NCBI GenBank assembly: GCA_017554105.1
Contig: JAFZIY010000006.1
Location: 30,795 to 94,794, forward strand
Origin: Prevotella sp.
GTDB taxonomy: Bacteria; Bacteroidota; Bacteroidia; Bacteroidales; Bacteroidaceae
Direction of reading: 5' to 3'
DNA: 64,000 nt
In this document: positions 1-64,000 of the stretch, in pieces
Numbering within the stretch: the first letter of the stretch is position 1
Layout: every line of letters starts with the position of its first letter
The notes under the pieces: model-generated
What the model saw: the letters and a program-made list of their open reading frames with translations, nothing else
What the model was told of the DNA's origin: nothing
Databases searched by the model: none
Translations under genes and position numbers: made by a program

Positions 1-2
1 CA

Positions 3-704
3 AACAATATAAGTGGTGTAACTATAACGAATTCTGACATTAATAGATTTGATGTTCACTGCTATGGTAGGGAGATGAGATTCAAATCTGTTATTTTCAG
101 AAATAAATACAATCAGTTCTCTGCTGTATATGGAAGTATTAACTTTGATAATTGCACATTCATTAATTGCGTTCCGTTGGTAAACGGACCCTCATATAAT
201 GCGTATGTAGGGTATGATGTGTCATTTAATGATTGTGAATATAGTACCACGCATGACACACCTATTCTTGTCGATGAAGGCTATCTTGACGAACAGATTA
301 ATATCAGACAAGAATTGTCAGAGCGATGTTTGCCAAATGTAAGGATAAAAAATCTGATAATGCATATTCCGAAGAAGGCACCTAATGTCTATTTGTTCTT
401 TTTTAGAGAAAGAGGTGATTTCAAAAAGAAAATCGGCCATATTTCAGAATTGCATATTGAGAATGTGAAATTTAAATACGAAGATGATAAACATCTGGCA
501 AATTTTGTCATTTCAAATTTTCCATTAAACTCCACTAATTCTCTGAATGAGGTGTTGTTGGGAGTTGATGTAATCGGGAACTCGACCTTGAAATCGAAGG
601 AGAAAGGATTAATAATTAACAATTTTGAGATTGATCCTACAAAGAGTTCATCTTTAAAATTAATTGATGTGAGAGCCGCATCAGTTGTTAAAAAAAAACT
701 TTAA
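3..704 (+). CDS. Right-handed beta-helix (pectin-lyase-like) protein, 5' partial
   Basis: The frame is open from base 3, so the N-terminus lies outside the window. The visible part is a ladder of short repeats with the N-N-I-x-x-V-x-I-x-N and F-D-N-C-x-F pattern of right-handed beta-helix proteins, which often bind or cut polysaccharides. No catalytic residues can be assigned. The listed frame stops just after a run of nine adenines (690-698). In the -1 frame the sequence continues as a basic linker and a hydrophobic segment (about 20 residues) and ends at a TGA (794-796) that overlaps the ATG of the next gene as ATGA. The native protein was therefore probably longer and membrane-anchored. 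A role in surface-glycan assembly is inferred only from position. Confidence 0.6.
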   Translation, partial: NNISGVTITNSDINRFDVHCYGREMRFKSVIFRNKYNQFSAVYGSINFDNCTFINCVPLVNGPSYNAYVGYDVSFNDCEYSTTHDTPILVDEGYLDEQINIRQELSERCLPNVRIKNLIMHIPKKAPNVYLFFFRERGDFKKKIGHISELHIENVKFKYEDDKHLANFVISNFPLNSTNSLNEVLLGVDVIGNSTLKSKEKGLIINNFEIDPTKSSSLKLIDVRAASVVKKKL

Positions 705-796
705 GATCATACGGATCTGCAATTACTGGAGTTTCATTAACTTTATTTGTAATAGTATTTATGATAACAATAATTTTATATAAAAACCGGATATGA
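690..796 (+). other. A9 slippery tract and out-of-frame membrane tail of the beta-helix gene
   Basis: Nine consecutive adenines (690-698) precede a stop in the listed frame. Reading one base back gives K-T-L-R-S-Y-G-S-A-I-T-G followed by a run of hydrophobic residues, then Y-K-N-R-I and a TGA whose last three bases overlap the ATG of rfbF. A membrane helix plus an operon-style ATGA junction is unlikely by chance. This could be transcriptional or translational slippage, a phase-variable indel, or a homopolymer sequencing error. Confidence 0.6.
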
Positions 797-1590
797 AAGT
801 AGTTCTTTTAGCTGGCGGCTTTGGTTCCCGTATCAGTGAGGAATCAGTATTTAAGCCCAAACCAATGATTGAGATAGGTGGTATGCCTATACTATGGCAT
901 ATTATGAAGGAATATGCCTATTATGGTCACAATGAGTTTATCATTTGTGCAGGGTATAAACAGGAGTATATCAAGGAGTGGTTCGCTAACTATTTCCTGC
1001 ATAACAGTGATGTGTCATTTGATTTCCGTGAAGGTAAGAACGAAATGACAGTGCATCATAGCCATCTGGATCCTTGGAAAGTGACAGTGGTTGATACCGG
1101 TTACAACACTATGACAGGTGGCCGTATTAAGCGCATTCAAGAGTACGTGGGTAATGAAACCTTTATGATGACCTACGGAGATGGTGTATGTGATGTGGAC
1201 ATTAACAAGCTTGTTGAATTTCATAGGAGCCATAGTAAGATAGCTACTCTCACTGCTGTAAAGATGGCGCAAGAAAAAGGAGTTTTGGACATCGAAGGAG
1301 GTGCAGTAAAGGCTTTCCGCGAGAAGAATGCCAGCGATGGCGCACCAATCAATGCGGGATACATGGTATTGGAACCCGGTATCTTTGATTTGCTTGATGG
1401 CGATAGTTGTATTTTTGAGCGTAAGCCACTTGAAACTCTGGCAAAGCAAGGTGAACTAATGTCTTATATTCACGAAGGTTTTTGGCAATGTATGGATAAT
1501 ATTCGTGAAAAGAATCTTCTTGATAAACTTCTTCAGGAAGGAAAGGCACCATGGAAGAAGTGGGAACGTCAAATCCCTAAAGTTTTATAA
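793..1590 (+). CDS. rfbF: Glucose-1-phosphate cytidylyltransferase
   Basis: Makes CDP-glucose from CTP and alpha-D-glucose 1-phosphate, the first step of CDP-3,6-dideoxyhexose synthesis for O-antigen or capsule. The 265-residue length is typical of the family. The nucleotide-binding signature L-A-G-G-F-G-S-R (residues 6-13) is followed by K-P-K-P-M-I-E-I-G-G (21-30), and the metal-binding Y-G-D-G-V-C-D lies near residue 128. The ATG overlaps the stop of the shifted frame of the upstream gene (ATGA), which supports this start. rfbH and rfbG follow at once. The family assignment is firm; the final sugar made here is not known. Confidence 0.95.
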   Translation: MKVVLLAGGFGSRISEESVFKPKPMIEIGGMPILWHIMKEYAYYGHNEFIICAGYKQEYIKEWFANYFLHNSDVSFDFREGKNEMTVHHSHLDPWKVTVVDTGYNTMTGGRIKRIQEYVGNETFMMTYGDGVCDVDINKLVEFHRSHSKIATLTAVKMAQEKGVLDIEGGAVKAFREKNASDGAPINAGYMVLEPGIFDLLDGDSCIFERKPLETLAKQGELMSYIHEGFWQCMDNIREKNLLDKLLQEGKAPWKKWERQIPKVL

Positions 1591-1614
1591 TAGAAAATTA
1601 AAAGAGTAACATAT

Positions 1615-2961
1615 ATGGCAAAAAAAGAAGAATTAAAAGCTCAAATCCTTGAGCTAACTCGTGAGTATTATAAAGAGGTTCACGCCCAGAAGAAGGAATT
1701 TGAACCAGGTAAGTCATTTGTCCATTACGGTGGCCGTTACTTCAATGATGAGGAGATGGTGAACCTTGTGGACTCATCACTGGATTTCTGGCTGACACAA
1801 GGACCTTGGACACACAAGTTTGAGCGTCGTTTGGCAGATTGGCTGGGTGTGAAATTCTGTGCAGTGACTAACTCTGGTTCTAGTGCCAACCTGTTGGCAT
1901 TTTACACGCTGACTTCACATAAGTTGGGTGACCGTAGAATCAAGAAAGGTGATGAGGTTATCACTGTAGCCGCAGGCTTCCCCACCACGGTTACTCCAAT
2001 TATTCAGTATGGTGCAATCCCCGTGTTTGTGGATGTGGCACTTCCAGGATTTGATATTGATGTTAATCAGTTGGAAGCAGCTTATAGTCCCAAGACCAAG
2101 GCCGTGATGATGGCTCATTCACTGGGCAATCCTTTCAACTTGAAGGCTGTGCTTGCTTTCTGTGAGAAACATGACCTTTGGCTGATTGAGGATAACTGTG
2201 ACGCTCTTGGTTCGGAGTACACTATTGATGGCGTAACCAAGAAGACGGGCACTTGGGGGCACATTGGAACCAGTAGCTTCTATCCTCCTCACCACATGAC
2301 GATGGGTGAAGGTGGTGCTGTTTATACCAATGATCCTGAGTTGAACAAGATTACGCTCTCTTTCCGTGATTGGGGTCGTGACTGCTGGTGCGCTTCTGGT
2401 GTGGACAACACTTGCCGTATGCGCTTCACCGGTCAGTTTGGAGAACTACCTAAGGGATACGACCACAAGTATGTGTATAGCCACTTTGGCTTCAACCTGA
2501 AGATTACGGACATGCAGGCTGCAGTGGGTTGTGCTCAGTTAGATAAGCTTGATCACATTGTTGCAGCCCGTCGTGCCAACTATCAGATGTTGTATGATGG
2601 ATTGAAAGATGTCCCTGGTCTGATTCTCCCTGTAGCAGAAGCCAACAGCAAACCTTCTTGGTTTGGTTTCCTGATTGCTGTGAAGGAAGATGCCGGTTTC
2701 ACCCGTAATGAACTGACTGGTTATTTGGAGCAGAACAAGATTCAGACTCGTAATCTCTTTGCAGGTAATCTGACCAAGCATCCTTGCTTTGATGAGATGC
2801 GTCAGACCGGTGAGGGCTACCGCATTGTTAGTGAACTGAAGAATACCGACTTTGTGATGACCAACGGCTTCTGGATTGGTGTATTCCCTGGTATGACTAA
2901 GGAAATGAACCAGTGGATGATTGAGTGCATTAAGGATTTCTGTACCTCACATGCCAAATAA
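1615..2961 (+). CDS. rfbH: CDP-4-dehydro-6-deoxyglucose 3-dehydrase (E1)
   Basis: PLP/PMP-dependent iron-sulfur enzyme that removes the C3 hydroxyl of CDP-4-keto-6-deoxyglucose. It belongs to the DegT/DnrJ/EryC1 fold but is not a transaminase: the PLP lysine is replaced by histidine in Y-P-P-H-H-M-T-M-G-E-G-G (residues 223-234), the hallmark of E1. Cysteines 195, 257, 259 and 267 fit the C-Xn-C-X1-C-X7-C ligand set of its [2Fe-2S] cluster. At 448 residues it has the expected length. Its reductase partner (E3/RfbI type) is not in the window. It lies 24 bp after rfbF in the same operon. Confidence 0.94.
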   Translation: MAKKEELKAQILELTREYYKEVHAQKKEFEPGKSFVHYGGRYFNDEEMVNLVDSSLDFWLTQGPWTHKFERRLADWLGVKFCAVTNSGSSANLLAFYTLTSHKLGDRRIKKGDEVITVAAGFPTTVTPIIQYGAIPVFVDVALPGFDIDVNQLEAAYSPKTKAVMMAHSLGNPFNLKAVLAFCEKHDLWLIEDNCDALGSEYTIDGVTKKTGTWGHIGTSSFYPPHHMTMGEGGAVYTNDPELNKITLSFRDWGRDCWCASGVDNTCRMRFTGQFGELPKGYDHKYVYSHFGFNLKITDMQAAVGCAQLDKLDHIVAARRANYQMLYDGLKDVPGLILPVAEANSKPSWFGFLIAVKEDAGFTRNELTGYLEQNKIQTRNLFAGNLTKHPCFDEMRQTGEGYRIVSELKNTDFVMTNGFWIGVFPGMTKEMNQWMIECIKDFCTSHAK

Positions 2962-2962
2962 T

Positions 2963-4042
2963 ATGAACATAGACGTTTTCAATAACTTTTATAAAGGCAA
3001 ACGCGTCCTTGTAACCGGCCACACTGGTTTCAAGGGTAGTTGGCTCTCCATCTGGCTCCATGAACTGGGAGCAGAGGTGGTAGGCGTAGGTCTGGAACCC
3101 TATTCAGAGAAAGACAACTTTGTTCTCTCTGGAATAGGTAAAAAGATTAAGGCAGACATCCGTGCAGATATTCGTGATGGTGAGAGAATGAAGGAAATCT
3201 TCCGCCAGTACCAGCCGGAGATTGTCTTCCATCTGGCAGCACAGCCCTTGGTACGTCTTAGTTACGAGATACCAGTTGACACCTACCAGACCAACGTGAT
3301 GGGCACCATCAACATCATGGAGGCCATCCGTGCAACTGATAGCGTGAAGGTTGGTGTGATGATAACCACCGACAAGTGCTACGACAATAAGGAGCAAATG
3401 ACAGGCTACAAAGAAGATGACCCCTTTGGCGGTTACGACCCTTATAGTTCATCAAAGGGTGCTTGTGAGATTGCTATTCAGAGCTGGCGCAGGAGTTTCT
3501 TCAACCCCGAGGATTACGGCAAGAAGCATCATGTGAGCCTTGCCAGTGTCCGTGCCGGTAATGTGATTGGTGGTGGTGACTGGGCAAAAGACCGCATCAT
3601 CCCTGACTGCATCCGTGCCTTAGAAGCAGGTAAACCTATTGAGATACGCTCACCTAAGGCGGTTCGTCCTTGGGAGCATGTATTGGAACCATTGAGCGGT
3701 TACATGCTGCTTGCTCATAAGATGTGTGAACATCCAACAGATTATTGTGAGGGTTGGAACTTTGGACCGGAGCAGGAGAGTGTGCTCACTGTATGGGAGG
3801 TGGCTACAGCTATGGTAGAGAATTTCGGTTATGGCGAGCTGAAAGATGTGTCAGATCCGAATGCTCTTCATGAAGCCAATCTGTTGATGCTGGATATTTC
3901 CAAGGCTAAAACTCGTTTGGGATGGGAGCCTCGCTTGGATGCAAAGAATTGTGCAATCCTAACATCTGATTGGTATAAGCGATACCAGAAGGAAGACGTC
4001 TATTCAATCTGTGTTGATGAAATTGAAAAATTCATAGGATGA
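2963..4042 (+). CDS. rfbG: CDP-glucose 4,6-dehydratase
   Basis: Short-chain dehydrogenase/reductase that turns CDP-glucose into CDP-4-dehydro-6-deoxyglucose with bound NAD. The Rossmann motif V-T-G-H-T-G-F-K-G-S-W sits at residues 17-27 from this start, and a Y-S-S-S-K catalytic motif follows in the middle. The open frame reaches back to 2921 inside rfbH and has another ATG at 2951. I chose the ATG at 2963 because it gives 359 residues, the usual length, and the usual short lead before G-K-R-V. The stop overlaps the next start as ATGA, so translation is probably coupled. Function is firm, the exact start less so. Confidence 0.92.
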   Translation: MNIDVFNNFYKGKRVLVTGHTGFKGSWLSIWLHELGAEVVGVGLEPYSEKDNFVLSGIGKKIKADIRADIRDGERMKEIFRQYQPEIVFHLAAQPLVRLSYEIPVDTYQTNVMGTINIMEAIRATDSVKVGVMITTDKCYDNKEQMTGYKEDDPFGGYDPYSSSKGACEIAIQSWRRSFFNPEDYGKKHHVSLASVRAGNVIGGGDWAKDRIIPDCIRALEAGKPIEIRSPKAVRPWEHVLEPLSGYMLLAHKMCEHPTDYCEGWNFGPEQESVLTVWEVATAMVENFGYGELKDVSDPNALHEANLLMLDISKAKTRLGWEPRLDAKNCAILTSDWYKRYQKEDVYSICVDEIEKFIG

Positions 4043-4851
4043 CAAATATAGAAGAAATCAAAGAATTTGCTAAGGCAATTAGAAGGACTGCGGTTCAAAT
4101 GGCCTATAATACCCGAACTTCCCATACGGGTGGTACGCTATCACAGGCTGATATCCTTGCCGTGCTTTATTCAGGAGTGATGAATGTATCACCTGATAAG
4201 ATGGATGACCCGAAACGTGACCGCTTTATTGAGAGTAAAGGTCATAATTGTGCATCATATTATGCAGCATTGGCATTGAAGGGATTCATGAATTATGATG
4301 AACTTATGAAACAGTACTGCCAGAACGGTTCTGAGTATTTCGAGCATGTGAGCCATAAGCTCCCTGGCGTTGAGCTATCAACGGGAAGCCTTGGCCATGG
4401 ATTCCCTGTGGCTGCAGGAATGGCTTTAGGAAGCAAAAGAAGTGGCGTTCCGTTCAATGTCTATTGCATCATTGGTGATGGAGAAATCAATGAAGGTAGC
4501 AATTGGGAAGCATTGATGTTTGCCGCTCAACATAGGTTGGATAATCTCTGCATCATTCTGGATAAGAATGGTATGCAGGCTATGGGTGACACTAAGGATA
4601 TCATGTGCTTAGACCCTATGGCAGAAAAGATCCGCGCTTTCCAGTGGAATGTTTGCGATATTGACGGCAATGACATCCAACAGCTACTTGATGCTTTTGA
4701 GAGTTTCAAGAACTGCAAGGATAAGCCTACATTTATTGTGGCCAACACGGTTAAGGGTAAGGGCGTGAGTTATATGGAACACAACCTGAAGTTCCATTAT
4801 AGCGCACCGAATGATGAAGAGTTTAAACAAGCCATGGAGGAACTGAAATGA
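4039..4851 (+). CDS. Transketolase-like, N-terminal (TPP-binding) subunit
   Basis: First half of a split transketolase (270 residues), carrying the thiamine-diphosphate signature G-D-G-E-I-N-E-G near residue 146 with the downstream Asn of the GDG-Xn-N motif (L-D-K-N-G-M-Q). The early motif H-T-G-G-T-L-S is transketolase-like. The C-terminal half is the next gene, joined by ATGA. A housekeeping role is possible, but this pair is embedded between CDP-3,6-dideoxyhexose genes and sugar-tailoring genes. That suggests two-carbon transfer onto a nucleotide sugar, giving a branched or chain-extended sugar. That role is inference from position. Confidence 0.85.
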   Translation: MTNIEEIKEFAKAIRRTAVQMAYNTRTSHTGGTLSQADILAVLYSGVMNVSPDKMDDPKRDRFIESKGHNCASYYAALALKGFMNYDELMKQYCQNGSEYFEHVSHKLPGVELSTGSLGHGFPVAAGMALGSKRSGVPFNVYCIIGDGEINEGSNWEALMFAAQHRLDNLCIILDKNGMQAMGDTKDIMCLDPMAEKIRAFQWNVCDIDGNDIQQLLDAFESFKNCKDKPTFIVANTVKGKGVSYMEHNLKFHYSAPNDEEFKQAMEELK

Positions 4852-5753
4852 GAACAAGTTTTATCAATCAGCTTCTAGAAGAGGCAAAGACAAATAAGAA
4901 GATTTTCCTGGTTATTGGTGACTTGGGTTATCATGTTGTAGAACCATTCATGGAGGCCATCCCCGAGCGTTTCCTCAATGCTGGTATTGCAGAGCAGAAT
5001 ATGGCAGGTGTTGCTGCTGGTTTGGCAATGACGGGTTACAATGTGTATATCTATTCCATTGGTAATTTCCCCACTTTGCGTTGCCTAGAACAAATCAGAA
5101 ATGATATTGCCTATCATAAAGCCAATGTGAAAATTGTTTCTGTAGGTGCTGGCTATGCTTACGGTAGTTTGGGCGCTACCCATCAGCCCACGGAAGAGAT
5201 AGGTGCTTTGAGGGCTATTCCCAATATGATTGTAGCTACTCCTGGAGATCCAGTTGAGGCACGTGCTATTGCCAAATTCTCTGCGGAATATGATGGCCCT
5301 ATGTACATCCGTCTGGGCAAAGCTGGAGAGAAAGTGGCACATACTGAAGAATGCCTTACCGTGAATGCCGGTGACATCCTTCCTGTGATGTTGAATGATG
5401 GAAACAAGAGAGCCGTTCTGGCTTGCGGTAATATTATGGCAGCTGCAAAGGCTCAGATCGAGGAGCAGAAAATGCCGTATGATTTATACAGCGTTCCATT
5501 CGTAAAGCCTCTTAACAAAGAGCAACTGAAAGCCATTGTTGAGAAGCATCCTGAGGGATTGATTACTATTGAGGAGCATCAAGCTTCCACCGGTATGGGT
5601 TCAGCCATAGTTGAGCAGGTAAACGATATGTTTGCTGATGGAGTTTTGAAAATTTATCCTGCAATTAAGAGAGTGGCTATTCCTGATGAGTTTGCACCAG
5701 TTGTGGGAACTCAGACTTACCTAAGGGAATATGAAGGGCTGAAAATCGGATAG
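4848..5753 (+). CDS. Transketolase-like, C-terminal (pyrimidine-binding) subunit
   Basis: Second half of the split transketolase (301 residues). It has the pyrimidine-domain signature G-I-A-E-Q-N-M-A-G-V-A-A-G-L-A (about residues 44-58), whose Glu activates thiamine diphosphate, and a complete C-terminal domain with V-P-F-V-K-P-L and E-E-H motifs. It is coupled to the N-terminal subunit by an ATGA overlap, as expected for an obligate heteromer. It ends 23 bp before the epimerase gene. Together the two genes equal one transketolase/DXP-synthase-like enzyme; the donor and acceptor cannot be read from sequence. Confidence 0.85.
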   Translation: MRTSFINQLLEEAKTNKKIFLVIGDLGYHVVEPFMEAIPERFLNAGIAEQNMAGVAAGLAMTGYNVYIYSIGNFPTLRCLEQIRNDIAYHKANVKIVSVGAGYAYGSLGATHQPTEEIGALRAIPNMIVATPGDPVEARAIAKFSAEYDGPMYIRLGKAGEKVAHTEECLTVNAGDILPVMLNDGNKRAVLACGNIMAAAKAQIEEQKMPYDLYSVPFVKPLNKEQLKAIVEKHPEGLITIEEHQASTGMGSAIVEQVNDMFADGVLKIYPAIKRVAIPDEFAPVVGTQTYLREYEGLKIG

Positions 5754-5776
5754 TAGAAACACAATAATACAAGAGA

Positions 5777-6673
5777 ATGAAGTTTTTCATCACAGGCGCT
5801 TCCAGTTTTATTGGCGTTGAGATATGCCGTTATCTAGCTGATAATGGCCATCAAGTGATTGCTATGTCTCGCAAAGAGAATGAGCAACTGAATGACATTG
5901 CAAAAAGTGGGAATCTGCAAGTCTTTTATGCGGATATGCAGAACTTGATGGAACGGGCAAAAGATGTGAAAGCAGACATCTTTGTTCATCTAGCTTGGGC
6001 AGGAGCACTCTTAGGACAACGTGATAACCAGGAACTACAGGAAGGGAATATTCGCTTCTCCTTAGGATGTGTCGAGCTGGCAAAACGGATGGGCTGTCAG
6101 TTATATGTAGATGCTGGTTCACAGGCAGAATATGGAATAGTACCTGGTACCCTAACAGAGGATACTCCATGCAATCCTGTTTCTGCTTATGGAAAGACGA
6201 AACTTCAAATGTATCATGAGTCATGTGAACTAACTCAAAAATTGGGCTTGAAGTATATACACTTGCGCATTCTGAGTGTCTATGGTGAAAATGATCATCC
6301 GAATACACTGATTATTTCATCGTTGAGAAAACTGAAGAATAATGAGCCAATTGAGATGCGAAGTGGTGGTCAGAAGTGGAACTATGTCTACGTAAAAGAT
6401 GCTGCCCGTCAGATTGGGGAACTCTCATTGAATGCTTTTGCTAAAGAAGCATTTAAGCGAGAAGTATATAACATTGCCTCTAACGATACTCGCAAGTTGC
6501 AAGAATTCGTAGAAAAAATGAAAGAGCTTTCAGGTTCGTATAGTACGCTTTCTTTTGGCGGCTACAATCAGGAAAAAGATGTGAATTTGAAACCGGATAC
6601 TAGTAAGACTACTAGCATAGTTAAACCGCTTACTGAGTTCTGTTTTGAGGACGTAATCAAAGGTATGTTATGA
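5777..6673 (+). CDS. NAD(P)-dependent sugar epimerase/dehydratase or reductase
   Basis: Extended short-chain dehydrogenase of 298 residues. The N-terminal I-T-G-A-S-S-F-I-G (5-13) is the Gly-rich NAD-binding loop and S-A-Y-G-K-T-K (about 136-142) contains the catalytic Tyr-x-x-x-Lys. After rfbF/rfbG/rfbH and the transketolase pair, it most likely reduces or epimerises the 4-keto position of the CDP-sugar, the step done by paratose or abequose synthases in other loci. That substrate is inferred from neighbours. The stop overlaps the next gene by 4 bp. Confidence 0.85.
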   Translation: MKFFITGASSFIGVEICRYLADNGHQVIAMSRKENEQLNDIAKSGNLQVFYADMQNLMERAKDVKADIFVHLAWAGALLGQRDNQELQEGNIRFSLGCVELAKRMGCQLYVDAGSQAEYGIVPGTLTEDTPCNPVSAYGKTKLQMYHESCELTQKLGLKYIHLRILSVYGENDHPNTLIISSLRKLKNNEPIEMRSGGQKWNYVYVKDAARQIGELSLNAFAKEAFKREVYNIASNDTRKLQEFVEKMKELSGSYSTLSFGGYNQEKDVNLKPDTSKTTSIVKPLTEFCFEDVIKGML

Positions 6674-7077
6674 GTAACCTGCTGCGAACGGGAATAGACA
6701 TCTTTCTAAATCATATCAAGAATAAATTCATCCGCTTTATTTTTGTGGGCGTGTTGAATACTCTGTTTGGTTATGGAGTTTACTGCTTAATGATTTTGCT
6801 GGGATGTTCTTACATTTGGGCAACCCTCATCTCACAGGTGTTGGGCGTTCTATTCAATTTCATTACCACAGGGAATCTCGTGTTTGAGAATAACGACAAG
6901 CGGCTAATATTTAAGTTTGTTCTCAGTTACATCATTACCTATTTCATTAATATTGGAGTCAATAAAGGCCTGCAGATTTGGTTTGACTGCAATCAATATG
7001 TGTCGGGGTTCGGAGCCATTCTGGTTTCTGCCATAAGCTCGTTCTTTATACTAAAACTATTCGTTTATAGAAAATAA
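6670..7077 (+). CDS. GtrA-like membrane protein (putative lipid-linked sugar flippase)
   Basis: 135 residues with four predicted membrane helices and the GtrA-type opening I-R-F-I-F-V-G-V-L-N-T-L-F-G-Y-G. GtrA-family proteins are thought to move undecaprenyl-linked monosaccharides across the inner membrane for glycan side-branch addition. The neighbouring GtrB-like glycosyltransferase is the usual partner, which strengthens the call. It is coupled to the epimerase by ATGA. Confidence 0.88.
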   Translation: MSNLLRTGIDIFLNHIKNKFIRFIFVGVLNTLFGYGVYCLMILLGCSYIWATLISQVLGVLFNFITTGNLVFENNDKRLIFKFVLSYIITYFINIGVNKGLQIWFDCNQYVSGFGAILVSAISSFFILKLFVYRK

Positions 7078-7089
7078 AATATTAATAAT

Positions 7090-8037
7090 ATGAAGAAAAT
7101 TAGCATTTTAATTCCTTGTTATAATGAGGAGGAAAATGTGGTTCCCATCAGCAAAGCGATAGTAGAAGAGCTGACAAAGAACCTATCGGATTACGATTAT
7201 GAAATAGTTTTCATAGACAACGATTCCAAGGATAATACACGACCCTTATTGAGGGAAATCTGTAAAGGCAATCCAAAGATTAAAGCTATCTTCAATGCAA
7301 AAAACTTTGGACAGTTCAACAGCCCGTATTATGGAATGATGCAAACGACAGGAGATTGCACTATTCTAATGTGCTGTGATTTCCAAGATCCAATTGAAAT
7401 GATACCGCAGATAGTAGCGGAATGGGAGAAGGGGGCAAAAATAGTGTCTTGTATTAAGACTAAAAGCAAGGAGAATCCCATAATGCGCTTTATGCGTACG
7501 GTATATTATCGAATTATAAAGAAAATGTCATCAGTTGATCAGATTGAGCATTTCACTGGATTTGGCCTTTATGACAAGACGTTTATTGATGTACTTCGAA
7601 ATTTGAATGATCCCACACCTTTCCTTCGTGGAATTGTCGCGGAGTTGGGGTATAAACGGGTAAGCATAGAGTATACACAGGCAAAGCGGCGTGCTGGAAA
7701 GACTCATAATAATTTCTTTACATTGTTTGATGCTGCAATGCTTAGTTTTACGTCGTATACTAAGGTTGGACTTCATTTGGTAACTTTTGCTGGACTTGTG
7801 CTGTCTGCACTATCTATTTTTGCAGCTTTCCTATATCTAGTACTTAAACTCTTGTATTGGGATAGATTCTCAGCAGGATTCGCTCCGATGATTATTGGAC
7901 TATTTTTCCTGAATGCCGTAGAGCTGCTGTTTATCGGTTTCGTAGGAGAATATGTGATGAGCGTGAATACTCGAATGATGAATAGACCTCTTGTAATTGA
8001 AGAAGAAAGAATCAACTTTGACAATCAAAATGCATGA
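7090..8037 (+). CDS. GtrB-like family 2 glycosyltransferase with two C-terminal membrane helices
   Basis: 315 residues. The N-terminal I-S-I-L-I-P-C-Y-N-E-E-E-N-V and the C-C-D-F-Q-D-P segment (DxD-like, about 98-104) mark a GT-A fold family 2 enzyme of the dolichol-phosphate-mannose-synthase/GtrB group. Two hydrophobic helices lie at about 228-260 and 270-295. Such enzymes put one sugar on undecaprenyl phosphate at the inner face of the membrane, and GtrA then flips it. The sugar could be the CDP-derived deoxyhexose made upstream (inference). The stop overlaps the following small gene as ATGA. Confidence 0.92.
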   Translation: MKKISILIPCYNEEENVVPISKAIVEELTKNLSDYDYEIVFIDNDSKDNTRPLLREICKGNPKIKAIFNAKNFGQFNSPYYGMMQTTGDCTILMCCDFQDPIEMIPQIVAEWEKGAKIVSCIKTKSKENPIMRFMRTVYYRIIKKMSSVDQIEHFTGFGLYDKTFIDVLRNLNDPTPFLRGIVAELGYKRVSIEYTQAKRRAGKTHNNFFTLFDAAMLSFTSYTKVGLHLVTFAGLVLSALSIFAAFLYLVLKLLYWDRFSAGFAPMIIGLFFLNAVELLFIGFVGEYVMSVNTRMMNRPLVIEEERINFDNQNA

Positions 8038-8210
8038 TTGCAAAATCTGATATAGAATCACGAATAAAGGAGTTCATGAACAATGAGGCCCGTTCATGTT
8101 CGATGGACTTTGGTTGTATAACACCTCTCTACATCTATCGGATGCAGGGAGGTGCTATGACTTTAGAAGAAATTGAGGTAGAGTTGGCTCATATTAACGC
8201 GGGAAGATGA
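8034..8210 (+). CDS. Small protein of unknown function (58 aa), coupled at both ends
   Basis: An open frame beginning M-I-A-K-S-D-I-E-S-R and ending A-H-I-N-A-G-R. Its ATG overlaps the stop of the glycosyltransferase as ATGA, and its own TGA overlaps the ATG of the cupin gene in the same way. Two perfect 4-bp junctions, in an operon that uses this junction repeatedly, are strong evidence for translation. The protein is soluble, with two cysteines (C-S-M-D-F-G-C) and a predicted C-terminal helix (T-L-E-E-I-E-V-E-L-A). I recognise no family. Confidence 0.7.
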   Translation: MIAKSDIESRIKEFMNNEARSCSMDFGCITPLYIYRMQGGAMTLEEIEVELAHINAGR

Positions 8211-8611
8211 AGTTAATTGATAAGGCTTTGTTGGATGAGGTCTCAGCCGAGGCGAAAGAGTCGCAACGGCTACGGAAGAATTATAATTTTCACCAGAGTT
8301 TGGATGAGAAATGTCATAGGTTCCTAAATGCAGTGGAACCTGGGACTGTTGTTGAGATACATCGTCACCCCGCAAAAGACGAATCCTTTGTGTTGCTTAG
8401 AGGACGGGTTGTTGTTTCAACATACAGAGATGACGGAAGCTTGATTGAACGAGTAGAGTTAAATCCAGATGAAGGGCGCTATGGTGTAAACATCCCAAAA
8501 GGCGTTTGGCACAATCTTGAGTGTTTGGAGTCGGGAAGTGTGTTCTTTGAGTGCAAGGAAGGACCATATGCTCCGCATGATCATGAAGGAATATTAGATT
8601 TAAAGAAGTAA
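8207..8611 (+). CDS. wbuC: WbuC-type cupin
   Basis: 134-residue single-domain cupin. The first cupin motif supplies H-R-H and E (E-I-H-R-H-P-A-K-D-E-S), and the second carries the H of G-V-W-H-N-L. The C-terminus K-E-G-P-Y-A-P-H-D-H is characteristic of WbuC-family metalloproteins, which occur in O-antigen clusters. Their exact reaction is not settled; a role in nucleotide-sugar processing or as an accessory metal-binding protein is usually assumed. It is the last intact gene of the polysaccharide operon. Confidence 0.85.
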   Translation: MKLIDKALLDEVSAEAKESQRLRKNYNFHQSLDEKCHRFLNAVEPGTVVEIHRHPAKDESFVLLRGRVVVSTYRDDGSLIERVELNPDEGRYGVNIPKGVWHNLECLESGSVFFECKEGPYAPHDHEGILDLKK

Positions 8612-8613
8612 GA

Positions 8614-8721
8614 ATGAAGAGTAAAAAGATCATAGCTTTGGCAAAAGGGGTGTGGGATTTTTGCTCTTATTTGTTTTGGCCGCAGTGGGGACGAAATCGA
8701 AATAAAACAATAACGTCATAA
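8614..8721 (+). CDS. Possible 35-residue ORF after wbuC
   Basis: A short frame (M-K-S-K-K-I-I-A-L-A-K-G) starting 2 bp after the wbuC stop. It is basic and contains W-P-Q-W-G-R. Against it, the first 20 bases resemble the A/G-rich intergenic repeat found elsewhere in the window. I see no family and no coupling to the next gene, so treat it as doubtful. The remaining stretch to 8816 holds only a loose inverted repeat (8737-8745 with 8782-8790). Confidence 0.2.
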   Translation: MKSKKIIALAKGVWDFCSYLFWPQWGRNRNKTITS

Positions 8722-8816
8722 ATATTACTAATAAAGCGGGCCATGAGAACTGTTGGTTAAGAGAGCGACTTCCAATAGAGACATGGCTCGTTGTCCGTTT
8801 TATAATATAGGCAACA

Positions 8817-9359
8817 ATGGTAAAGACTAAAGAGGAATTGAGAGAGGCTCGTAAGCAGTGGTTTGCTCCGATGGAGCAGAAACTGCAGGAGATGCATACC
8901 AAGGAGGATGATAGTCTTTTCTACTATCACTCCTCTGAGGATCGTATTGTCCTGTCGCATGCTATGTTCTGGACGATGACACAGCTTCAGTTCTTCAAGA
9001 GTAAAATGCGAAAGGAGAAATTTTTCCTGCTGTTACGGCAGTATGAAGAAGAGATGCTTGATGCCTTCCTTCAGGATGACGATTATTTCCCGGAACTCTT
9101 GCACTATTGCAATATCCTATATGAGATGCTGCCCACTATACTGGGTGCTTCGCATTTGAGAGCGGAGAAGGATGCCCGAAAACTTGCCGCCATCGCCCTC
9201 GTAGCCGCAGGCTATGCTGGTGACATGGATGAAGAGCTGTGTAATGCATTACTCGATGATATCGATTATCATTTCAACAAGGTGAAGTGTCGGAAGATTG
9301 AACTGATGATGCCACAGCTTATGAAGATGGTGGAGAGTGAGATGAGTACAATGAAGTGA
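8817..9359 (+). CDS. Hypothetical protein, helical, 180 aa
   Basis: No family recognised. The sequence is predicted to be almost entirely alpha-helical and is rich in Glu, Lys, Met and Leu, with no signal peptide or membrane segment. A cluster of acidic and aromatic residues (L-Q-D-D-D-Y-F-P-E-L) lies near the middle. It sits between the end of the polysaccharide operon and the deaminase-like gene, without overlap to either. It marks the left part of the accessory region; whether it belongs to a defence system cannot be said from sequence. Confidence 0.6.
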   Translation: MVKTKEELREARKQWFAPMEQKLQEMHTKEDDSLFYYHSSEDRIVLSHAMFWTMTQLQFFKSKMRKEKFFLLLRQYEEEMLDAFLQDDDYFPELLHYCNILYEMLPTILGASHLRAEKDARKLAAIALVAAGYAGDMDEELCNALLDDIDYHFNKVKCRKIELMMPQLMKMVESEMSTMK

Positions 9360-9447
9360 TGGCCCTACGGAAAACCCGAATACGGTAATCATGGAAGTCA
9401 AAGAGGACGCGTATGTGCCGCATGAGACTGAAGGACATTGGAAGTGA
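9355..9447 (+). pseudogene. C-terminal remnant of a cupin-like gene
   Basis: Without any usable start codon, this frame reads S-D-G-P-T-E-N-P-N-T-V-I-M-E-V-K-E-D-A-Y and then V-P-H-E-T-E-G-H-W-K before a TGA. The end aligns with the WbuC C-terminus 0.8 kb upstream (K-E-G-P-Y-A-P-H-D-H-E-G against K-E-D-A-Y-V-P-H-E-T-E-G). It looks like the last 30 residues of a second, related cupin gene left by a deletion or an insertion breakpoint. Confidence 0.4.
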
Positions 9448-9488
9448 AATGAAGTTTGAGGCTGACACGAATAGAACGAGTGAATGGA

Positions 9489-9914
9489 ATGGTGGATTTG
9501 AAAGCAACATCTGAGACCTTCTGCAAAGATATCTGTAAAGAGGTAATAAGGACTCGGAAACAGACAGGAATAAACAAAGGTATATATGATTATCCGCCTG
9601 CAGTTGTAGTTGCAGCTGATACACAGTTGACATTTTCTGGGAGGGGACGCACGGGCCGTCGGTTTAAGGAATACCAGAAAACGCCAAAGTTGGAAAAGAA
9701 ACTAAAATCGCTTGGTGTTATAGGAAAGACTAGGACTGGCTGCGACAATGTGCTAGGAGCTTGTGCAGAACCTCATGCTGCACAGAAAGTTCTGAGCCAT
9801 TTCGGTAAACATATGTCACTTTCCCAACTTGTTTTTAGTAAGGCTCTCAGACCGAGAACGATGGAAAATGTGCCATATTGCAAGAATTGTAAAGATACAT
9901 TTCCGACATTATGA
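9489..9914 (+). CDS. Cytidine-deaminase-fold protein (putative nucleotide or nucleic-acid deaminase)
   Basis: The C-terminal half carries the zinc signature of the deaminase fold: G-A-C-A-E-P-H-A-A, with the zinc Cys and proton-shuttling Glu, followed about 40 residues on by P-Y-C-K-N-C with the other two zinc cysteines. The spacing and the Pro-His after C-A-E look more like bacterial toxin/effector deaminases than housekeeping cytidine deaminase. The longest frame begins at a TTG (9456); I chose the ATG at 9489, giving 141 residues. The stop overlaps the next gene as ATGA. Substrate (free nucleotide, DNA or RNA) is unknown. A defence role is inferred from the neighbours. Confidence 0.6.
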   Translation: MVDLKATSETFCKDICKEVIRTRKQTGINKGIYDYPPAVVVAADTQLTFSGRGRTGRRFKEYQKTPKLEKKLKSLGVIGKTRTGCDNVLGACAEPHAAQKVLSHFGKHMSLSQLVFSKALRPRTMENVPYCKNCKDTFPTL

Positions 9915-10396
9915 GTAAAGCATACTATACAACATATATTAAGACTCATGACATTGATTGGTTCTGTCAGATAGGTGCCAGGGCTATTCATTGTGCATCG
10001 AATGGGGGAAAACTTCCTGAAAAGGTTAATGACCGAGCCCAGAACAGGAGAATCCAGGAGATAGTGGCCAATATGGAAGATATTTTCGTCTCGAAAGAGG
10101 ATATTGCTATCAATGACGATTATGTATATGCAAGGTTAGGACGAAATGAGAGTCCGGATGCATATGAGAGGTATATAGAGAGTTTCGTGGCTATGGCTAA
10201 GAAGGGTTTTATATCGTTTGATAGGATGATTGACAATGAGCATAGTGATAATTCTTATATTTGGATAGCTAAACCAAAACGTGAAGTAAATGTACGGCTA
10301 GAGAATCTGCCGAGATATGAAGAAAGTACTTGCCCTACTTTTAGAAGATGGGGTGAGGTAATACATGTGGAGTGTTTGGATAGGATGAATAGGTGA
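9911..10396 (+). CDS. Unknown protein coupled to the deaminase-like gene (161 aa)
   Basis: No family recognised. It begins M-S-K-A-Y-Y-T-T-Y-I-K-T-H-D-I-D-W-F and contains A-R-A-I-H-C-A-S-N-G-G and several aromatic residues. There is no signal peptide or membrane helix. The ATG overlaps the deaminase stop by 4 bp, and the stop overlaps the possible GTG of the P-loop ATPase gene, so the three genes form one tight transcription unit. It could be an immunity or regulatory partner of the deaminase, or a third component of one system; neither is shown by sequence. Confidence 0.65.
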   Translation: MSKAYYTTYIKTHDIDWFCQIGARAIHCASNGGKLPEKVNDRAQNRRIQEIVANMEDIFVSKEDIAINDDYVYARLGRNESPDAYERYIESFVAMAKKGFISFDRMIDNEHSDNSYIWIAKPKREVNVRLENLPRYEESTCPTFRRWGEVIHVECLDRMNR

Positions 10397-10398
10397 TT

Positions 10399-11811
10399 AT
10401 GACACATTCTTTTGAAATACCTGTAGATAATGCAATTGTCCGATTTCATGAGCATCTTCAAACTCATGACAGAACAATTCTCTCAGCCAGATACGGTGAT
10501 GGTAAGACTTATTTTCTTCATAAATTCATGGCCGATGGAAAGGTCAAGAACAACTTTCGGTTCTTAACTATTTATCCCGTTAATTATTAGGTGGAAGAGA
10601 ATAGGGATATCTTCGAACTAATAAAATATGACTTGTTAATACAGTTGTTTGTTAAGGGAATTATGGAACCTGACATTCAACTGACTAAGGCTCAGGCTTT
10701 GGGATGGTGCCTTCAATTGAATGCTCCGTCGTTGGCAGAAGGACTCCTGCCGGTATTCTCCAATTTATGCCTTGATGCGAATTCGGCCAAAATGGCGGCT
10801 GCATTTCTGACCGGCAAGAAAACAACAGGAAAGTTCAGACAGAAAGTGAATGAACTTCAGGAATCTTTTAGAGATAGGCAGATAACGCAGTTCTTGAAGG
10901 AAATATCTAAGAACCCAACTGCCGGTCAAGATGTCATAACAGGCATTATTCAGAAAGGTATTGCCGATTATAAGCGTGAGCATAAGGATAAAGAATTAGT
11001 CCTTGTTATTGAGGATATGGACAGGATGGATCCTGCGCATCTGTTCCGAATACTCAACGTTTTTTCAGCCCATATTGACCTTAACTACCGGTTTGGGTGC
11101 GAAACAAACGAGCCATATTTTGGTGGCAAATTCGGGCTTGACAAAGTTGTGTTTGTCATGAGCTATGAGAATACAAAAAAGATATACCATCATTTCTATG
11201 GGCAGGAAACTGACTTCGAAGGGTACATAAACAAATTCTGCAGTAGCAACTATTTCCCATATTCTTTTGAAGAAGAGAAAGAGAATTACTTCTATGAGCG
11301 TATGGCTCAGAATACAAAGGTTGACCCTATGACCATCAAACTTCTTGTGAAGCCTGATTTCTTAAAACAGCATAGCGTTAGGGAGGTAGTGAATGCCATT
11401 GAGAGATTAGATGATTTTATCAAACCAATTGAGCCCTTTTATCAAGGTGAAATGCTCATCAATGTTCATCATGGAGCCTTGATGATTATTGCAATCATGA
11501 GACGGCTCGGGATGAAAAATGAAGAAATAAAGGAAAGAATCGTTAACTGTATTAATGACAATAAGACCTATAAGTTGATTTTCATCTATTTTGCTTGTTT
11601 CTTTGCTTATGTAAGTAAAAAGAGAATTTTCAACAATCGGGTTCATTATAGGAGCGCAACGCCTAGTGGCCCCAACATGTTTGAGATTACTAAAGTGGAT
11701 GACTACGGTAAGGCTGAATGCGCTTACTATAACGATGGAACAAGTCATCAAGACTATAATCAAGAATTCAAGACGTTATTGGATAAACTGCTTGGTCTAG
11801 TGTCTGCTTGA
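10399..11811 (+). pseudogene. KAP-like P-loop ATPase interrupted by an in-frame TAG
   Basis: One reading frame of 470 codons is split by a single TAG at 10588-10590. The N-terminal piece has a Walker A-like loop, S-A-R-Y-G-D-G-K-T-Y-F (about 30-40). The rest carries Walker B in V-L-V-I-E-D-M-D-R-M-D-P (about 200), typical of KAP-type NTPases, and later I-Y-F-A-C-F-F-A-Y. The context N-Y-stop-V-E-E-N-R-D suggests a former CAG (Gln). A GTG right after the stop could in principle restart translation, but that product would lack Walker A. It is coupled upstream to the deaminase unit. Without readthrough the ATPase should be inactive. Confidence 0.65.
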
Positions 11812-11846
11812 GGTCAGATAGAATGATGTAAAGAGAAGTTAGCAAT

Positions 11847-14270
11847 ATGGGGCAAAATAGTTTTAGAATCATTGCATTAAGAGTTCTTCAAGGATGTGAT
11901 GCCAAAATCAGACGAGCATTGCATGAGGAAGAAACGTATTTCCTGTATAACGACTATGAGGATGAGTTTAACGAAGATGGCCTGTGGAAAGGTATCAGGA
12001 ATACAGAAAATACAAAGGAAAAAATCGCTAGCGACTTTTTTGAAATTCCGACAAAAGGCAATAAAATAAAGAAGACACCCATCATAAGCGTATCGGCAAT
12101 TGTTGGTAAGAATGGCGACGGAAAGAGCTCATTAGTAGAGCTAATCTTGAGAATTATTAACAACTTTGGAGTAGAGAATGGTTTTAAGATAGACCAAGAG
12201 TCACTTGCTCATGTGAATGGTATAGAGGCAATTCTCTATTATGAAATTGGCGGTAAATTGTATTATATCAAGTGTACTCATGAGACGGTTGATACATCGT
12301 TCGCCCATGAGTATGTGGATAAAGATAAACTGAAACAACATGAGGAAGAGTTGTTTTACACCATCGTTGCGAACTACTCCATCTATGCTTATAACTCCCG
12401 ACACCTACAGCAAGAAGTGGAGGAAGAAGATGAGTGCTGGATAAATGGTGTGTTCCACAAGAATGACAGTTATCAGACACCGTTGGTACTGAATCCCATG
12501 CGTACACAAGGTAATTTTGACATCAATAAGGAGGAGGATTTGTGTCATCAACGGTTAATGACCATTTATAGTGATCTAGGTGACGATGAGGTGGCTCGAC
12601 GAATAAATGGGAATAAAATAGCTACGGGTTTTGCTTTCAATTTGGAGGAAAAGTCGAAACTAGAGACTGTTACCTTGAAAAAATATTTCCAGAAGACTTG
12701 GAAATCGACCAGCCTTTATAATGAGGCTGCACATTTTGAAAGGTATCTGGGTAGTCAGAATCAACCCCTAATAGAATTGGTAGAGTCAGAATTCAATGAC
12801 CAAGTGTGGTTTTGGGCTCATTATTTAGAGAAATGGGACAAATATGATTCTCTTTTCAAGTTGGCTGAAAAGGTGAATTGGGAAGTCTATAAGGAAAATA
12901 ATGCTGAAGAAGACGATGGAGTAACTGACCTAAAAAGGTATCTGAAGTCAGCTAAAAATGGTATTGAACGCTATGTCAGCAAAAGAGATGAGCAGCAGAA
13001 AGCCATTAAATCGATAAATATAGTTAATGCAAAATGTAGAAAACTGACTGGACTTCAGTTTCAACGATTGGTTCTAATCATAGATGTATGTGAACTCTGG
13101 GCGGAACATTCGTGGTTTGCGAAAGAACGGTTTTATACTGCTATAAGACAATATACAAACAATCAAGCAGGACGGAGTATAGAGAAGCGCCAAGCTTTAT
13201 TATATGTAATATACAAGACCATCAATATCTTTTCTCAATATAAACGCTTCCTAGATTTGCTGGAGGTGGATGTTCGCTATTTTTATTTGTTTGATAGGAA
13301 GAAGAAAGACGGGGTGGAGTATTATAAGAGACTGCCAGAGTGTTTTGACCTGCTGTTTACTGATAGCAAAAAAGAACATATAGAGAAGAAATACGACACG
13401 CTGAAGCTTAGACAGACCATCAACTTTATGAAGTATGGTTCTTTCAAAACCAATAATACTCAGGATCCATATACTGGAAAGGATTTTATGTATGAAAGAT
13501 ATGTCACCTTCAATCGGTTGAATGGATTTATCAGAGATGCAAAGAAAAAGTGCAATGAAGAGACTATCGCTTTGCTTCCACCACCGATATTTATAGGCGA
13601 CATACTGGTACGCGAAGGGGAAGATAAACCCGGAAATAAGCGGTATAGGATGGCAGATCTGAGTAGTGGAGAGCTTCAGATGCTCAACTCTATCAGTACC
13701 TATATCTATCATTTACGGAATCTGAACTATCATGTAGGTGCAGAGCACGCGATCGAGTATTCATATGTGAATTTGATATTAGAGGAGGTAGAACTCTATT
13801 TCCATCCTGAATATCAGAGGCAATATGTCTATCGCATGATTAAGCAGATAGAGCAGGCCAAATTGGAGAATATCGAGGGTATTAATATCATATTGGTAAC
13901 ACATTCACCATTTGTGTTGTCTGATATACCAAAGAGCAATGTGCTGTTTCTTAAAGAAGGCCTACCTGTATATGTGATGCAGGAGAATACGTTTGGGGCA
14001 AACATTCATGCTTTGTTGCAGAACGGCTTCTTTTTGGAAGGAGCACCGATGGGAGAATTTGCTAAGGAGAAGATTAATAAGATGTTTGAACGGTTACATG
14101 ATAATGAATATGGCGAAGATTTGTTTGAAGAAATAAAATTAGTAAGCGAGCCATTGCTAAAAACACAGTTGTATCAGTTGTATAGTTTGAACAAACTGCC
14201 CCATCAGGCTTCAAAGTATGAAGAGCTGGAGGCAAGAATTAAAGAATTGGAGGATCGACTAAATGGTTGA
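11847..14270 (+). CDS. ABC/OLD-type ATPase of a Septu-like defence pair
   Basis: 807-residue ATPase with Walker A in V-G-K-N-G-D-G-K-S-S (about 86-95), a long helical insertion, the ABC signature-like L-S-S-G-E-L-Q-M-L (about 605), Walker B I-L-E-E-V-E-L-Y-F-H-P (about 643) and the switch histidine in V-T-H-S-P-F-V-L-S-D (about 684). These are the marks of SMC/Rad50/OLD-like ATPases used in anti-phage systems such as Septu (PtuA) and retron-associated pairs. It overlaps the HNH nuclease gene by 8 bp. It is longer than the classic PtuA. A short coiled coil closes the C-terminus. The defence role rests on family and pairing, not on a test. Confidence 0.8.
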   Translation: MGQNSFRIIALRVLQGCDAKIRRALHEEETYFLYNDYEDEFNEDGLWKGIRNTENTKEKIASDFFEIPTKGNKIKKTPIISVSAIVGKNGDGKSSLVELILRIINNFGVENGFKIDQESLAHVNGIEAILYYEIGGKLYYIKCTHETVDTSFAHEYVDKDKLKQHEEELFYTIVANYSIYAYNSRHLQQEVEEEDECWINGVFHKNDSYQTPLVLNPMRTQGNFDINKEEDLCHQRLMTIYSDLGDDEVARRINGNKIATGFAFNLEEKSKLETVTLKKYFQKTWKSTSLYNEAAHFERYLGSQNQPLIELVESEFNDQVWFWAHYLEKWDKYDSLFKLAEKVNWEVYKENNAEEDDGVTDLKRYLKSAKNGIERYVSKRDEQQKAIKSINIVNAKCRKLTGLQFQRLVLIIDVCELWAEHSWFAKERFYTAIRQYTNNQAGRSIEKRQALLYVIYKTINIFSQYKRFLDLLEVDVRYFYLFDRKKKDGVEYYKRLPECFDLLFTDSKKEHIEKKYDTLKLRQTINFMKYGSFKTNNTQDPYTGKDFMYERYVTFNRLNGFIRDAKKKCNEETIALLPPPIFIGDILVREGEDKPGNKRYRMADLSSGELQMLNSISTYIYHLRNLNYHVGAEHAIEYSYVNLILEEVELYFHPEYQRQYVYRMIKQIEQAKLENIEGINIILVTHSPFVLSDIPKSNVLFLKEGLPVYVMQENTFGANIHALLQNGFFLEGAPMGEFAKEKINKMFERLHDNEYGEDLFEEIKLVSEPLLKTQLYQLYSLNKLPHQASKYEELEARIKELEDRLNG

Positions 14271-15195
14271 TATTAATATTCCTGAAAAACGAAGGCTGAA
14301 AATCAGCGGAGAGTATTATCAACGACTTACTTCGTGGATAGACAATAAGGGACTCTGGGATGGCTTAGGTGATGCAGATGCAAATAATATGATGCAGTAT
14401 TTCCAAAGGAATGCCCGTAAATACATACTTGCACCAGCTGAGAAATTAAAAACATATAGTGATGACTTCACCCGACAATACCGAACAATCAAAGCGAACT
14501 ATGATTCTGCATCAAAGTCAGACAAGCCGGTCACAAGTTACGGACTGTTTATTAAACGTATGCGGGAAATTTATAATGGTTTCATGAAGACGGAGTATGA
14601 AAAGGATAAGAAGTATGGGTATTGGTTGATGAAAAAGCTGGGAGTGAATGTCTGCCCTTACTGCAACAGAAACTATACTACGACCATCCAAAGTCCCGAG
14701 ATAAAAGTGAGACCGGAATATGACCATTTCTATCCGGAAGCACTGTATCCATCGTTGATATTGTCTTTTTATAATCTGGTACCTTCGTGTCCTCAGTGCA
14801 ATCATTTGAAAAAGGTTCAAGAACTTGATGTTAATCCCTGGATTGGGTATAGGGCGGGAGGAAGGCCGAAATTCCGAGTAGATACATCGAATGGTGATTT
14901 CCCGGCTCGACCAGAGATTCTGATTGATGGTGAGAATGAAAATACCAAGAAGCTTGGCGTAAAGGAGCTGTATAATGAGCATAAAGACTACGTAAAAGAT
15001 ATACTTAACAAGATCCAGGCTTATAATCCAGTAACATACGGGGCTATTAAAAGGGACTTTCAGGGTATAGCGCATACTGAGGCAGAATTGGAACGTATGG
15101 TTTGGGGTAATTATACAAGGGAGGAAGATATGAATCGGAGGCCGATGGCAAAGTTGACGGTGGATATATTGGAGCAGTATAAGAAATTTCTGTAG
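14263..15195 (+). CDS. HNH endonuclease, PtuB-like partner
   Basis: 310 residues. The zinc-bound HNH core is clear: C-P-Y-C-N-R-N-Y (Cys131, Cys134), Y-D-H-F-Y-P-E (about 153-159), then N-L-V-P-S-C-P-Q-C-N-H-L-K-K (about 171-184). This arrangement is the one found in PtuB-like nucleases that pair with ABC-type ATPases. An N-terminal helical region of about 120 residues probably docks on the ATPase. The start overlaps the ATPase stop, so the two are co-translated. Target (phage or host DNA, or tRNA) cannot be told from sequence. Confidence 0.82.
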   Translation: MVDINIPEKRRLKISGEYYQRLTSWIDNKGLWDGLGDADANNMMQYFQRNARKYILAPAEKLKTYSDDFTRQYRTIKANYDSASKSDKPVTSYGLFIKRMREIYNGFMKTEYEKDKKYGYWLMKKLGVNVCPYCNRNYTTTIQSPEIKVRPEYDHFYPEALYPSLILSFYNLVPSCPQCNHLKKVQELDVNPWIGYRAGGRPKFRVDTSNGDFPARPEILIDGENENTKKLGVKELYNEHKDYVKDILNKIQAYNPVTYGAIKRDFQGIAHTEAELERMVWGNYTREEDMNRRPMAKLTVDILEQYKKFL

Positions 15196-15273
15196 GATGT
15201 TGCTAAAAGTGGGCAATATTGGGATATTTAATGTGAATGGTAAATAGTGATTGGCGTTTAAGTTAGAAGATAA

Positions 15274-16239
15274 ATGCGAATAGAAATACTGCAAGCAGGA
15301 ACAGGAGATTGTATCTGGATTAATCACAATAAGAAGAACATTGTGATAGATGGCGGCAAGTCAAAAACTGCCATTAAAGCCAGATATGCCCAAATGCCAC
15401 AGGATGAGGAATTAGACCTGCTGGTAGTAACTCACATAGATTCTGACCATATAGCAGGGGGCATTGCATTGGTGGAAATGATGAAAGAAAAAGGTGAAAC
15501 AGCCAGGCTGAAACAGGTTTGGTTTAACTACCCGAAGAAACCTGAGTCAGACGAGTATTCTGTTCCTGAAGGTAACGAACTGTCATCTTTACTATGTAGT
15601 ATTGACGGATTGTATTGGATAAACAACACTTCAGAATTGATAGGCGGTCCCATAGAAATAGGAGGTGTAAAACTGCATTTATTAGCACCCAATCACGATG
15701 TTGCAGATGAATATAAGCCAAAAGAACCTGATGAACTGGGAGTAGAAAATGCTGATTGGGGAGTGAACCTGCAATCACTGATTGATAATGTGGATGATGA
15801 CAATTTGGATGAAGGAGGCCCTAACAGTCAATCAATAGTTATTTTGGCTGAGTGTGAAGGTAAGAAGGTGTTGCTGCCTGGAGATTGTACGCCACATGAG
15901 CTATCTAATGCACTTTGCAACTATAACAGCATAAATGGGCCACTTTTGAAACTTGACCTGATAAAACTACCACATCATGGGAGTACCCGCAATATCACAA
16001 AGGCTATTGCCACACAGATAGACTGCGCGGATTTCGTGATTTCAACCAAGTTAAACAAGAAGTATCTGTTCCCGAATAAAGAGACGATAGCCAAACTAAT
16101 CTGCTATAGAACGCAAAAGGATAGAGCCATCAATGTGTATTTCAATTATCAGGATGCGCTGGATGTTCTTGGAATAACTGAAAAAGAGAAGGCTGATAAT
16201 AACATCAAACTCACTGTTTGCCGTGAATTCAACATTTGA
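15274..16239 (+). CDS. Metallo-beta-lactamase-fold hydrolase (ComEC-like)
   Basis: 321 residues with the soluble ComEC/Rec2-like MBL signature: T-H-I-D-S-D-H-I-A-G-G (His54, Asp56, Asp58, His59), L-P-G-D-C-T-P-H (about 207) and L-P-H-H-G-S-T-R-N (about 231). No membrane segment, so it is not a DNA-uptake ComEC. It is translationally coupled to the protease-NACHT gene, which starts at a GTG inside its last codons. MBL proteins accompany proteases and STAND ATPases in type I AVAST-like systems, where they may act as nuclease or phosphodiesterase effectors. The effector role is inferred from that pairing. Confidence 0.82.
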   Translation: MRIEILQAGTGDCIWINHNKKNIVIDGGKSKTAIKARYAQMPQDEELDLLVVTHIDSDHIAGGIALVEMMKEKGETARLKQVWFNYPKKPESDEYSVPEGNELSSLLCSIDGLYWINNTSELIGGPIEIGGVKLHLLAPNHDVADEYKPKEPDELGVENADWGVNLQSLIDNVDDDNLDEGGPNSQSIVILAECEGKKVLLPGDCTPHELSNALCNYNSINGPLLKLDLIKLPHHGSTRNITKAIATQIDCADFVISTKLNKKYLFPNKETIAKLICYRTQKDRAINVYFNYQDALDVLGITEKEKADNNIKLTVCREFNI

Positions 16240-19200
16240 CATACGTCGTAATTGCGTCAGAATAAAGGCTGACATCAAAGGAAGAGGTCTTCACTTCCGA
16301 GGGACAGGTGTGATCTATCCCTTGGGAGAGGATGAGCAGTACGATTATGTCTTTACGGCTCAGCATATTCTGAAGGATGACAAGAAAAAGAAATTGAATT
16401 CTGTTCTTGACAAGATAGGGGTAATTGAAATAGAGGTCTTTGATGATGGACACTTTACGACCTATATAAGCATTGCCAAAGAAAATGTCTCTAAATCTTT
16501 ACTCCCAGTTGGCGATGATTTCCTTATCATAAGGCTTCAGAAGGGCGAGAAGCAATTTACTCCCTTTCTGCTGGCAGATGACCTTATTGAAGAAAAGCCC
16601 ATGCAACTGTATGGGATTTCTGGTGAAGCGCAAGATATAATCACCAGGCTGGATTGTAAGTGCGTAGATAGCAGGGTAGAACTGGTAAATATCACTTCGC
16701 CTGTTGATAATATGGATAGTCTGCACGGAATGTCAGGCGGTGGTATATTTGCGTTGAATCAGCCTTTGATGTATGGTGTGTTGTGGAAATATGCTGCGAC
16801 GGATGGGGAATTCCATAATGTCAAGATAACTCAGGCATTAGAAGAAAAGATAACATCGCAATTAGCCCAGCGAAGGTGGAAAGCCATTGATTTCATCAAC
16901 ATCACTCAGTGCAAGCTGGCTATGAGCGGCGTGTATGATGGCATATTCCGGGATATTAATGACACAATTCTGGTCAATCGGAATAATTCCAGATTTCCAC
17001 TTGAATCCAGGTTCGTTATGCCCGACTTTGTAGATGTGGTGCAAAACATGGCTTCTGGTGATTCTGTTGAGCTGGATGTGAAACCTGTGGAGATAGACCC
17101 TACGAACATTTATCTCAAAGGCGGAGAAATTCAAGAATACAGTGAGCAGTACCTTAAAGAATTCTATAGCCATCTGAACAAGACCAGCAATAGAGAGGTC
17201 AGGATACCAGCATCATCTATATTGAATTCCGATAGAAGTATATTGCTCATAGTGGGAGGACCTGGTTATGGCAAGTCTTCGCTGTTGAAATACCTTACGC
17301 TACAATTGCTGAAGGGTAAGATGGATGCGTATGACGGCTATCTGCCCGTATGGATGCCATTTTCATATATGGCTAGGAATTGCGATAGCGATATTAAAAA
17401 CATCATTCAGACGTGGTTACAGGAGAGCAAGTTGTGGGAAAAGAACAGCCATTATCTGGAGTATGCCTTTGAACAGAAAAAAATATTGTTGATTGCTGAT
17501 GGTATTGACGAATGGGGTGATGAACCTTTGCAGGCAGACAAGGTTATACGTAAGGTGAAGGCTGAAACTGAGGAAGGCAATCTGTTAGCCATTTTCTCAA
17601 GCAGGGAATATGGCATTGCGAATATCAATTCTCCATTCAGCAGTGGCGATACATACACAATAGCTCCGCTGTCAGCATTGCAGCAGGATGAACTGGTGAA
17701 GAAATGTGTGGATCATTATAATGGGCTGATTCATGACACGAAGAGAACAGCTGAGTTCCTTTCAGCAAAGTTGAGACTTCTGCATGATGTTGACCGCATG
17801 AAAGATAACCCTATGCTGCTAACAATTCTCATAGGTCAGTATCTGCAGGGTAACGAACTACCTCACAACAACATAGCGGCTATGGACTGTATTGTAGAAC
17901 AGTTGTTTGTGAAGCATCAGCAGTCACGTAAATATCAGGCTTTCGACTATTCAGGCTCGTTTGACTTCACAAGCAATAAGATAATGCTGGGTGTGCTGTC
18001 AAAAGAAATGTTCGACTACTACAATGATGGCAGCATGGACAAGACTCAGGCTGAGATTCTGCTGAACCAATACCTGAATAGTCAGACATCGGGGCAGGAA
18101 CTGAATAATGCGCACATCGTTGACAATTTGTTCAGGCATGATACACACCAGTTGGGTGTTATTGAAGAAAGAACAGGCTCGCGTATTTCCTTTATCAATA
18201 GACAACTGCAAGAGTTTATGACGGCCAAATACCTGTCGGTAGACGAAGACAGAGCCAGAAGTTTTGTCCTACAGAATGCCCCAGATGGAGGCCTTCATCA
18301 GGTTGTACTCTTCCTTTTCGAAATGATGCCGGCCTCAGTGTTTGTAAGACTGTACAGTGATTTGAAGCCCCTCGTTACCGACGATTACAGAAACTATTAC
18401 CTCTATAAACTGAAACTGGAAGTTCTGGTAAGGTCGGTGAAGGCACCCAAGCCATTTTTGCTTAAAGAAATAGAGCATTATATACAAAGGATAGAACGGG
18501 AGTCTGACTATGATATCAAACATGACCTATTGGAGATTCTGTTGGATGGTTTGTACAACTCTGCCTTACGCGAGCGTATAGAAGATTTTCTCTCACGATA
18601 CATACCTTCTGCTTCTGTGTATCATGATATCCGGTTGTCGGGATTGGCACAAGTGACAGACCTTACCGCAGAGGAGAGGATGTTTGCTGTGCTAACCGTT
18701 GTCAATGGTGATGTGAACAACAAGATTCTCGCGTCACAAGTAATAAGGAAACATATCACCACAGACGAAAAACTGCTGGAGATGGTTAATTCATATATAC
18801 GATCATCGACGATGCCCGAGGTGGTGGCTTTCTTTATCAGGAGCGTCATAGTTGACGGGCTTGATATAGAGAATGAAAATAAGTTTATAGAGGAGGTTGT
18901 GTCGGGAGACCTCTATACAAGGTTCTATAAGTTAGAATTTTCTTTATTTAAGGGTGAGAATGTTCCCGCTGATGAAATCTTTGAGCTAGTTTCAGAACTG
19001 CCATTCTCAATCCAAGAGGATGCTTCCAGATTATTGCAGACCTATTTTGTACAAGATGAGGACATCAGGCAAAAGGCTTTGAAGTCAGTAAAGGCCAAGT
19101 TCAGAAGACGTGGGAATATTGGTAGAGATATGGCTTGGCGATACCTGCTGTCATGTTGGATAAATCATCCTGAAGTTATTCAGGCTATTGCTGATGAACT

Positions 19201-21106
19201 GAAAGAGTCGTACCCGTTCACTCATGGTAATGGCCATGAGCTGTGGCAAATCATAGAGAGGCAAGAAATATCACCTGAACTGCGTCAAGTCATAACCGAG
19301 TGGGCTATAGACAGGGATATTAAACATGTGATGTGGGGTGTCGAATCATCTATAGTCAATACAATTGCAAACGACCCTCGTATCAAGGTCAAACTTCTTG
19401 AAGCATTAGAAGAAATGGATAGCTTCCAGCATATAGTGGCCTTCCCTCTTATTAAAAACTGGGGGCAGGATGTAGAAGTTGTTGCAAGACTGCAACGGTA
19501 CCTTGATGAAGAGCCGCTAAAAAAATCCATGTGGATAGCATGTTATGCTTATGAGATTTATCAAGGTAATGAAGAACGAATCAAGGCATACCTTGATAGA
19601 TGTATCAATGAACCAGACGAGGGATTGATGAAAGACCGTGCCGTATCGGTCTATGTAAGTCATTACAAAGAAGAGTTTGCAGAGAAATACATATCTCGAA
19701 TCCTCAATGGAGAAATCTTAATGGGCGACCGCATCCTCGGTTCGAAATGGGGCATACTGGAAGTCATCATTGAGAATTATTCAGAGCGTAAGGACGTACA
19801 AGAGTTCCTACAGAAATATTATTCTGATGATTATAGGTTTGCAGGTCAGATTATAGTTAAATATCGCGGAACGGAGTTGGCATCGAGAATGCTCAGTAAG
19901 TGGTATCACATGGATACACGACTGAGGTTGATGATGATACACAAGATTTCAAATTTGTCAGGTATTGATGAACGTATAGAGGGGATGCTTCACTCATTCA
20001 GAATAGAGGGTAATGCGTACGTTCTGTGTGATACGGTCTTGTGTCTGGTAGGCCATTTGAAGAGAATGGGCAGGGATAATGACGTGTTCAAGATTGCAGA
20101 CGAGGTGTTTAATACGTCTCAGGTGACGACGGAATATACCTATAAAATGCGACTCTGCATCAATCTACTGTATCATAAGATTGATGAATACGTTCAGTTG
20201 AATTTGCCTACCGGCGGTAAGGAATACGAATTTGCGCAGATGCATCTTTTCTATAACGACAGCCCGTATATCGAGAAAACTATAGCAGATGAGGCAGATT
20301 ATCTGTTGGTTGATGATATGGCAAATCTGAGGAAGTTAGTCAATAGCGACGATCGTATATATTCATACATTGTTTTCTTCTCGAAATTTGTTAATCCAAC
20401 ATCTAAAGCGGCACAAGTCATCGTTAACTATCTAAATGAGAAAAAGGATAAGATTGATGATGCTAATATCCTTCTGTTCTTGAAGAAAGTGGGCAACCAA
20501 AAACAGTTGTTGAAAGAATTGGTTATGGCCAATATCAATAATGAGAATAATGAGATGTCTGCAACAGTGGAGCAAATCATTTCGACTGATTTTGAAAAGG
20601 ATGAGGATATTAAGACATTATTGAAACTGGAAAAGTGGAATTGGTTTGATGATTCTATAAACAGGGTTTCAATTAATTGCACATTGAATAGTAATGTTGA
20701 GATGCTAAAAGAAATATTTGGTGATTACAAGGAAAAGAAGTTTGAATTGAATAGTAGTTACGCTTCTTATAATTTCATTTTCTCAATGGTAGAAGACAAC
20801 AAGGTGATTGAGTACTTGAAATACTATCTGACTGAACTTCAGGATACTTTTGTCTATCGTATGATTGTAGGTCCATTGACAGCAAGGTTGAAACGAGACA
20901 AGGCAACCGCAGATAGACTCTATGAAGAGCTGTTAGTGACATATGATCCAAGAATCAGGGTTGGCTTCTATTCTATTCTTTCTTCTGCGGGAGTGAAATC
21001 TGCAGAACTTAGAGATTGGAGAGAGCATCAGCACCAGCATCTTGATGAATATGGTCATGATATGGTGTCGAATAGAGATAGACAATTAATAGTGTCTTTG
21101 CAATAA
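16223..21106 (+). CDS. Trypsin-like protease fused to a NACHT/STAND NTPase with helical repeats
   Basis: 1,627-residue multidomain protein. Residues 1-210 form a trypsin-like domain: His48 in V-F-T-A-Q-H-I-L, a probable Asp near 99 (D-D-F-L-I-I-R-L) and Ser171 in L-H-G-M-S-G-G-G-I-F. A NACHT-type NTPase follows with Walker A G-G-P-G-Y-G-K-S-S (about 345-353) and Walker B L-L-I-A-D-G-I-D-E-W (about 422-431). From about residue 640 to the end lie HEAT/armadillo-like helices, the usual ligand-sensing region of STAND proteins. The GTG start overlaps the MBL stop by 17 bp. A plausible model is sensing of a phage protein, oligomerisation, and protease or MBL activation. This is family-based inference. 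Confidence 0.82.
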   Translation: MNSTFDIRRNCVRIKADIKGRGLHFRGTGVIYPLGEDEQYDYVFTAQHILKDDKKKKLNSVLDKIGVIEIEVFDDGHFTTYISIAKENVSKSLLPVGDDFLIIRLQKGEKQFTPFLLADDLIEEKPMQLYGISGEAQDIITRLDCKCVDSRVELVNITSPVDNMDSLHGMSGGGIFALNQPLMYGVLWKYAATDGEFHNVKITQALEEKITSQLAQRRWKAIDFINITQCKLAMSGVYDGIFRDINDTILVNRNNSRFPLESRFVMPDFVDVVQNMASGDSVELDVKPVEIDPTNIYLKGGEIQEYSEQYLKEFYSHLNKTSNREVRIPASSILNSDRSILLIVGGPGYGKSSLLKYLTLQLLKGKMDAYDGYLPVWMPFSYMARNCDSDIKNIIQTWLQESKLWEKNSHYLEYAFEQKKILLIADGIDEWGDEPLQADKVIRKVKAETEEGNLLAIFSSREYGIANINSPFSSGDTYTIAPLSALQQDELVKKCVDHYNGLIHDTKRTAEFLSAKLRLLHDVDRMKDNPMLLTILIGQYLQGNELPHNNIAAMDCIVEQLFVKHQQSRKYQAFDYSGSFDFTSNKIMLGVLSKEMFDYYNDGSMDKTQAEILLNQYLNSQTSGQELNNAHIVDNLFRHDTHQLGVIEERTGSRISFINRQLQEFMTAKYLSVDEDRARSFVLQNAPDGGLHQVVLFLFEMMPASVFVRLYSDLKPLVTDDYRNYYLYKLKLEVLVRSVKAPKPFLLKEIEHYIQRIERESDYDIKHDLLEILLDGLYNSALRERIEDFLSRYIPSASVYHDIRLSGLAQVTDLTAEERMFAVLTVVNGDVNNKILASQVIRKHITTDEKLLEMVNSYIRSSTMPEVVAFFIRSVIVDGLDIENENKFIEEVVSGDLYTRFYKLEFSLFKGENVPADEIFELVSELPFSIQEDASRLLQTYFVQDEDIRQKALKSVKAKFRRRGNIGRDMAWRYLLSCWINHPEVIQAIADELKESYPFTHGNGHELWQIIERQEISPELRQVITEWAIDRDIKHVMWGVESSIVNTIANDPRIKVKLLEALEEMDSFQHIVAFPLIKNWGQDVEVVARLQRYLDEEPLKKSMWIACYAYEIYQGNEERIKAYLDRCINEPDEGLMKDRAVSVYVSHYKEEFAEKYISRILNGEILMGDRILGSKWGILEVIIENYSERKDVQEFLQKYYSDDYRFAGQIIVKYRGTELASRMLSKWYHMDTRLRLMMIHKISNLSGIDERIEGMLHSFRIEGNAYVLCDTVLCLVGHLKRMGRDNDVFKIADEVFNTSQVTTEYTYKMRLCINLLYHKIDEYVQLNLPTGGKEYEFAQMHLFYNDSPYIEKTIADEADYLLVDDMANLRKLVNSDDRIYSYIVFFSKFVNPTSKAAQVIVNYLNEKKDKIDDANILLFLKKVGNQKQLLKELVMANINNENNEMSATVEQIISTDFEKDEDIKTLLKLEKWNWFDDSINRVSINCTLNSNVEMLKEIFGDYKEKKFELNSSYASYNFIFSMVEDNKVIEYLKYYLTELQDTFVYRMIVGPLTARLKRDKATADRLYEELLVTYDPRIRVGFYSILSSAGVKSAELRDWREHQHQHLDEYGHDMVSNRDRQLIVSLQ

Positions 21107-21116
21107 TAATGGTCAT

Positions 21117-21347
21117 ATGACGCAAGATGAACGGTGGTTGGTGAGGTATCAGGAGGTGATGGGTTTCCTAGAGGAGAATCATAGAAATCCGTCGAAGCAT
21201 AGGATCGAGGAACATGACCATCTGAATTGGCTCAAGGCAAATAGAAAGGCGATGAATGCGGGGAAGATGAAAGATGAGAGAGTGGAGAAGTTTGGAAAAC
21301 TTCTGGAATTGACGGAACAGTATAGGAGGAAGAATCAGTATGAATAG
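21117..21347 (+). CDS. Helicase-associated-domain (HA) small protein
   Basis: 76 residues: W-L-V-R-Y-Q-E-V-M-G-F-L-E-E-N-H-R-N-P-S, then L-N-W-L-K-A-N-R-K-A-M-N-A-G and M-K-D-E-R-V-E-K-F. This W-x-x-R-Y/F-x-E-V/L pattern with a central W-L-K-x-N-R-K is the small three-helix helicase-associated domain, common in Bacteroidales as a free-standing protein and thought to bind nucleic acid. It starts 10 bp after the STAND gene. It may be a component of that system or an unrelated remnant of a larger helicase. Confidence 0.6.
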   Translation: MTQDERWLVRYQEVMGFLEENHRNPSKHRIEEHDHLNWLKANRKAMNAGKMKDERVEKFGKLLELTEQYRRKNQYE

Positions 21348-21414
21348 ACGCTAAGGCCCAACGGAAAACCGCTGGGAACGGTGGCTGCAAATAAAAACAA
21401 GAAGATAAACAGAA

Positions 21415-21567
21415 ATGAGACAGCTCTATAGTTCGAACTACACGGGAATACCGGCTTACCTTATGGACTTTGGGTTCGGAGGCTTTCTCGGTTATGGGAA
21501 AGGTATGCTCGTAGGTTTAGTGAACGAAGAGCTGAAGATAGGAAGATGTATGAAGTCTGATGGCTGA
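21415..21567 (+). CDS. Possible 50-residue Gly-rich ORF
   Basis: Reads M-R-Q-L-Y-S-S-N-Y-T-G-I-P-A-Y-L-M-D-F-G and continues F-G-G-F-L-G-Y-G-K-G-M-L-V-G. An A-rich leader precedes the ATG, as is common in this order. I recognise no family. The C-terminus runs into the A/G-rich repetitive text typical of intergenic DNA here, so the frame could be a truncated gene. The 340 bp between the HA-domain gene and the repressor hold nothing else but the hairpin at 21633. Confidence 0.3.
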   Translation: MRQLYSSNYTGIPAYLMDFGFGGFLGYGKGMLVGLVNEELKIGRCMKSDG

Positions 21568-21632
21568 AGTATGAAGTAATAGAAGATGTGGAGTTGGCAT
21601 GGGCTGGCTTCGCACCGCAAGTGATATATGGC

Positions 21633-21672
21633 ATCCCCCGATTCGGTCTCTTCGTGGACTGAGTCGGGGGAT
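21633..21672. terminator. Strong hairpin between convergent units
   Basis: A 16-bp stem (ATCCCCCGATTCGGTC with GACTGAGTCGGGGGAT, two G-U type pairs) around an 8-base loop. It lies just past the stop of the leftward repressor gene. Neither side has a long T-run, though the rightward side is followed by TGTCTGTTTG. It probably ends transcription from one or both directions. Confidence 0.6.
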
Positions 21673-21687
21673 GTCTGTTTGTACGGG

Positions 21688-22368
21688 TTAGTCGAGACGG
21701 AAGTGGCCGACAACATGATAGATTTCGACGATGATTTCCTTGGAGATCTTGGACTCCACAGGTTTGCCATCGACCATCTGGATAAAGGTGATGCTTTGGT
21801 CATCGGCTTGTGTGACAGATACCTTACGGAGTACCTTGAATTCGTTGGTAACGACGATGCAGATCAAGTCACCTGGTATATACGTCTTCCATGTGTTTAC
21901 CTTTTTCAGGGCAATGGTATCGCCCTGCATGATGACCGGTTCCAGAGATTTGTCGCCATTGATACACCATAAGTCGATGTCACCAGCCGGTGGAAACTTT
22001 GTGGGTGTGGAAGCGACTGCTGAATTAGGTTGTCCATTGCTGTCCAGGCATTTCTTGAAATCAGTGTTATAGAGCAGAATCTCATCGCCTTTTTCGGCGC
22101 TTTGCTCAAACGGCTTGCTTCTGCCTAAATACATGTTGCCTTCACCTGTGTACATCCACGCTGCACTCACACCGTATTTCTGACAGAACAGTTCGATGGC
22201 CTTTTTTGTAGGCTTCTGCCAACCGTTCTTGATTTTGCTCAGTACCTGGTCGTTTGTGACGATACCATCGCGGAATAACTGTGCTCCTGAGAGACGCAGC
22301 TCTTCTGCTGCTTTTGCGAATCTCTCTGCTACACTCTGCATTGCTTCCTGCTCGTTGTATGTGGTCAT
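21688..22368 (-). CDS. Phage-type repressor with S24 (LexA/CI-like) C-terminal domain
   Basis: 226 residues. The N-terminal third is a helix-turn-helix DNA-binding domain (T-N-D-Q-V-L-S-K-I-K-N-G then K-K-A-I-E-L-F-C-Q-K-Y-G-V). The C-terminal half is a LexA/signal-peptidase-like fold with the nucleophile region G-D-K-S-L-E-P-V-I-M-Q-G-D-T-I-A and a later Lys in F-K-V-L-R-K. Such proteins hold mobile elements silent and are inactivated by RecA-stimulated self-cleavage or by an antirepressor. It reads leftward from a promoter that faces the element's own rightward promoter. The usual S-M-E-P is S-L-E-P here, which should still be functional. Confidence 0.85.
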   Translation of the reverse strand: MTTYNEQEAMQSVAERFAKAAEELRLSGAQLFRDGIVTNDQVLSKIKNGWQKPTKKAIELFCQKYGVSAAWMYTGEGNMYLGRSKPFEQSAEKGDEILLYNTDFKKCLDSNGQPNSAVASTPTKFPPAGDIDLWCINGDKSLEPVIMQGDTIALKKVNTWKTYIPGDLICIVVTNEFKVLRKVSVTQADDQSITFIQMVDGKPVESKISKEIIVEIYHVVGHFRLD

Positions 22369-22422
22369 AATGTTTAAATTTTGCTAAATTCTGACAGTAA
22401 TCAGGAATGAAATTTCTAAATC

Positions 22423-22455
22423 TTTTGGCTATATTTATAAAAACCTGTAATTTTG
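22423..22455 (+). promoter_or_regulatory. Rightward Bacteroidales-type promoter of the early element genes
   Basis: TTTTG (22423-22427), 20 bp, then TAATTTTG (22448-22455) match the -33 TTTG and -7 TAnnTTTG boxes of Bacteroidales sigma factor. Expected start is near 22462, giving a leader of about 120 bases before the ATG at 22583. Confidence 0.65.
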
Positions 22456-22481
22456 CAGCCGTTTTGACTGCTAATCGGGTG

Positions 22482-22512
22482 CAAAGATAGGTATTATTCC
22501 CGAATTATGCAA
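22482..22512 (-). promoter_or_regulatory. Leftward promoter of the repressor gene
   Basis: On the minus strand TTG (22512-22510), 20 bp, then TATCTTTG (22489-22482) fit the -33/-7 consensus. Transcription would start near 22475 and run into the rightward promoter only 13 bp away. The two promoters therefore face each other and their RNAs overlap. Confidence 0.65.
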
Positions 22513-22519
22513 GAAAATA

Positions 22520-22534
22520 TATAAATAATTTATA
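22520..22534. promoter_or_regulatory. Candidate operator palindrome
   Basis: TATAAAT-A-ATTTATA is a perfect 15-bp palindrome next to the -33 box of the repressor promoter. It could be a repressor site, but the surrounding DNA is very AT-rich and chance palindromes are frequent there. Confidence 0.3.
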
Positions 22535-22582
22535 GAAAAAATATAAATAAGAATAATTTAAGTGTAAAAAGGTAGTAAGGAT

Positions 22583-22870
22583 ATGGAAATTCCAATTTCA
22601 ACATTACAGGAGATGCTTAACAACGCTGCCACGCTCGGAGCGATGTCGGCGGTGAAGAAGCTCGATCCTGTGAAGGACCAGTTGAAGGCCTCGGAGGTAA
22701 GGACTTGGCTGGGCAACGACAGCAATCTTAGTAGGAAGTTCGACGCGATGGTGCGTAAGGGTATGATCAAGGGATTCAAGAAAGGCACGAGTCAGAACTC
22801 GCCCTACTACTATTCCAAATTACAGATTGAGGCAGCGTTTGCTGCCGTAAGATGCAAAAGTTTGCTATGA
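22583..22870 (+). CDS. Small hypothetical early protein (95 aa)
   Basis: First gene of the rightward early operon. The sequence begins M-E-I-P-I-S-T-L-Q-E-M-L-N-N-A-A and contains S-E-V-R-T-W-L-G-N-D and K-F-D-A-M-V-R-K-G-M-I-K-G-F, a pattern that could be a compact helix-turn-helix. No family is recognised with confidence. Its TGA overlaps the ATG of the next gene (ATGA at 22867), so it is co-translated with the replication-type winged-helix protein. A regulatory or replication-accessory role is a guess from position. Confidence 0.6.
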   Translation: MEIPISTLQEMLNNAATLGAMSAVKKLDPVKDQLKASEVRTWLGNDSNLSRKFDAMVRKGMIKGFKKGTSQNSPYYYSKLQIEAAFAAVRCKSLL

Positions 22871-23745
22871 CGGACAGGTATATCACCATTCCCATGGTCG
22901 TGCTGGATGGATGGGTAGGTCATAACGAACGCTACCTGAAATGGTGGACATGGCTCAGGCGTGAAGCCAGTTGGACGGAGAAAACCGTCTGGTTCAACCG
23001 CCAACAGGTTTACCTCCAACCGAGACAGGTCATCGTAACAGTCAATCTGCTGGTAAAGCAGTGGGGCGTGAGCAAGCCTACGGTGATAAGGTTCTTGCAG
23101 CGACTGGAACAGGATAAACTCATTGAACGACAGACCGATAGCCGCAAGTCGATTATCACCATTACCACGCTAGGCTGGGCTGATTTGGAGGTAAAGCCAG
23201 AGGTAAAGGAAGTGGTAAATGTTGACAACCAAGTTGACCGCCAGACGTACCTCCAAGTGTACCCCACACCTTTTATAGATAAAAAGATAAATATTATAGC
23301 CGGAGGAGGAGCGCGTACGCGCGAGGAGGAGGCTAAAATAATTGAGAGAAATCTTTTTGATAATGATTTCGATGAGATTATCGACTTCTTCAATGCGCAA
23401 ATGACGGGAAAGGTTATCCCGCAGGTGGCATTGAAGACTCCTGAGCGCAGACAGGCATACGAGCAGCTGATAGCGCAAACAGGTGTTGATAAAGAAAGCG
23501 TGAAGCAGGCCATCAGGAATGCAGCCGCAAGTGACTTTCTGAACGGGAAGGGACAAAAGGGCTGGATAGCCGACTTCGACTGGATCATGGTGCCACAACA
23601 CTTTCAGAAGGTTCTGGAGAATTTTTATCGTAACAAGCAAGTAACACAGACGTATGGCACAGCCAATGGATATCAAGACCCTCGTAGAGGAGTTGAAGCG
23701 TCAGGGACGAGCTCTTATGCTTCCGGATATGACCGACCGCTCTAA
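22867..23745 (+). CDS. Winged-helix protein, probable replication initiator-like
   Basis: 292 residues from the ATG that overlaps the previous stop; a longer frame starts at 22852 but lacks that coupling. Residues 50-85 form a winged helix (V-N-L-L-V-K-Q-W-G-V-S-K-P-T-V-I-R-F-L-Q, then Q-D-K-L-I-E-R). The C-terminal part has the layout of phage/element replication proteins: acidic linker, helical region, and F-L-N-G-K-G-Q-K-G-W-I-A-D-F-D-W-I. The DnaC-like loader is encoded directly after, which makes a role in loading the host replicative helicase at an element origin likely. Sequence alone does not show origin binding. Confidence 0.6.
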   Translation: MTDRYITIPMVVLDGWVGHNERYLKWWTWLRREASWTEKTVWFNRQQVYLQPRQVIVTVNLLVKQWGVSKPTVIRFLQRLEQDKLIERQTDSRKSIITITTLGWADLEVKPEVKEVVNVDNQVDRQTYLQVYPTPFIDKKINIIAGGGARTREEEAKIIERNLFDNDFDEIIDFFNAQMTGKVIPQVALKTPERRQAYEQLIAQTGVDKESVKQAIRNAAASDFLNGKGQKGWIADFDWIMVPQHFQKVLENFYRNKQVTQTYGTANGYQDPRRGVEASGTSSYASGYDRPL

Positions 23746-24364
23746 GCTGGCCCTCGATGAGCAGGGACTTTCGAAGCTTCTGGAGATGGCCTATTGCAGG
23801 CAGGTTGCCAAGCGAAGGATTATGTATGTCCCCAACGACCTGACCAGCGGAGCCATCAAGCAGTTGGCCCACTTCCTCACGGACAGTCACGACAACCGCT
23901 TCATGATTGTGCTGGACGGCAGTACTGCCACGGGCAAGACCACACTGATGCAGGCCATGAGGCAGACCTTGTGGTGGCTGGCAGAGCACAGACTGGTATC
24001 GGATGAGGTGAACTTGAAGATCTGCGATGCCGTGGCACTCTCTGACATGAGGGATTCCACCCGCCAGTGGTATGACCTGATGAACTGGCCGTCGTACCTT
24101 GGTATCGAAGACCTGGGCTGTGAGCCTGCGGAAATACTCAGATGGGGCAATCCCCTCTACCCGGTGAGGGAGGTCATCACGGAACGCTATAAGCTGCGTC
24201 TTCCCATGGTGGTGAGTACCAATCTCGACAGTGACCAACTGAGGGAGCATCTGGGATTGAGGATTGTGTCCAGGATGAACGAAATGGCGTATTACATCCA
24301 TTTTGAGAATGAGGACTTTAGACGGATGTGCTGGTACAGCCATCATCCAGAGGTGATGAAGTGA
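23654..24364 (+). CDS. DnaC/IstB-like AAA+ helicase loader
   Basis: 236 residues with Walker A in G-S-T-A-T-G-K-T-T-L (about 87-96), Walker B in Y-L-G-I-E-D-L-G (about 147-154), sensor V-V-S-T-N-L and a C-terminal L-R-I-V-S-R-M box typical of DnaC/IstB loaders. It would place the DnaB-type helicase on element DNA. The frame overlaps the previous gene by 92 bp at this ATG. A shorter start at residue 22 (23717) would still overlap. The long overlap is unusual for this operon. Confidence 0.75.
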   Translation: MAQPMDIKTLVEELKRQGRALMLPDMTDRSKLALDEQGLSKLLEMAYCRQVAKRRIMYVPNDLTSGAIKQLAHFLTDSHDNRFMIVLDGSTATGKTTLMQAMRQTLWWLAEHRLVSDEVNLKICDAVALSDMRDSTRQWYDLMNWPSYLGIEDLGCEPAEILRWGNPLYPVREVITERYKLRLPMVVSTNLDSDQLREHLGLRIVSRMNEMAYYIHFENEDFRRMCWYSHHPEVMK

Positions 24365-24400
24365 AGAGTGAAGAATGAAGAATTTGCTACCGCTGTAGCA
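24362..24400 (+). repeat. A/G-rich intergenic repeat, copy 1
   Basis: TGAAGAGTGAAGAATGAAGA then ATTTGCTACCGCTGTAGCA. Copies of the same text recur in the tra operon. The GCTAC-CGCT-GTAGC part can fold into a small hairpin. Confidence 0.5.
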
Positions 24401-24414
24401 TAAAAAACGAGATT

Positions 24415-24465
24415 ATGAAACAGATTATACAGGATATACAAATTAGCATTAATCAAGTACTATGA
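24415..24465 (+). CDS. Possible 16-residue leader peptide
   Basis: M-K-Q-I-I-Q-D-I-Q-I-S-I-N-Q-V-L with its TGA overlapping the ATG of the next gene (ATGA at 24462). The coupling suggests that translation of this short frame could control access to the downstream start. Too short to judge by content. Confidence 0.3.
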   Translation: MKQIIQDIQISINQVL

Positions 24466-24920
24466 AACAGTTGAGTGAAGAGAAGAGGCTCCGACTGAAT
24501 GAGCTGGAGAAGTTGACTTATGAGGTGGAGATTGGCAATACCCACAGGGTTAGGAAGATGAAAGGGCTGCTACTGAATTCGGCCTTTCTGCTGGGAGAAC
24601 TGAGTGACAGCCGACGGATGATGCTGGTCCGTCAGGTGGAGAACGAACGCAGGCCCGTGAGAGTGGAGAACAAGTCGTTTGAGGATGTGCTCAAAAATAT
24701 CCTTATCGGCTATATCCAGAGCAAGCGTTGCAACCTGCCGTTCAATGAGGAATTTGCTTGTCGGCGACTGTCGCTGAAGTCATGGCCGAAGGAATATATT
24801 GACGGTTTTATCCCCAATGACTTCCATGTGCAGCAGTCGTACCTCGATGAGATAGCCAGGATGGTGAGCGTCCATGTCATGGCCAACAACCTGACCCGGC
24901 CGCACGCACAGGCAGCATAG
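24462..24920 (+). CDS. Hypothetical protein of the early operon (152 aa)
   Basis: No family recognised. The sequence is charged and mainly helical (K-R-L-R-L-N-E-L-E-K-L-T-Y-E-V-E), with a second region containing N-L-P-F-N-E-E-F-A-C-R-R-L. No signal peptide or membrane helix. It sits between the helicase loader and the KilAC-like protein, so it is likely part of the element's early replication or regulation set. A 16-codon upstream frame is coupled to its start. Confidence 0.6.
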   Translation: MKQLSEEKRLRLNELEKLTYEVEIGNTHRVRKMKGLLLNSAFLLGELSDSRRMMLVRQVENERRPVRVENKSFEDVLKNILIGYIQSKRCNLPFNEEFACRRLSLKSWPKEYIDGFIPNDFHVQQSYLDEIARMVSVHVMANNLTRPHAQAA

Positions 24921-24958
24921 AAGAATAGCAACCAATTAACAAATATCATTTAAAATTT

Positions 24959-25744
24959 ATGGAACCATTTAGTTTGCCCTCTGGCGAGGGCTTCGAAGAC
25001 TACTGTCTTCGCACTTTTAAGTGCTTCTTGCATGGTGACTTGTTTCCATACAGTTTAAGGGAAACATACACCCTTGTTTATTCCTCGTGGGACGAGGCAG
25101 TAAAAGAACTTTTAGAGAACGGCGTGGAGGGCTTCTGTTATCAGAAGAGTCCAGACGGTGATGACTATCTGCTCTGCATGTATGGCTTTACGCAGCATGT
25201 TGTGATGCAGGATAAGTCGCTGGAATTGCTCGCTTGTTTCTGTGACACTACTTACAGACAGCAGATGTCTATCTTCGACATCCCTGTACACTATGAGACC
25301 CGATGTGAAAAAGGTGCAGATGGAAAGATAAGGATAGTTCAGGTGCCTATCAACGGTTACCAGCCTAAGAAGCAGGATCCACGTTACAGTGGCTTTATGG
25401 AGGGTTGTGGTGACCTGTACACCAGAATTTGCTATGACCGTTTCATTCAGGATTCAGGTTTTACACGCAGTTCCGCAGAGATAGCCGAAGCCTTCGGTAT
25501 GCCAGAGGAAGGTTTGCTATGTACTCTGAAGCAGAACGGCATCATCGTAGAGAATGGTGATGATGAGGATGATGGTTGGGAAATAGCCGAGGCACTGAAG
25601 AGTAGAGGTCTGACTTTGGTAAAGACAGGGGTAGACGGTAAGCCTGAGACTCAGTGGACTTACAAGGGAGGCTACTTCGTCTGGTTGCTGCTCACCAAGG
25701 ACTGTCAGGTTAGGCCCTGTTATGAACGTATTAGCCATGGATAG
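24959..25744 (+). CDS. Hypothetical protein with KilAC/antirepressor-like C-terminus
   Basis: 261 residues. The first 160 are unrecognised, with several cysteines. The last 100 resemble the KilA-C antirepressor module: a helix-turn-helix (S-S-A-E-I-A-E-A-F-G-M), L-K-Q-N-G-I-I, a second half with A-L-K-S-R-G-L-T-L-V, and the closing W-T-Y-K-G-G-Y-F-V-W-L-L-L. In phages such domains relieve CI-type repression. Together with the S24 repressor this suggests a phage-like on/off switch on the element. The match is by pattern only and should be tested by profile search. A strong terminator follows 58 bp downstream. Confidence 0.5.
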   Translation: MEPFSLPSGEGFEDYCLRTFKCFLHGDLFPYSLRETYTLVYSSWDEAVKELLENGVEGFCYQKSPDGDDYLLCMYGFTQHVVMQDKSLELLACFCDTTYRQQMSIFDIPVHYETRCEKGADGKIRIVQVPINGYQPKKQDPRYSGFMEGCGDLYTRICYDRFIQDSGFTRSSAEIAEAFGMPEEGLLCTLKQNGIIVENGDDEDDGWEIAEALKSRGLTLVKTGVDGKPETQWTYKGGYFVWLLLTKDCQVRPCYERISHG

Positions 25745-25801
25745 TGAAAGGAAAGAAAGAAAAGATCATACGATTAAATTGATTAATAAAAAAAGGAAAG
25801 G

Positions 25802-25833
25802 CACCGGCTCGTGATGGGTCGGTGTTTTTTTTT
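25802..25833 (+). terminator. Rho-independent terminator of the early operon
   Basis: CACCGGCTC-GTGAT-GGGTCGGTG, a 9-bp stem with G-U pairs, is followed by nine T residues (25825-25833). Confidence 0.85.
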
Positions 25834-25917
25834 GCCTGGACTCTAAGGATTTTCGGATTCAAGGAATGAAAAGTATATAAAAGAGAAAAAAGCACTCGCT
25901 GTTTCAAAAAAACGCAG

Positions 25918-25925
25918 TACTTTTG
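25918..25925 (+). promoter_or_regulatory. Promoter -7 box of the tra operon
   Basis: TACTTTTG matches TAnnTTTG 50 bp before the first tra-region ATG and after a terminator. A clear -33 box at the ideal distance is not visible, so an activator may be needed. Confidence 0.5.
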
Positions 25926-25975
25926 CAGTTGAAAATGAGATTCAAACGAAAAACACGAAAAGAAAAGAGAATACT

Positions 25976-26323
25976 ATGAAATTCACGACACTATTGACGA
26001 TTATCATTACGGGCTACGTCATCTATTACGCCTATCAGATCATTCATGACCTGTTCTTCGCAAAGGGCGCACTATTGAGTGATGACCTGAGGATAGAGGA
26101 AGAGGTGGACATTACGGGTGAGGTGGAAAAGTACCAGCCTGTGAAGGTCAGCAGGGACTCTATCCCTTTGGCAAAGGGATCAAACGACGAAAGAAGTCAG
26201 GATGACGGACTGACTCAGATGTGCGGTGGCTATACCATTGATGAGCTGCACAATGCACTCCGACAGGAGCATGACAATCCGGGAAGCACTGCCTTGAAGG
26301 ATGTCATGAAACTCTACGAGTAA
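25976..26323 (+). CDS. Small membrane-anchored protein at the head of the tra operon (115 aa)
   Basis: One N-terminal membrane helix (T-T-L-L-T-I-I-I-T-G-Y-V-I-Y-Y-A-Y) followed by a soluble acidic region ending D-E-L-H-N-A-L-R-Q-E-H. Its size, topology and place directly before traE match the small TraD-type proteins of Bacteroidales conjugative transposons, but I do not assign the name firmly. It is probably made with the secretion channel. The first gene after the tra promoter. Confidence 0.6.
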   Translation: MKFTTLLTIIITGYVIYYAYQIIHDLFFAKGALLSDDLRIEEEVDITGEVEKYQPVKVSRDSIPLAKGSNDERSQDDGLTQMCGGYTIDELHNALRQEHDNPGSTALKDVMKLYE

Positions 26324-26335
26324 AGACCCACCAAG

Positions 26336-26353
26336 CCTCCCTGTTTAGGGAGG
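26336..26353 (+). other. Perfect hairpin upstream of traE
   Basis: CCTCCCT-GTTT-AGGGAGG has a 7-bp perfect stem and no T-run. It lies in the 125-bp gap before traE, where it may stabilise the processed mRNA or act as a partial attenuator. Confidence 0.45.
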
Positions 26354-26448
26354 ATGTAAACTAACCGATTTATACTATACGGGATGAAAAACACAGAATC
26401 CCCACTTTAAGATGTTCAAAAAAGAAAAAACAAAATGAAAAACACATT

Positions 26449-26811
26449 ATGCAAAAGCATTGGAACAAGCTTTGTTCTATTATCAAGTCGGGTAAGAGCT
26501 ATCTGTCTTACCAAGGTCTGAGACTGGCCTCATTGGCCCTGTTGTTTATGATGAGTACCGGCTATGCGATGGCCGATGCCGGATCGAGTGCCATCACGGG
26601 AGCCGTCGGCACCTTCAAGGGCTACATCGAGCCTGTGCGTAACCTCCTCTATGTGATTGCCGCAGTGGTCAGCATCATCGGAGCCTTCAACGTCTTCTAC
26701 AAGATGAACAATGGCGACCAGGATGTGAAGAAGACCATCATGATGACCATTGGTGGTTGTGCCGCTCTGGTAGCGATGGCCGTAGCCCTGCCGAAGTTCT
26801 TTGGTTATTAA
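26449..26811 (+). CDS. traE: Conjugative transposon TraE, VirB2-like pilin (DUF4134)
   Basis: 120 residues: an N-terminal basic stretch, a signal-type hydrophobic segment ending A-M-A-D-A-G, and two membrane helices around V-R-N-L-L-Y-V-I-A-A-V-V-S-I-I-G and A-A-L-V-A-M-A-V-A-L-P. This is the DUF4134 pattern of Bacteroidales TraE, taken to be the pilin-like (VirB2) subunit of the mating channel. It precedes traF by 7 bp. Confidence 0.88.
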   Translation: MQKHWNKLCSIIKSGKSYLSYQGLRLASLALLFMMSTGYAMADAGSSAITGAVGTFKGYIEPVRNLLYVIAAVVSIIGAFNVFYKMNNGDQDVKKTIMMTIGGCAALVAMAVALPKFFGY

Positions 26812-26818
26812 ACAGACC

Positions 26819-27106
26819 ATGGAAGCAAGCTACAACGGCTATCCCGTGTATAAAGGTCTCCAGATGCCCTTGGAGTTTATGGGCATCCGGGGACGCTTTA
26901 TCCTCATTGCCGCAGTCACCTTCGGCGTGTCGTTTCTCGGCTTCATTGCCGGTTACGTGCTCTTCGGGCTCGGCATTGCCCTGCTTGTGTTGGGCGTAAG
27001 TGCCGGAGGCGGTCTGCTGACCATCTACATGAAGCAGCGGAAGGGACTGCATACCAAACAACGAGAAAAAGGAATCAAGTATTATCATCATCTGTATGAG
27101 CGCTAG
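26819..27106 (+). CDS. traF: Conjugative transposon TraF, VirB3-like (DUF4133)
   Basis: 95 residues from the ATG giving M-E-A-S-Y-N-G-Y-P-V-Y-K-G-L, the conserved opening of DUF4133 proteins; an upstream start at 26801 would overlap traE. Two membrane helices lie in F-I-L-I-A-A-V-T-F-G-V-S-F and the Gly/Leu-rich stretch after it. The C-terminus is basic and cytoplasmic. VirB3-like proteins dock the VirB4 ATPase, which is the next gene and overlaps by 11 bp. Confidence 0.87.
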   Translation: MEASYNGYPVYKGLQMPLEFMGIRGRFILIAAVTFGVSFLGFIAGYVLFGLGIALLVLGVSAGGGLLTIYMKQRKGLHTKQREKGIKYYHHLYER

Positions 27107-29813
27107 GAAAAACACACTGGACGGACTTTTTTCGGGGATTGAGGACATTACCGATGCCAAGGGCAGGCTGGTCAATACCGTGCTGTATAACAAGGCCGGT
27201 AACTACAGCTCCATCTTCGAGATCGAGAACCCTGTGCAGCAGTACTGTACCGATGCCGACCAGTACTATGCCTTTATGAACGTGTTGGATCATATCCTCC
27301 AGACACTTGGTGAGGGCTATGCCCTGCAAAAGCAGGACATCTTTTGCAGGCAGAAGTTCCACCATGACATTACGCCAGGGATGGAATTCCTGACGGAGAG
27401 CTACTTTAAATACTACGAGGGCAGACCCTATACCGAGATACGAACCTTTATTATCATCACCCAGGAAACAAGAAAAAGCACTTTTGTGGCCTACGACCCG
27501 AAAAAGTGGGCTGAGTTCAATAACAAGATTCAGAAGGTAAAGGACATCCTGGAAGAAAAGGGCTTGAAGCATCATCTGTTGAACAGACAGGAGATAGACG
27601 AGTATCTTCACCGATTCATGGCCTTTGACTTCAAAAAGGGGCCTTTCGGTATGACAAACCTGAAGTGTACCGATGACAGTCTGAAGATGGGGGATAGGCT
27701 GGTGAAGAGCTTTTCGCTGGTTGACATCGACGTGATAGACCTGCCGACAGTGATTCATCCTATACAGACCAAGCCTGTCAATGGCTACCCGGTGAGCACA
27801 GATTTGCTGTCGTTTCTCTCTACTATACCATTGGTGGATTGTGTGGTCTATAACCAGGTGATACAGATTCCTGCCCAGCGTAGGGAGCGTCAACGACTGA
27901 TTGGTAAGTCGAAGCGCCATGCCTCCATGCCAGACCCCAGCAACAAGATTGCCAAGGCCGACATCGACGAGGTGCTGGAAGTGATTGCCACACAGCAGAA
28001 GACGATGGTCTGGACGAACTTCAATATCCTAGTGTCTTGCAAGCAGAAGGACTTGACGAAGGTGACCTCCTATCTGGAAACGAAGCTTTTTGAGGTGGGT
28101 ATTGCCGCGAGTAAGTCGGCCTATAACCAGCTGGAGCTGTTTACGTGTTCTTTCCCAGGTAATGCGTACTGCTTCAATAAGGACTATGACCTCTTTCTGA
28201 CTTTGCAGGACTCGGCTTTATGTTTGTTCTACAAGGAGCGTATGAAGCATGACGAGGTGACACCGCTGAAGGTCTATTATACCGACAGACAAGGCGTACC
28301 TGTTGCCATCGACTTTACGGGTAAGGAGGGAGAGTTGAAACTCACCAACAACAGTAACTTCTTCTGCCTTGGACCATCGGGAAGTGGTAAGAGCTTTTCG
28401 ACTAATACCGTGGTGCGCCAGCTCATTGAGCAGGACACTGATGTGGTGATGGTTGATACAGGCGACTCGTATGAGGGTATCTGCGGCTATTTCCACGGCA
28501 CGTATATCTCGTACAGTAAGGAGCATCCTATCTCGATGAATCCTTTCAAAGTCAGTGATGTGGAGTATCAGCAGAACTTCGGTGAGAAGAAAAACTTTTT
28601 GAAGTCGCTCATCTTCCAGATCTTCAAGGGCAACAAAGCACCAGAGAAGTTAGAGGACACCATCATAGATACCGTGTTGAACGAATACTATGATGCCTAT
28701 TTCCATCCCTTCACGGGATATACCAATGAAGAGAAGGATGAGCTGAGAAAGCAACTCCTTTTAGCTGACAAACGAAATGGTAAGTACGGTGAGTATATTG
28801 AGGCCATTGAGCAAGACGCTGATGTAATCAGCTCAGAAGAAACGGAAACAACAGACACCGAAAAGAAGGAAACCTATACTGAGGATGAGAAGGCACACCA
28901 TGCCAAGGTGCAGCGTATCGTAGAAAAACTGCATAATCTGGCCAATGACCAGGGAGCAAGTGCAGGTGAGCGCGTGCATGCCAATAACCAGCTGATGCGT
29001 CTGATGCCTGAGCTGATAGAAGGACACTACCTGATGAAGATTGACCAGCGGATTGCACGTATGGAGCGACAGAAGCGAGACTTAAAGGTGACGAGACTCT
29101 CTTTTGATACCTTCTATGAATATGCCTGTGAGCGTATCCCTCAGATGATGGAAGAGAAGAGCATCGACTTCCCCATCAATGAGTTTGCTGCCATCTTGGA
29201 GCCATTCCATAAGGGAGGTAAGCTGGACACCATCCTGAATAATGACATGGACTTGAACCTCTTCGATGAGAAGTTCATTGTCTTTGAGATTGATAAGATC
29301 AAGGATGACCCCGTGCTCTTCCCCATCGTGGTACTGATTATCATGGATGTGTTCCTGCAGAAAATGCGTATCAAAAAGGGACGAAAAGCCCTGATTATCG
29401 AAGAGGCATGGAAAGCCATTTCTTCACCTACAATGGCAGAGTACATCAAGTATCTGTATAAGACCGTTCGAAAGTTCCACGGCATTGCAGGAGTGGTGAC
29501 GCAGGAACTGGGCGACGTGATAGATTCTCCAATAGTAAAAGAGGCTATCATTAACAACTCCGACATCAAGATCCTGCTCGACCAGAGCAAGTTCAAGGAT
29601 AGATATGATGAGATTGCCGCCATCCTCGGTATCACCGATGTACAACGTCAGCAGATCTTTACCATTAACAGTCTGGACAACCATGATGGACGGAACTACT
29701 TCAAGGAAGTCTGGATATGCCGAGGACAAAGCTCTGATGTCTACGGTGTGGAAGAACCGCCTGAGTGCTATATGGCTTATACGACAGAGCGTGCCGAGAA
29801 GGAAGCCCTGTAG
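27096..29813 (+). CDS. traG: Conjugative transposon TraG, VirB4-like ATPase, C-terminally truncated
   Basis: 905 residues. The N-terminal DUF3875-type region precedes a VirB4 ATPase core with Walker A L-G-P-S-G-S-G-K-S-F (about 425) and Walker B K-A-L-I-I-E-E-A-W-K (about 764). It energises pilus assembly and DNA transfer at the inner membrane. Residues about 560-620 form an acidic insertion (E-E-T-E-T-T-D-T-E-K-K-E). The frame ends at a TAG directly after E-R-A-E-K-E-A-L. The same frame then stays open for 51 more sense codons that read like a normal TraG tail, so this stop appears premature. All ATPase motifs lie before it. Confidence 0.88.
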   Translation: MSARKNTLDGLFSGIEDITDAKGRLVNTVLYNKAGNYSSIFEIENPVQQYCTDADQYYAFMNVLDHILQTLGEGYALQKQDIFCRQKFHHDITPGMEFLTESYFKYYEGRPYTEIRTFIIITQETRKSTFVAYDPKKWAEFNNKIQKVKDILEEKGLKHHLLNRQEIDEYLHRFMAFDFKKGPFGMTNLKCTDDSLKMGDRLVKSFSLVDIDVIDLPTVIHPIQTKPVNGYPVSTDLLSFLSTIPLVDCVVYNQVIQIPAQRRERQRLIGKSKRHASMPDPSNKIAKADIDEVLEVIATQQKTMVWTNFNILVSCKQKDLTKVTSYLETKLFEVGIAASKSAYNQLELFTCSFPGNAYCFNKDYDLFLTLQDSALCLFYKERMKHDEVTPLKVYYTDRQGVPVAIDFTGKEGELKLTNNSNFFCLGPSGSGKSFSTNTVVRQLIEQDTDVVMVDTGDSYEGICGYFHGTYISYSKEHPISMNPFKVSDVEYQQNFGEKKNFLKSLIFQIFKGNKAPEKLEDTIIDTVLNEYYDAYFHPFTGYTNEEKDELRKQLLLADKRNGKYGEYIEAIEQDADVISSEETETTDTEKKETYTEDEKAHHAKVQRIVEKLHNLANDQGASAGERVHANNQLMRLMPELIEGHYLMKIDQRIARMERQKRDLKVTRLSFDTFYEYACERIPQMMEEKSIDFPINEFAAILEPFHKGGKLDTILNNDMDLNLFDEKFIVFEIDKIKDDPVLFPIVVLIIMDVFLQKMRIKKGRKALIIEEAWKAISSPTMAEYIKYLYKTVRKFHGIAGVVTQELGDVIDSPIVKEAIINNSDIKILLDQSKFKDRYDEIAAILGITDVQRQQIFTINSLDNHDGRNYFKEVWICRGQSSDVYGVEEPPECYMAYTTERAEKEAL

Positions 29814-29969
29814 ATATATATCAAACACTATGGTGGTGATACTGTAGAGGGCATACGCCATTTTTGTCAGGATATGGAGAAAGCCGGAATGACGGGTAAG
29901 TACCTAAAGTTCGCTAATGAGGTTAACAAACAACAAAATATCATGCCACTATGGGAAAAGACAGCATAA
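29814..29969 (+). pseudogene. Untranslated (or readthrough) C-terminal tail of traG
   Basis: In phase with traG after its TAG: I-Y-I-K-H-Y-G-G-D-T-V-E-G-I-R-H-F, then D-M-E-K-A-G-M-T-G-K-Y-L and F-A-N-E-V-N-K-Q-Q-N, ending at TAA 29967. Related TraG proteins end in a similar Y-I-x-x-Y-G...F...F-x-x-x-V-N element. The tail would overlap the next start by 19 bp, as neighbouring tra genes do. It has no start codon in a sensible place. Confidence 0.6.
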
Positions 29970-30745
29970 GGATTTACGATACAATCGCAAGACAAAGGAC
30001 GAAGGCCTTGGTGCTTCTTCTGGCTGTACTCATTAGTACACAGCATGCCAATGCCTACTGGCGTTGGAACTTTGACTGGAAGACTGTGATTCAGGTAGGT
30101 GCGAATACCACTGCCGCTGCAGGTGTTGAGGGAACACATAATGCTACCCTTGACGAGCAGCGTAAGAAGCAGGAGCGTATCGCCGAGTATACCACTGCTA
30201 TCCATGTGATTCGGGAACTGTATAAGGAGTCGATGCAGAATACCGGTGGTTTCGGTCAGGAGAGTCGGTACTATCAGCTGATAGGTGAAAATGCTCTCTA
30301 TATTGTGACCAATATCCCTGTAGCAATTAGTTGGTTGTCGAAAAATCCGGCTATCAACCTGCCGTTGTGTCTGAACGAAATCAGTAACCTGACGATGAAG
30401 ACCGAGCAGTGTATAGCAGGCTTTGTGAACATCGTGAACAACGGACATGTCAAGTCGCCGTTGAAGGACAATCCGCTGATACCGGGAGGCGGTGGCAGAG
30501 CCAGCATCGGCAAGGATGACGGCTATAACTTCATGAGCAGGTCAGACAGGATGGGTATGGCCAATGACATACTGGAGGACTTGGTGATTGTCAGGAATAA
30601 CCTCGACTATATCATCTTCATCTGTCAGACGAACAACGGACTGGAGGACTTGCTGATGGAGCTTGACCCTGATACTTGGTGTACTGCTATGCAGTTTAAG
30701 TGGTCGGTGGATGAGATTGTCAGGGGATGGGAAGACTTCAGTTAA
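29951..30745 (+). CDS. Secreted or periplasmic conjugation protein after TraG (264 aa)
   Basis: An N-terminal basic stretch and hydrophobic signal (L-V-L-L-L-A-V-L-I-S-T-Q-H-A-N-A) predict export. The mature part is helical, with coiled-coil-like D-E-Q-R-K-K-Q-E-R-I-A-E-Y. The C-terminus L-D-P-D-T-W-C-T-A-M-Q-F-K-W is shared with the protein encoded at 44819. Position between VirB4 and VirB6 equivalents suggests a VirB5-like or TraI-type role at the channel tip or in the periplasm. The name is left open. Confidence 0.65.
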   Translation: MGKDSIRIYDTIARQRTKALVLLLAVLISTQHANAYWRWNFDWKTVIQVGANTTAAAGVEGTHNATLDEQRKKQERIAEYTTAIHVIRELYKESMQNTGGFGQESRYYQLIGENALYIVTNIPVAISWLSKNPAINLPLCLNEISNLTMKTEQCIAGFVNIVNNGHVKSPLKDNPLIPGGGGRASIGKDDGYNFMSRSDRMGMANDILEDLVIVRNNLDYIIFICQTNNGLEDLLMELDPDTWCTAMQFKWSVDEIVRGWEDFS

Positions 30746-30769
30746 GTGAAAAGTGAAGAGTGAAGAATG
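30745..30769 (+). repeat. A/G-rich intergenic repeat, copy 2
   Basis: AAGTGAAAAGTGAAGAGTGA followed by AGAAT. Same family as copies at 24362, 31445, 32188 and 33555; here it runs into the next ATG. Confidence 0.45.
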
Positions 30770-31444
30770 AGGAAGGCTGTAATAATCATAGTAATCATGG
30801 TGGGTGTGGCACACCCACATACGGGATGGGCGGGGATTTGGCCTAATGACCAGCCTACTATTGAGGCACTGATTGACCAGCATAAGCGGTGTATGAGTGC
30901 CGAGGATCAGAGCAACCAGCAGTTGGCTGCCAATGCCGCCATCAAGGCCATGGTGAAGGATGTTGCCAAGAAATATGACGACGTGAAGAGTACTTTGGAT
31001 AAAAAAAGTGGCGATGCTCTGGCATACCTTTCCCTTGCAGCCGAGATGAGCCGGTGCGTGACGAATACCGTCAAACTGACCAAGGAATACTCTGAGTTCA
31101 CCCAGTTCGCGGCGAATCACGTCGGTTCCAAGCCGATGATTGCCTGGTACACGCTGGAGGCCAATAACAAGGTTTATAAGGAACTGAAGAATATCCGAAA
31201 GATGTACCTTGCCGTGGCTGCCTCAGAGACCAACTTCTTCAGGGCTACCAACAAGGAGCGAATGAATATCATCTGGACGCTGAACCAGAGCATCACCAAT
31301 ATGAGGGATGTCATCCAGCAAGCCTATATGTGGTGCGACCTGTTGGTAGGCGGTTATGTGCATGAAGACCATATCTGGGAGATCCTGAACTCGTCGGTGC
31401 TGGAGGATATAGGGAAGACCGTCATCAACGGATGGCCGGTATGA
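30767..31444 (+). CDS. Periplasmic conjugation-operon protein (225 aa)
   Basis: A signal peptide (R-K-A-V-I-I-I-V-I-M-V-G-V-A-H, cleavage probably after W-A-G) is followed by a helical soluble domain with cysteines in K-R-C-M-S and S-R-C-V-T. No family is recognised by name. The layout (signal peptide, about 200 helical residues) is like the neighbouring exported proteins of the tra operon. It probably works in the periplasm with the mating channel. The start codon directly follows an intergenic repeat. Confidence 0.6.
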   Translation: MRKAVIIIVIMVGVAHPHTGWAGIWPNDQPTIEALIDQHKRCMSAEDQSNQQLAANAAIKAMVKDVAKKYDDVKSTLDKKSGDALAYLSLAAEMSRCVTNTVKLTKEYSEFTQFAANHVGSKPMIAWYTLEANNKVYKELKNIRKMYLAVAASETNFFRATNKERMNIIWTLNQSITNMRDVIQQAYMWCDLLVGGYVHEDHIWEILNSSVLEDIGKTVINGWPV

Positions 31445-31499
31445 GAAGTGAAAAGTGAAGAGTGAAAAGTGAAGAGTGAAGAATTTGCTTCCGCCATAA
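31445..31499 (+). repeat. A/G-rich intergenic repeat, copy 3 (longest)
   Basis: Tandem AAGTGAAAAGTGAAGAGTGA units followed by AGAATTTGCTTCCGCCATAA. This is the most extended copy of the family; the hairpin arm seen in copies 1 and 4 is degenerate here. Confidence 0.5.
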
Positions 31500-31515
31500 T
31501 GTGAGAACAACAAAG

Positions 31516-32190
31516 ATGAGAAAAATTCTAATAATAACGATTATTGGTATGATGCTGCCCATGATAGGCAGGGCGCAGGTGCATGATGAAGAGAAGTGCT
31601 TGCAATGGCGGTCGATGGAAACGGGACCGTTGGAGTTTGCACCGAAAGAGTACTATTGGCTGTTCCACAATAACTATGCCCATCATACATGGGAATGGGA
31701 GTGGCACGGGTTTAAGAGTGGTTTTTTCTTGCACTTGAAGGAGAGTCAATCGGATGCGAAACCTCTGATACCGAAACGAACGCTGGGTGCCACTACCGAT
31801 CTGTGGACGAAGGAATCGACCGACTCGCAGGAGAAGGACTTCAAGCATCAGTTGGAGCAAGAGACACTGGCTGCCGCAGACCGTAGGGTTGATGGAGCCT
31901 ATCTGCTGTTCAAGGATGACTTTTACAACATGCAGAACAAAATCTCTGCAGGGCTGACCTACTGCCTTGCCAACAGCAAGGGTGATGCCAATGTCATATC
32001 CTTGGTAAATAGCCTCTCCAACCAGAACAGGTTTATTACGGAGCAGGTCAGCTACGTGCATAAAAGTGGTAACGGCTATGAACTGGAGAACGCCAAGCGC
32101 GAGGAGTGCTATATCAAGCTGAAGGCCGACATGGAGAAGGTGACACAAAGCACCATCGACCTGATGAGATACGTGGAGGTGAGTAAGTGA
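31516..32190 (+). CDS. Exported conjugation-operon protein (224 aa)
   Basis: The frame opens at a GTG (31501), but the ATG at 31516 gives a clean signal peptide (M-R-K-I-L-I-I-T-I-I-G-M-M-L-P, ending G-R-A-Q). The mature region is rich in His and Trp at its start (H-H-T-W-E-W-E-W-H-G) and helical afterwards. I recognise no family. It lies between two intergenic repeats and just upstream of the polytopic TraJ, which points to a periplasmic or inner-membrane-associated part of the transfer machinery. Confidence 0.6.
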   Translation: MRKILIITIIGMMLPMIGRAQVHDEEKCLQWRSMETGPLEFAPKEYYWLFHNNYAHHTWEWEWHGFKSGFFLHLKESQSDAKPLIPKRTLGATTDLWTKESTDSQEKDFKHQLEQETLAAADRRVDGAYLLFKDDFYNMQNKISAGLTYCLANSKGDANVISLVNSLSNQNRFITEQVSYVHKSGNGYELENAKREECYIKLKADMEKVTQSTIDLMRYVEVSK

Positions 32191-32231
32191 AGAGTGAAGA
32201 ATGAAGAGTGAAGAATTTGCTACCGCTGTAG
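32188..32231 (+). repeat. A/G-rich intergenic repeat, copy 4
   Basis: TGAAGAGTGAAGAATGAAGA, then GTGAAGAATTTGCTACCGCT and GTAGA. Very close to copy 1, including the GCTAC-CGCT-GTAG hairpin. Confidence 0.5.
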
Positions 32232-32246
32232 AACAAAAATAAAAGA

Positions 32247-33554
32247 ATGATGAATGAACTATTATTGAACTGTAACATTGGCAGTTTGTTTCTGACCATG
32301 GGTTTGCCGACGCTCGATCCTGTGATGACCAGTGTTTTGGACTATATCCACCAGCATGCACTCTTTTTAGGGTCGTGGGGCGGCTTTGCCAAGTCGTTGG
32401 GACTGATACTCGCCATGTGTGTGACCAGCTATGAGTGCTGGATGATGATGCTCGGACGGCGAGGCATCGACGTGATGAAACTGTTCCGCATTGTGGGCAT
32501 ATCGCTGTGTATCGTCTCGGCCAATGCCATTGCCGATGCAGTGGCAGCACCAGGTGAACAGATGGGACGTGTGATGAAAGCCCAGGCAAAGATCAGTCAC
32601 GACCGTATCGATGCCTTGGAGAAACACGAGGCCAAACTACAGAGCCAGTATCTTGACAAGCTGCGGGCGCATAATGACTCGTTAGACAGGAAACGCAGGG
32701 CAGAAGCCAAGCTATCGGAAGATTCCCACTGGTGGGAGGAGGTGGCCTACGCTGTGAAGAACATGGATAATGCCGTTTCGGAGTGGGCCAAGGAAGCTGC
32801 CGTTATCGCAGAGACCAAGATTGCAGAGACGATAAACATGCTGCTCCGTTATATCGGAGAGATCATCTATCAGGTAATGTATTTCGGTATGCTGCTCGGT
32901 CAGGCCTTTATGATGAATGTCCTGAAGATATTCTGTCCTGTAGCCTTTGCCCTCTCGATAGTCCCGCCCTGGGGCAGTGCGTGGAGCCAGTGGATCAGCA
33001 AGTATGTGAGCCTGTCGCTGTGGGCACCTCTTATATATATGTGTAGCATCTATGCAGATATGATACTCAAATACACCATCCTGCAGGACACCACGGCCTA
33101 CACTACATTACTTGGTAGTGCCAGCTATACGTGGGGCGAGATTGGCGGTCTGGGTATGCAGGGCATCGGAAGTACCTGTATGTATGTCGTAGGATTGCTG
33201 GTCGGAGCTATGCTTCTTAAATTTGTGCCCGAATTGGCATCATGGATAGTACCCGGAGGAGCCAGCAGCAGTATCGGTTCAGCCGTCAGCGGAATGACTA
33301 CCACAGGAGCTGCAGCCGTAGGAGGAACAGTCGGTGGTATTGCCGGAGCATCCATCGGTGTGACAAGACACACTGTAGGCGGTACTATCAAGGGCAGCGT
33401 AGAGGGAGCCTATAGCGGTTCTGCCAATGGAGGCGGCTGGAGCGGTGCTGCCAGTGGTGCCTGGAATGGTGCCAAGTCTGGCGGTCAGCGAGGCTTTGAA
33501 CGCGGTATGGACTTCAATGTAGGTACGCACATGAGAGATAAACAATACAAATAG
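32247..33554 (+). CDS. traJ: Conjugative transposon TraJ, VirB6-like polytopic membrane protein
   Basis: 435 residues with about six membrane helices (for example S-L-G-L-I-L-A-M-C-V-T-S-Y and V-M-Y-F-G-M-L-L-G-Q-A-F-M-M-N-V). A charged coiled-coil stretch near residues 115-155 (K-H-E-A-K-L-Q-S-Q) separates them. The tail is Gly/Ala/Ser-rich (G-A-A-A-V-G-G-T-V-G-G). Topology, length and place before TraK match Bacteroidales TraJ, the VirB6 equivalent forming the inner-membrane DNA path. Confidence 0.85.
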   Translation: MMNELLLNCNIGSLFLTMGLPTLDPVMTSVLDYIHQHALFLGSWGGFAKSLGLILAMCVTSYECWMMMLGRRGIDVMKLFRIVGISLCIVSANAIADAVAAPGEQMGRVMKAQAKISHDRIDALEKHEAKLQSQYLDKLRAHNDSLDRKRRAEAKLSEDSHWWEEVAYAVKNMDNAVSEWAKEAAVIAETKIAETINMLLRYIGEIIYQVMYFGMLLGQAFMMNVLKIFCPVAFALSIVPPWGSAWSQWISKYVSLSLWAPLIYMCSIYADMILKYTILQDTTAYTTLLGSASYTWGEIGGLGMQGIGSTCMYVVGLLVGAMLLKFVPELASWIVPGGASSSIGSAVSGMTTTGAAAVGGTVGGIAGASIGVTRHTVGGTIKGSVEGAYSGSANGGGWSGAASGAWNGAKSGGQRGFERGMDFNVGTHMRDKQYK

Positions 33555-33580
33555 AAGTGAAAAGTGAAGAGTGAAGAATT
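33555..33580 (+). repeat. A/G-rich intergenic repeat, copy 5
   Basis: AAGTGAAAAGTGAAGAGTGA and AGAATT, just before traK. Shares its core with the other four copies. Confidence 0.45.
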
Positions 33581-33595
33581 AAAACAGATAAAACG

Positions 33596-34195
33596 ATGTT
33601 GATAGAAAGTTTAGAGAAGAAGACGAAGTTGGCCATGTTCACGGTTTTGCTGGCAGTCAGTGCCAGCGCCGTGACCTGCGGCCTGTGCTTTTACTTTGCC
33701 ATCTCGTTGGTCAGAGACCAACAACAGCAGGTGTATGTGTTGGACGGGAGTATTCCCTTTATGGCAGAGCGCAGTAAGAACGAGATGACCTTTGATATAG
33801 AGGCCAAGGCTCATATCCAGTTGTTCCACCAGTATTTTTTCAATCTCTCGCCAGATGACGAGTATCTGAAGTGGACCTTCTCGAAAGCCATGTACCTGGC
33901 TGATGAGAGTGCTCTGAGACAAAAGCAGGCCATTGAGGAAACGGGATTCTATTCGCAGTTGCTCTCCAGCTCTGCCGTAGAGACCATCGTCGCAGATAGT
34001 ATAGAGTTGGACAAGGAGCAGATGAGCTTCAAGTATTACGGAACGCAGATGATCAAGCGACGTACCAACAGCGTGAAGCGTAGCATCATCACCGTAGGAA
34101 AGCTGCAGAACGTACCGAGGACACAGAATAATCCGCACGGACTGCTGATTACCAACTGGAGAACATTGGAAAACAAAGACCTTAAGTCTTACTAA
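33596..34195 (+). CDS. traK: Conjugative transposon TraK, VirB8-like
   Basis: 199 residues: short cytoplasmic N-terminus (L-E-K-K-T-K-L-A), one membrane helix, then a periplasmic VirB8-type domain with F-D-I-E-A-K-A-H-I-Q-L-F-H-Q-Y-F-F and a C-terminal N-P-H-G-L-L-I-T-N-W, the conserved end of Bacteroidales TraK. VirB8 proteins nucleate the channel by contacting VirB9 and VirB10 equivalents, encoded downstream as TraN and TraM. Confidence 0.9.
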   Translation: MLIESLEKKTKLAMFTVLLAVSASAVTCGLCFYFAISLVRDQQQQVYVLDGSIPFMAERSKNEMTFDIEAKAHIQLFHQYFFNLSPDDEYLKWTFSKAMYLADESALRQKQAIEETGFYSQLLSSSAVETIVADSIELDKEQMSFKYYGTQMIKRRTNSVKRSIITVGKLQNVPRTQNNPHGLLITNWRTLENKDLKSY

Positions 34196-34229
34196 TTGAT
34201 AATTGAAAATTGACAATTGATAATTGAGA
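34194..34229 (+). repeat. AT-rich intergenic repeat (TTGATAATTGA type)
   Basis: ATTGATAATTGAAAATTGAC followed by AATTGATAATTGAG: three near-copies of the TTGA(T/A)AATTG unit between traK and the next gene. This is a second short intergenic repeat type in the operon. Confidence 0.4.
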
Positions 34230-34230
34230 A

Positions 34231-34713
34231 ATGAATATATTCAAGAACAAACAGACACCAGAGTATAAGGAAAAGGAGCGTTACCGTCTGAGAAAGGCCA
34301 GACTGTGGGGCTATAAGATGGGTAAGAAGTACGGCATAAACGAAAAAATCGCCAAGGCCAATGCCTGGGCTGACGGTCACAGACGAAAGACTGCAGGGAT
34401 TCTGTTCAGCGTGAACACCTGCATCTACATTATCGGTTTTCTGCTGTGTATGTCGGGAAACGATGCCGAAGGTAGCGGAATGATCAAAGACCCGATGCAG
34501 GACTTGGCCCAGGTACAGCCCATCTTTTCGCAGTTGCACCGTATCGAGGACATGAAGACCGTCCAGAAGAAAACATACGTGCAGCTCAGTAACAGGGCGG
34601 TGACACTCAAACGCGAGGTGGACTCGTTGATGGCCATGCCCGGAAAGACCCATCAGGATTCCGTGCTGGCCCTGCAAAAGTATGATGAACTCAAAACCAT
34701 TATGAACAAATAA
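34231..34713 (+). CDS. Small membrane protein between TraK and TraM (160 aa)
   Basis: A basic N-terminal third (K-E-K-E-R-Y-R-L-R-K-A-R) leads to one membrane helix (C-I-Y-I-I-G-F-L-L-C-M-S) and a periplasmic helical tail. The slot corresponds to TraL in the canonical order, but it is longer than usual TraL proteins and I cannot confirm homology. A bitopic adaptor of the secretion complex is the likeliest role. Confidence 0.6.
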   Translation: MNIFKNKQTPEYKEKERYRLRKARLWGYKMGKKYGINEKIAKANAWADGHRRKTAGILFSVNTCIYIIGFLLCMSGNDAEGSGMIKDPMQDLAQVQPIFSQLHRIEDMKTVQKKTYVQLSNRAVTLKREVDSLMAMPGKTHQDSVLALQKYDELKTIMNK

Positions 34714-34730
34714 CCAAAATAGAAAGTACT

Positions 34731-35954
34731 ATGAAGATAGATTTCAAGAAGATCGATTTGCGACAGGGAAAGTACTGGTTCCCGCTGGTGCTGTTCGTAC
34801 CCTTGGTGGCCATTGCCTATTTCTCCTGTGAGATGTTCAAGGGAACAGAGACACAGGAGGGTATGGTCACCGACAGTATCAATACCATGATGCCAGAACC
34901 GGCAGGTGACGGCCTGCACAACAAGTTTGCTGCGATGGAGGACAACCTCCTGAGAGGTGACGGCTATACCGCAGTCAGTGCCTTGGGTGAAGAAGGAACC
35001 GGAGAGAGCGATGACGAAAACGTCTATTCCGAGAGCGAGATGGATAGGATTGATCGTGAAAAGGCCGAGAAGAAACGTGAGGAGGAACAGATGGCCGCTT
35101 TACAGCAGCAGCTCCGCGAGTCGAGGATGCACATCAACCAGTATGATGACCGTTATACCAGCCACAGCAGCGGCACGAATGGCAGTCAGCAGCGGGAGAT
35201 GGAGCAGTTCGAGCAGGAGATGCGCCAGATTCAGGAGCGAAGCAGGAAGATGGCACGGGATATTACGGGCGATGATGCAAGCTATGGCTCCAACGGCAAT
35301 GCCCAGAACCAGCCCTATCCTAATGCTGGAGGTCAGATTACCGGCTATGACATCTACGGCAATCCGATCTACGCAAGTCAGCAACAGAAGAAGGATACCG
35401 TTGCCGTCGTCACCAAGGCAGAGACAGGAAATGCAGACAGCTTCAATACTATTGCCGATGAGGAAAAGCTCGATGACCCGCTTATCAAGGCCATGATCGA
35501 CAAGACCACCAAGGCCCATGAGGGAACCAGACTCCGCTTCAAGTTGCTGGATGATGTGATAGTAAAAGGTACGAAACTGAAGAAAGGCACCTACCTCTAC
35601 GGTACTGTGACTGGCTTCGGACAGCAGCGCGTGATGGCAGACATCACGAGCATCCTGGTGAAGGACAAGTTCCTGAAGATACACCTGACGGTTTATGACC
35701 TTGACGGTATGCAGGGCTTTTACGTGCCGGAGTCCGCTTTTAGGGATATGATGAAGAATGCCGGAAGTGCTGCCATGCAGAGCAATATCAGCTTCGACTC
35801 TGGTGGTAGTGGCGGTATCTCTGCAGAGGCACTGGCTCTGCAGGCCCTGCAGAATGTCTATCAATCTACGTCCAGTGCCGTTAGCCAGGCCATCAAGAAG
35901 AACAGGGCGAAGATTAAGTATAACTCTATCGTCTATCTGATTAACGAGCAATAG
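34731..35954 (+). CDS. traM: Conjugative transposon TraM, VirB10-like
   Basis: 407 residues: cytoplasmic start (D-F-K-K-I-D-L-R-Q-G-K-Y-W-F-P), one membrane helix, a long Gln/Glu/Arg-rich linker with coiled-coil character (about 100-175), and a C-terminal beta domain (L-R-F-K-L-L-D-D-V-I-V-K-G-T, G-T-Y-L-Y-G-T-V-T-G-F, Y-D-L-D-G-M-Q-G-F-Y-V-P). The last part is the conserved TraM/VirB10 barrel region, which spans the envelope and opens the channel. Confidence 0.9.
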   Translation: MKIDFKKIDLRQGKYWFPLVLFVPLVAIAYFSCEMFKGTETQEGMVTDSINTMMPEPAGDGLHNKFAAMEDNLLRGDGYTAVSALGEEGTGESDDENVYSESEMDRIDREKAEKKREEEQMAALQQQLRESRMHINQYDDRYTSHSSGTNGSQQREMEQFEQEMRQIQERSRKMARDITGDDASYGSNGNAQNQPYPNAGGQITGYDIYGNPIYASQQQKKDTVAVVTKAETGNADSFNTIADEEKLDDPLIKAMIDKTTKAHEGTRLRFKLLDDVIVKGTKLKKGTYLYGTVTGFGQQRVMADITSILVKDKFLKIHLTVYDLDGMQGFYVPESAFRDMMKNAGSAAMQSNISFDSGGSGGISAEALALQALQNVYQSTSSAVSQAIKKNRAKIKYNSIVYLINEQ

Positions 35955-36014
35955 GAAACGTCGGATGAAATCCGACAACAAGAAACGAAGTATAACCATT
36001 AACACACAAGAAAT

Positions 36015-36839
36015 ATGAAAAGCATGAAAAAGTTTTTATTCGCAGTAGTGGCTTTCGTAGCCCCTGGCACGGCCAGTGCGGAGTTCGCAGACAAGGTCCT
36101 GAGCACCATCTATGTCAACAAGGATGTAACCACCCATCTGATTATGCCAGAGACCATCAAACTGGTGGATATCTCTACGGACAATGTCGTGGGCAACCAG
36201 GTCAATGACAATATCGTCCGTATCAAGCCTGACACCATCCTTGCCGATGGTGAGATGGCTGCCGTGGTGACAGTCATCGGTGAGCGTCATATCGTCCAGT
36301 ACAAGTTGGTGTACAGTGTGCTGCCAAATATCGTGCATACCAGGTTTGACATTCCGTATAGTGACACGCAGGAATACACCAATCCAGATGTCAATATGTC
36401 GGTAGCAGAAATGAGCCACTATGCGATCAGGATGTTCAATGCCAAGCGCACAGTCAAGAATATCCACACTAAAAAGGACAAGATGAAGGCCTGGGTGAAC
36501 CATATCTGTTCGGCTGGGGATTACTTCTTTATTGACTTCTCATTAGAGAACAAAACCAAGATACCATACGACATTTCAGAGATAAGAATAAAACTGGAGG
36601 ATAAGAAACAGAAGAAGGCCACCAACTACCAGAGTATCGAGCTGACACCTGAATATAACCTGAACTATCACACTCACTTCAAGAAACGTTATCGTAATGT
36701 GATTGTAGTAAAAAAGCTCACCTTCCCTGAGGCCAAGGTCTTGAAGATCGAGGTCTGTGAGAACCAGATTTCAGGTAGAACGATAGAGCTGAACATCAAC
36801 TACGATGATGTATTGAAAGCCGACTGCTTTGACGATTAA
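36015..36839 (+). CDS. traN: Conjugative transposon TraN, VirB9-like (DUF4138)
   Basis: 274 residues. A signal peptide (K-F-L-F-A-V-V-A-F-V-A-P-G-T-A-S-A) is followed by a beta-rich domain beginning with a typical T-T-H-L-I-M-P-E-T-I-K-L-V-D-I-S and ending in R-T-I-E-L-N-I-N-Y-D-D. That start motif is the DUF4138/TraN hallmark. VirB9-like proteins form the outer-membrane core with VirB10. It follows TraM in the usual order and precedes the coupling protein. Confidence 0.9.
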   Translation: MKSMKKFLFAVVAFVAPGTASAEFADKVLSTIYVNKDVTTHLIMPETIKLVDISTDNVVGNQVNDNIVRIKPDTILADGEMAAVVTVIGERHIVQYKLVYSVLPNIVHTRFDIPYSDTQEYTNPDVNMSVAEMSHYAIRMFNAKRTVKNIHTKKDKMKAWVNHICSAGDYFFIDFSLENKTKIPYDISEIRIKLEDKKQKKATNYQSIELTPEYNLNYHTHFKKRYRNVIVVKKLTFPEAKVLKIEVCENQISGRTIELNINYDDVLKADCFDD

Positions 36840-36856
36840 CTTGAAAAGAATGAAGA

Positions 36857-39181
36857 ATGATCCAGGAAACCAAGGAACAGCAGCAGATGTATAATCTGTT
36901 CCGCTCACTGATTTATGTTTTCTTGATTATCGAGCTGGTGATGCATATGCCCGTCCATACAGGGAGTAGCATCGCCAACTCCTTTTTGCAGATGATAGCA
37001 CGGCTGGGCTTTTTTAATTCTGTCGTGTCCTGCAAGGTCATCGAACTCGTCTGTATTCTGATTACCTGTGCCGGAACCACGGCCCGAAGGAGCCTGAAGT
37101 TCGACGTGAGAAAAATGGTCATCTATCCGTGCGTGGCAGGAATCACCCTGACTGTGCTTTGCATTTTTGTGCAGCAAGGCCATTGGGGAACGATGGTAGC
37201 GGGCTACAGTATAAACCGTTTGCTGTACCTCGTTTGTTCCATTACCGGTGTGATGTGCATCCACAGAAGCCTTGATGCCATAGCGCAGTACTTCAACTGC
37301 AAGTTAGGCGAGGATCGGTTTAACTTCGAGAACGAGAGTTTCCAGCAGTGTGAGGAGCTGGTAGAGAACAAGTACAGCGTCAACATCCCGATGATCTTTT
37401 ACTATAAGGGCAGGATGCGCAAGGGCTGGTGTAATGTCGTGAATCCTTTCCGTGGTACATGGGTTGTCGGAACGCCAGGTAGCGGTAAGTCGTTTTCGGT
37501 TGTTGAGCCGTTTATCAGACAACACTCTGCAAAAGGCTTTTCGTTGGTCGTCTATGACTATAAGTTCCCGGCCTTGGCTGAGATGACCTTCTATCACTTC
37601 AACAAGAACAAGATGTTAGGAAACATCCCTGAGGACATGGCCTTCAATATCATCAACTTCACCGATGTGGAGTATTCCAATAGAGTGAACCCCATCCAAC
37701 GGAAATATATCCCCGATCTGAGTGCTGCCTCAGAGACTGCTGCCACCTTGCTTGCAGCTCTGAATAAGGGAGCGGGACAGCCTGGCGGCGGTGGCTCAGA
37801 CAAGTTCTTTACTAATTCTGCCGAGAACTTTTTGGCGGCTATCATCTACTTTTTTGTCACATTCCGTCCTGTGGCATGGAAGAATGGCAGGAAGCTGCAC
37901 CACATGATTATTACCGAAGGAAGGAAGCTGGAGATAAAGATCAGGATGTGGAGCGACTATGTGGCCTTGGATAAAGAAGGTAACGTAGTTCTGGACTTTA
38001 CCGATAAGGACGGCAATAATGTCAGTACCGATGCAGACGGTATGCCTGTCACGCTGAAAGGATTCTCGTATGTCGATAGAGAGGGTGGCGTTGTCTTCAT
38101 TGAGGATGAGTTCTACGAGGATGACGACGGTTTTGTTGCGCTGCCCGACACCTTTACGGGAGAGTTCAGCGACATGCCCCATGTGCTCAGCTTCCTGCAG
38201 CTATCATACGAAGACTCCTTTAATATCCTGATGCAGGACGAAAACATCATGTCGCTGATGGCTCCGTTCAAGTCAGCATACGATAACAATGCGATGGATC
38301 AGCTGGAAGGTATGGTCGGAACGCTTCGTGTCAATGCTGCCCGTTTGGTGTCTCAGGAGGCTTACTGGGTCTTTTCGGGTGATGACTTTGACTTGAAGGT
38401 TTCAGACCCAAAGAAACCCTCCTATCTGATTATCGCCAACGACCCGGAAAAAGAGCAGGTGATAGGCTCTTTGAATGCCCTGATTCTTAATCGACTGACA
38501 ACGCGAGTCAATAGCGGTATGGGCAAGAATGTACCTGTGAGTATCATTATCGATGAGCTGCCGACCTTGTATTTCCATAAGATAGACCGTCTGATAGGAA
38601 CTGCCCGAAGTAACAAGGTGAGTGTGACGATGGCTTTTCAGGAGCTGCCGCAGTTGGAGGCCGACTACGGCAAGAATGGTATGCAGAAGGTGATTACGAC
38701 CTGCGGTAATGTGTTCGCGGGTTCGGCAAGAAACAAAGAAACACTGGAATGGTTACAGAATGACATCTTTGGTAAGGTCAAGCAGACCACGCAGAGCATC
38801 AGCATCAATGATGAGCGCATCTCGACCTCACTGAATGAGAAGATGGACTGCCTGGTGCCCGCCTCAAAGATTGCCGACATGGCCACCGGTTGGATCTGCG
38901 GTCAGACAGCCAGAGACTTCACGGCTACGGAAGCCAAGGCCATGCACAGTGTGAATTTAGAGGAAACTGAGGAGTTCAAAACGACAAAATTCTTCTGTAA
39001 AACCAACTTCGATATGCGCCACATTGAGGAAGAGAAGAAGCATTACACGCCACTGCCCAAGAAGTATTGCTTCGAGAACGAGCATGAGAAAGAGGTGATG
39101 CTATCAAGAAACTTCCGCAGGATCAATGAGGAAGTGACCCAACTCACGGCCAGTCTCCTTGGGAAGGAAACGAGCGCATAA
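36857..39181 (+). CDS. Type IV coupling protein (VirD4/TraG-like, YWFCY-type)
   Basis: 774 residues. Several N-terminal membrane helices (about 15-150) precede a cytoplasmic motor with Walker A V-V-G-T-P-G-S-G-K-S-F (about 202-212) and Walker B V-S-I-I-I-D-E-L-P-T-L-Y-F (about 561-573). The segment V-T-M-A-F-Q-E-L-P-Q-L just after is typical of coupling proteins. It recruits the relaxase-DNA complex to the channel. In many Bacteroidales elements this gene sits beside the relaxase; here it ends the tra operon, followed by a terminator. Confidence 0.92.
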   Translation: MIQETKEQQQMYNLFRSLIYVFLIIELVMHMPVHTGSSIANSFLQMIARLGFFNSVVSCKVIELVCILITCAGTTARRSLKFDVRKMVIYPCVAGITLTVLCIFVQQGHWGTMVAGYSINRLLYLVCSITGVMCIHRSLDAIAQYFNCKLGEDRFNFENESFQQCEELVENKYSVNIPMIFYYKGRMRKGWCNVVNPFRGTWVVGTPGSGKSFSVVEPFIRQHSAKGFSLVVYDYKFPALAEMTFYHFNKNKMLGNIPEDMAFNIINFTDVEYSNRVNPIQRKYIPDLSAASETAATLLAALNKGAGQPGGGGSDKFFTNSAENFLAAIIYFFVTFRPVAWKNGRKLHHMIITEGRKLEIKIRMWSDYVALDKEGNVVLDFTDKDGNNVSTDADGMPVTLKGFSYVDREGGVVFIEDEFYEDDDGFVALPDTFTGEFSDMPHVLSFLQLSYEDSFNILMQDENIMSLMAPFKSAYDNNAMDQLEGMVGTLRVNAARLVSQEAYWVFSGDDFDLKVSDPKKPSYLIIANDPEKEQVIGSLNALILNRLTTRVNSGMGKNVPVSIIIDELPTLYFHKIDRLIGTARSNKVSVTMAFQELPQLEADYGKNGMQKVITTCGNVFAGSARNKETLEWLQNDIFGKVKQTTQSISINDERISTSLNEKMDCLVPASKIADMATGWICGQTARDFTATEAKAMHSVNLEETEEFKTTKFFCKTNFDMRHIEEEKKHYTPLPKKYCFENEHEKEVMLSRNFRRINEEVTQLTASLLGKETSA

Positions 39182-39205
39182 TCGGTCAGATACAACAAAG
39201 AAAGC

Positions 39206-39246
39206 AGCCACCTTCGAGAACTATTCTTGAAAATGGCTGTTTTTTT
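39206..39246. terminator. Bidirectional terminator after the coupling protein
   Basis: AGCCACCTTCGAGAA pairs imperfectly with TTCTTGAAAATGGCT and is followed by seven T residues (39240-39246). It sits between convergent genes and the opposite strand also ends T-rich, so it can serve both. Confidence 0.8.
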
Positions 39247-39260
39247 GTATTACCATATCA

Positions 39261-40361
39261 TTATAGCGTGTTGGCTATGGCGCGTACTTGTGAGTTGTAG
39301 TAGTCCATATTCTCCGCGTAGCCGATGCGCTTCAGGAAGGCGTAGTAGTCCTTGTCCTTTTGGGGATTATAGCGTCGCTGTATCATTCGGACATAGCCTG
39401 CTACTGACTCCTCCCAGGAGCGGAAGCGGTAGTAGTCCTTGTGAGCTGAGTCATAGAGTCCAAAAAGGTTATTGTAGTTGCGACATACGGCACTGCTGCC
39501 ATAGCCCGTTTCCAAACAGTACTGTGCTGCAACAATCTTCGGGTAGAGCACACCACAGTCTTCCATGACCTTGAAGAGGTTGGTAAGGTTCAGCGGTCTG
39601 TCTGGTTTGGAGGCAAAGCGGAGGTTCGCCATCTCCTCCTGCAGCCCACAGATATAGTCATTCAGATGATTGATGAACGGCTCTGGATTAACCGACTTCC
39701 ATTCACCATCTACGAGACGTTCTGCCCGTATATGCAGATGTGGTCCTGTTGACCGTCCTGTGTCAGAAGACAGTGCAACGATGGTTCCTGCAGACACCAT
39801 ATCACCCTCCTTGACGGCTATCAGCCCCAGATGACCGTATAGGATGCGCAGTCCTACATGGTTGATGATGACATGATGACCATAGCCAGATTCACTATAC
39901 ACCACCTTTTCAATCACTCCCGGCATCATCGCATAGACCAGAGAACCTTTGGCACATCGGAGGTCGATGCCATTATGGAATGCCGTCTTTGATGCTATAA
40001 TTGGATCATGGCGATACCCATAGTCAGAAGTGATATGGATGAAGTCCAAAGGAAGTGCCACAGAAGTACGACGATTCAGTAGTTCCATCATCATGCTGTC
40101 CTTGACAGAAACAAATAGAGGTACATCATACTCGATAGCAATCTCCCGATGATTTGGGAGGTCAAAGTACTCCCCTTGATTCGTTTTCTGTTCCTTTCCT
40201 GAAGTAACAGTCAAATCAGCGGAATCCGTCTGAACTTCTAAAACAGGCTTACTTTTAACTACCTGTGGCAGCTTTTGAACGGTGTTAAACTGTGCCTGGC
40301 AATTCATCGGCATTGTCGGCAGGAATAAGAAGTATAAGAAATAATTTTTTCTGCTTTTCAT
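39261..40361 (-). CDS. Bifunctional cell-wall hydrolase: M23 endopeptidase plus glucosaminidase
   Basis: Starts at the ATG giving M-K-S-R-K-N-Y-F-L-Y-F-L-F-L-P, a signal peptide ending C-Q-A-Q; an upstream in-frame ATG at 40412 would spoil it. The M23 domain has the zinc ligands in F-H-N-G-I-D-L (about 130) and G-P-H-L-H-I (about 207). The last 100 residues are a glucosaminidase/lysozyme domain with the catalytic-type A-Q-Y-C-L-E-T-G-Y-G-S-S. It would open peptidoglycan for the channel, the VirB1/TraQ-like job. It is read against the tra genes, so it is controlled separately. Confidence 0.88.
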   Translation of the reverse strand: MKSRKNYFLYFLFLPTMPMNCQAQFNTVQKLPQVVKSKPVLEVQTDSADLTVTSGKEQKTNQGEYFDLPNHREIAIEYDVPLFVSVKDSMMMELLNRRTSVALPLDFIHITSDYGYRHDPIIASKTAFHNGIDLRCAKGSLVYAMMPGVIEKVVYSESGYGHHVIINHVGLRILYGHLGLIAVKEGDMVSAGTIVALSSDTGRSTGPHLHIRAERLVDGEWKSVNPEPFINHLNDYICGLQEEMANLRFASKPDRPLNLTNLFKVMEDCGVLYPKIVAAQYCLETGYGSSAVCRNYNNLFGLYDSAHKDYYRFRSWEESVAGYVRMIQRRYNPQKDKDYYAFLKRIGYAENMDYYNSQVRAIANTL

Positions 40362-40375
40362 GATATATTTTACTT

Positions 40376-40383
40376 TAATTTTG
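40376..40383 (+). promoter_or_regulatory. Rightward promoter -7 box of the DNA-processing operon
   Basis: TAATTTTG matches TAnnTTTG about 150 bp before the DUF3945-type gene. No good -33 box is visible. It faces the leftward box at 40424, in the same arrangement as at 22.4 kb. Confidence 0.4.
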
Positions 40384-40423
40384 CACCCGGTTTTGAGAAC
40401 CGAGTCACTCACTGATACGAGTG

Positions 40424-40431
40424 CAAAGGTA
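40424..40431 (-). promoter_or_regulatory. Leftward promoter -7 box of the cell-wall hydrolase gene
   Basis: CAAAGGTA reads TACCTTTG on the minus strand, 63 bp before the chosen ATG. The DNA between the two opposing boxes holds two short hairpins (CGGTT-TTGAG-AACCG and CACTC-ACTGATAC-GAGTG) that may be operator or RNA elements. Confidence 0.45.
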
Positions 40432-40533
40432 CGGCAAAAGGATGAGGTAAACGAAGAATAAAAATCTTTTTATCCTCTGAGTTCACTAGCCAACCAATAT
40501 ATAATAAATAAGGTAAAAGAGTAAAAAACTGAA

Positions 40534-41304
40534 ATGAGTATGCTATTCAACGAAAGAGAACTGAGCAAAAAGGATTTTGAGCGTATCGACATCGACGTAA
40601 GATCGATGCCCAAGGAGATCAAGGAGAAGCTGCTGAACGGCGAGCTCACTCCCTTGCTGGAGATTCGTGACCAGATGGATAACGGTGTTATCGCAACCAT
40701 GCCCGTGAAGCTCCGCCTGCAGCGCAGTGAAGACGGTAAGGCCGTGTTGAAGGCCTATCCCGTGAGCAAGGACATCGTGAGTGACCTGAAGCTGAACGAC
40801 GGTGAGCGTCAGCGCTTACAGGCTGGTGAGGTCATTACCAAGAACATCCGTGAAGGTAACCGTACCAGAACCATGTACCTGCAGGCTGACCAGGAAACCA
40901 AGGCTCTGCTGAAACGTGACGTGAAAACCGCAGAGATTGACAAACGCATGGACGAGCTGGAGCATGTGAAACACATCACCCTCGGCCAGAACCAGCGCCA
41001 GGCCATCCGCGAGGGTAAGCCCGTAGAGTTGGAGGTTGGAGATACCAAGGTGACTGTCGGTGTTGACCTCCGTCAGAACTCAGGCTTCAAGGCTATCGAC
41101 GGTGACATGTCAGAGTGGAAGCGTCAGCAGGAAATCAAATGGGACATGGCCAATCCCGGTGCTATGGGCTACTGGCAGACCGACGAGAACCGTTGGGAGT
41201 ACAAGCAGACCCAGGAGAAGTACAAAGCCCCTGAGACGAAGAAGGAAACCCAGTCCAAGACTGTCAAGGAGGAAGCACGACAGACTATCCACTTCGGGAT
41301 GTAG
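40534..41304 (+). CDS. DUF3945/DUF4099-type protein
   Basis: 256 residues beginning L-F-N-E-R-E-L-S-K-K-D-F-E-R-I. It contains the DUF3945-like L-L-E-I-R-D and F-L-L-type repeats in the form L-R-L-Q-R-S-E-D-G-K-A and Q-E-T-K-A-L-L-K-R-D-V, ending in a charged Lys/Glu/Gln tail. Proteins of this kind open the nucleic-acid-processing operon of many Bacteroidales conjugative elements, often next to topoisomerase genes. The biochemical role is unknown; DNA binding is the usual guess. Confidence 0.7.
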   Translation: MSMLFNERELSKKDFERIDIDVRSMPKEIKEKLLNGELTPLLEIRDQMDNGVIATMPVKLRLQRSEDGKAVLKAYPVSKDIVSDLKLNDGERQRLQAGEVITKNIREGNRTRTMYLQADQETKALLKRDVKTAEIDKRMDELEHVKHITLGQNQRQAIREGKPVELEVGDTKVTVGVDLRQNSGFKAIDGDMSEWKRQQEIKWDMANPGAMGYWQTDENRWEYKQTQEKYKAPETKKETQSKTVKEEARQTIHFGM

Positions 41305-41466
41305 GGAAAAGGTAAAAAAGTGAAAAGGTAAAAAGGATAGAAGGATAACAAAACTGTAAAACAATTCAATGATTTCTTGCCATAAGAAAGCTATGAAAAA
41401 CACGAGACCTTAATATCTGGTACTATGGAAACACATTTTAAGTTTACGTATAATCGATAAAAGCGC

Positions 41467-41667
41467 ATGGATAACAATAAGGAAAAGAGTTACGAAGAGC
41501 TTATTCAGCTCAAGGAAGAAGGAAAGATCGGCTGGCGTGACTTCATCCGTCAGCAGCCGGAGATGGAGAATGACTACTATCACTGGTGCGTGGAGAACGA
41601 CCTCGACATGAACGAAGAGACGGCAGAAGCCTTTGTCACGCTCACCGAGGAACACGTCACGGCATAG
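41467..41667 (+). CDS. Small acidic conserved-type protein (66 aa)
   Basis: Acidic protein (S-Y-E-E-L-I-Q-L-K-E-E-G-K-I-G-W then R-D-F-I-R-Q-Q-P, closing E-A-F-V-T-L-T-E-E-H). No catalytic motif. Short proteins of this look precede the ArdC-like gene in related elements, but I cannot name a family. It may be an inhibitor or cofactor. The 160 bp before it hold only A/G-rich text and a possible 11-codon frame. Confidence 0.6.
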   Translation: MDNNKEKSYEELIQLKEEGKIGWRDFIRQQPEMENDYYHWCVENDLDMNEETAEAFVTLTEEHVTA

Positions 41668-41710
41668 GAGCAGCATTCCAAATCAGTAATCACCAAGTAA
41701 AGAATACACT

Positions 41711-43600
41711 ATGGAAGATAACAAGGATAACAGTGTAAAAGAGACTGAGCATAAGCCCCAGGAGCAGACTGAGGGCAAGACTGGCGGTAAGACGATGGCC
41801 GAGAAAGCCATCGACCGCTTCGCTCAGATGATGGTCACGCGACTGGAGGAGATGAAAGGCCAGCAGTGGGAAAAAGGCTGGATAGACGCGGGCGGTAGGA
41901 ACCAGGGACTGCCCCAGAACCTGTCAGGCCGTCGGTACTCAGGGCATAATGACTTCTTTTTGCAGCTGCATACCGCCATGAAGGGCTATGACATGCCCGT
42001 CTATGCCACCTACAAGCAGATCAAGGAAGCCGGAGCCACCATCGGCAAGGGCGAGAAGGCCATGCCCGTCATCTACTGGAATGTCACCCACAGGGATGAG
42101 CATGGCGAGAAGGTCAGCGACGAAGCCTACGAAGCCATGACCAAGGCCGAGCAGGAGAAAGTAAAGACCGTTCCCGTGATGATGGGCTATTATGTCTGGA
42201 ACCTCCAGCAGACCAATTTTCCTGAGGTGAAGCCGGAGCAATATGCCAGGCTGCAGGAAAAGTTCAAAGCACCGGAGATGAAGGATACCCAGGGCATGTA
42301 CGAGTCCAAGGAATTCGACCGGATGATAGACAAGCAGGCATGGGTCTGCAAGATCAACACCGTTGAGGGAGCCGGAGCCTTCTATAGCCAGTCGAAGGAT
42401 GAGATCACTGTCCCGACGAAGGCCCAGTTCAATATCCATAATACCCCCGAGGAGACCTATAAGGACGGTATGGAGTACTACAGTTCCATCGTCCATGAGA
42501 TGGCACACTCTACAGGCGTAGAGAAGCGACTTGGCCGCGATATGGAGGGCCATTTCGGCGATAAGAAATACGCCAAGGAAGAGCTCGTTGCCGAGTTGAC
42601 CGCTGCCATGGTCGGTAACACCATGGGCTTTGACAAGCGCATCCTCGACAATAACGCCAAGTATGTGGACGGTTGGATGGACACCCTGAAGAAAGAACCA
42701 AGATTTATCCTCAGTGTGATGGCCGATGTCAACAAGGCCTCGCACATGATCCTTGACCAAGTGGATGCCCAGCGAAAGGAACTGGGTCTAACCACCCTCC
42801 AGCCCAAGGAGGAAACAGCTACTGAAAAGACCAAGGACAACAAAGAAGTCAAGGAATCCAAAGTGACAGCAGAAACCAGTATGGATATGGCCGCAGAACC
42901 CCTTGCCAAGCCGATGACCAAGGCAGAGGAGAAGGCCGAGATTGCCAAGGAGTCCGCCAAGGTCTATCAGGAAATGAGGGAACAGCATCCTGATGACCTG
43001 CTATTGTTCCGCAAGGGCAGTTTCCTTGAAGCCTATAACGAGGATGCTAGGAAAGTTGCCAACACAACAGGCCTGAAGGAGCAGCATGTCATCAAGGAGG
43101 GCTTTGATCCAAAGGGCGAGAAGGAAAACGAAAAGGGCATCTCCTACGTGAACTTCAAGGACAAGAGCCTTGACAAGTACCTGCCTAAGCTTATCCGTGA
43201 AGGTCATCATGTCGCCATCGTCGACAGTCTGGAAGAGATTGCCAAAGAACGCATTGCCGGCAGAAAAGAGCCTCTGGCAAAGGAAAACGTGCAGCAGCAA
43301 CAGCAGCCGAAGCAGACTGAACAGACTGCCAAGACTATTCCTTTGGACCAGTTCAATAAGCTGGAAACAGAGGACGGTAAGAAGATTGACCATTTTGCCG
43401 TGTTCAAGATGAAAAGCGGCAACTATGGCGTGAGGGCTATGGTGGACGGTCAGCAGCTATCCGTTAAGGCTCTGGACAAGGAAGACAGGAATGCCTTCTT
43501 CGAGCATACGACCACCAAGGCAGCCCTGGTACAGAAGTACTACGGCAAGGAACTCTCCCAGCCGAAGCATGAGGAACGCAGCAGGGCAAGAGCCGTATAG
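41711..43600 (+). CDS. ArdC-like antirestriction protein with zincin peptidase and MutS-I-like module
   Basis: 629 residues. The N-terminal 150 resemble the ArdC ssDNA-binding domain (Q-N-L-S-G-R-R-Y-S-G-H-N-D-F-F, then A-T-Y-K-Q-I-K-E-A-G-A). A metallopeptidase domain follows, with I-V-H-E-M-A-H-S-T-G (His261, Glu262, His265) and the downstream Glu in E-E-L-V-A-E-L-T-A-A. Residues about 420-510 resemble MutS domain I: H-P-D-D-L-L-L-F-R-K-G-S-F-L-E-A-Y and Y-L-P-K-L-I-R-E-G-H-H-V-A-I-V-D. ArdC-type proteins travel with the strand and shield it from host nucleases. The MutS-like part is unusual and also occurs in the giant protein downstream. Confidence 0.82.
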   Translation: MEDNKDNSVKETEHKPQEQTEGKTGGKTMAEKAIDRFAQMMVTRLEEMKGQQWEKGWIDAGGRNQGLPQNLSGRRYSGHNDFFLQLHTAMKGYDMPVYATYKQIKEAGATIGKGEKAMPVIYWNVTHRDEHGEKVSDEAYEAMTKAEQEKVKTVPVMMGYYVWNLQQTNFPEVKPEQYARLQEKFKAPEMKDTQGMYESKEFDRMIDKQAWVCKINTVEGAGAFYSQSKDEITVPTKAQFNIHNTPEETYKDGMEYYSSIVHEMAHSTGVEKRLGRDMEGHFGDKKYAKEELVAELTAAMVGNTMGFDKRILDNNAKYVDGWMDTLKKEPRFILSVMADVNKASHMILDQVDAQRKELGLTTLQPKEETATEKTKDNKEVKESKVTAETSMDMAAEPLAKPMTKAEEKAEIAKESAKVYQEMREQHPDDLLLFRKGSFLEAYNEDARKVANTTGLKEQHVIKEGFDPKGEKENEKGISYVNFKDKSLDKYLPKLIREGHHVAIVDSLEEIAKERIAGRKEPLAKENVQQQQQPKQTEQTAKTIPLDQFNKLETEDGKKIDHFAVFKMKSGNYGVRAMVDGQQLSVKALDKEDRNAFFEHTTTKAALVQKYYGKELSQPKHEERSRARAV

Positions 43601-43643
43601 AAGGAAGATGTAAGAAGTCAGAAAAAACAAAGAGTAAAAAGAG

Positions 43644-44822
43644 ATGTTTGAAGATTATAAGGCGTTTAAGGAAAAGGTCGGCGTGGATGATGTCGCGTCC
43701 TATCTAGGTTATAAACTTGACAGGAAGGCCGGTATCGGAAAGTATGTCGAGTATAATCTCCGCGATGGTCGGGGGCGTAAGATAGACTCTATCGTTATCA
43801 GTCACCCCAACGACAAATCCAGCCAAACCTATTTTCATCGGAACGGAGCCAGTGGCGGCGATGCCATCAGCCTGATCAGGGAGAACATCAATAGTTTTGG
43901 CGTGACGGGGAGCAGCGAGACAGACTTGCTGCGATCCGTCATGTCGAAGCTCACCAGTGATGACAGCTTTGTTGCTAAGAGCGAGGACAGATACAAGGAG
44001 CTGAAGCCGCAGACCTTCGATATTGCGCGGTTCCAGATGGAAGCGTCAGCAGAGCACTTCAATGCCGTGATGTCGTTCTTCAAGGGACGCAGTATCGATG
44101 AGGAAACGGTTAGGACGTTCCTGCCCTTTATCATGCGCGTGACCGATACCGAGGCCCAGTATAAGTACAAGGACTTGGCTTTTCCCTATACAAGACCAGA
44201 CAATGAGAAGATAGAGGGTTTTGAGCTGCGAGGCTATAACAACTTTAGACAAAAGGCACCGGGTACGAACAGTTCGAGTGCGGCATGGATAGCCGACTTT
44301 ACCAACGAACAATCAGACGATGCCAGAAATGTCTATTTCTTCGAAAGCGGGTATGATGCTATGGCCTTTTATCAGGTGAACAAGTCAAGACTCATTCTCG
44401 AAACTTCTGTGTTTGTATCTACGGGCGGCACCTTTTCGGGTCAGCAGATCAAGGGTATCACCGACTACTATCCACAGGCTAAGTATTGGGACTGTTTTGA
44501 CAATGACATCCCCGGCATCCTCTATGGTGTCAGGATGGAAGCACTGCTTGGTGGGCAGTTCATCAATATCATCACCACGGATGATACCGTCATCTTCCAG
44601 AAGGGAATGGATGAAATCCGCATGGCAAAGGACGAAGTCACTCTGAACAAGGTACGTGAAAAGCTGGGGATGGACAGACATGTGTATGTATGGAAAGCAC
44701 CCAAGGCTTTCAAGGACTGGAATGATGTGACGATGAACAAGCCCATGAAGGATCTGCCCGTCAAGACCAAGTACCAGAGGAATGAGAACCTTAGAGAGAA
44801 AAGAAGAAAGAGCAAAGTATGA
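43644..44822 (+). CDS. Toprim-domain primase-like protein (DUF3991 type)
   Basis: 392 residues. The N-terminal zinc-less primase-like region (V-D-D-V-A-S-Y-L-G-Y-K-L-D-R-K-A) is followed by the DUF3991/Toprim core: the Toprim Glu in Y-F-F-E-S-G-Y-D-A-M-A-F-Y (about 231-243) and acidic residues in W-D-C-F-D-N-D-I-P-G (about 283-291). Such proteins are the TraP-like primases of Bacteroidales elements, priming the complementary strand in the recipient. The TGA overlaps the next ATG. Confidence 0.8.
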   Translation: MFEDYKAFKEKVGVDDVASYLGYKLDRKAGIGKYVEYNLRDGRGRKIDSIVISHPNDKSSQTYFHRNGASGGDAISLIRENINSFGVTGSSETDLLRSVMSKLTSDDSFVAKSEDRYKELKPQTFDIARFQMEASAEHFNAVMSFFKGRSIDEETVRTFLPFIMRVTDTEAQYKYKDLAFPYTRPDNEKIEGFELRGYNNFRQKAPGTNSSSAAWIADFTNEQSDDARNVYFFESGYDAMAFYQVNKSRLILETSVFVSTGGTFSGQQIKGITDYYPQAKYWDCFDNDIPGILYGVRMEALLGGQFINIITTDDTVIFQKGMDEIRMAKDEVTLNKVREKLGMDRHVYVWKAPKAFKDWNDVTMNKPMKDLPVKTKYQRNENLREKRRKSKV

Positions 44823-45514
44823 GAACAAGAATACGATATGTACTGACTGCGATGCTGTTGACGGTTGCATTAAACGGCCATGCCCAGCAGACCGACCCGG
44901 CCTTGACGGCAGCGGTGGCAGCCCAGACGGTCACTTTGGGAACGCTCTTTGATGCGAGAAAGAGCACTCAGGAAAAGATCATTGCCGCTACGGGTATCGA
45001 GGAGGTGCAGCTGAAGCAGTTGCATGACATCGAGAAGAAGGTGCTCGACTATATGGCCAACGTAACGGGGCTGATGCAGAATCTCTATCAGGTGAAACGC
45101 ACGGCAGAGCTGGTTACGGTGGAGATACCGAGGAATATCAGCGAGGTCAGTAAGGCTTGTAAGGGACATCTGAAAGGAACGGCCATAGCTCTTGCTGTAT
45201 CAGACGAGATCAAGAGTGTCTATACCGAGATCGCCAGTCTGTCAACACTATGTACCTCACTGGTCAAGACCAAGACGGTGGACGGCAACAAGGTGAACCT
45301 CCTGAATGCCGCAGAACGCTACTGGCTATGCGAAAAAATCGTATCGTCGCTGGAAGACATCAACTCAGCGTTGTATGTCCTCTCCTGGCAGATACAATAT
45401 CTGTCATGGGAAGACCTCTGGCGAGGCCTCGATCCCGATACCTGGGCAAACTACATGCAAGGAAAATGGATGGCCGAGGCATGTATCAGGGACTGGGATG
45501 AACTCTTGAAGTAA
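44819..45514 (+). CDS. Exported conjugation protein, paralogue of the 29951 gene product (231 aa)
   Basis: A signal peptide (R-Y-V-L-T-A-M-L-L-T-V-A-L-N-G-H-A-Q) leads to a helical domain with A-R-K-S-T-Q-E-K-I-I-A-A and ends G-L-D-P-D-T-W-A-N-Y-M-Q-G-K-W followed by R-D-W-D-E-L. The same end occurs in the protein after TraG (L-D-P-D-T-W-C-T-A-M-Q-F-K-W ... G-W-E-D-F). The two are probably distant paralogues that share a channel partner. This copy is coupled to the Toprim gene by ATGA, an odd place for a periplasmic protein. Confidence 0.65.
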   Translation: MRTRIRYVLTAMLLTVALNGHAQQTDPALTAAVAAQTVTLGTLFDARKSTQEKIIAATGIEEVQLKQLHDIEKKVLDYMANVTGLMQNLYQVKRTAELVTVEIPRNISEVSKACKGHLKGTAIALAVSDEIKSVYTEIASLSTLCTSLVKTKTVDGNKVNLLNAAERYWLCEKIVSSLEDINSALYVLSWQIQYLSWEDLWRGLDPDTWANYMQGKWMAEACIRDWDELLK

Positions 45515-45549
45515 GAAACACACTTTAATCATAAAAAAGGATAATAGAA

Positions 45550-46374
45550 ATGGAAAACACAAAATCAATCGGTATCTGTCCGATTTGCGGACAGGGCCAC
45601 ATCACAGAGCATCCCTTCGGATGGGCATGCGACAATTCAAGTAAGAACGCTGACGGCACCTGGTACAACTGTAAGTTCGTCGTGTTCCGTCAGTACCATG
45701 GAGCCAACATCACCGAGAATGACGTGAAAACGCTGTTGGAGACCGGTGAGACGGGCGAGCTTCAGATGTGCAACAAGGAAGGTAAGCCCTTTATCGGAAA
45801 ACTCGTCATCAAAGAAGGAAAAGTGCAGCTGGCATTTCCTCCCCGTTATCTGGAGGGACGTTGCCCCGTCTGTGGAGGACGTATCAAGGTCACTGGTAAG
45901 GGCTATGCCTGTGAGAACTACTTTAAGAAGGATGACAGCCACTGTACCTTCTTTATCGGCAGTACCATCTGTAACAGGGTCATCACGGAGCAGGAAGTAG
46001 AAAATTTTCTGGCAGGAAAAAAGCAGATCCTCGATGGCTTCTGTTCCAAGGCTGGCAAGCACTTTTCTTCCTTGCTTTGTACCACAGTCGAAGGAAAGGT
46101 GATGCTGAACTCCACCATCTGCCAGTGTCCGCAGTGCGGCGGTGAGATACGGGTCGGGCCACGAGCCTACAACTGTTCGAACTACAGCAATGAGGACGTA
46201 AAGTGTCAGTTCTCCGTTTGGCGAACCATTGACGGCCATGAGGTGACACCCGAAGAGGTAAAACAGCTCTGCGACAAGGGCGAGACAGACGAAGTCATTC
46301 ACTTCTACCGTAAGGACGGAAGCCAGTTTGACAAGAAACTGAAGCTGGAGGACGGGAAGACCATCCTGGCATAA
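45550..46374 (+). CDS. Triple topoisomerase-type zinc-repeat protein
   Basis: 274 residues made of three tandem modules of about 85-90 residues. Each has a Cys pair of the type C-P-x-C-G (I-C-P-I-C-G-Q-G-H, R-C-P-V-C-G-G-R-I, Q-C-P-Q-C-G-G-E-I), a second Cys pair, and a tail V-x-x-L-L/F-x-x-G-K/E-T with F-x-x-K-L. The same module, once, forms the C-terminus of the topoisomerase encoded at 47529 (C-P-I-C-H-Q-G-H-I-R-F-F). These modules bind DNA in type IA topoisomerases. A free-standing triple version may aid the topoisomerase or coat single strands; that is inference. Confidence 0.75.
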   Translation: MENTKSIGICPICGQGHITEHPFGWACDNSSKNADGTWYNCKFVVFRQYHGANITENDVKTLLETGETGELQMCNKEGKPFIGKLVIKEGKVQLAFPPRYLEGRCPVCGGRIKVTGKGYACENYFKKDDSHCTFFIGSTICNRVITEQEVENFLAGKKQILDGFCSKAGKHFSSLLCTTVEGKVMLNSTICQCPQCGGEIRVGPRAYNCSNYSNEDVKCQFSVWRTIDGHEVTPEEVKQLCDKGETDEVIHFYRKDGSQFDKKLKLEDGKTILA

Positions 46375-46453
46375 GCAGTGAATTAGCGAAAATGCACGAT
46401 ACAACAGAAAAGAATAAAAGATAGTAAAGAAGAATAAAGGAGAATAAACGAAA

Positions 46454-47056
46454 ATGAAAAGCGCAAAATTTGTTTTATTAGCCATGCTCTCAGTGGTGCT
46501 GCTGGCATCCTGTCAGAGCCGTGAGATTAAGGTCAAGAAGTTAGTGAAAAGCCACTTGGAGCAGTCGTTGGACAATCCCCAGCATCTGAAGATCAAGGAG
46601 ATTGCAGAGCCGGACTCTGCCTTTGGCCTGAACTATTTTTCACCCCAAGAGCAGGCATACTTGCTTGGTACGGTCACCAATGTCACCAAGGTTCTTATGG
46701 AGCGCACGGCCTATATGACCAAGCCCGACTTGGACGATGCCTATACGATGACCCTTGCTGACTTGGAGATGCGTATGTCCACAGGACTCTTTTCGGGGAT
46801 GCTCGGTGACTGCAAGAAAGGCCCGTGGTCAGGCTGGAAAGTCCGTGTGACCTATACCTGCAAGAGCAAGTACGGCTGTAAGTACAAGGCACAGCGTTGG
46901 TACTTCCTCGATAAGGACTGCCAGACCGTCATCCGCAGTTTTGACCTGCCCATTGTGAACACGGGTAAGGCAGACAAGACGGCGAACCCCAAGGCTGACG
47001 GTAAGACCAAGCACGGCAATGCCGCCAGTAAGATCATTATGTCAAAAGTCAAATAA
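46454..47056 (+). CDS. Lipoprotein of the element (200 aa)
   Basis: A lipoprotein signal with lipobox L-L-A-S-C (Cys20) follows F-V-L-L-A-M-L-S-V-V-L. The mature part has four further cysteines (C-K-K-G-P-W-S, T-Y-T-C-K-S-K-Y-G-C-K-Y) and a Lys-rich tail. I know no family. On conjugative elements such lipoproteins often act in surface exclusion or as channel accessories; nothing in the sequence decides between these. Confidence 0.65.
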   Translation: MKSAKFVLLAMLSVVLLASCQSREIKVKKLVKSHLEQSLDNPQHLKIKEIAEPDSAFGLNYFSPQEQAYLLGTVTNVTKVLMERTAYMTKPDLDDAYTMTLADLEMRMSTGLFSGMLGDCKKGPWSGWKVRVTYTCKSKYGCKYKAQRWYFLDKDCQTVIRSFDLPIVNTGKADKTANPKADGKTKHGNAASKIIMSKVK

Positions 47057-47088
47057 ACGGTAAACTACCCATCAAATAGAAATAAGCT

Positions 47089-47523
47089 ATGAAAAACACA
47101 GTCAACAAGTATTTCGAGGTCAAGGTCAAGATACAGAAGACCCAGGAGGACGGCACCCAGAAGAAGGTCAGTGAGCAGTATGTCGTGGAAGCCGCCACCT
47201 TCGGAGAGGCAGAGCGTCGTATCACAGAATGCCTGAAACCCTATATCGAGGGCGAGTTTGACGTTACCGACATCAAGATAGCAGGCTATTGTCAGATTAT
47301 CAAAGGCGATGAAGATGCAGACAAGTTCTTCAAGGCAAAGGTATCGTTCCTGACAATGGATGAGACTACAGGTAAGGAAAAGAAGACCTCAGAGCTTTAT
47401 TTGGTACAGTCTGATACGCTGGAGTCTGCAGAGAGTGATGTGAAGAGCTTCCTGAATGACGGCAATACCACCATCAGCAGTATCTCAGAGACAGTCATCC
47501 TTGATGTTTTTCCTCTTGATTGA
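47089..47523 (+). CDS. DUF4494-like protein
   Basis: 144 residues with two internal similar halves: K-Y-F-E-V-K-V-K-I-Q-K-T-Q-E-D-G ... E-A-E-R-R-I and F-F-K-A-K-V-S-F-L-T-M-D-E-T-T ... E-S-A-E-S-D-V. This K-V-x-x-x-x-x-x-E-D/E-T-G-K-x-K-K-x-x-E pattern with V-x-A-x-T-x-x-E-A-E fits the Bacteroidales DUF4494 family, whose function is unknown. It sits directly before topoisomerase III (5 bp), so it may act with it. Confidence 0.65.
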   Translation: MKNTVNKYFEVKVKIQKTQEDGTQKKVSEQYVVEAATFGEAERRITECLKPYIEGEFDVTDIKIAGYCQIIKGDEDADKFFKAKVSFLTMDETTGKEKKTSELYLVQSDTLESAESDVKSFLNDGNTTISSISETVILDVFPLD

Positions 47524-47528
47524 AGACC

Positions 47529-49583
47529 ATGAAGGTAGTATTAGCAGAGAAGCCCAGCGTTGCCCAGAGCATTGCCAAAATCGTAGGAGCCACCCATAAG
47601 AAGGATGGCTTCTTCGAGGGCAGCGGCTGGCAGGTGACCTACGCATTCGGTCATCTGATACAGTTGGCCATGCCGGAGAACTACGGCTATAACAGTTGGT
47701 CGAAGGGTAATCTTCCCATGCTGCCCAAGGAGTTTATAATGATTCCCAGACAGAAGAAGGACAGAAAGACCTATAAGAATGATCCTGGCGTGATGAAGCA
47801 GCTTAGAATCATCAAGCACCTCTTCGAGGATGCCGATGAGATTATAGGTGCTACCGATAGTGCCAGGGAGGGAGAGGCCATCCTTCGTTATATCGTGAAC
47901 TATCTCGACATCAAGAAACCTATCTCCAGACTCTGGATCAACAGTCTGACCGATGCCGCCATCAGAGACGGACTGAGTCATCTGCAGCCCGATAGCAACT
48001 ATGACAATTTGTTTCTCGCTGCCAAGGCACGTAGTGAAGCCGACTGGCTCGTGGGCATGAATGCCACACAGGCCTGCAGCATCATGGGAAAGTCGCTCTA
48101 TTCCATCGGCAGGGTGCAGACCCCAACACTGGTGATGATCGTGGAGCGATACCTACAGAACAAGGATTTTAAGAGTGTTCCCTTCTGGCAGGTGGCTTTG
48201 AACACTACGGATGGTGTGAAGCTGATGAGTGCCGGTAAGTGGGATGAGAAAGGCGAGGCAGAACGGGCCTATAACACAGCCAGCAAAGCCCGCAGCGGTA
48301 AGGTCATCAAGGCCGAGAAGAAGCAGAAGACAGAGCTGCCACCGTTGCTGTTCAGTCTGACAGACCTACAGAAGGCTGCTAACTCCAAGTACGGCTATTC
48401 TGCCGACAAGACCTTGAACATCGCCCAGAGTCTCTATGAGAAACAGTTGATTTCCTATCCAAGAACTGGATCGAGTTATATTCCTGATGATGTGTATGAC
48501 ACTATTCCTAGACTCTTGAAGAACCCGGTCTTTGACAAGTTCCGTGAAGCGGTAAAATCCATCGAGAAACCGTCAAAGCGTAGCGTTGATGCCAGTAAGA
48601 TAGAAGACCACCATGCCCTGATAGTGACAGGCATATCTCCTAATACCAAGGACATCAAACCTGATGAGCAGGTTATCTATGACATGATACTTGGCAGGAT
48701 GGTGGAAGCCTTTTCACGACCCTGTGAAAAGCTGGTGTCTGCCTATACCGTAGATGCAGGTGGCTATCTCTTTACGGTATCGAGTACCATCATCCTTGAA
48801 AAGGGCTGGCGAGCAGTCTATGGCACAGATGATAAGGAGCGTCCTACTGTTCCTGTATGGCGACAAGGCGAGACCGTATGTTTTACCGGTGCAGAGATGC
48901 AGCAGGGCCAGACCAAGCCCAAGCCGCTGCATACAGAGGGTACGTTACTGGCTGCGATGGAAACCTGTGGCAAGGATATTGATGACGAGGCACAGCGTGA
49001 GGCTATCAAGGATAGTGGTATCGGCACACCTGCAACCAGGGCGGGTATCATCGAAACCCTTGTTGCCCGTGGGTATGTTGTCAGGGAAAAGAAGTCGCTC
49101 GTTCCAACGGCAAAGGGCATGGAAATCTACAAGATTGTGAAGGATATGGATATTGCCAATGCAAGTCTGACGGGTCAGTGGGAGGCCAAACTCGCTGCCA
49201 TCGAGCGAGGGCAGATGAATGTCAACGAGTTCAACAGTGACATCGTGGAATATACCAGGCATGTGACCGATGAGTTCCTAAACTCTGGTCTGAAGCCTAT
49301 CCTTACTGGAAAGCAGACAGAGATAGAATGTCCGATCTGCCATCAGGGGCATATCCGTTTCTTCGACAAGGTTGCCAACTGTTCCAACGAAGGTTGTAAC
49401 TTTCATATCTTCCGTACCATTCTGGGAAAGAAGCTGACCAATAGTGAGCTGACCGACCTCATACAGAAAGGCCAGACCCATGAACTGTCAGGATTCAAGT
49501 GTAAGGACGGCAAGCCTTTCAAGGCGCGACTCAGGCGAGACGACAAAGGAGGCATAGCCTTCGTGTTCAGTCAGAAGAAATAG
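47529..49583 (+). CDS. topB: Type IA DNA topoisomerase (topoisomerase III-like)
   Basis: 684 residues from the ATG giving M-K-V-V-L-A-E-K-P-S-V-A-Q-S-I-A; a TTG nine bases upstream is also in frame but less likely. The Toprim domain has A-E-K-P-S and T-D-S-A-R-E-G-E. The active-site tyrosine lies in S-Y-P-R-T-G-S-S-Y (about 311), and the C-terminus has one zinc module (C-P-I-C-H-Q-G-H). The enzyme resolves single-stranded DNA links during element replication and transfer. Topoisomerases of this type are a regular part of Bacteroidales conjugative transposons. Confidence 0.93.
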   Translation: MKVVLAEKPSVAQSIAKIVGATHKKDGFFEGSGWQVTYAFGHLIQLAMPENYGYNSWSKGNLPMLPKEFIMIPRQKKDRKTYKNDPGVMKQLRIIKHLFEDADEIIGATDSAREGEAILRYIVNYLDIKKPISRLWINSLTDAAIRDGLSHLQPDSNYDNLFLAAKARSEADWLVGMNATQACSIMGKSLYSIGRVQTPTLVMIVERYLQNKDFKSVPFWQVALNTTDGVKLMSAGKWDEKGEAERAYNTASKARSGKVIKAEKKQKTELPPLLFSLTDLQKAANSKYGYSADKTLNIAQSLYEKQLISYPRTGSSYIPDDVYDTIPRLLKNPVFDKFREAVKSIEKPSKRSVDASKIEDHHALIVTGISPNTKDIKPDEQVIYDMILGRMVEAFSRPCEKLVSAYTVDAGGYLFTVSSTIILEKGWRAVYGTDDKERPTVPVWRQGETVCFTGAEMQQGQTKPKPLHTEGTLLAAMETCGKDIDDEAQREAIKDSGIGTPATRAGIIETLVARGYVVREKKSLVPTAKGMEIYKIVKDMDIANASLTGQWEAKLAAIERGQMNVNEFNSDIVEYTRHVTDEFLNSGLKPILTGKQTEIECPICHQGHIRFFDKVANCSNEGCNFHIFRTILGKKLTNSELTDLIQKGQTHELSGFKCKDGKPFKARLRRDDKGGIAFVFSQKK

Positions 49584-49649
49584 CATGAATCATCACTAGA
49601 GAGAACAGATCAAGACTGGAATCAGGATAACAGGAATACACTTACAACG

Positions 49650-49880
49650 ATGACAAATACGATGTCTTACTATCGCCGCTATCTGCAGCTGCTGAAAAAG
49701 CAGTATGGTAGCGGTTTCCCCATAGAGGATGATGAACTGGATGAGCGTGCTGATGCAGCAGAGGAAGAATATGAGAATGCCCGTCGTGACGGCCTGACCG
49801 TTGACCAAGCACAGGAGCGAGCCATGACGGCGCTGCTGGAAGGAATGGAAATCGGAGAAGAGCAGGATGGCATACAATAA
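49650..49880 (+). CDS. Small acidic protein (76 aa) before the giant polyvalent gene
   Basis: Begins T-N-T-M-S-Y-Y-R-R-Y-L-Q-L-L-K-K and continues with an acidic helical part (D-E-L-D-E-R-A-D-A-A-E-E-E-Y) and R-A-M-T-A-L-L-E-G-M. No family recognised. The end overlaps the start of the 3,138-residue protein by 14 bp, so the two are probably co-translated. It may be a regulator or chaperone of that protein, but nothing more can be said. Confidence 0.6.
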   Translation: MTNTMSYYRRYLQLLKKQYGSGFPIEDDELDERADAAEEEYENARRDGLTVDQAQERAMTALLEGMEIGEEQDGIQ

Positions 49881-52800
49881 GAGACAGAAGCTACAGGATA
49901 ACATCGAGGCCATCAAGGTGGCCTTTGCTGCGGAGCGAGGGGCTGAACTGTCAGAGGCAGACCGTGAAAAGCTGCGCAGGTATAGCGGCTTCGGTGGTCT
50001 GAAGTTCATCCTGAACCCTGCGGACAGTGATAGTGACAAGCAGTACTGGAAGAAGTCCGATCAAAAGTTTTTCAACCAGACAAAGGAACTGTTTGACATA
50101 ATCCGTGAAGGTGCCAAGGACGAAAAAGAGGCAAAGGAGTTGACGGATAGCATCAAGCGCTCCGTAAATACCGCTTTTTACACCCCACAGCCCGTCATCG
50201 ACACTATCGTCAAAGTGATGAAGGATGCTGGTGTGGAGGTGCAGTCGATGCTTGACCCCTCCGCTGGTATCGGCAAGTTCGGCGATGCCTTCAAGGGTGA
50301 CTATCCTGATGTGAGGGTCAGTGCCTTTGAGAAGGACCTGCTGACAGGTCGCATATTGAAGGCTCTTAACCCACAGGACAGTATTACCATAGGCGGCTTT
50401 GAGACCATCAGTCCTGAGCTGAAGGGTACATTTGATGTTGCGGCATCTAATATTCCCTTTGGCGACATCAAGGTAGTGGATGATGAATACCGAAAGAGTG
50501 GCAACGACGCAAAACGCTATGCTATTTCTACCATCCACAACTACTTCTTCATGAAGTCACTTGACATGGTACGAGAGGGCGGTTTCGTGGCCTTTATCAC
50601 CAGCAGGGGTTTTATGGATTCTCCGGCGAACAATGCCATCCGAGAGGAAATCAGCAAGGATGCGCGTTTGGTAGGAGCCTTCCGCCTGCCTGACGGTATG
50701 TTCCGCGATGAAGCCGGGACAGATGTAGGCTCAGACCTGGTAGTCTTACAGAAATACACCGGCTATGACAAGTCGCTCGACCCAGACACACAGGCATTCT
50801 GCGAGGTCAGTGAGGGTTTTAAGGCCATGAGCGGTGAGGACTGGAGTGACATCACCATGAATGCCCATTGGTGGAAGTCGATGATGGCCCCGGACAGTGA
50901 GGCTTTTGTGGCTACCAGGATGGAGCGTGGAACAGACCCTTACGGCAAGCCGACACTCGTCTTTTCACACGAGGGCGGGATGGACGGCATCACAAAACTG
51001 CTGACGGAGTATCTGAAGCGTGATCTGTATAGCGACTTTGTTGAGTATTATAGATCCAATGCCCCCAAAGCCGAGGAAAAAGAGGTTGCCTCCAAGGAGA
51101 AGGAGGAGAAAACGGTCAAGGAGCCGGCACAGGCGCAGGGTCTGGCGGTATCGGCAGAGCAGACAGTAAAGCCGGTGGAACAGGAACATGAAAATGCAAG
51201 TGTCCGACGCCATACTCAGGCCCCTGTGCAGCTCGACCTCTTTGCGATGTGGGATGAACAGGAGGCAGGAGGAGAAAGAACTGCCACTGCCCCGGAACAA
51301 CCACAAGTAACAGAGCAACCCAAGGTAAAGACACTTGATGAGCAGCGGCTAGAACTTTACTATCAGGTGCGTGATGCCTACGAGGAGCTGTATGACACGG
51401 AGGCCCAGACCCGACAGGAGCAGCCAGAACTTCGCGAGAGGCTGAACAAGGCCTATGACGAGTTTGTGGAGAAGTTCGGCCACCTGAACGAGCGCAAGAA
51501 TGCCAGGGTGATCATGAACGACCGTAAAGGCCGTGACGTGCTGGCCATCGAGAATGTCGAGGGCAGGGAGTTCGTGAAGTCCGACATCTTCGAGCGTCCC
51601 GTGTCGTTCGTGGCTTACGAGATAGACCATGCGGACACACCTGAGGATGCCCTCTTTGCCTCACTCAACCGCTACGGCAAGGTGGACTTGGAGTATATGT
51701 CCGGCTTGACGGGCAAGACAGAGCAGCAGTTGGCAGATGACCTGAAAGGGCGTATCTACTACATGCCTGGTGGTGACTATGAAATCAGTTCCAAGGTACT
51801 GTCAGGCAACATCTATGAAAAGCTGGCCTACGTGAACGATGCCCTCGAAATGGCTCAGGAGCATGCCGATGATCCCAAAATACTCCCACAATTGCAAGAG
51901 ACGAAGGAGGCATTAGAAGCCGTGCTGCCCCAGCAGATTGCCTTCGATGACATCGGTCTGCAGTTCGGTGAGCGGTGGATTCCGACATCCTACTACGAGG
52001 ACTATATCGGAAAGCTTTTCGATACGAAGATGGAAATCCACTATGCCGAGCACATCGATGAATACTCGCTGAAGGCCGAGGACCGCTACAACCTGAAGAT
52101 CCGTGAGGAATACTGCGTGCGTGGAGAGTACAAGGACTACGACGGATTGGCGCTGCTGTCCCATGCCTTCCACGACACCACCCCCGACATCCAGAAGTGC
52201 ATAGGCTCTGATGCCAACGGTGATGACCTGAAGGGGCCGGACATGGAGAAGATACAGCTGGCCAACGCGAAGATCCAGGAGATCCGTGAGGGCTTTACGG
52301 AATACCTCACCAACCTGCCCAAGGAGAAGCGCGACGAGTTGCAGGAGATGTACAACAGGAAGTTCAACTGTTTTGTGAAGGCCAAGTATGACGGCAGCCA
52401 CCAGACTTTTCCGGGTATCGACATGAAGGCTTTAGGCAGCAGCCGCTTCAACGTGAAGGACATCTACAAGAGTCAGAAGGACTGCGTGTGGATGCTCTTG
52501 CAGAACGGCGGTGGCATCTGTGACCACGAAGTGGGAACCGGAAAGACCCTTATCATGTGCATGGCAGCCCATGAGATGCACCGTCTGGGACTCGCCAACA
52601 AGCCGATGATCATTGCGCTGAAGGCCAATGTCGCCGAGATAGCGATGACCTATCAGGCCGCATTCCCTGATGACAGGATCCTCTATGCCAGTGAGAAGGA
52701 TTTTTCCCCTGCCAACAGGAGCAAGTTCTTCAATAACATCAAGAACAACGACTATGCCTGTGTCATCATGTCGCATGACCAGTTTGGAAAAATACCCCAG

Positions 52801-55800
52801 GCAGCGGAGGTGCAGCGGCAGATACTGTCGGATGAACTTCGCGACATTGACGAAGCACTTGACATCCTACGTCAACAGGGAGGCAATGTCTCTGGCCGTA
52901 TGCTGACGGGTCTGGAGAAGCGCAAGGAGAACCTGTCTGCAAAGATGCTGGAACTCCAGAATGACATGGCCAGACGCAAGGATGACTTCGTGGACTTCGG
53001 CATGATGGGTATCGACCATATCTTTGTCGATGAGAGCCATCAGTTCAAGAACCTCACCTTTACGACCCGTCATCAGCGCGTGTCTGGCTTAGGCAATCCC
53101 GCAGGGTCGCAAAAGGCCCTTAATCTGCTCTATGCCATCCGCACGATACAGAACCGCACGGGCAAGGACCTGGGAGCGACGTTCCTGAGTGGCACCACCA
53201 TCAGCAACTCCCTGACGGAGCTCTATCTGCTGTTCAAGTACCTTCGTCCTGAGGCGATGGAACAGCAGGGCATCCACAGCTTCGATGCCTGGGCAGCCGT
53301 CTATGCGAAGAAAACCTCCGACTATGAGTTCAACGTGACCAATGCCGTCGTACAGAAGGAGCGTTTCCGCTACTTTGTAAAAGTGCCGGAGCTGGCCACC
53401 TTCTACAACGAGATCACCGACTACCGCACAGGTGAGGACGTAGGTCTCGACCGTCCGGATATGAATATCATCCTGCACAACATGAAGCCCACTGCCGACC
53501 AGCAGGATTTTAATCAGAGACTGGTGCAGTTTGCCCAGACGGGTGACGGGGAACTCATCTACCGTGCGCCGCTCTCCGACCGCGAGCAGAAGGGAAAGAT
53601 GCTCATTGCGACCGATGCCAGCCGGAAGGCCTCGCTCGACATGAGACTGGTAGCCCCTGAACTCTTCGGTGATGACCCCGACAACAAAGCCAGCCACTGT
53701 GCAAGGCTTGTGTCGGAGTACTATCGGAAGTACGACGAGCAGAAGGGAACGCAGTTCATCTTCAGTGACCTCTCGACCTACAAGCCCGGCGAGTGGAACA
53801 TCTTTTCGGAGATCAAGGAAAAACTGGTTAACGACTACGGCATCCCTGCCGAGGAGATCCGCTTCATTCAGGAAGCGAAGAACGAGAAGCAGCGCAAGGA
53901 ACTCATCAAAGCCATGAACGAGGGCAGCATCCGTGTGCTGTTCGGTTCCACCTCGACATTGGGTACTGGTGTGAACGCCCAGAAACGCGCTGTGGCAGTG
54001 CATCACATCGACATACCTTGGCGACCATCTGACCTGGAACAGCGCAACGGCCGTGCACGACGCTCCGGCAACGAGATAGCCAAGCAGTTTGCGGGCAACA
54101 ACGTGGACATCATCATCTATGCCGTAGAGCGGACACTTGACAGTTACAAGTTCAACCTCCTGCAGAACAAGCAGCTCTTCATCAACCAGCTCAAGACAAA
54201 CAGCCTGGGTAGCCGTGTCATCGACGAGGGCGCGATGGACGAGGAGAACGGCATGAACTTCGCGGAGTATGTGGCCGTGTTGTCGGGCAATGACGACCTG
54301 CTTCAAAAAGCCAAGCTCGAAAAGAAGATCATGGCTTTAGAGTCAGAGCGCAAGACCTATATGCAGGCCCGGCGCGAGACCGAGTGGCGCTTGCAGGGTG
54401 CCCAGGAGAAGGTGGAGAAGAACGATACCGTCATCCAGAATATGACCGAGGACTATGAGAAGTTCCAGAAGGCAGCCAAATATGGTGAGGACGGCACAGT
54501 ATTGCCAGGTCTGACGATGCCGAAGGTCAGGGAGTTCACGGCAGACGGAGCCTATAATGTTGAGGGCATGGGTGCTGCCTTGCAGGATGCAGGGCGTACC
54601 ATCGGCAACAAAGGCCGGAAGATGGGTGAGGTCTATGGCTTTTCGCTGATGGTGGACTCCGTCTACATGTGGGATGAGAAGATGAGGAAGGAGGTCTATG
54701 CGGGCAACAAGTTCTACCTGCAGGGACACTACCAGTATGAGCATAACAACGGCAAGCTGGCTATGAGCAAGGACAACCGCTTGGGTGCCGTTCGCTACGG
54801 TGTGCAGGCACTCGAAAAGATTCCCGGGTACATCAGGCAGTATCAGGAACGCATCGAGAAATTGCAGCAGGATATTGCCGAGTACCAGCGTATTGCCGGA
54901 AAGGCGTGGGTCAAGGAGGATGATCTGAAGGACTTGAAGCATGAGATGGAGGCACTGGAGAAAAAGATCCAGGCCAGTCTGGATGCTACTACTCAGAACA
55001 TGCCCAAGCCGAAGGAAGAGCCGTACAGGATTACGAAGGAAGGCCGCTACCATACCGTCACCTTTGAGCGTGATGCTTTTCCACTCGTGTCTATCAAGGA
55101 GATGCGCGAACTGGCAGATACAGGCAGCTGGAGGAATCACGGCTATGTGCGCTGCGGCCATTGGGACGGTGACATGATGGTCAGCGACCCGGAGGTGATC
55201 GCTGAGTTCTCCTTGCGACAGAAGGCCGAGGAGTTCATCCATAAGGTCGTGGAGATGAATACGGAGCGGATGAACGACAAGGAGTTTATCGTGGCTCTGG
55301 CCAGTCAGGACACCGACGTCGATAAGGTCAATCAGGATAACGAGTGCATCTTCGCGGCAAGGAAGATGCTGGCTGCACAAGAGACAGAGAAGCAAGAAAC
55401 GAAGGAAGAAAAGGGAGAGGTGCGTATGGCTGCTGAAATGCCGGCCGGTGATGTCCCTGACAGGAAGGTTCGTGTCGGATTCCTTACTGAAGGTGTCACC
55501 GTGAATGCCGTTGATGACTATATAGGCCGGTCTGTCATTGAGTCGGACCAGCGCCGTCTCTCCGTTGAGCGTGACGAGCAGCGTGTATATGAGCTTGGAT
55601 TCGGTAATTCTGACAAGGATTTCAGGAACTATAAGTTCTTTACCACTGACATCCATTTTGGCCTTGCTCCGACTGTTCTGGAGGAGGCGGCTTTCCAACT
55701 GCTCGGCTATGAGCGCTTTGCCATTGCCGGTATAGGAGGAAAGGATGTCATGCCCAATCCGTGGGATGATCTTTTCAATACACTTAAGTGGGCTGTTGAC

Positions 55801-58800
55801 AACAAAGGGCTCAGTCCTGAATACATGAAGCGGGTGAGCAAGTATGACTTCTCCGTTCCTGAGAATGGGAATGGCGATCGCCCACAACATACATCTGATG
55901 AAGAGTGGAACCATTATGTAAAGCAGGTGAATGCCAATGAGCGGCGTATCTTCTCCTCTGAGGAACTTCGTGAGATTGCCGCTGTCCTGCCGGATGCGTT
56001 CAAACTTGACCTGTTCAACGACCTTGTCAACATCAGCCGCATTGCCGACGTTCATGCAGTCGTCAACCATATTCTCGTGCAGAATGACGGTGACGATGCC
56101 GTACGTTTCGTAAATGCCGTCAAAGAACGTCACCAGCTTCTTCGTGACCAGGGACTGCCTGTTGATGCCGATGCAGACCGTGCCATTATCCGTGAACTTC
56201 TCGCAGAACGTCCGTTGCTGGCTGCCGCAGAGCAGAAGAAGCCAGAGACGAAGGAAGAAACAGCCAGTCCTGCAGTAACCGCACAGAGAAAGCCGACGGC
56301 ACGGGAAAAGCATAAACAGGAAGTACTCAATATCCTTGCTCAGGGTACGTCGTTCAAGGGAACTACCCGATACGGCCAGGAAACCGTTTTTTCGGCAAAC
56401 TACTTTGAACTGGCTGACGTCGTGCGGTTGAGTAATGGTGAGCAAGGCGGTGACTTGACATACTCTCCTACCAATTTTATCAAGGCTGTCAGGAATGGTA
56501 CTCTTACACAGATAGAAACTATGGAAGAAACAAAACAGGAAACAGTTGAAAAGCCGATGACGGTTTATTCCTTAGGCCAGTATGGAGTTGGCGAGTATGG
56601 TGAGGAACTACGCCAGTTGGCCCATCAGCTCAAAGAGGGCGCATCGAAAGAGTCATTGGATAAATCTGTAGATTTGCTCTCAGCCATCTTCGAGGACATA
56701 CCGAAAGAGGAGCACGACAGACTTGTCTTAGTGCCGATGCCAGACCATAAGGGACTCCCCGGATATATGGACGAAGTCGTCTATGAGATTGCTGAGAAGC
56801 TGGATTTAGACAACAACAACCGGCTCACCTGCTCGCCCCATCAGTCGTTCTATGACTTGAAAAAGGAGCAGGGAATGGACAACCTGCCTGACATCAAGTT
56901 CTTCTACGACGGGAAACTGTCGAAGGATTCGATAGTCGTATTGGTGGATAACGTCCTCGACACAGGACATACGCTGAGTCAGGCAGCAAAGGTTGACTTC
57001 GGTGAAGGCGTAGAGGTACGTGCTGCTGTACTGGCTCATACAGACAACTATCAGCAGTATCACCCTGAGATAGAAGTCAAAGAACTGGCACAGACACAGG
57101 AAGTCAAGATGGCTGCCGAGGAGATCCATGCTAATCCCGCGACGGAAGAAAACAAAATGGAAGAAAAGAAACCATATCGTATCGACATAGGCGAAGCCCC
57201 CTTTGTCTTTGGTGAGTATCATGTCCAGTTCCAACCGGACATCATGAATGTCACCTTTGGGGAACAGGAGGAGATTGCCAAAGAGTATGGCGGTGAGATG
57301 CGTGTCACACGTGGCAAGGAGTGGGCCGACTTCATGAGACGGGATGATGCGGAGCAGTTCGCAGAGCATGTTGTTTCGCTGAATGATGAGCGTGAACAGG
57401 CTCAAAATGCGGGAAAGAACCTCTATGAGCTGGCCAGCACCTATCGTCTGGACTATCTGCCGCTGACCCTGCGACTGCCTGTAACCGTAGAGGACCACGA
57501 CGACGGCGTGGATAGGAAGGACCTTGTCATCTCCTATGCGATGGTCACTCATGGCGGTGACATCGATGTGTATGCTGACTGTTTCGATGCCTACGACAAT
57601 AAGAACGCGATTTCCCTGGAGTCATTGCCAGAGGACGCACAGAAACAGGTGAAGGACGGACTCAGTGATATATTGGAGGACGATGACCGGCAGATCAGCG
57701 TTTATGTGGACACCAAACGGGTGCCTGACTATGCCTTGCCCGCCATCGTCAATGGTGACTTCGGCAACCTCGATGCGGAAGAGACGAAGATGGTGCAGGA
57801 GTTTATGGATGCCTATCCGGGCCACCTCCTTCTGCCTCGTGACGAGAGTCCCAGCTTCACTAACAGACCCGCCTTTGGCATGGCCGCAGACTGTGTTCCC
57901 GTTGACATCATCCGTATCGCCTCGCCCAAGCAATGGCGCGAGGAGCAGGAACGGATAGAAGAAAAGCGTGCTGATGCTGAGAAGGAGGCACGTGTCGAGA
58001 CCAATCTGCAGATGGAAACGGAAAAACAGAAAGGAGCCGAGGAAAGAACCAAGGCGGGAAAAGATGAGAAGAGTGAAAAGCCGAAAGCTATAGCAGCCGA
58101 AGCCACCCTTCTTGTTGCAGCCCTGGACTACGCCAAGCAAAATCAGGGTGTCTGGCTCAACAAATGTGGTACGTTGTCAGAAGAGGACATCAAGCAGTCC
58201 CGTATGTTAAAGCCTTACGAGGCATTGAAGATGCTGCTCCAGAATGATGGAAAGGACAGTTGCCAGACGGTGGACATGAAGAAAGAAGACAGTTCAGCCT
58301 ATAGGCAAGTCCAGTCGTTGAAGGAGAAGCACCCCGATGCCCTCATCCTGATGCGAGGCGGTGACTTTTACCAGGCATTCGGTGAGGATGCCCAGAAAGC
58401 TGCAAGAACGCTGGGTATCACCAATTCCCGACGTGAGACAGGCAAGGGCGAGAAGTACGACTTTGCCGAGTTCCCCCATCATGCTCTTGATGTCTATCTG
58501 CCGAAATTGGTAAGAGCCGGATACCGTATCGCCATCTGTGACCAGCTCACAGACACCAAGGAGGACAAAGAACAGGCAAAAGCCATCTATGACAGGGCCG
58601 ACAAACTGGTAAAGGCTCTCCAGAAGATTGATGAGCGTGTTAAGGTCAATACGTTGCTCAATACGGGGTATGATGCCAAGTCGGGCTATCTGTACATCAA
58701 CAGCAGCCGCAAAGCCATGGTGGGCAAGGAAAAGGACAAGGCCGTCGAGCGGAGCTGTGACATCTATCGTGCCGCCATTGCCTTTACAGGTGCCGAATGT

Positions 58801-59283
58801 CGTCTGAACCGCAAGGCACCGGAGAAACTGCTTACTGCCGATGCACAGAAGTATGAGCGTCTGGTGCAGGAACTGGCCACTGGTATCGTTATGGCCCGAC
58901 AAGGGCTGCCCGCTTCGCTCTCGCGTGACAGTATGGAGATGATACCCTTCTGGCAGGAGCAGTTGAAGACCAATCCCCGACTGCCAGAACATCTGGAACG
59001 TGACGTGAACAATGCCATGCAGACGCTGCACCTCATTGTGCAGGGCAAAGAAGTGGACTACGCTGCCATGCGGAGTGAGTCACCGACAGCTGAAGTTACC
59101 AAGGCACACACAGAGGCTGCCCAGCCAAAAGAGCACGTTCCCAGCATTGCCGCTGAGGAAATCACCCGTACCAGTGACATCAAGATGGTACCGATGACCC
59201 GTGTTGACAGGGGCAAGGTGGCACAGGAGGTAAGGATGACTACAGGAAAAGAGGAAACCCCTCGCAGGACGCATCATCGTTAA
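49867..59283 (+). CDS. Giant polyvalent protein: N6-adenine methylase, SF2 helicase, PRTase-like and MutS-I-like modules
   Basis: 3,138 residues. Methylase region 20-300: R-Y-S-G-F-G-G, T-A-F-Y-T-P, SAM loop D-P-S-A-G-I-G-K-F (about 129) and catalytic N-I-P-F-G-D (about 194). SNF2-like helicase 860-1460: Walker A E-V-G-T-G-K-T (about 887), D-E-S-H box (about 1054) and Q-R-N-G-R-A-R-R-S-G (about 1392). Coiled coils lie near 1480-1700. A phosphoribosyltransferase-like region (2230-2415) has V-V-L-V-D-N-V-L-D-T-G-H-T-L, and a MutS-domain-I-like module (2810-2900) has H-P-D-A-L-I-L-M-R-G-G-D-F-Y. Such proteins probably enter the recipient with the DNA and modify or protect it. It is longer than the related element proteins I know of. 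Confidence 0.85.
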   Translation: MAYNKRQKLQDNIEAIKVAFAAERGAELSEADREKLRRYSGFGGLKFILNPADSDSDKQYWKKSDQKFFNQTKELFDIIREGAKDEKEAKELTDSIKRSVNTAFYTPQPVIDTIVKVMKDAGVEVQSMLDPSAGIGKFGDAFKGDYPDVRVSAFEKDLLTGRILKALNPQDSITIGGFETISPELKGTFDVAASNIPFGDIKVVDDEYRKSGNDAKRYAISTIHNYFFMKSLDMVREGGFVAFITSRGFMDSPANNAIREEISKDARLVGAFRLPDGMFRDEAGTDVGSDLVVLQKYTGYDKSLDPDTQAFCEVSEGFKAMSGEDWSDITMNAHWWKSMMAPDSEAFVATRMERGTDPYGKPTLVFSHEGGMDGITKLLTEYLKRDLYSDFVEYYRSNAPKAEEKEVASKEKEEKTVKEPAQAQGLAVSAEQTVKPVEQEHENASVRRHTQAPVQLDLFAMWDEQEAGGERTATAPEQPQVTEQPKVKTLDEQRLELYYQVRDAYEELYDTEAQTRQEQPELRERLNKAYDEFVEKFGHLNERKNARVIMNDRKGRDVLAIENVEGREFVKSDIFERPVSFVAYEIDHADTPEDALFASLNRYGKVDLEYMSGLTGKTEQQLADDLKGRIYYMPGGDYEISSKVLSGNIYEKLAYVNDALEMAQEHADDPKILPQLQETKEALEAVLPQQIAFDDIGLQFGERWIPTSYYEDYIGKLFDTKMEIHYAEHIDEYSLKAEDRYNLKIREEYCVRGEYKDYDGLALLSHAFHDTTPDIQKCIGSDANGDDLKGPDMEKIQLANAKIQEIREGFTEYLTNLPKEKRDELQEMYNRKFNCFVKAKYDGSHQTFPGIDMKALGSSRFNVKDIYKSQKDCVWMLLQNGGGICDHEVGTGKTLIMCMAAHEMHRLGLANKPMIIALKANVAEIAMTYQAAFPDDRILYASEKDFSPANRSKFFNNIKNNDYACVIMSHDQFGKIPQAAEVQRQILSDELRDIDEALDILRQQGGNVSGRMLTGLEKRKENLSAKMLELQNDMARRKDDFVDFGMMGIDHIFVDESHQFKNLTFTTRHQRVSGLGNPAGSQKALNLLYAIRTIQNRTGKDLGATFLSGTTISNSLTELYLLFKYLRPEAMEQQGIHSFDAWAAVYAKKTSDYEFNVTNAVVQKERFRYFVKVPELATFYNEITDYRTGEDVGLDRPDMNIILHNMKPTADQQDFNQRLVQFAQTGDGELIYRAPLSDREQKGKMLIATDASRKASLDMRLVAPELFGDDPDNKASHCARLVSEYYRKYDEQKGTQFIFSDLSTYKPGEWNIFSEIKEKLVNDYGIPAEEIRFIQEAKNEKQRKELIKAMNEGSIRVLFGSTSTLGTGVNAQKRAVAVHHIDIPWRPSDLEQRNGRARRSGNEIAKQFAGNNVDIIIYAVERTLDSYKFNLLQNKQLFINQLKTNSLGSRVIDEGAMDEENGMNFAEYVAVLSGNDDLLQKAKLEKKIMALESERKTYMQARRETEWRLQGAQEKVEKNDTVIQNMTEDYEKFQKAAKYGEDGTVLPGLTMPKVREFTADGAYNVEGMGAALQDAGRTIGNKGRKMGEVYGFSLMVDSVYMWDEKMRKEVYAGNKFYLQGHYQYEHNNGKLAMSKDNRLGAVRYGVQALEKIPGYIRQYQERIEKLQQDIAEYQRIAGKAWVKEDDLKDLKHEMEALEKKIQASLDATTQNMPKPKEEPYRITKEGRYHTVTFERDAFPLVSIKEMRELADTGSWRNHGYVRCGHWDGDMMVSDPEVIAEFSLRQKAEEFIHKVVEMNTERMNDKEFIVALASQDTDVDKVNQDNECIFAARKMLAAQETEKQETKEEKGEVRMAAEMPAGDVPDRKVRVGFLTEGVTVNAVDDYIGRSVIESDQRRLSVERDEQRVYELGFGNSDKDFRNYKFFTTDIHFGLAPTVLEEAAFQLLGYERFAIAGIGGKDVMPNPWDDLFNTLKWAVDNKGLSPEYMKRVSKYDFSVPENGNGDRPQHTSDEEWNHYVKQVNANERRIFSSEELREIAAVLPDAFKLDLFNDLVNISRIADVHAVVNHILVQNDGDDAVRFVNAVKERHQLLRDQGLPVDADADRAIIRELLAERPLLAAAEQKKPETKEETASPAVTAQRKPTAREKHKQEVLNILAQGTSFKGTTRYGQETVFSANYFELADVVRLSNGEQGGDLTYSPTNFIKAVRNGTLTQIETMEETKQETVEKPMTVYSLGQYGVGEYGEELRQLAHQLKEGASKESLDKSVDLLSAIFEDIPKEEHDRLVLVPMPDHKGLPGYMDEVVYEIAEKLDLDNNNRLTCSPHQSFYDLKKEQGMDNLPDIKFFYDGKLSKDSIVVLVDNVLDTGHTLSQAAKVDFGEGVEVRAAVLAHTDNYQQYHPEIEVKELAQTQEVKMAAEEIHANPATEENKMEEKKPYRIDIGEAPFVFGEYHVQFQPDIMNVTFGEQEEIAKEYGGEMRVTRGKEWADFMRRDDAEQFAEHVVSLNDEREQAQNAGKNLYELASTYRLDYLPLTLRLPVTVEDHDDGVDRKDLVISYAMVTHGGDIDVYADCFDAYDNKNAISLESLPEDAQKQVKDGLSDILEDDDRQISVYVDTKRVPDYALPAIVNGDFGNLDAEETKMVQEFMDAYPGHLLLPRDESPSFTNRPAFGMAADCVPVDIIRIASPKQWREEQERIEEKRADAEKEARVETNLQMETEKQKGAEERTKAGKDEKSEKPKAIAAEATLLVAALDYAKQNQGVWLNKCGTLSEEDIKQSRMLKPYEALKMLLQNDGKDSCQTVDMKKEDSSAYRQVQSLKEKHPDALILMRGGDFYQAFGEDAQKAARTLGITNSRRETGKGEKYDFAEFPHHALDVYLPKLVRAGYRIAICDQLTDTKEDKEQAKAIYDRADKLVKALQKIDERVKVNTLLNTGYDAKSGYLYINSSRKAMVGKEKDKAVERSCDIYRAAIAFTGAECRLNRKAPEKLLTADAQKYERLVQELATGIVMARQGLPASLSRDSMEMIPFWQEQLKTNPRLPEHLERDVNNAMQTLHLIVQGKEVDYAAMRSESPTAEVTKAHTEAAQPKEHVPSIAAEEITRTSDIKMVPMTRVDRGKVAQEVRMTTGKEETPRRTHHR

Positions 59284-59336
59284 AATGAAAGGATAATATC
59301 AACCAAATAATATCAACAAACAAAGAAGAGAATATT

Positions 59337-60245
59337 ATGAAACAGAAAGAATCAATGAAACAGACAAAACAGACAACACCGGTAAACCTGTTCAATTCGC
59401 TCCAGAGCAAGGAGTTCGGTAAGGTAAGAGTAGTAAGCAACGAGAAGACTGGCGAGGGCTACGTCAGTGCCGATGACCTGTGCCGCATCCTGGAATTGTC
59501 AGAGAAGGACGTATTCCCGAAAATCTCCAGCCATCTCTATACCGTCATCTTAGAAGATACCGGTGACAAGCAGCAGAAGATGCCCTTCGTAGATGAGAGT
59601 GGACTCTATATGATGTTCCTGCTGAGTAAGAGGGAGGATGCCATCCGTTTCCAGGACTGGCTGAATGAGGAGTTCCTACAAGCCCTCTATGAACAGAGAA
59701 AGGCTCTTGCCGGGCTGAAGAAGGATGACAGACTGGTCGCCGAGTCAAACCTGCAGCTTCAGGCTTTGCGTTATATGGCCACTGCCAAGAACGTAGAGAG
59801 GTCCGGTCATTTCAGAGTAGGGAAGGATATTCCCGATCTGACTATGTCCCATCTGAGAGGCTGGTGGTATAACCCTAACGATAATTCAACATTCATGCTC
59901 CAGTTCAACTGCAAGACCGATTGCTATATCTATGAGAATATCAGGATGAACGTCTATCTGACGAAGCAGGAGGATGGCAACACGGAAGCTTGTGACATGC
60001 GCATCCGATTCCTCGACCTCGACGATGGTAGTTTTGAGTATCTGTCCTATGATACGTGGCTGCCAAGCGATGCCGTATCTGACAATACGATTCTCGACTA
60101 CCTTCTGGAGGAGCTTACGCTTGATGTGAATATTCTGGATCCGGAGAATGTTGACCTTGTGGTTCTGCTGAACGGCACGATGTCATTCCATCGATCACGA
60201 CGTTTAGAAAACAGTAATGACCATCCGCTGATAGAGTTTGTGTAG
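59337..60245 (+). CDS. Bro-N domain (antirepressor-like) protein
   Basis: 302 residues. The first 130 match the BRO-N/antirepressor fold: F-G-K-V-R-V-V-S-N-E, Y-V-S-A-D-D-L-C-R-I-L-E-L, F-V-D-E-S-G-L-Y-M-M-F-L-L-S and F-Q-D-W-L-N-E-E-F-L. The rest is unrecognised, with H-F-R-V-G-K-D-I-P-D-L-T and an acidic end (L-D-P-E-N-V-D-L-V-V). Bro-N proteins in phages bind DNA or repressors to switch lysogeny. Here it closes the long DNA-processing operon and may report its completion to the S24 repressor (inference). A terminator follows. Confidence 0.7.
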   Translation: MKQKESMKQTKQTTPVNLFNSLQSKEFGKVRVVSNEKTGEGYVSADDLCRILELSEKDVFPKISSHLYTVILEDTGDKQQKMPFVDESGLYMMFLLSKREDAIRFQDWLNEEFLQALYEQRKALAGLKKDDRLVAESNLQLQALRYMATAKNVERSGHFRVGKDIPDLTMSHLRGWWYNPNDNSTFMLQFNCKTDCYIYENIRMNVYLTKQEDGNTEACDMRIRFLDLDDGSFEYLSYDTWLPSDAVSDNTILDYLLEELTLDVNILDPENVDLVVLLNGTMSFHRSRRLENSNDHPLIEFV

Positions 60246-60275
60246 TGGGATAAGGTGTGAAACCAGAAAAGAAAA

Positions 60276-60307
60276 GGCAGGGAGTCGATGGTGATTCTCT
60301 GCCTTTT
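60276..60307 (+). terminator. Rho-independent terminator after the Bro-N gene
   Basis: GGCAGGGAGTC and GATTCTCTGCC form an 11-bp stem (G-U pairs allowed), followed by TTTT. Confidence 0.8.
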
Positions 60308-60379
60308 GGCTTCCATAAATGAAGAAATCCCTAGAAATTACTTGTTTTAGCCAATTTTATGCACAAAAATAGAGTTGGA

Positions 60380-60424
60380 ATTGAAAATCTTGGGAATTTT
60401 TCATTGAAAATCTTGGGAATTTTT
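60380..60424 (+). repeat. 22-bp perfect tandem repeat in a promoter
   Basis: Two identical copies of ATTGAAAATCTTGGGAATTT plus TT (60380-60401 and 60403-60424), one base apart. The second copy supplies the -33 element of the promoter ending at 60433. Either a slippage duplication or a double binding site. Confidence 0.8.
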
Positions 60425-60433
60425 GTATCTTTG
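60403..60433 (+). promoter_or_regulatory. Promoter of the DUF4143 ATPase gene
   Basis: ATTG (60403-60406), 19 bp, then TATCTTTG (60426-60433) match the Bacteroidales -33/-7 boxes. The start of transcription would fall about 12 bases before the ATG at 60452, so the leader is nearly absent. Confidence 0.7.
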
Positions 60434-60451
60434 CCGCAAAAATCGAGATTT

Positions 60452-61717
60452 ATGTATTATCAAAGGCTTATAGAAGATGCAATTGCACTGAAACTGAAGT
60501 CATCTGGAGCAGTGCTTGTGGCAGGACCAAAGTTCTGTGGAAAGACAACCACGTGTATGTTATATCAGAAAAGTTTCGTGAAACTAAACACGAAACAGGC
60601 TATTGCTATGGCGAGAATGAATCCAAGAGCCATGCTTAACGGAGATAAGCCAAGACTTATAGACGAATGGCAGAAAGCACCAGACATCTGGAACCAGGTA
60701 AAAGATGATTTGGATTTTGAGTACCAGTTCGGAAAATATATCCTCACAGGCAGTAGTACGCCTGCAGACAAGACTGAGATTCATCATACAGGTGCAGGAA
60801 GAATAGCTCCACTCACGATGCGTCCGATGACGCTGTGGGAGTCAAAAGAGTCGAAAGGCACCGTATCGCTGAAGGACTTGTTTGAAGGGGGTAAGAATTT
60901 CCCATGGGACATGAATACAGATTTTACACTGGATGATGTCGCATTCTTGCTATGTAGAGGAGGTTGGCCTATTTCGGTACTGGCTCAGCGAGATATAGCC
61001 ATTGAGATAACAAAGAACTATTATAATGGACTGTTTGTTTTCGAAGATAGTGAGAACGAAAGATTCCGGAATAAGAAACCAGAGGTTCTTAGGATGATTT
61101 TGAGAAGCTATGCACGAAACATTTCCAGCGAGGCTGCTGTCTCAACCATCATTTCTGACATTCGCCAAAGTAATGAGCGTACGATGGATGCAAAGACCTA
61201 CGATGACTATATGGATGCCCTGAAAGACTTGTACATCATAGAGGACATGGATGCATGGAATCCAAACATCAGATCCAAGACGTCGATTAGAAGCACACCG
61301 ACCAGACATTTCGTTGATACGTCAATAGCCTGTCGTAGTCTAGGCGTGAGTCCGGGAGATTTGATGAAGGACTTGAACAGTTTTGGACTATTCTACGAAG
61401 ACTTTGCCGTAAGAGACCTAAGAGTTTATGCCGACTGTTTGGGTGGAACAGTGAAACATTATCGCGATAATGCAGGACTGGAGTGTGATGCTGTGGTACA
61501 TCTGGAAGATGGCAGATGGGGTGGCATTGAAATTAAGCTTGGTGGTGACGATTTGATAAACGAGGGAGCTGAATCTTTGAAGACTCTCCAAAATAAAATC
61601 ATAGAAAAGAGTGATGAGAAAGCACCATCATTTCTGTTAGTATTGACAGCTGTAGGTGGAGCCTACAAACGAGATGATGGAGTGTATGTAGCTCCAATTA
61701 ATCTGCTGAAACCGTGA
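60452..61717 (+). CDS. AAA+ ATPase with DUF4143-type C-terminal domain
   Basis: 421 residues from M-Y-Y-Q-R-L-I-E-D-A-I-A-L-K-L-K; an upstream in-frame ATG lies before the promoter and is rejected. Walker A is A-G-P-K-F-C-G-K-T-T-T (about 23-33), with a Walker B-like R-L-I-D-E-W-Q-K-A-P-D (about 68-78). The C-terminal half has the DUF4143 nuclease-like signature (Y-E-D-F-A-V-R-D-L-R, E-C-D-A-V-V, G-I-E-I-K-L-G). These widespread Bacteroidales proteins have no settled role; a link to mobile elements or toxin-like control is often suggested. Own promoter, monocistronic. Confidence 0.85.
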   Translation: MYYQRLIEDAIALKLKSSGAVLVAGPKFCGKTTTCMLYQKSFVKLNTKQAIAMARMNPRAMLNGDKPRLIDEWQKAPDIWNQVKDDLDFEYQFGKYILTGSSTPADKTEIHHTGAGRIAPLTMRPMTLWESKESKGTVSLKDLFEGGKNFPWDMNTDFTLDDVAFLLCRGGWPISVLAQRDIAIEITKNYYNGLFVFEDSENERFRNKKPEVLRMILRSYARNISSEAAVSTIISDIRQSNERTMDAKTYDDYMDALKDLYIIEDMDAWNPNIRSKTSIRSTPTRHFVDTSIACRSLGVSPGDLMKDLNSFGLFYEDFAVRDLRVYADCLGGTVKHYRDNAGLECDAVVHLEDGRWGGIEIKLGGDDLINEGAESLKTLQNKIIEKSDEKAPSFLLVLTAVGGAYKRDDGVYVAPINLLKP

Positions 61718-61788
61718 TTATTGCAACTTGCAAATTTATAGTAATAAGCGAAATTTAGATACATCATCGGACGGATACAATTTTTGTC

Positions 61789-62202
61789 TTAGAGGTTCTT
61801 ATGCTCCAAGATAACGGCTCCGTTTCTAATCAGATGATAAAGATTTAAATAAAGGGAAATAGGTAAAGCTATAAGGCCGATGGCCATAGAGACGGCCAGT
61901 TTGATGATCAGGAAAATAAGCATAGTTAGGCAACCGCCGATGCAGATCATGTTGTTCATGAAGCCGGAGAGTACGGACAGACCACAGAAGAGGGCTGCCA
62001 TAGCATAGCCGTCAAAGATACGTCCATTAGGAACGTTGTCGAATACCAGGTTGAGCCTGTACCCGATGATGAAGAGCACAGCGTAAGTCACCAGACGCAT
62101 GAAGGAAGAACGGAATACCCTTGCCTCGTAATAGTCGCTGAATATCAGGGAAAGCATGTTTCCAATTCTCTTGAATACAGTCGTGTTTGTTGTTGTCATC
62201 AT
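61789..62202 (-). CDS. Small polytopic membrane protein (about 137 aa)
   Basis: Three membrane helices (F-M-R-L-V-T-Y-A-V-L-F-I-I-G-Y, M-A-A-L-F-C-G-L-S-V-L-S-G-F-M and I-F-L-I-I-K-L-A-V-S-M-A-I-G). I start it at the Met-Met before T-T-T-N; the open frame extends to 62292 but that part looks like non-coding text. No family recognised. It follows the ParA and DUF3408 genes on the same strand, so it may belong to that mobilisation operon. The 155 bp upstream hold no other gene. Confidence 0.5.
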   Translation of the reverse strand: MMTTTNTTVFKRIGNMLSLIFSDYYEARVFRSSFMRLVTYAVLFIIGYRLNLVFDNVPNGRIFDGYAMAALFCGLSVLSGFMNNMICIGGCLTMLIFLIIKLAVSMAIGLIALPISLYLNLYHLIRNGAVILEHKNL

Positions 62203-62357
62203 AGTCGTACATTTTGAAATTGATAAATCTGAACTTGAGCCATATCCCTTTTGTGGAGTCTCATTCTCCATCAGGTTGCAGCCAGGACACATTAGCGTGC
62301 CTCACATGGACTGGGCATGTAATGTGTCTGGCTTGTCACCCGATGGAAGATTACCTA

Positions 62358-62861
62358 TCAAAGAATACCGCCCTTCTCCTTCTGCATCCTTTGGATCTGC
62401 TCCTTGTTGCGCTCGATGAAAGTCCGGCATACCGCATTGAGGATGTTACCGAAGTTGAACTGTCGGCAGTTGATGCGGATGATGTCCAAGACCCGCTTGA
62501 TGTCCGGGTTCAGGACAACGGTAATCCTGTTCTCGTCGGGATTGTCGTTGTAGAACTCCGCATATCTGACCATCATATCCCACTCGCCGGAGCCAGCCTC
62601 GATGACAGGCTGCACATTTGTCTGCTTGCCTCTCCGTGCTCTTGAAACTTTTGGCCTTTGTGGAGCTGTTTCAACCTGCATAACCTCAGAACCTTCATTC
62701 TGAACCACCTCCTCACTAACAGTATCAGAAACGGTGTCCTCTGCTGTCGTCACCTCCTTCTCTTCTGATGCAGTAGGTATAGGATCATTCTGCGCGTCCA
62801 TGAAAGAGCCCAGTGTGTCCAGACTGAGGATGTCGGGCTGCTGAATTAACTTGTTTGCCAT
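62358..62861 (-). CDS. DUF3408-type conjugation protein (TraB-like)
   Basis: 167 residues from the ATG giving M-A-N-K-L-I-Q-Q-P-D. A disordered acidic N-terminal half (T-A-E-D-T-V-S-D-T-V-S) leads to the DUF3408-like C-terminal domain (R-Y-A-E-F-Y-N-D-N-P-D-E, R-I-N-C-R-Q-F-N-F-G-N-I-L-N-A). It is the usual partner directly downstream of the ParA-like gene in Bacteroidales elements (2-bp gap here). A role in partition-like DNA handling or mobilisation is assumed, not proven. Confidence 0.75.
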   Translation of the reverse strand: MANKLIQQPDILSLDTLGSFMDAQNDPIPTASEEKEVTTAEDTVSDTVSEEVVQNEGSEVMQVETAPQRPKVSRARRGKQTNVQPVIEAGSGEWDMMVRYAEFYNDNPDENRITVVLNPDIKRVLDIIRINCRQFNFGNILNAVCRTFIERNKEQIQRMQKEKGGIL

Positions 62862-62863
62862 AA

Positions 62864-63550
62864 TTATTCCAGTTTTTGAAGTTCGTTGTAAATCATATCG
62901 AAGGCAGGTGCCACGCACTCAGCCTGAATCTTCGTGTTTCCGAAGGTGTTGTAACGGGCTATATCAGCTCTGTCGGCCACCATCGGCGTGACGATACCGC
63001 CAGCCTGAGCCAGTGCCTCGTCCGTCTTCTTCCAAGTCTGAAGCTCCGCTGCCGTGCCACGGGTACGGATGACGAGGTTCGGCACGAATATCAGCTTCGG
63101 CTTCTGCCGTCCTTTGAGGTAGGTTATCCAAATCTTCCCCACCAGATTGAGAAACTTTTGTGTCGCACTCAGACAGTTGAACTCATACTGATACGGACAT
63201 ACGATGACATCGCTGAAGCCCAGCAGAGGTACCATACCCTCCAGATAGATGTTACCGGGAGAGTCAAAGAGATAGATGCCGTTGGCGGTCTTTACTGACT
63301 TTAAAAGCTGTGCCGACTGCTGCAGACGGTCAATCTCAATCTGCTTCACCTCGTAAGGAGCCTTATCCGTCTGGAGACTCTGACTGTCGAACCTGCGCTT
63401 GTCAACGATGGAGTGCTGGCGGTCACAGTCCAGGACGCAGACCTCAGACACTTTTTTCTCAGACAGATAGTTGGCGAAGAGCGTACACAGGGTGGTCTTA
63501 CCTACGCCACCTTTCTCGTTCGCCCATGTAATAGTAATGTTCTTCTTCAT
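62864..63550 (-). CDS. ParA-family ATPase (TraA-like)
   Basis: 228 residues with a deviant Walker A, N-E-K-G-G-V-G-K-T-T-L (residues 11-21), and the A-prime motif V-L-D-C-D-R-Q-H-S. The second half fits ParA/MinD folds (D-S-P-G-N, V-P-N-L-V-I-R-T-R). In these elements the ParA-like protein, read away from the tra operon, is linked to mobilisation or maintenance. Its promoter lies in or beyond the neighbouring gene to its right. Confidence 0.88.
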   Translation of the reverse strand: MKKNITITWANEKGGVGKTTLCTLFANYLSEKKVSEVCVLDCDRQHSIVDKRRFDSQSLQTDKAPYEVKQIEIDRLQQSAQLLKSVKTANGIYLFDSPGNIYLEGMVPLLGFSDVIVCPYQYEFNCLSATQKFLNLVGKIWITYLKGRQKPKLIFVPNLVIRTRGTAAELQTWKKTDEALAQAGGIVTPMVADRADIARYNTFGNTKIQAECVAPAFDMIYNELQKLE

Positions 63551-63594
63551 TGCTTTATGATTTAAAAATGTTACTTTCTTGATAATAATCTCGA

Positions 63595-63999
63595 TTATGA
63601 CCTGCGGATCATAGCTCTCTCGTCATCCACCTCACCGTAGCTGTTTCGGTTGGCATCGGGATTGTAGTTGATGCGGTCGCTGCTACCGATGTCGTTGTTG
63701 ATCTGCCGTACCTTACCCATGTTCGAGCTATGACGATGCTCCGAAGTCTCGATGTCAGCAGAACGTGAAGTCTTGAACTTGTCCATGTCAACACCTGCAG
63801 CTTCCATGTCAATGACTTCCCTCTTCGACGGATTCACGCAGAAGAACTTGTCTTCAAAACGGTACGTCCAGATACCCTCATCGTTCAGACGGTCAAAGAT
63901 ATTCTCGCTGTCACCTGCCTTATCCGACTCCAATAGACTGTTTATCGTGCTGATGGTGGACTGAATGTTATTGCCGTTCTCCGATACATGCAGATGGTC
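63595..63999 (-). CDS. C-terminal part of an unidentified gene (partial at the window edge)
   Basis: The minus-strand frame is open to the last base of the window, so the N-terminus is outside. The visible 134 residues read S-T-I-N-S-L-L-E-S-D-K-A-G-D then G-I-W-T-Y-R-F-E-D-K-F-F-C-V-N-P and K-R-E-V-I-D-M-E-A-A-G-V-D, ending in a disordered Asn/Ser/Arg-rich tail. No family is clear. Mobilisation genes often lie upstream of the ParA-like gene in these elements, but this fragment shows no relaxase motif. Confidence 0.55.
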   Translation of the reverse strand, partial: DHLHVSENGNNIQSTISTINSLLESDKAGDSENIFDRLNDEGIWTYRFEDKFFCVNPSKREVIDMEAAGVDMDKFKTSRSADIETSEHRHSSNMGKVRQINNDIGSSDRINYNPDANRNSYGEVDDERAMIRRS

Positions 64000-64000
64000 A

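Follow-up and report, generated by a model that had tools for sequence, protein, structure and literature searches.

Pairs of a "gated pro-nuclease plus trypsin", in which the protease cuts an MBL-fold pro-nuclease open, are described in Tuck et al. 2025 (PMC12799240). The mechanism was shown there for Hachiman and AVAST pairs, where the MBL gene lies upstream and trypsin occupies the N-terminus of the sensor-side protein. Two insertions block the active site of the MBL nuclease in these pairs, and HamM, an assayed MBL relative, cut DNA and left RNA uncut. The window (the whole 64,000-nucleotide stretch of Prevotella sp. DNA that was analysed) has the same order, an MBL gene (product P0001) directly upstream of a gene for a sensor-side protein with trypsin at its N-terminus (P0002; Table 1). 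We take the pair, with fair confidence, to be a two-gene and probably abortive anti-phage cascade, in which a NACHT sensor would switch on the trypsin, the trypsin would open the gated MBL nuclease, and the nuclease would degrade DNA.

Several known systems resemble the locus in part. In AVAST type I, represented by an annotated avs1 locus on a Priestia plasmid (L016), the MBL gene (avs1a) is likewise followed by a single large trypsin-STAND protein, and then by avs1c. The 1,939-aa protein matches Avs1b over residues 7-1928 at 1118.6 bits, with trypsin at 19-154 and a sub-threshold AAA match at 222-340. The first-pass annotation had described type I AVAST as having separate protease and STAND proteins, which is incorrect for L016. 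Because Avs1b already holds a protease and a STAND NTPase in one chain, the protease-NACHT fusion is not the distinguishing trait of the locus, and the fusion as novelty was ruled out. The differences lie elsewhere: P0002 has no Avs1b match at E 1e-3 whereas the L016 control matches, P0001 scores 127.5 bits against the NCBIfam Avs1a model NF041809 (cut-off 420), and no avs1c-like gene follows, the 76-aa ORF at 21117-21347 giving a BLASTP E of 15 against the L016 Avs1c. DRT UG9 systems with RTasMBL (L041) also combine an MBL with an N-terminal trypsin fusion and supply the best PADLOC profiles for both proteins, but there the fusion partner of trypsin is a reverse transcriptase, and the MBLs are non-sister in the tree. 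No reverse transcriptase was found in P0002 by Pfam at E 0.1, and its match to RT_UG9_large is confined to residues 7-229 (E 1.4e-33).

Lamassu/ABC-3C with protease-LmuA (L011 and others) and Hachiman HamMAB share the MBL pro-nuclease and the trypsin fusion, but spread sensing over further genes (SMC-like ATPase, helicase), whereas in the window NACHT is part of the trypsin chain. Trypsin-Avs4 and trypsin-Avs2 systems with an MBL (L010, L020, L076) have trypsin-STAND fusions of 1,483-1,657 aa; L010 also has overlapping genes (23 bp) and a large protein that passes Pfam NACHT. Their C-terminal parts, unlike that of P0002, match Avs4 or Avs2 profiles, and the NACHT-repeat part of the window protein (A5) aligned with the L010 protein over a short P-loop stretch only, at a probability of 3.6%. 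bNACHT25 (PMC12169576) resembles P0002 in its N-terminal effector, central NACHT and C-terminal sensor; it has its own nuclease, whereas P0002 carries a protease at its N-terminus and a separate gene supplies the nuclease.

Table 1. Positions of the gene pair, domains and predicted cut sites in the window
Feature	Position	Strand	Evidence
MBL-fold predicted pro-nuclease P0001, 321 aa, ATG start	15274..16239	+	ORF, Pfam, PADLOC, PDB profile matches
Trypsin-NACHT-helical repeat protein P0002, 1,627 aa, GTG start	16223..21106	+	ORF, PADLOC, Pfam, structure model
P0001/P0002 reading-frame overlap, 17 bp	16223..16239	+	Same overlap length in L028
Trypsin-fold protease domain, P0002 residues ~4-235; H48, D99, S171	16232..16927	+	Profiles, alignment, model, Foldseek
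NACHT domain, P0002 Pfam residues 340-495; P-loop GGPGYGKS 345-352	17240..17707	+	Pfam
Helical-repeat region, P0002 residues ~680-1627, presumed sensor	18260..21103	+	Hairpins in model, model span to residue 1200
Predicted gate-1 cut site Tyr95|Ser96 of P0001	15556..15561	+	Alignment
Predicted gate-2 cut site Leu166|Gln167 of P0001	15769..15774	+	Alignment A1

A two-gene unit with a second carrier

The MBL gene and the overlapping, GTG-started large gene reported in the first-pass annotation were both recovered as ORFs, and the domains named there were confirmed: MBL and NACHT by Pfam, trypsin by PADLOC profile, triad and model. A second copy occurs in Bacteroidales bacterium KA00344 (L028), with genes for 321 aa and 1,627 aa and the same 17-bp overlap; since gene lengths and overlap are kept, the pairing is more than chance. 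Identity between the two carriers is 71.0% (228/321) for the MBL and 76.3% (1242/1627) for the large protein. The L028 large gene starts with ATG at the position of the window's GTG, which supports the called start.

A blastn comparison of window positions 5001-30000 with L028 gave one block, 15274-21109 (74.5% over 5,853 columns), and the shared unit is therefore exactly these two genes; the flanks are unrelated and homology is confined to the pair. NG86 dN/dS between the carriers is 0.069 and 0.057 for the two genes, with dS saturated. The 76-aa ORF was rejected as a conserved third gene, the L028 unit having no counterpart downstream. A close MBL was found in 2 of 398 genomes of the genus, and the known carriers of the pair number two.

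Phage-type genes and candidate defence genes adjoin the pair in the window; the two genes immediately upstream (11847-15195) match the PADLOC candidate defence families PDC-M62A/B.

The MBL protein and its predicted gate loops

P0001 matches Pfam Lactamase_B (E 1.9e-9) and, among PADLOC profiles, RTasMBL (1.3e-80), the LmuA-labelled MBL (1.4e-58) and Avs1a (5e-27). Its model is confident (mean pLDDT 92.8). When the family alignment of P0001 was used in a PDB profile search, three ComEC entries (MBL domains) ranked first, while Foldseek placed Pce at rank 1 and also listed RNase J, CPSF73 and Apyc1. A viral-structure search returned five matches with E of 1e-3 or lower, and only one of the five is named. 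The metal ligands H54, D56, D58, H59, D204 and H235 are identical in all 40 aligned trypsin-associated MBLs, and by sequence the metal site looks intact.

In the MBL tree (52 rows, midpoint root only) the window and L028 group together (100/100) on a 39-row side (100/98), where every row except L012 has a trypsin partner. Avs1a of L016 falls on the opposite side under this midpoint root. The tree took in 12 of the 58 MBLs without a trypsin partner; L052, L055 and L095, whose partner ORF is short or cut, were left out of the 40-row MBL alignment and of the MBL and trypsin trees. An adjoining trypsin partner was lacking in 3 of 6 genomes in one set of MBL relatives (L012-L014) and at 52 of 80 loci in another. 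Plasmid records with a P0001 relative numbered 56, and the 12 regions opened (L016-L027) comprised seven with a trypsin partner and five with none; an MBL with a caspase partner in place of trypsin occurred only at four annotated plasmid loci (L021, L022, L023, L027). Profiling of partners covered all those over 600 aa (12 loci, L028 included), most shorter ones being left out. The "Lmu" labels in the trees were assigned by partner length and neighbours and have profile or annotation support only for L011, L017, L024 and L025; L114, so labelled, groups with Avs1b.

In the predicted structure, P0001 has two flexible insertions relative to a competence nuclease, a feature of the pairs of Tuck et al. 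The ten-residue blocks of lowest pLDDT are 81-90 (86), 91-100 (79), 141-150 (70) and 151-160 (59), which correspond to the gate regions; block 181-190 follows at 87. By hand count, 95 residues (69-163) separate the two stretches of P0001 aligned to ComEC 9ic4, vs 48 (82-129) in 9ic4 itself.

Both cut sites carry a conserved isoleucine in the Tuck et al. pairs (PMC12799240), and the corresponding residues of P0001 are Tyr95 and Leu166. Tyr95 aligns with I143 of the Priestia Avs1a and with Ile of other trypsin-associated MBLs. Among the 40 aligned MBLs the gate-1 residue is I in 15, T in 12, M in 5, V in 4, Y in 2, K in 1 and H in 1. Cleavage after Tyr95 is a guess, because Tyr at this P1 position is found only in the window and L028. 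At gate 2 the counts are L 19, I 15, V 2, F 2, M 1 and Y 1; Leu being the commonest residue there, only Tyr95 is unusual in P0001. Cleavage around Leu166 is predicted, with a pairing that differs by alignment (I246 of the Priestia Avs1a in A1, a Met of that protein in the 40-row MBL alignment). The model places Leu166 outside the flexible stretch: its block has pLDDT 96, and a predicted helix (166-171) begins at this residue.

The protease domain and the presumed NACHT/repeat sensor

The trypsin part of P0002, taken by itself, reaches E 0.044 against Pfam Trypsin_2, below the Pfam cut-off. H48, D99 and S171 do not vary across the 28 aligned rows, in agreement with the intact-looking triad noted earlier, and block pLDDT in the model runs from 79 to 95 for residues 11-150 and from 56 to 94 for 151-230. 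DegP/HtrA proteases are the best Foldseek matches. In textbook trypsin, Asp six residues before the catalytic Ser favours Lys/Arg. P0002 has Asp at this position, and 23 of 39 of these proteases have Asp or Glu, but the residue varies (D, E, Y, S, T, P, L, V, K, G, M) and was rejected as a predictor of specificity. In the trypsin tree the window pair occupies a long branch with no resolved neighbours; a search of 393 genomes of the order with this part matched only the window's own genome.

P0002 has the bNACHT-type layout of N-terminal effector, central NACHT and C-terminal region, the last presumed to sense. NACHT scores 32.7 bits (Pfam cut-off 26.7) in a region that is poorly modelled, with pLDDT under 50 over 240-356, 461-500 and most of 502-591. 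The helical repeats named in the first-pass annotation appear in the model as hairpins from ~680 to 1200, where the modelled span ends. Residues 690-1627 match no Pfam family above its cut-off. The sensor part, searched at E 1e-10 against 395 genomes of the phylum, matched its own genome and none of the 394 others, and full-length P0002 against 100 relatives again matched only the window's own genome. No match to P0002 was found among phages or, by sequence, in the PDB, and viral contigs scanned with P0002 and with P0001 as single proteins gave no relative. Plasmids yielded five records, which match P0002 at 22-28% identity and over part of its length only (336-671 or 373-492).

In the PADLOC comparison proposed for the locus, P0002 has no match to any Avs profile at E 1e-3; known trypsin and MBL profiles (RT_UG9_large, RTasMBL) match P0002 and P0001, respectively. 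Judged by sequence, the distinct feature of the locus is its NACHT/repeat sensor without an Avs match. Within the part of the literature covered, no pairing of such a sensor with a gated nuclease-protease switch was found, and as far as this goes the combination is new. The suggestion of a distinct antiviral system holds in so far as the locus is best read as antiviral and STAND-type and the sensor is distinct, but not for the fusion itself.

The proposed cascade and its alternatives

The intact sites, the gate loops, the placement among trypsin-associated MBLs and the conserved unit argue for one cascade of sensor, protease and nuclease. By analogy with characterised relatives, we infer oligomerisation, cleavage, a DNA target and a role in defence. 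The C-terminal repeats of P0002 would sense an infection signal, upon which NACHT would oligomerise in an ATP-dependent manner and switch on the N-terminal protease. The active protease would then cut P0001, produced as a protein of its own, in both gating loops (after Tyr95 and around Leu166), and the opened nuclease may degrade DNA, stopping phage and host. If so, the known sensors of gated nucleases would extend to a NACHT protein outside AVAST.

The first-pass annotation had instead proposed two effectors under one sensor, with protease and MBL each attacking the cell independently. Both active sites look intact, which speaks for this reading, but the loops are kept at both gate positions, and it is unlikely because the protease of related pairs cuts the MBL pro-nuclease open to activate it (PMC12799240). 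The same cascade might end on RNA, a nucleotide or a phosphodiester signal, as the MBL fold also serves RNA and small-molecule substrates and the Foldseek list (RNase J, CPSF73, Apyc1, Pce first) includes such proteins; the leading ComEC entries of the profile search, and the assay in which HamM spared RNA (PMC12799240), make this improbable. A role outside defence, as a domestic or regulatory protease-MBL pair, might be argued from the small number of carriers but is very improbable given the pair's rarity within the genus, the unrelated flanks, and the adjoining candidate defence and phage-type genes. An ordinary Avs1 system shares the gene order and would explain the weak Avs1a matches, but can hardly be upheld against the missed Avs1a cut-off, the lack of any Avs model match to P0002, the absence of an avs1c-like gene downstream here or after the L028 unit, and the separation from Avs1a in the MBL tree.

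Within the cascade reading, a more tentative possibility is that a separate NACHT sensor family with non-Avs repeats captured a gated-nuclease/trypsin pair, and that protease and gate 1 were re-tuned together to Tyr from the usual Ile/Thr/Met/Val. This would be an orthogonal protease-substrate pair inside the same gating design, and as both known members have Tyr at gate 1, they offer a chance to test a joint change of protease and cut site. Animal NLRs activate proteases, and P0002, with its protease, would parallel them more closely than does a NACHT protein with its own nuclease. Other trypsin partners were Avs1b, Avs2, Avs4, LmuA, reverse transcriptase, TPR-GreAB-C-PIN and a PD-Lambda-4_A-like protein; trypsin is a module joined to many different sensors.

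A trypsin-NACHT gene pair compared with AVAST type I

The first-pass annotation described an MBL gene overlapped by 17 bp by a large gene with a GTG start, and both genes were borne out in these particulars (coordinates in the table below). In the large product (P0002), the trypsin part lies under the Pfam threshold, and residues 7–229 match the PADLOC model RT_UG9_large. Ten bases 3' of its gene there is a 76-aa ORF, which is not Avs1c-like on comparison and has no counterpart 3' of the related unit L028 (see next section).

The pair had been set apart from AVAST type I on the premise that in the latter MBL, protease and STAND are three distinct proteins, but this premise is contradicted by the annotated avs1 locus of a Priestia plasmid (L016), where the gene order is avs1a, a single 1,939-aa 'serine protease', then avs1c. 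Residues 7–1928 of the 1,939-aa protein match Avs1b, with Trypsin_2 at 19–154 (over cut-off) and AAA matches at about 222–347 (under cut-off). From the annotation and domain matches, a fused protease-STAND beside an MBL is therefore the avs1 arrangement in the one annotated locus examined. The window's unit resembles AVAST type I in having an MBL gene followed by one trypsin-STAND chain, but differs in that P0002 has no Avs1b match at E 1e-3 and the MBL (P0001) scores 127.5 bits against Avs1a, under the cut-off of 420. Membership of P0002 in an Avs family was not upheld by the PADLOC profiles: at E 1e-3 the single match of P0002 is the trypsin part of RT_UG9_large, with no Avs model, while the large protein of L028 has the same match and a weak one to mad8 (7.6e-4). 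The same library gives strong Avs1b, Avs2 and Avs4 matches for other large partners. Judged by these profiles, P0001 and P0002 would not constitute an Avs.

Features of the window and of compared loci (coordinates within each stretch)
Locus	Feature	Position	Strand	Remarks
Window	406-aa ORF	10591-11811	+	
Window	PDC-M62A-matching ATPase gene	11847-14270	+	PADLOC candidate defence family, 1.2e-48
Window	PDC-M62B-matching HNH gene	14263-15195	+	PADLOC candidate defence family, 1.5e-56
Window	MBL gene (P0001)	15274-16239	+	ATG start, 321 aa; Lactamase_B (Pfam)
Window	Trypsin-NACHT-repeat gene (P0002)	16223-21106	+	GTG start, 1,627 aa; NACHT residues 340-495 (Pfam)
Window	76-aa ORF	21117-21347	+	
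Window	Phage-type genes	21688-59283		
L018	MBL + trypsin-TPR-GreAB-C-PIN-type protein	7968-13125	+	
L068	MBL + trypsin-TPR-GreAB-C-PIN-type protein	9986-15048	+	
L082	MBL + trypsin-TPR-GreAB-C-PIN-type protein	9989-15125	+	
L113	MBL + trypsin fused to weakly PD-Lambda-4_A-like protein	7784-12770	+	Viral contig, IMG/VR
L126	MBL + trypsin-fused pair	6948-11103	-	Fused protein ~1,030 aa
L127	MBL + trypsin-fused pair	5965-10087	-	Fused protein ~1,030 aa
L129	MBL relative in two ORFs	4139-5247	-	231 and 132 aa

Relatives of the unit

A scan of genome_contigs with an MBL alignment (A2) gave at least 482 relatives, of which the best 80 were used. The best among the matches listed is L028 (Bacteroidales bacterium KA00344), in which the genes for an MBL of 321 aa and a protein of 1,627 aa again overlap by 17 bp; identity to the window is 71.0% for the MBL, 76.3% for the large protein and 84.2% for its NACHT part (331–690). 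A blastn comparison of window 5001–30000 with L028 gives one block only (15274–21109): flanking DNA is unrelated, and homology is confined to exactly the MBL and large genes. Their NG86 dN/dS values (0.069 and 0.057, respectively) are rough because dS is saturated (2.8 and 2.5).

In the window's genus, a P0001 search of 398 genomes (E 1e-10) matched six: the window's own, that of L028 (G1062; first 3,100 bases of the contig identical), and four with MBLs 27–33% identical, one a partial match. Two of these four (L126, L127) pair the MBL with a trypsin-fused protein that, having no other Pfam domain of note, may be a further uncharacterised sensor feeding the same cascade. In L128 the trypsin is part of an ABC-3C protein and the neighbouring genes are Lamassu-like; in L129 the MBL relative is divided between two ORFs.

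The MBL tree (52 rows, midpoint the sole rooting) joins the window and L028 (100/100), followed by L030 (Fusobacteriaceae, 99/85) and L040 (Lachnospiraceae, 99/89). They fall within a 39-row side (100/98) having a trypsin partner in all rows except L012; the other side holds the Avs1a of L016, L114 and 11 MBLs without a trypsin partner. The trypsin tree also joins window and L028 (100/100), leaving the placement of the pair unsettled.

Trypsin-fused partners and the proposed cascade

In 28 of the best 80 genome_contigs loci, and in 42/108 loci overall, the MBL is followed immediately by a trypsin ORF (trypsin HMM). No such ORF adjoins the MBL in the other 52 of the 80, or in 3 of 6 genomes of a separate set, which argues against a universal MBL-trypsin rule. 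Trypsin-fused STAND partners include Avs1b (L016), Avs2 (L076) and Avs4 (L010, L020); among the others are a reverse transcriptase (L041), LmuA-type proteins and unknowns (L040, L071). The TPR-GreAB-C-PIN-type combination is not named in the part of Tuck et al. 2025 (PMC12799240) consulted. Among 12 partners >600 aa compared, the window's NACHT-repeat part (A5) was found only in L028's protein. NACHT is common to P0002 and L010's Avs4 protein, which passes the Pfam model (Avs4 match 2e-186), but A5 aligns with the latter only over a short P-loop stretch.

According to the consulted part of Tuck et al. 2025, the MBL of Hachiman and AVAST is a gated pro-nuclease opened by a trypsin partner; such pairs are also reported there in Lamassu and DRT systems, and in every case the protease is part of a fusion with another defence enzyme. 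That STAND-based conflict systems can include trypsin domains is known in general (Kaur 2020 PMC7159879; Kaur 2021 PMC8195603; CARD-NLR PMC13236601; bNACHT25 PMC12169576; Avs5 PMC12931631; DGR PMC10907252). The word NACHT is absent from the main text of PMC12799240. Among the papers listed, literature searches found no description of an MBL with a trypsin-NACHT partner of this kind; Gao 2020/2022 and the bNACHT clade paper lay outside their coverage, so no claim of absence from print is made. The best reading is that the three parts act in one cascade, which would run from NACHT sensor to trypsin protease to gated MBL nuclease. Each part singly is already known; new within the evidence reached are the combination with this NACHT sensor and a Tyr at the predicted gate 1.

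Active sites, predicted gates and genomic surroundings

In the alignment of 40 trypsin-associated MBLs, residues H54, D56, D58, H59, D204 and H235 are invariant, as are H48, D99 and S171 of the protease in 28/28 aligned rows. The predicted cut positions of the two MBL gates were transferred via Priestia Avs1a I143 and I246, 103 apart (100 for the published EpiAvs1a I134 and I234; PMC12799240). At the predicted gate-1 cut (Tyr95) the 40 MBLs have I 15, T 12, M 5, V 4, Y 2, K 1 and H 1, with Y in the window and L028 only; at gate 2 they have L 19, I 15, V 2, F 2, M 1 and Y 1. The mapping of gate 2 to Leu166 is not firm, because this residue pairs with Priestia I246 in alignment A1 and with a Met of the same Priestia protein in that of the 40 MBLs.

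The P0001 model (mean pLDDT 92.8, pTM 0.92) has its four lowest ten-residue blocks at 81–100 and 141–160. Tyr95 is inside the first loop; Leu166 is just past the second, where it opens a confidently modelled helix (166–171), and this makes it less likely to be the precise point of cleavage. Foldseek places Pce first and the ComEC MBL domain second (E 1.2e-10), and the top three entries of a profile search are all ComEC. For P0002 (residues 1–1200, mean pLDDT 64.6), the trypsin domain is fair to good, with DegP/HtrA as best structural matches, the NACHT region is mostly poor, and helical hairpins follow from about 680.

The PDC-M62A/B pair upstream of the MBL shows weaker kinship with PtuA/PtuB (Septu). 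Adjoining it is a 406-aa ORF with no Pfam (E 0.01) or PADLOC (E 1e-3) match. Downstream, the phage-type stretch includes a repressor, DnaD-like and DnaC-like loaders, an anti-restriction protein, a weak 44-residue terminase match and a 3,138-aa DarB-like antirestriction protein. GC is 0.50 at 22.8–60 kb, versus 0.41 for the two-gene unit.
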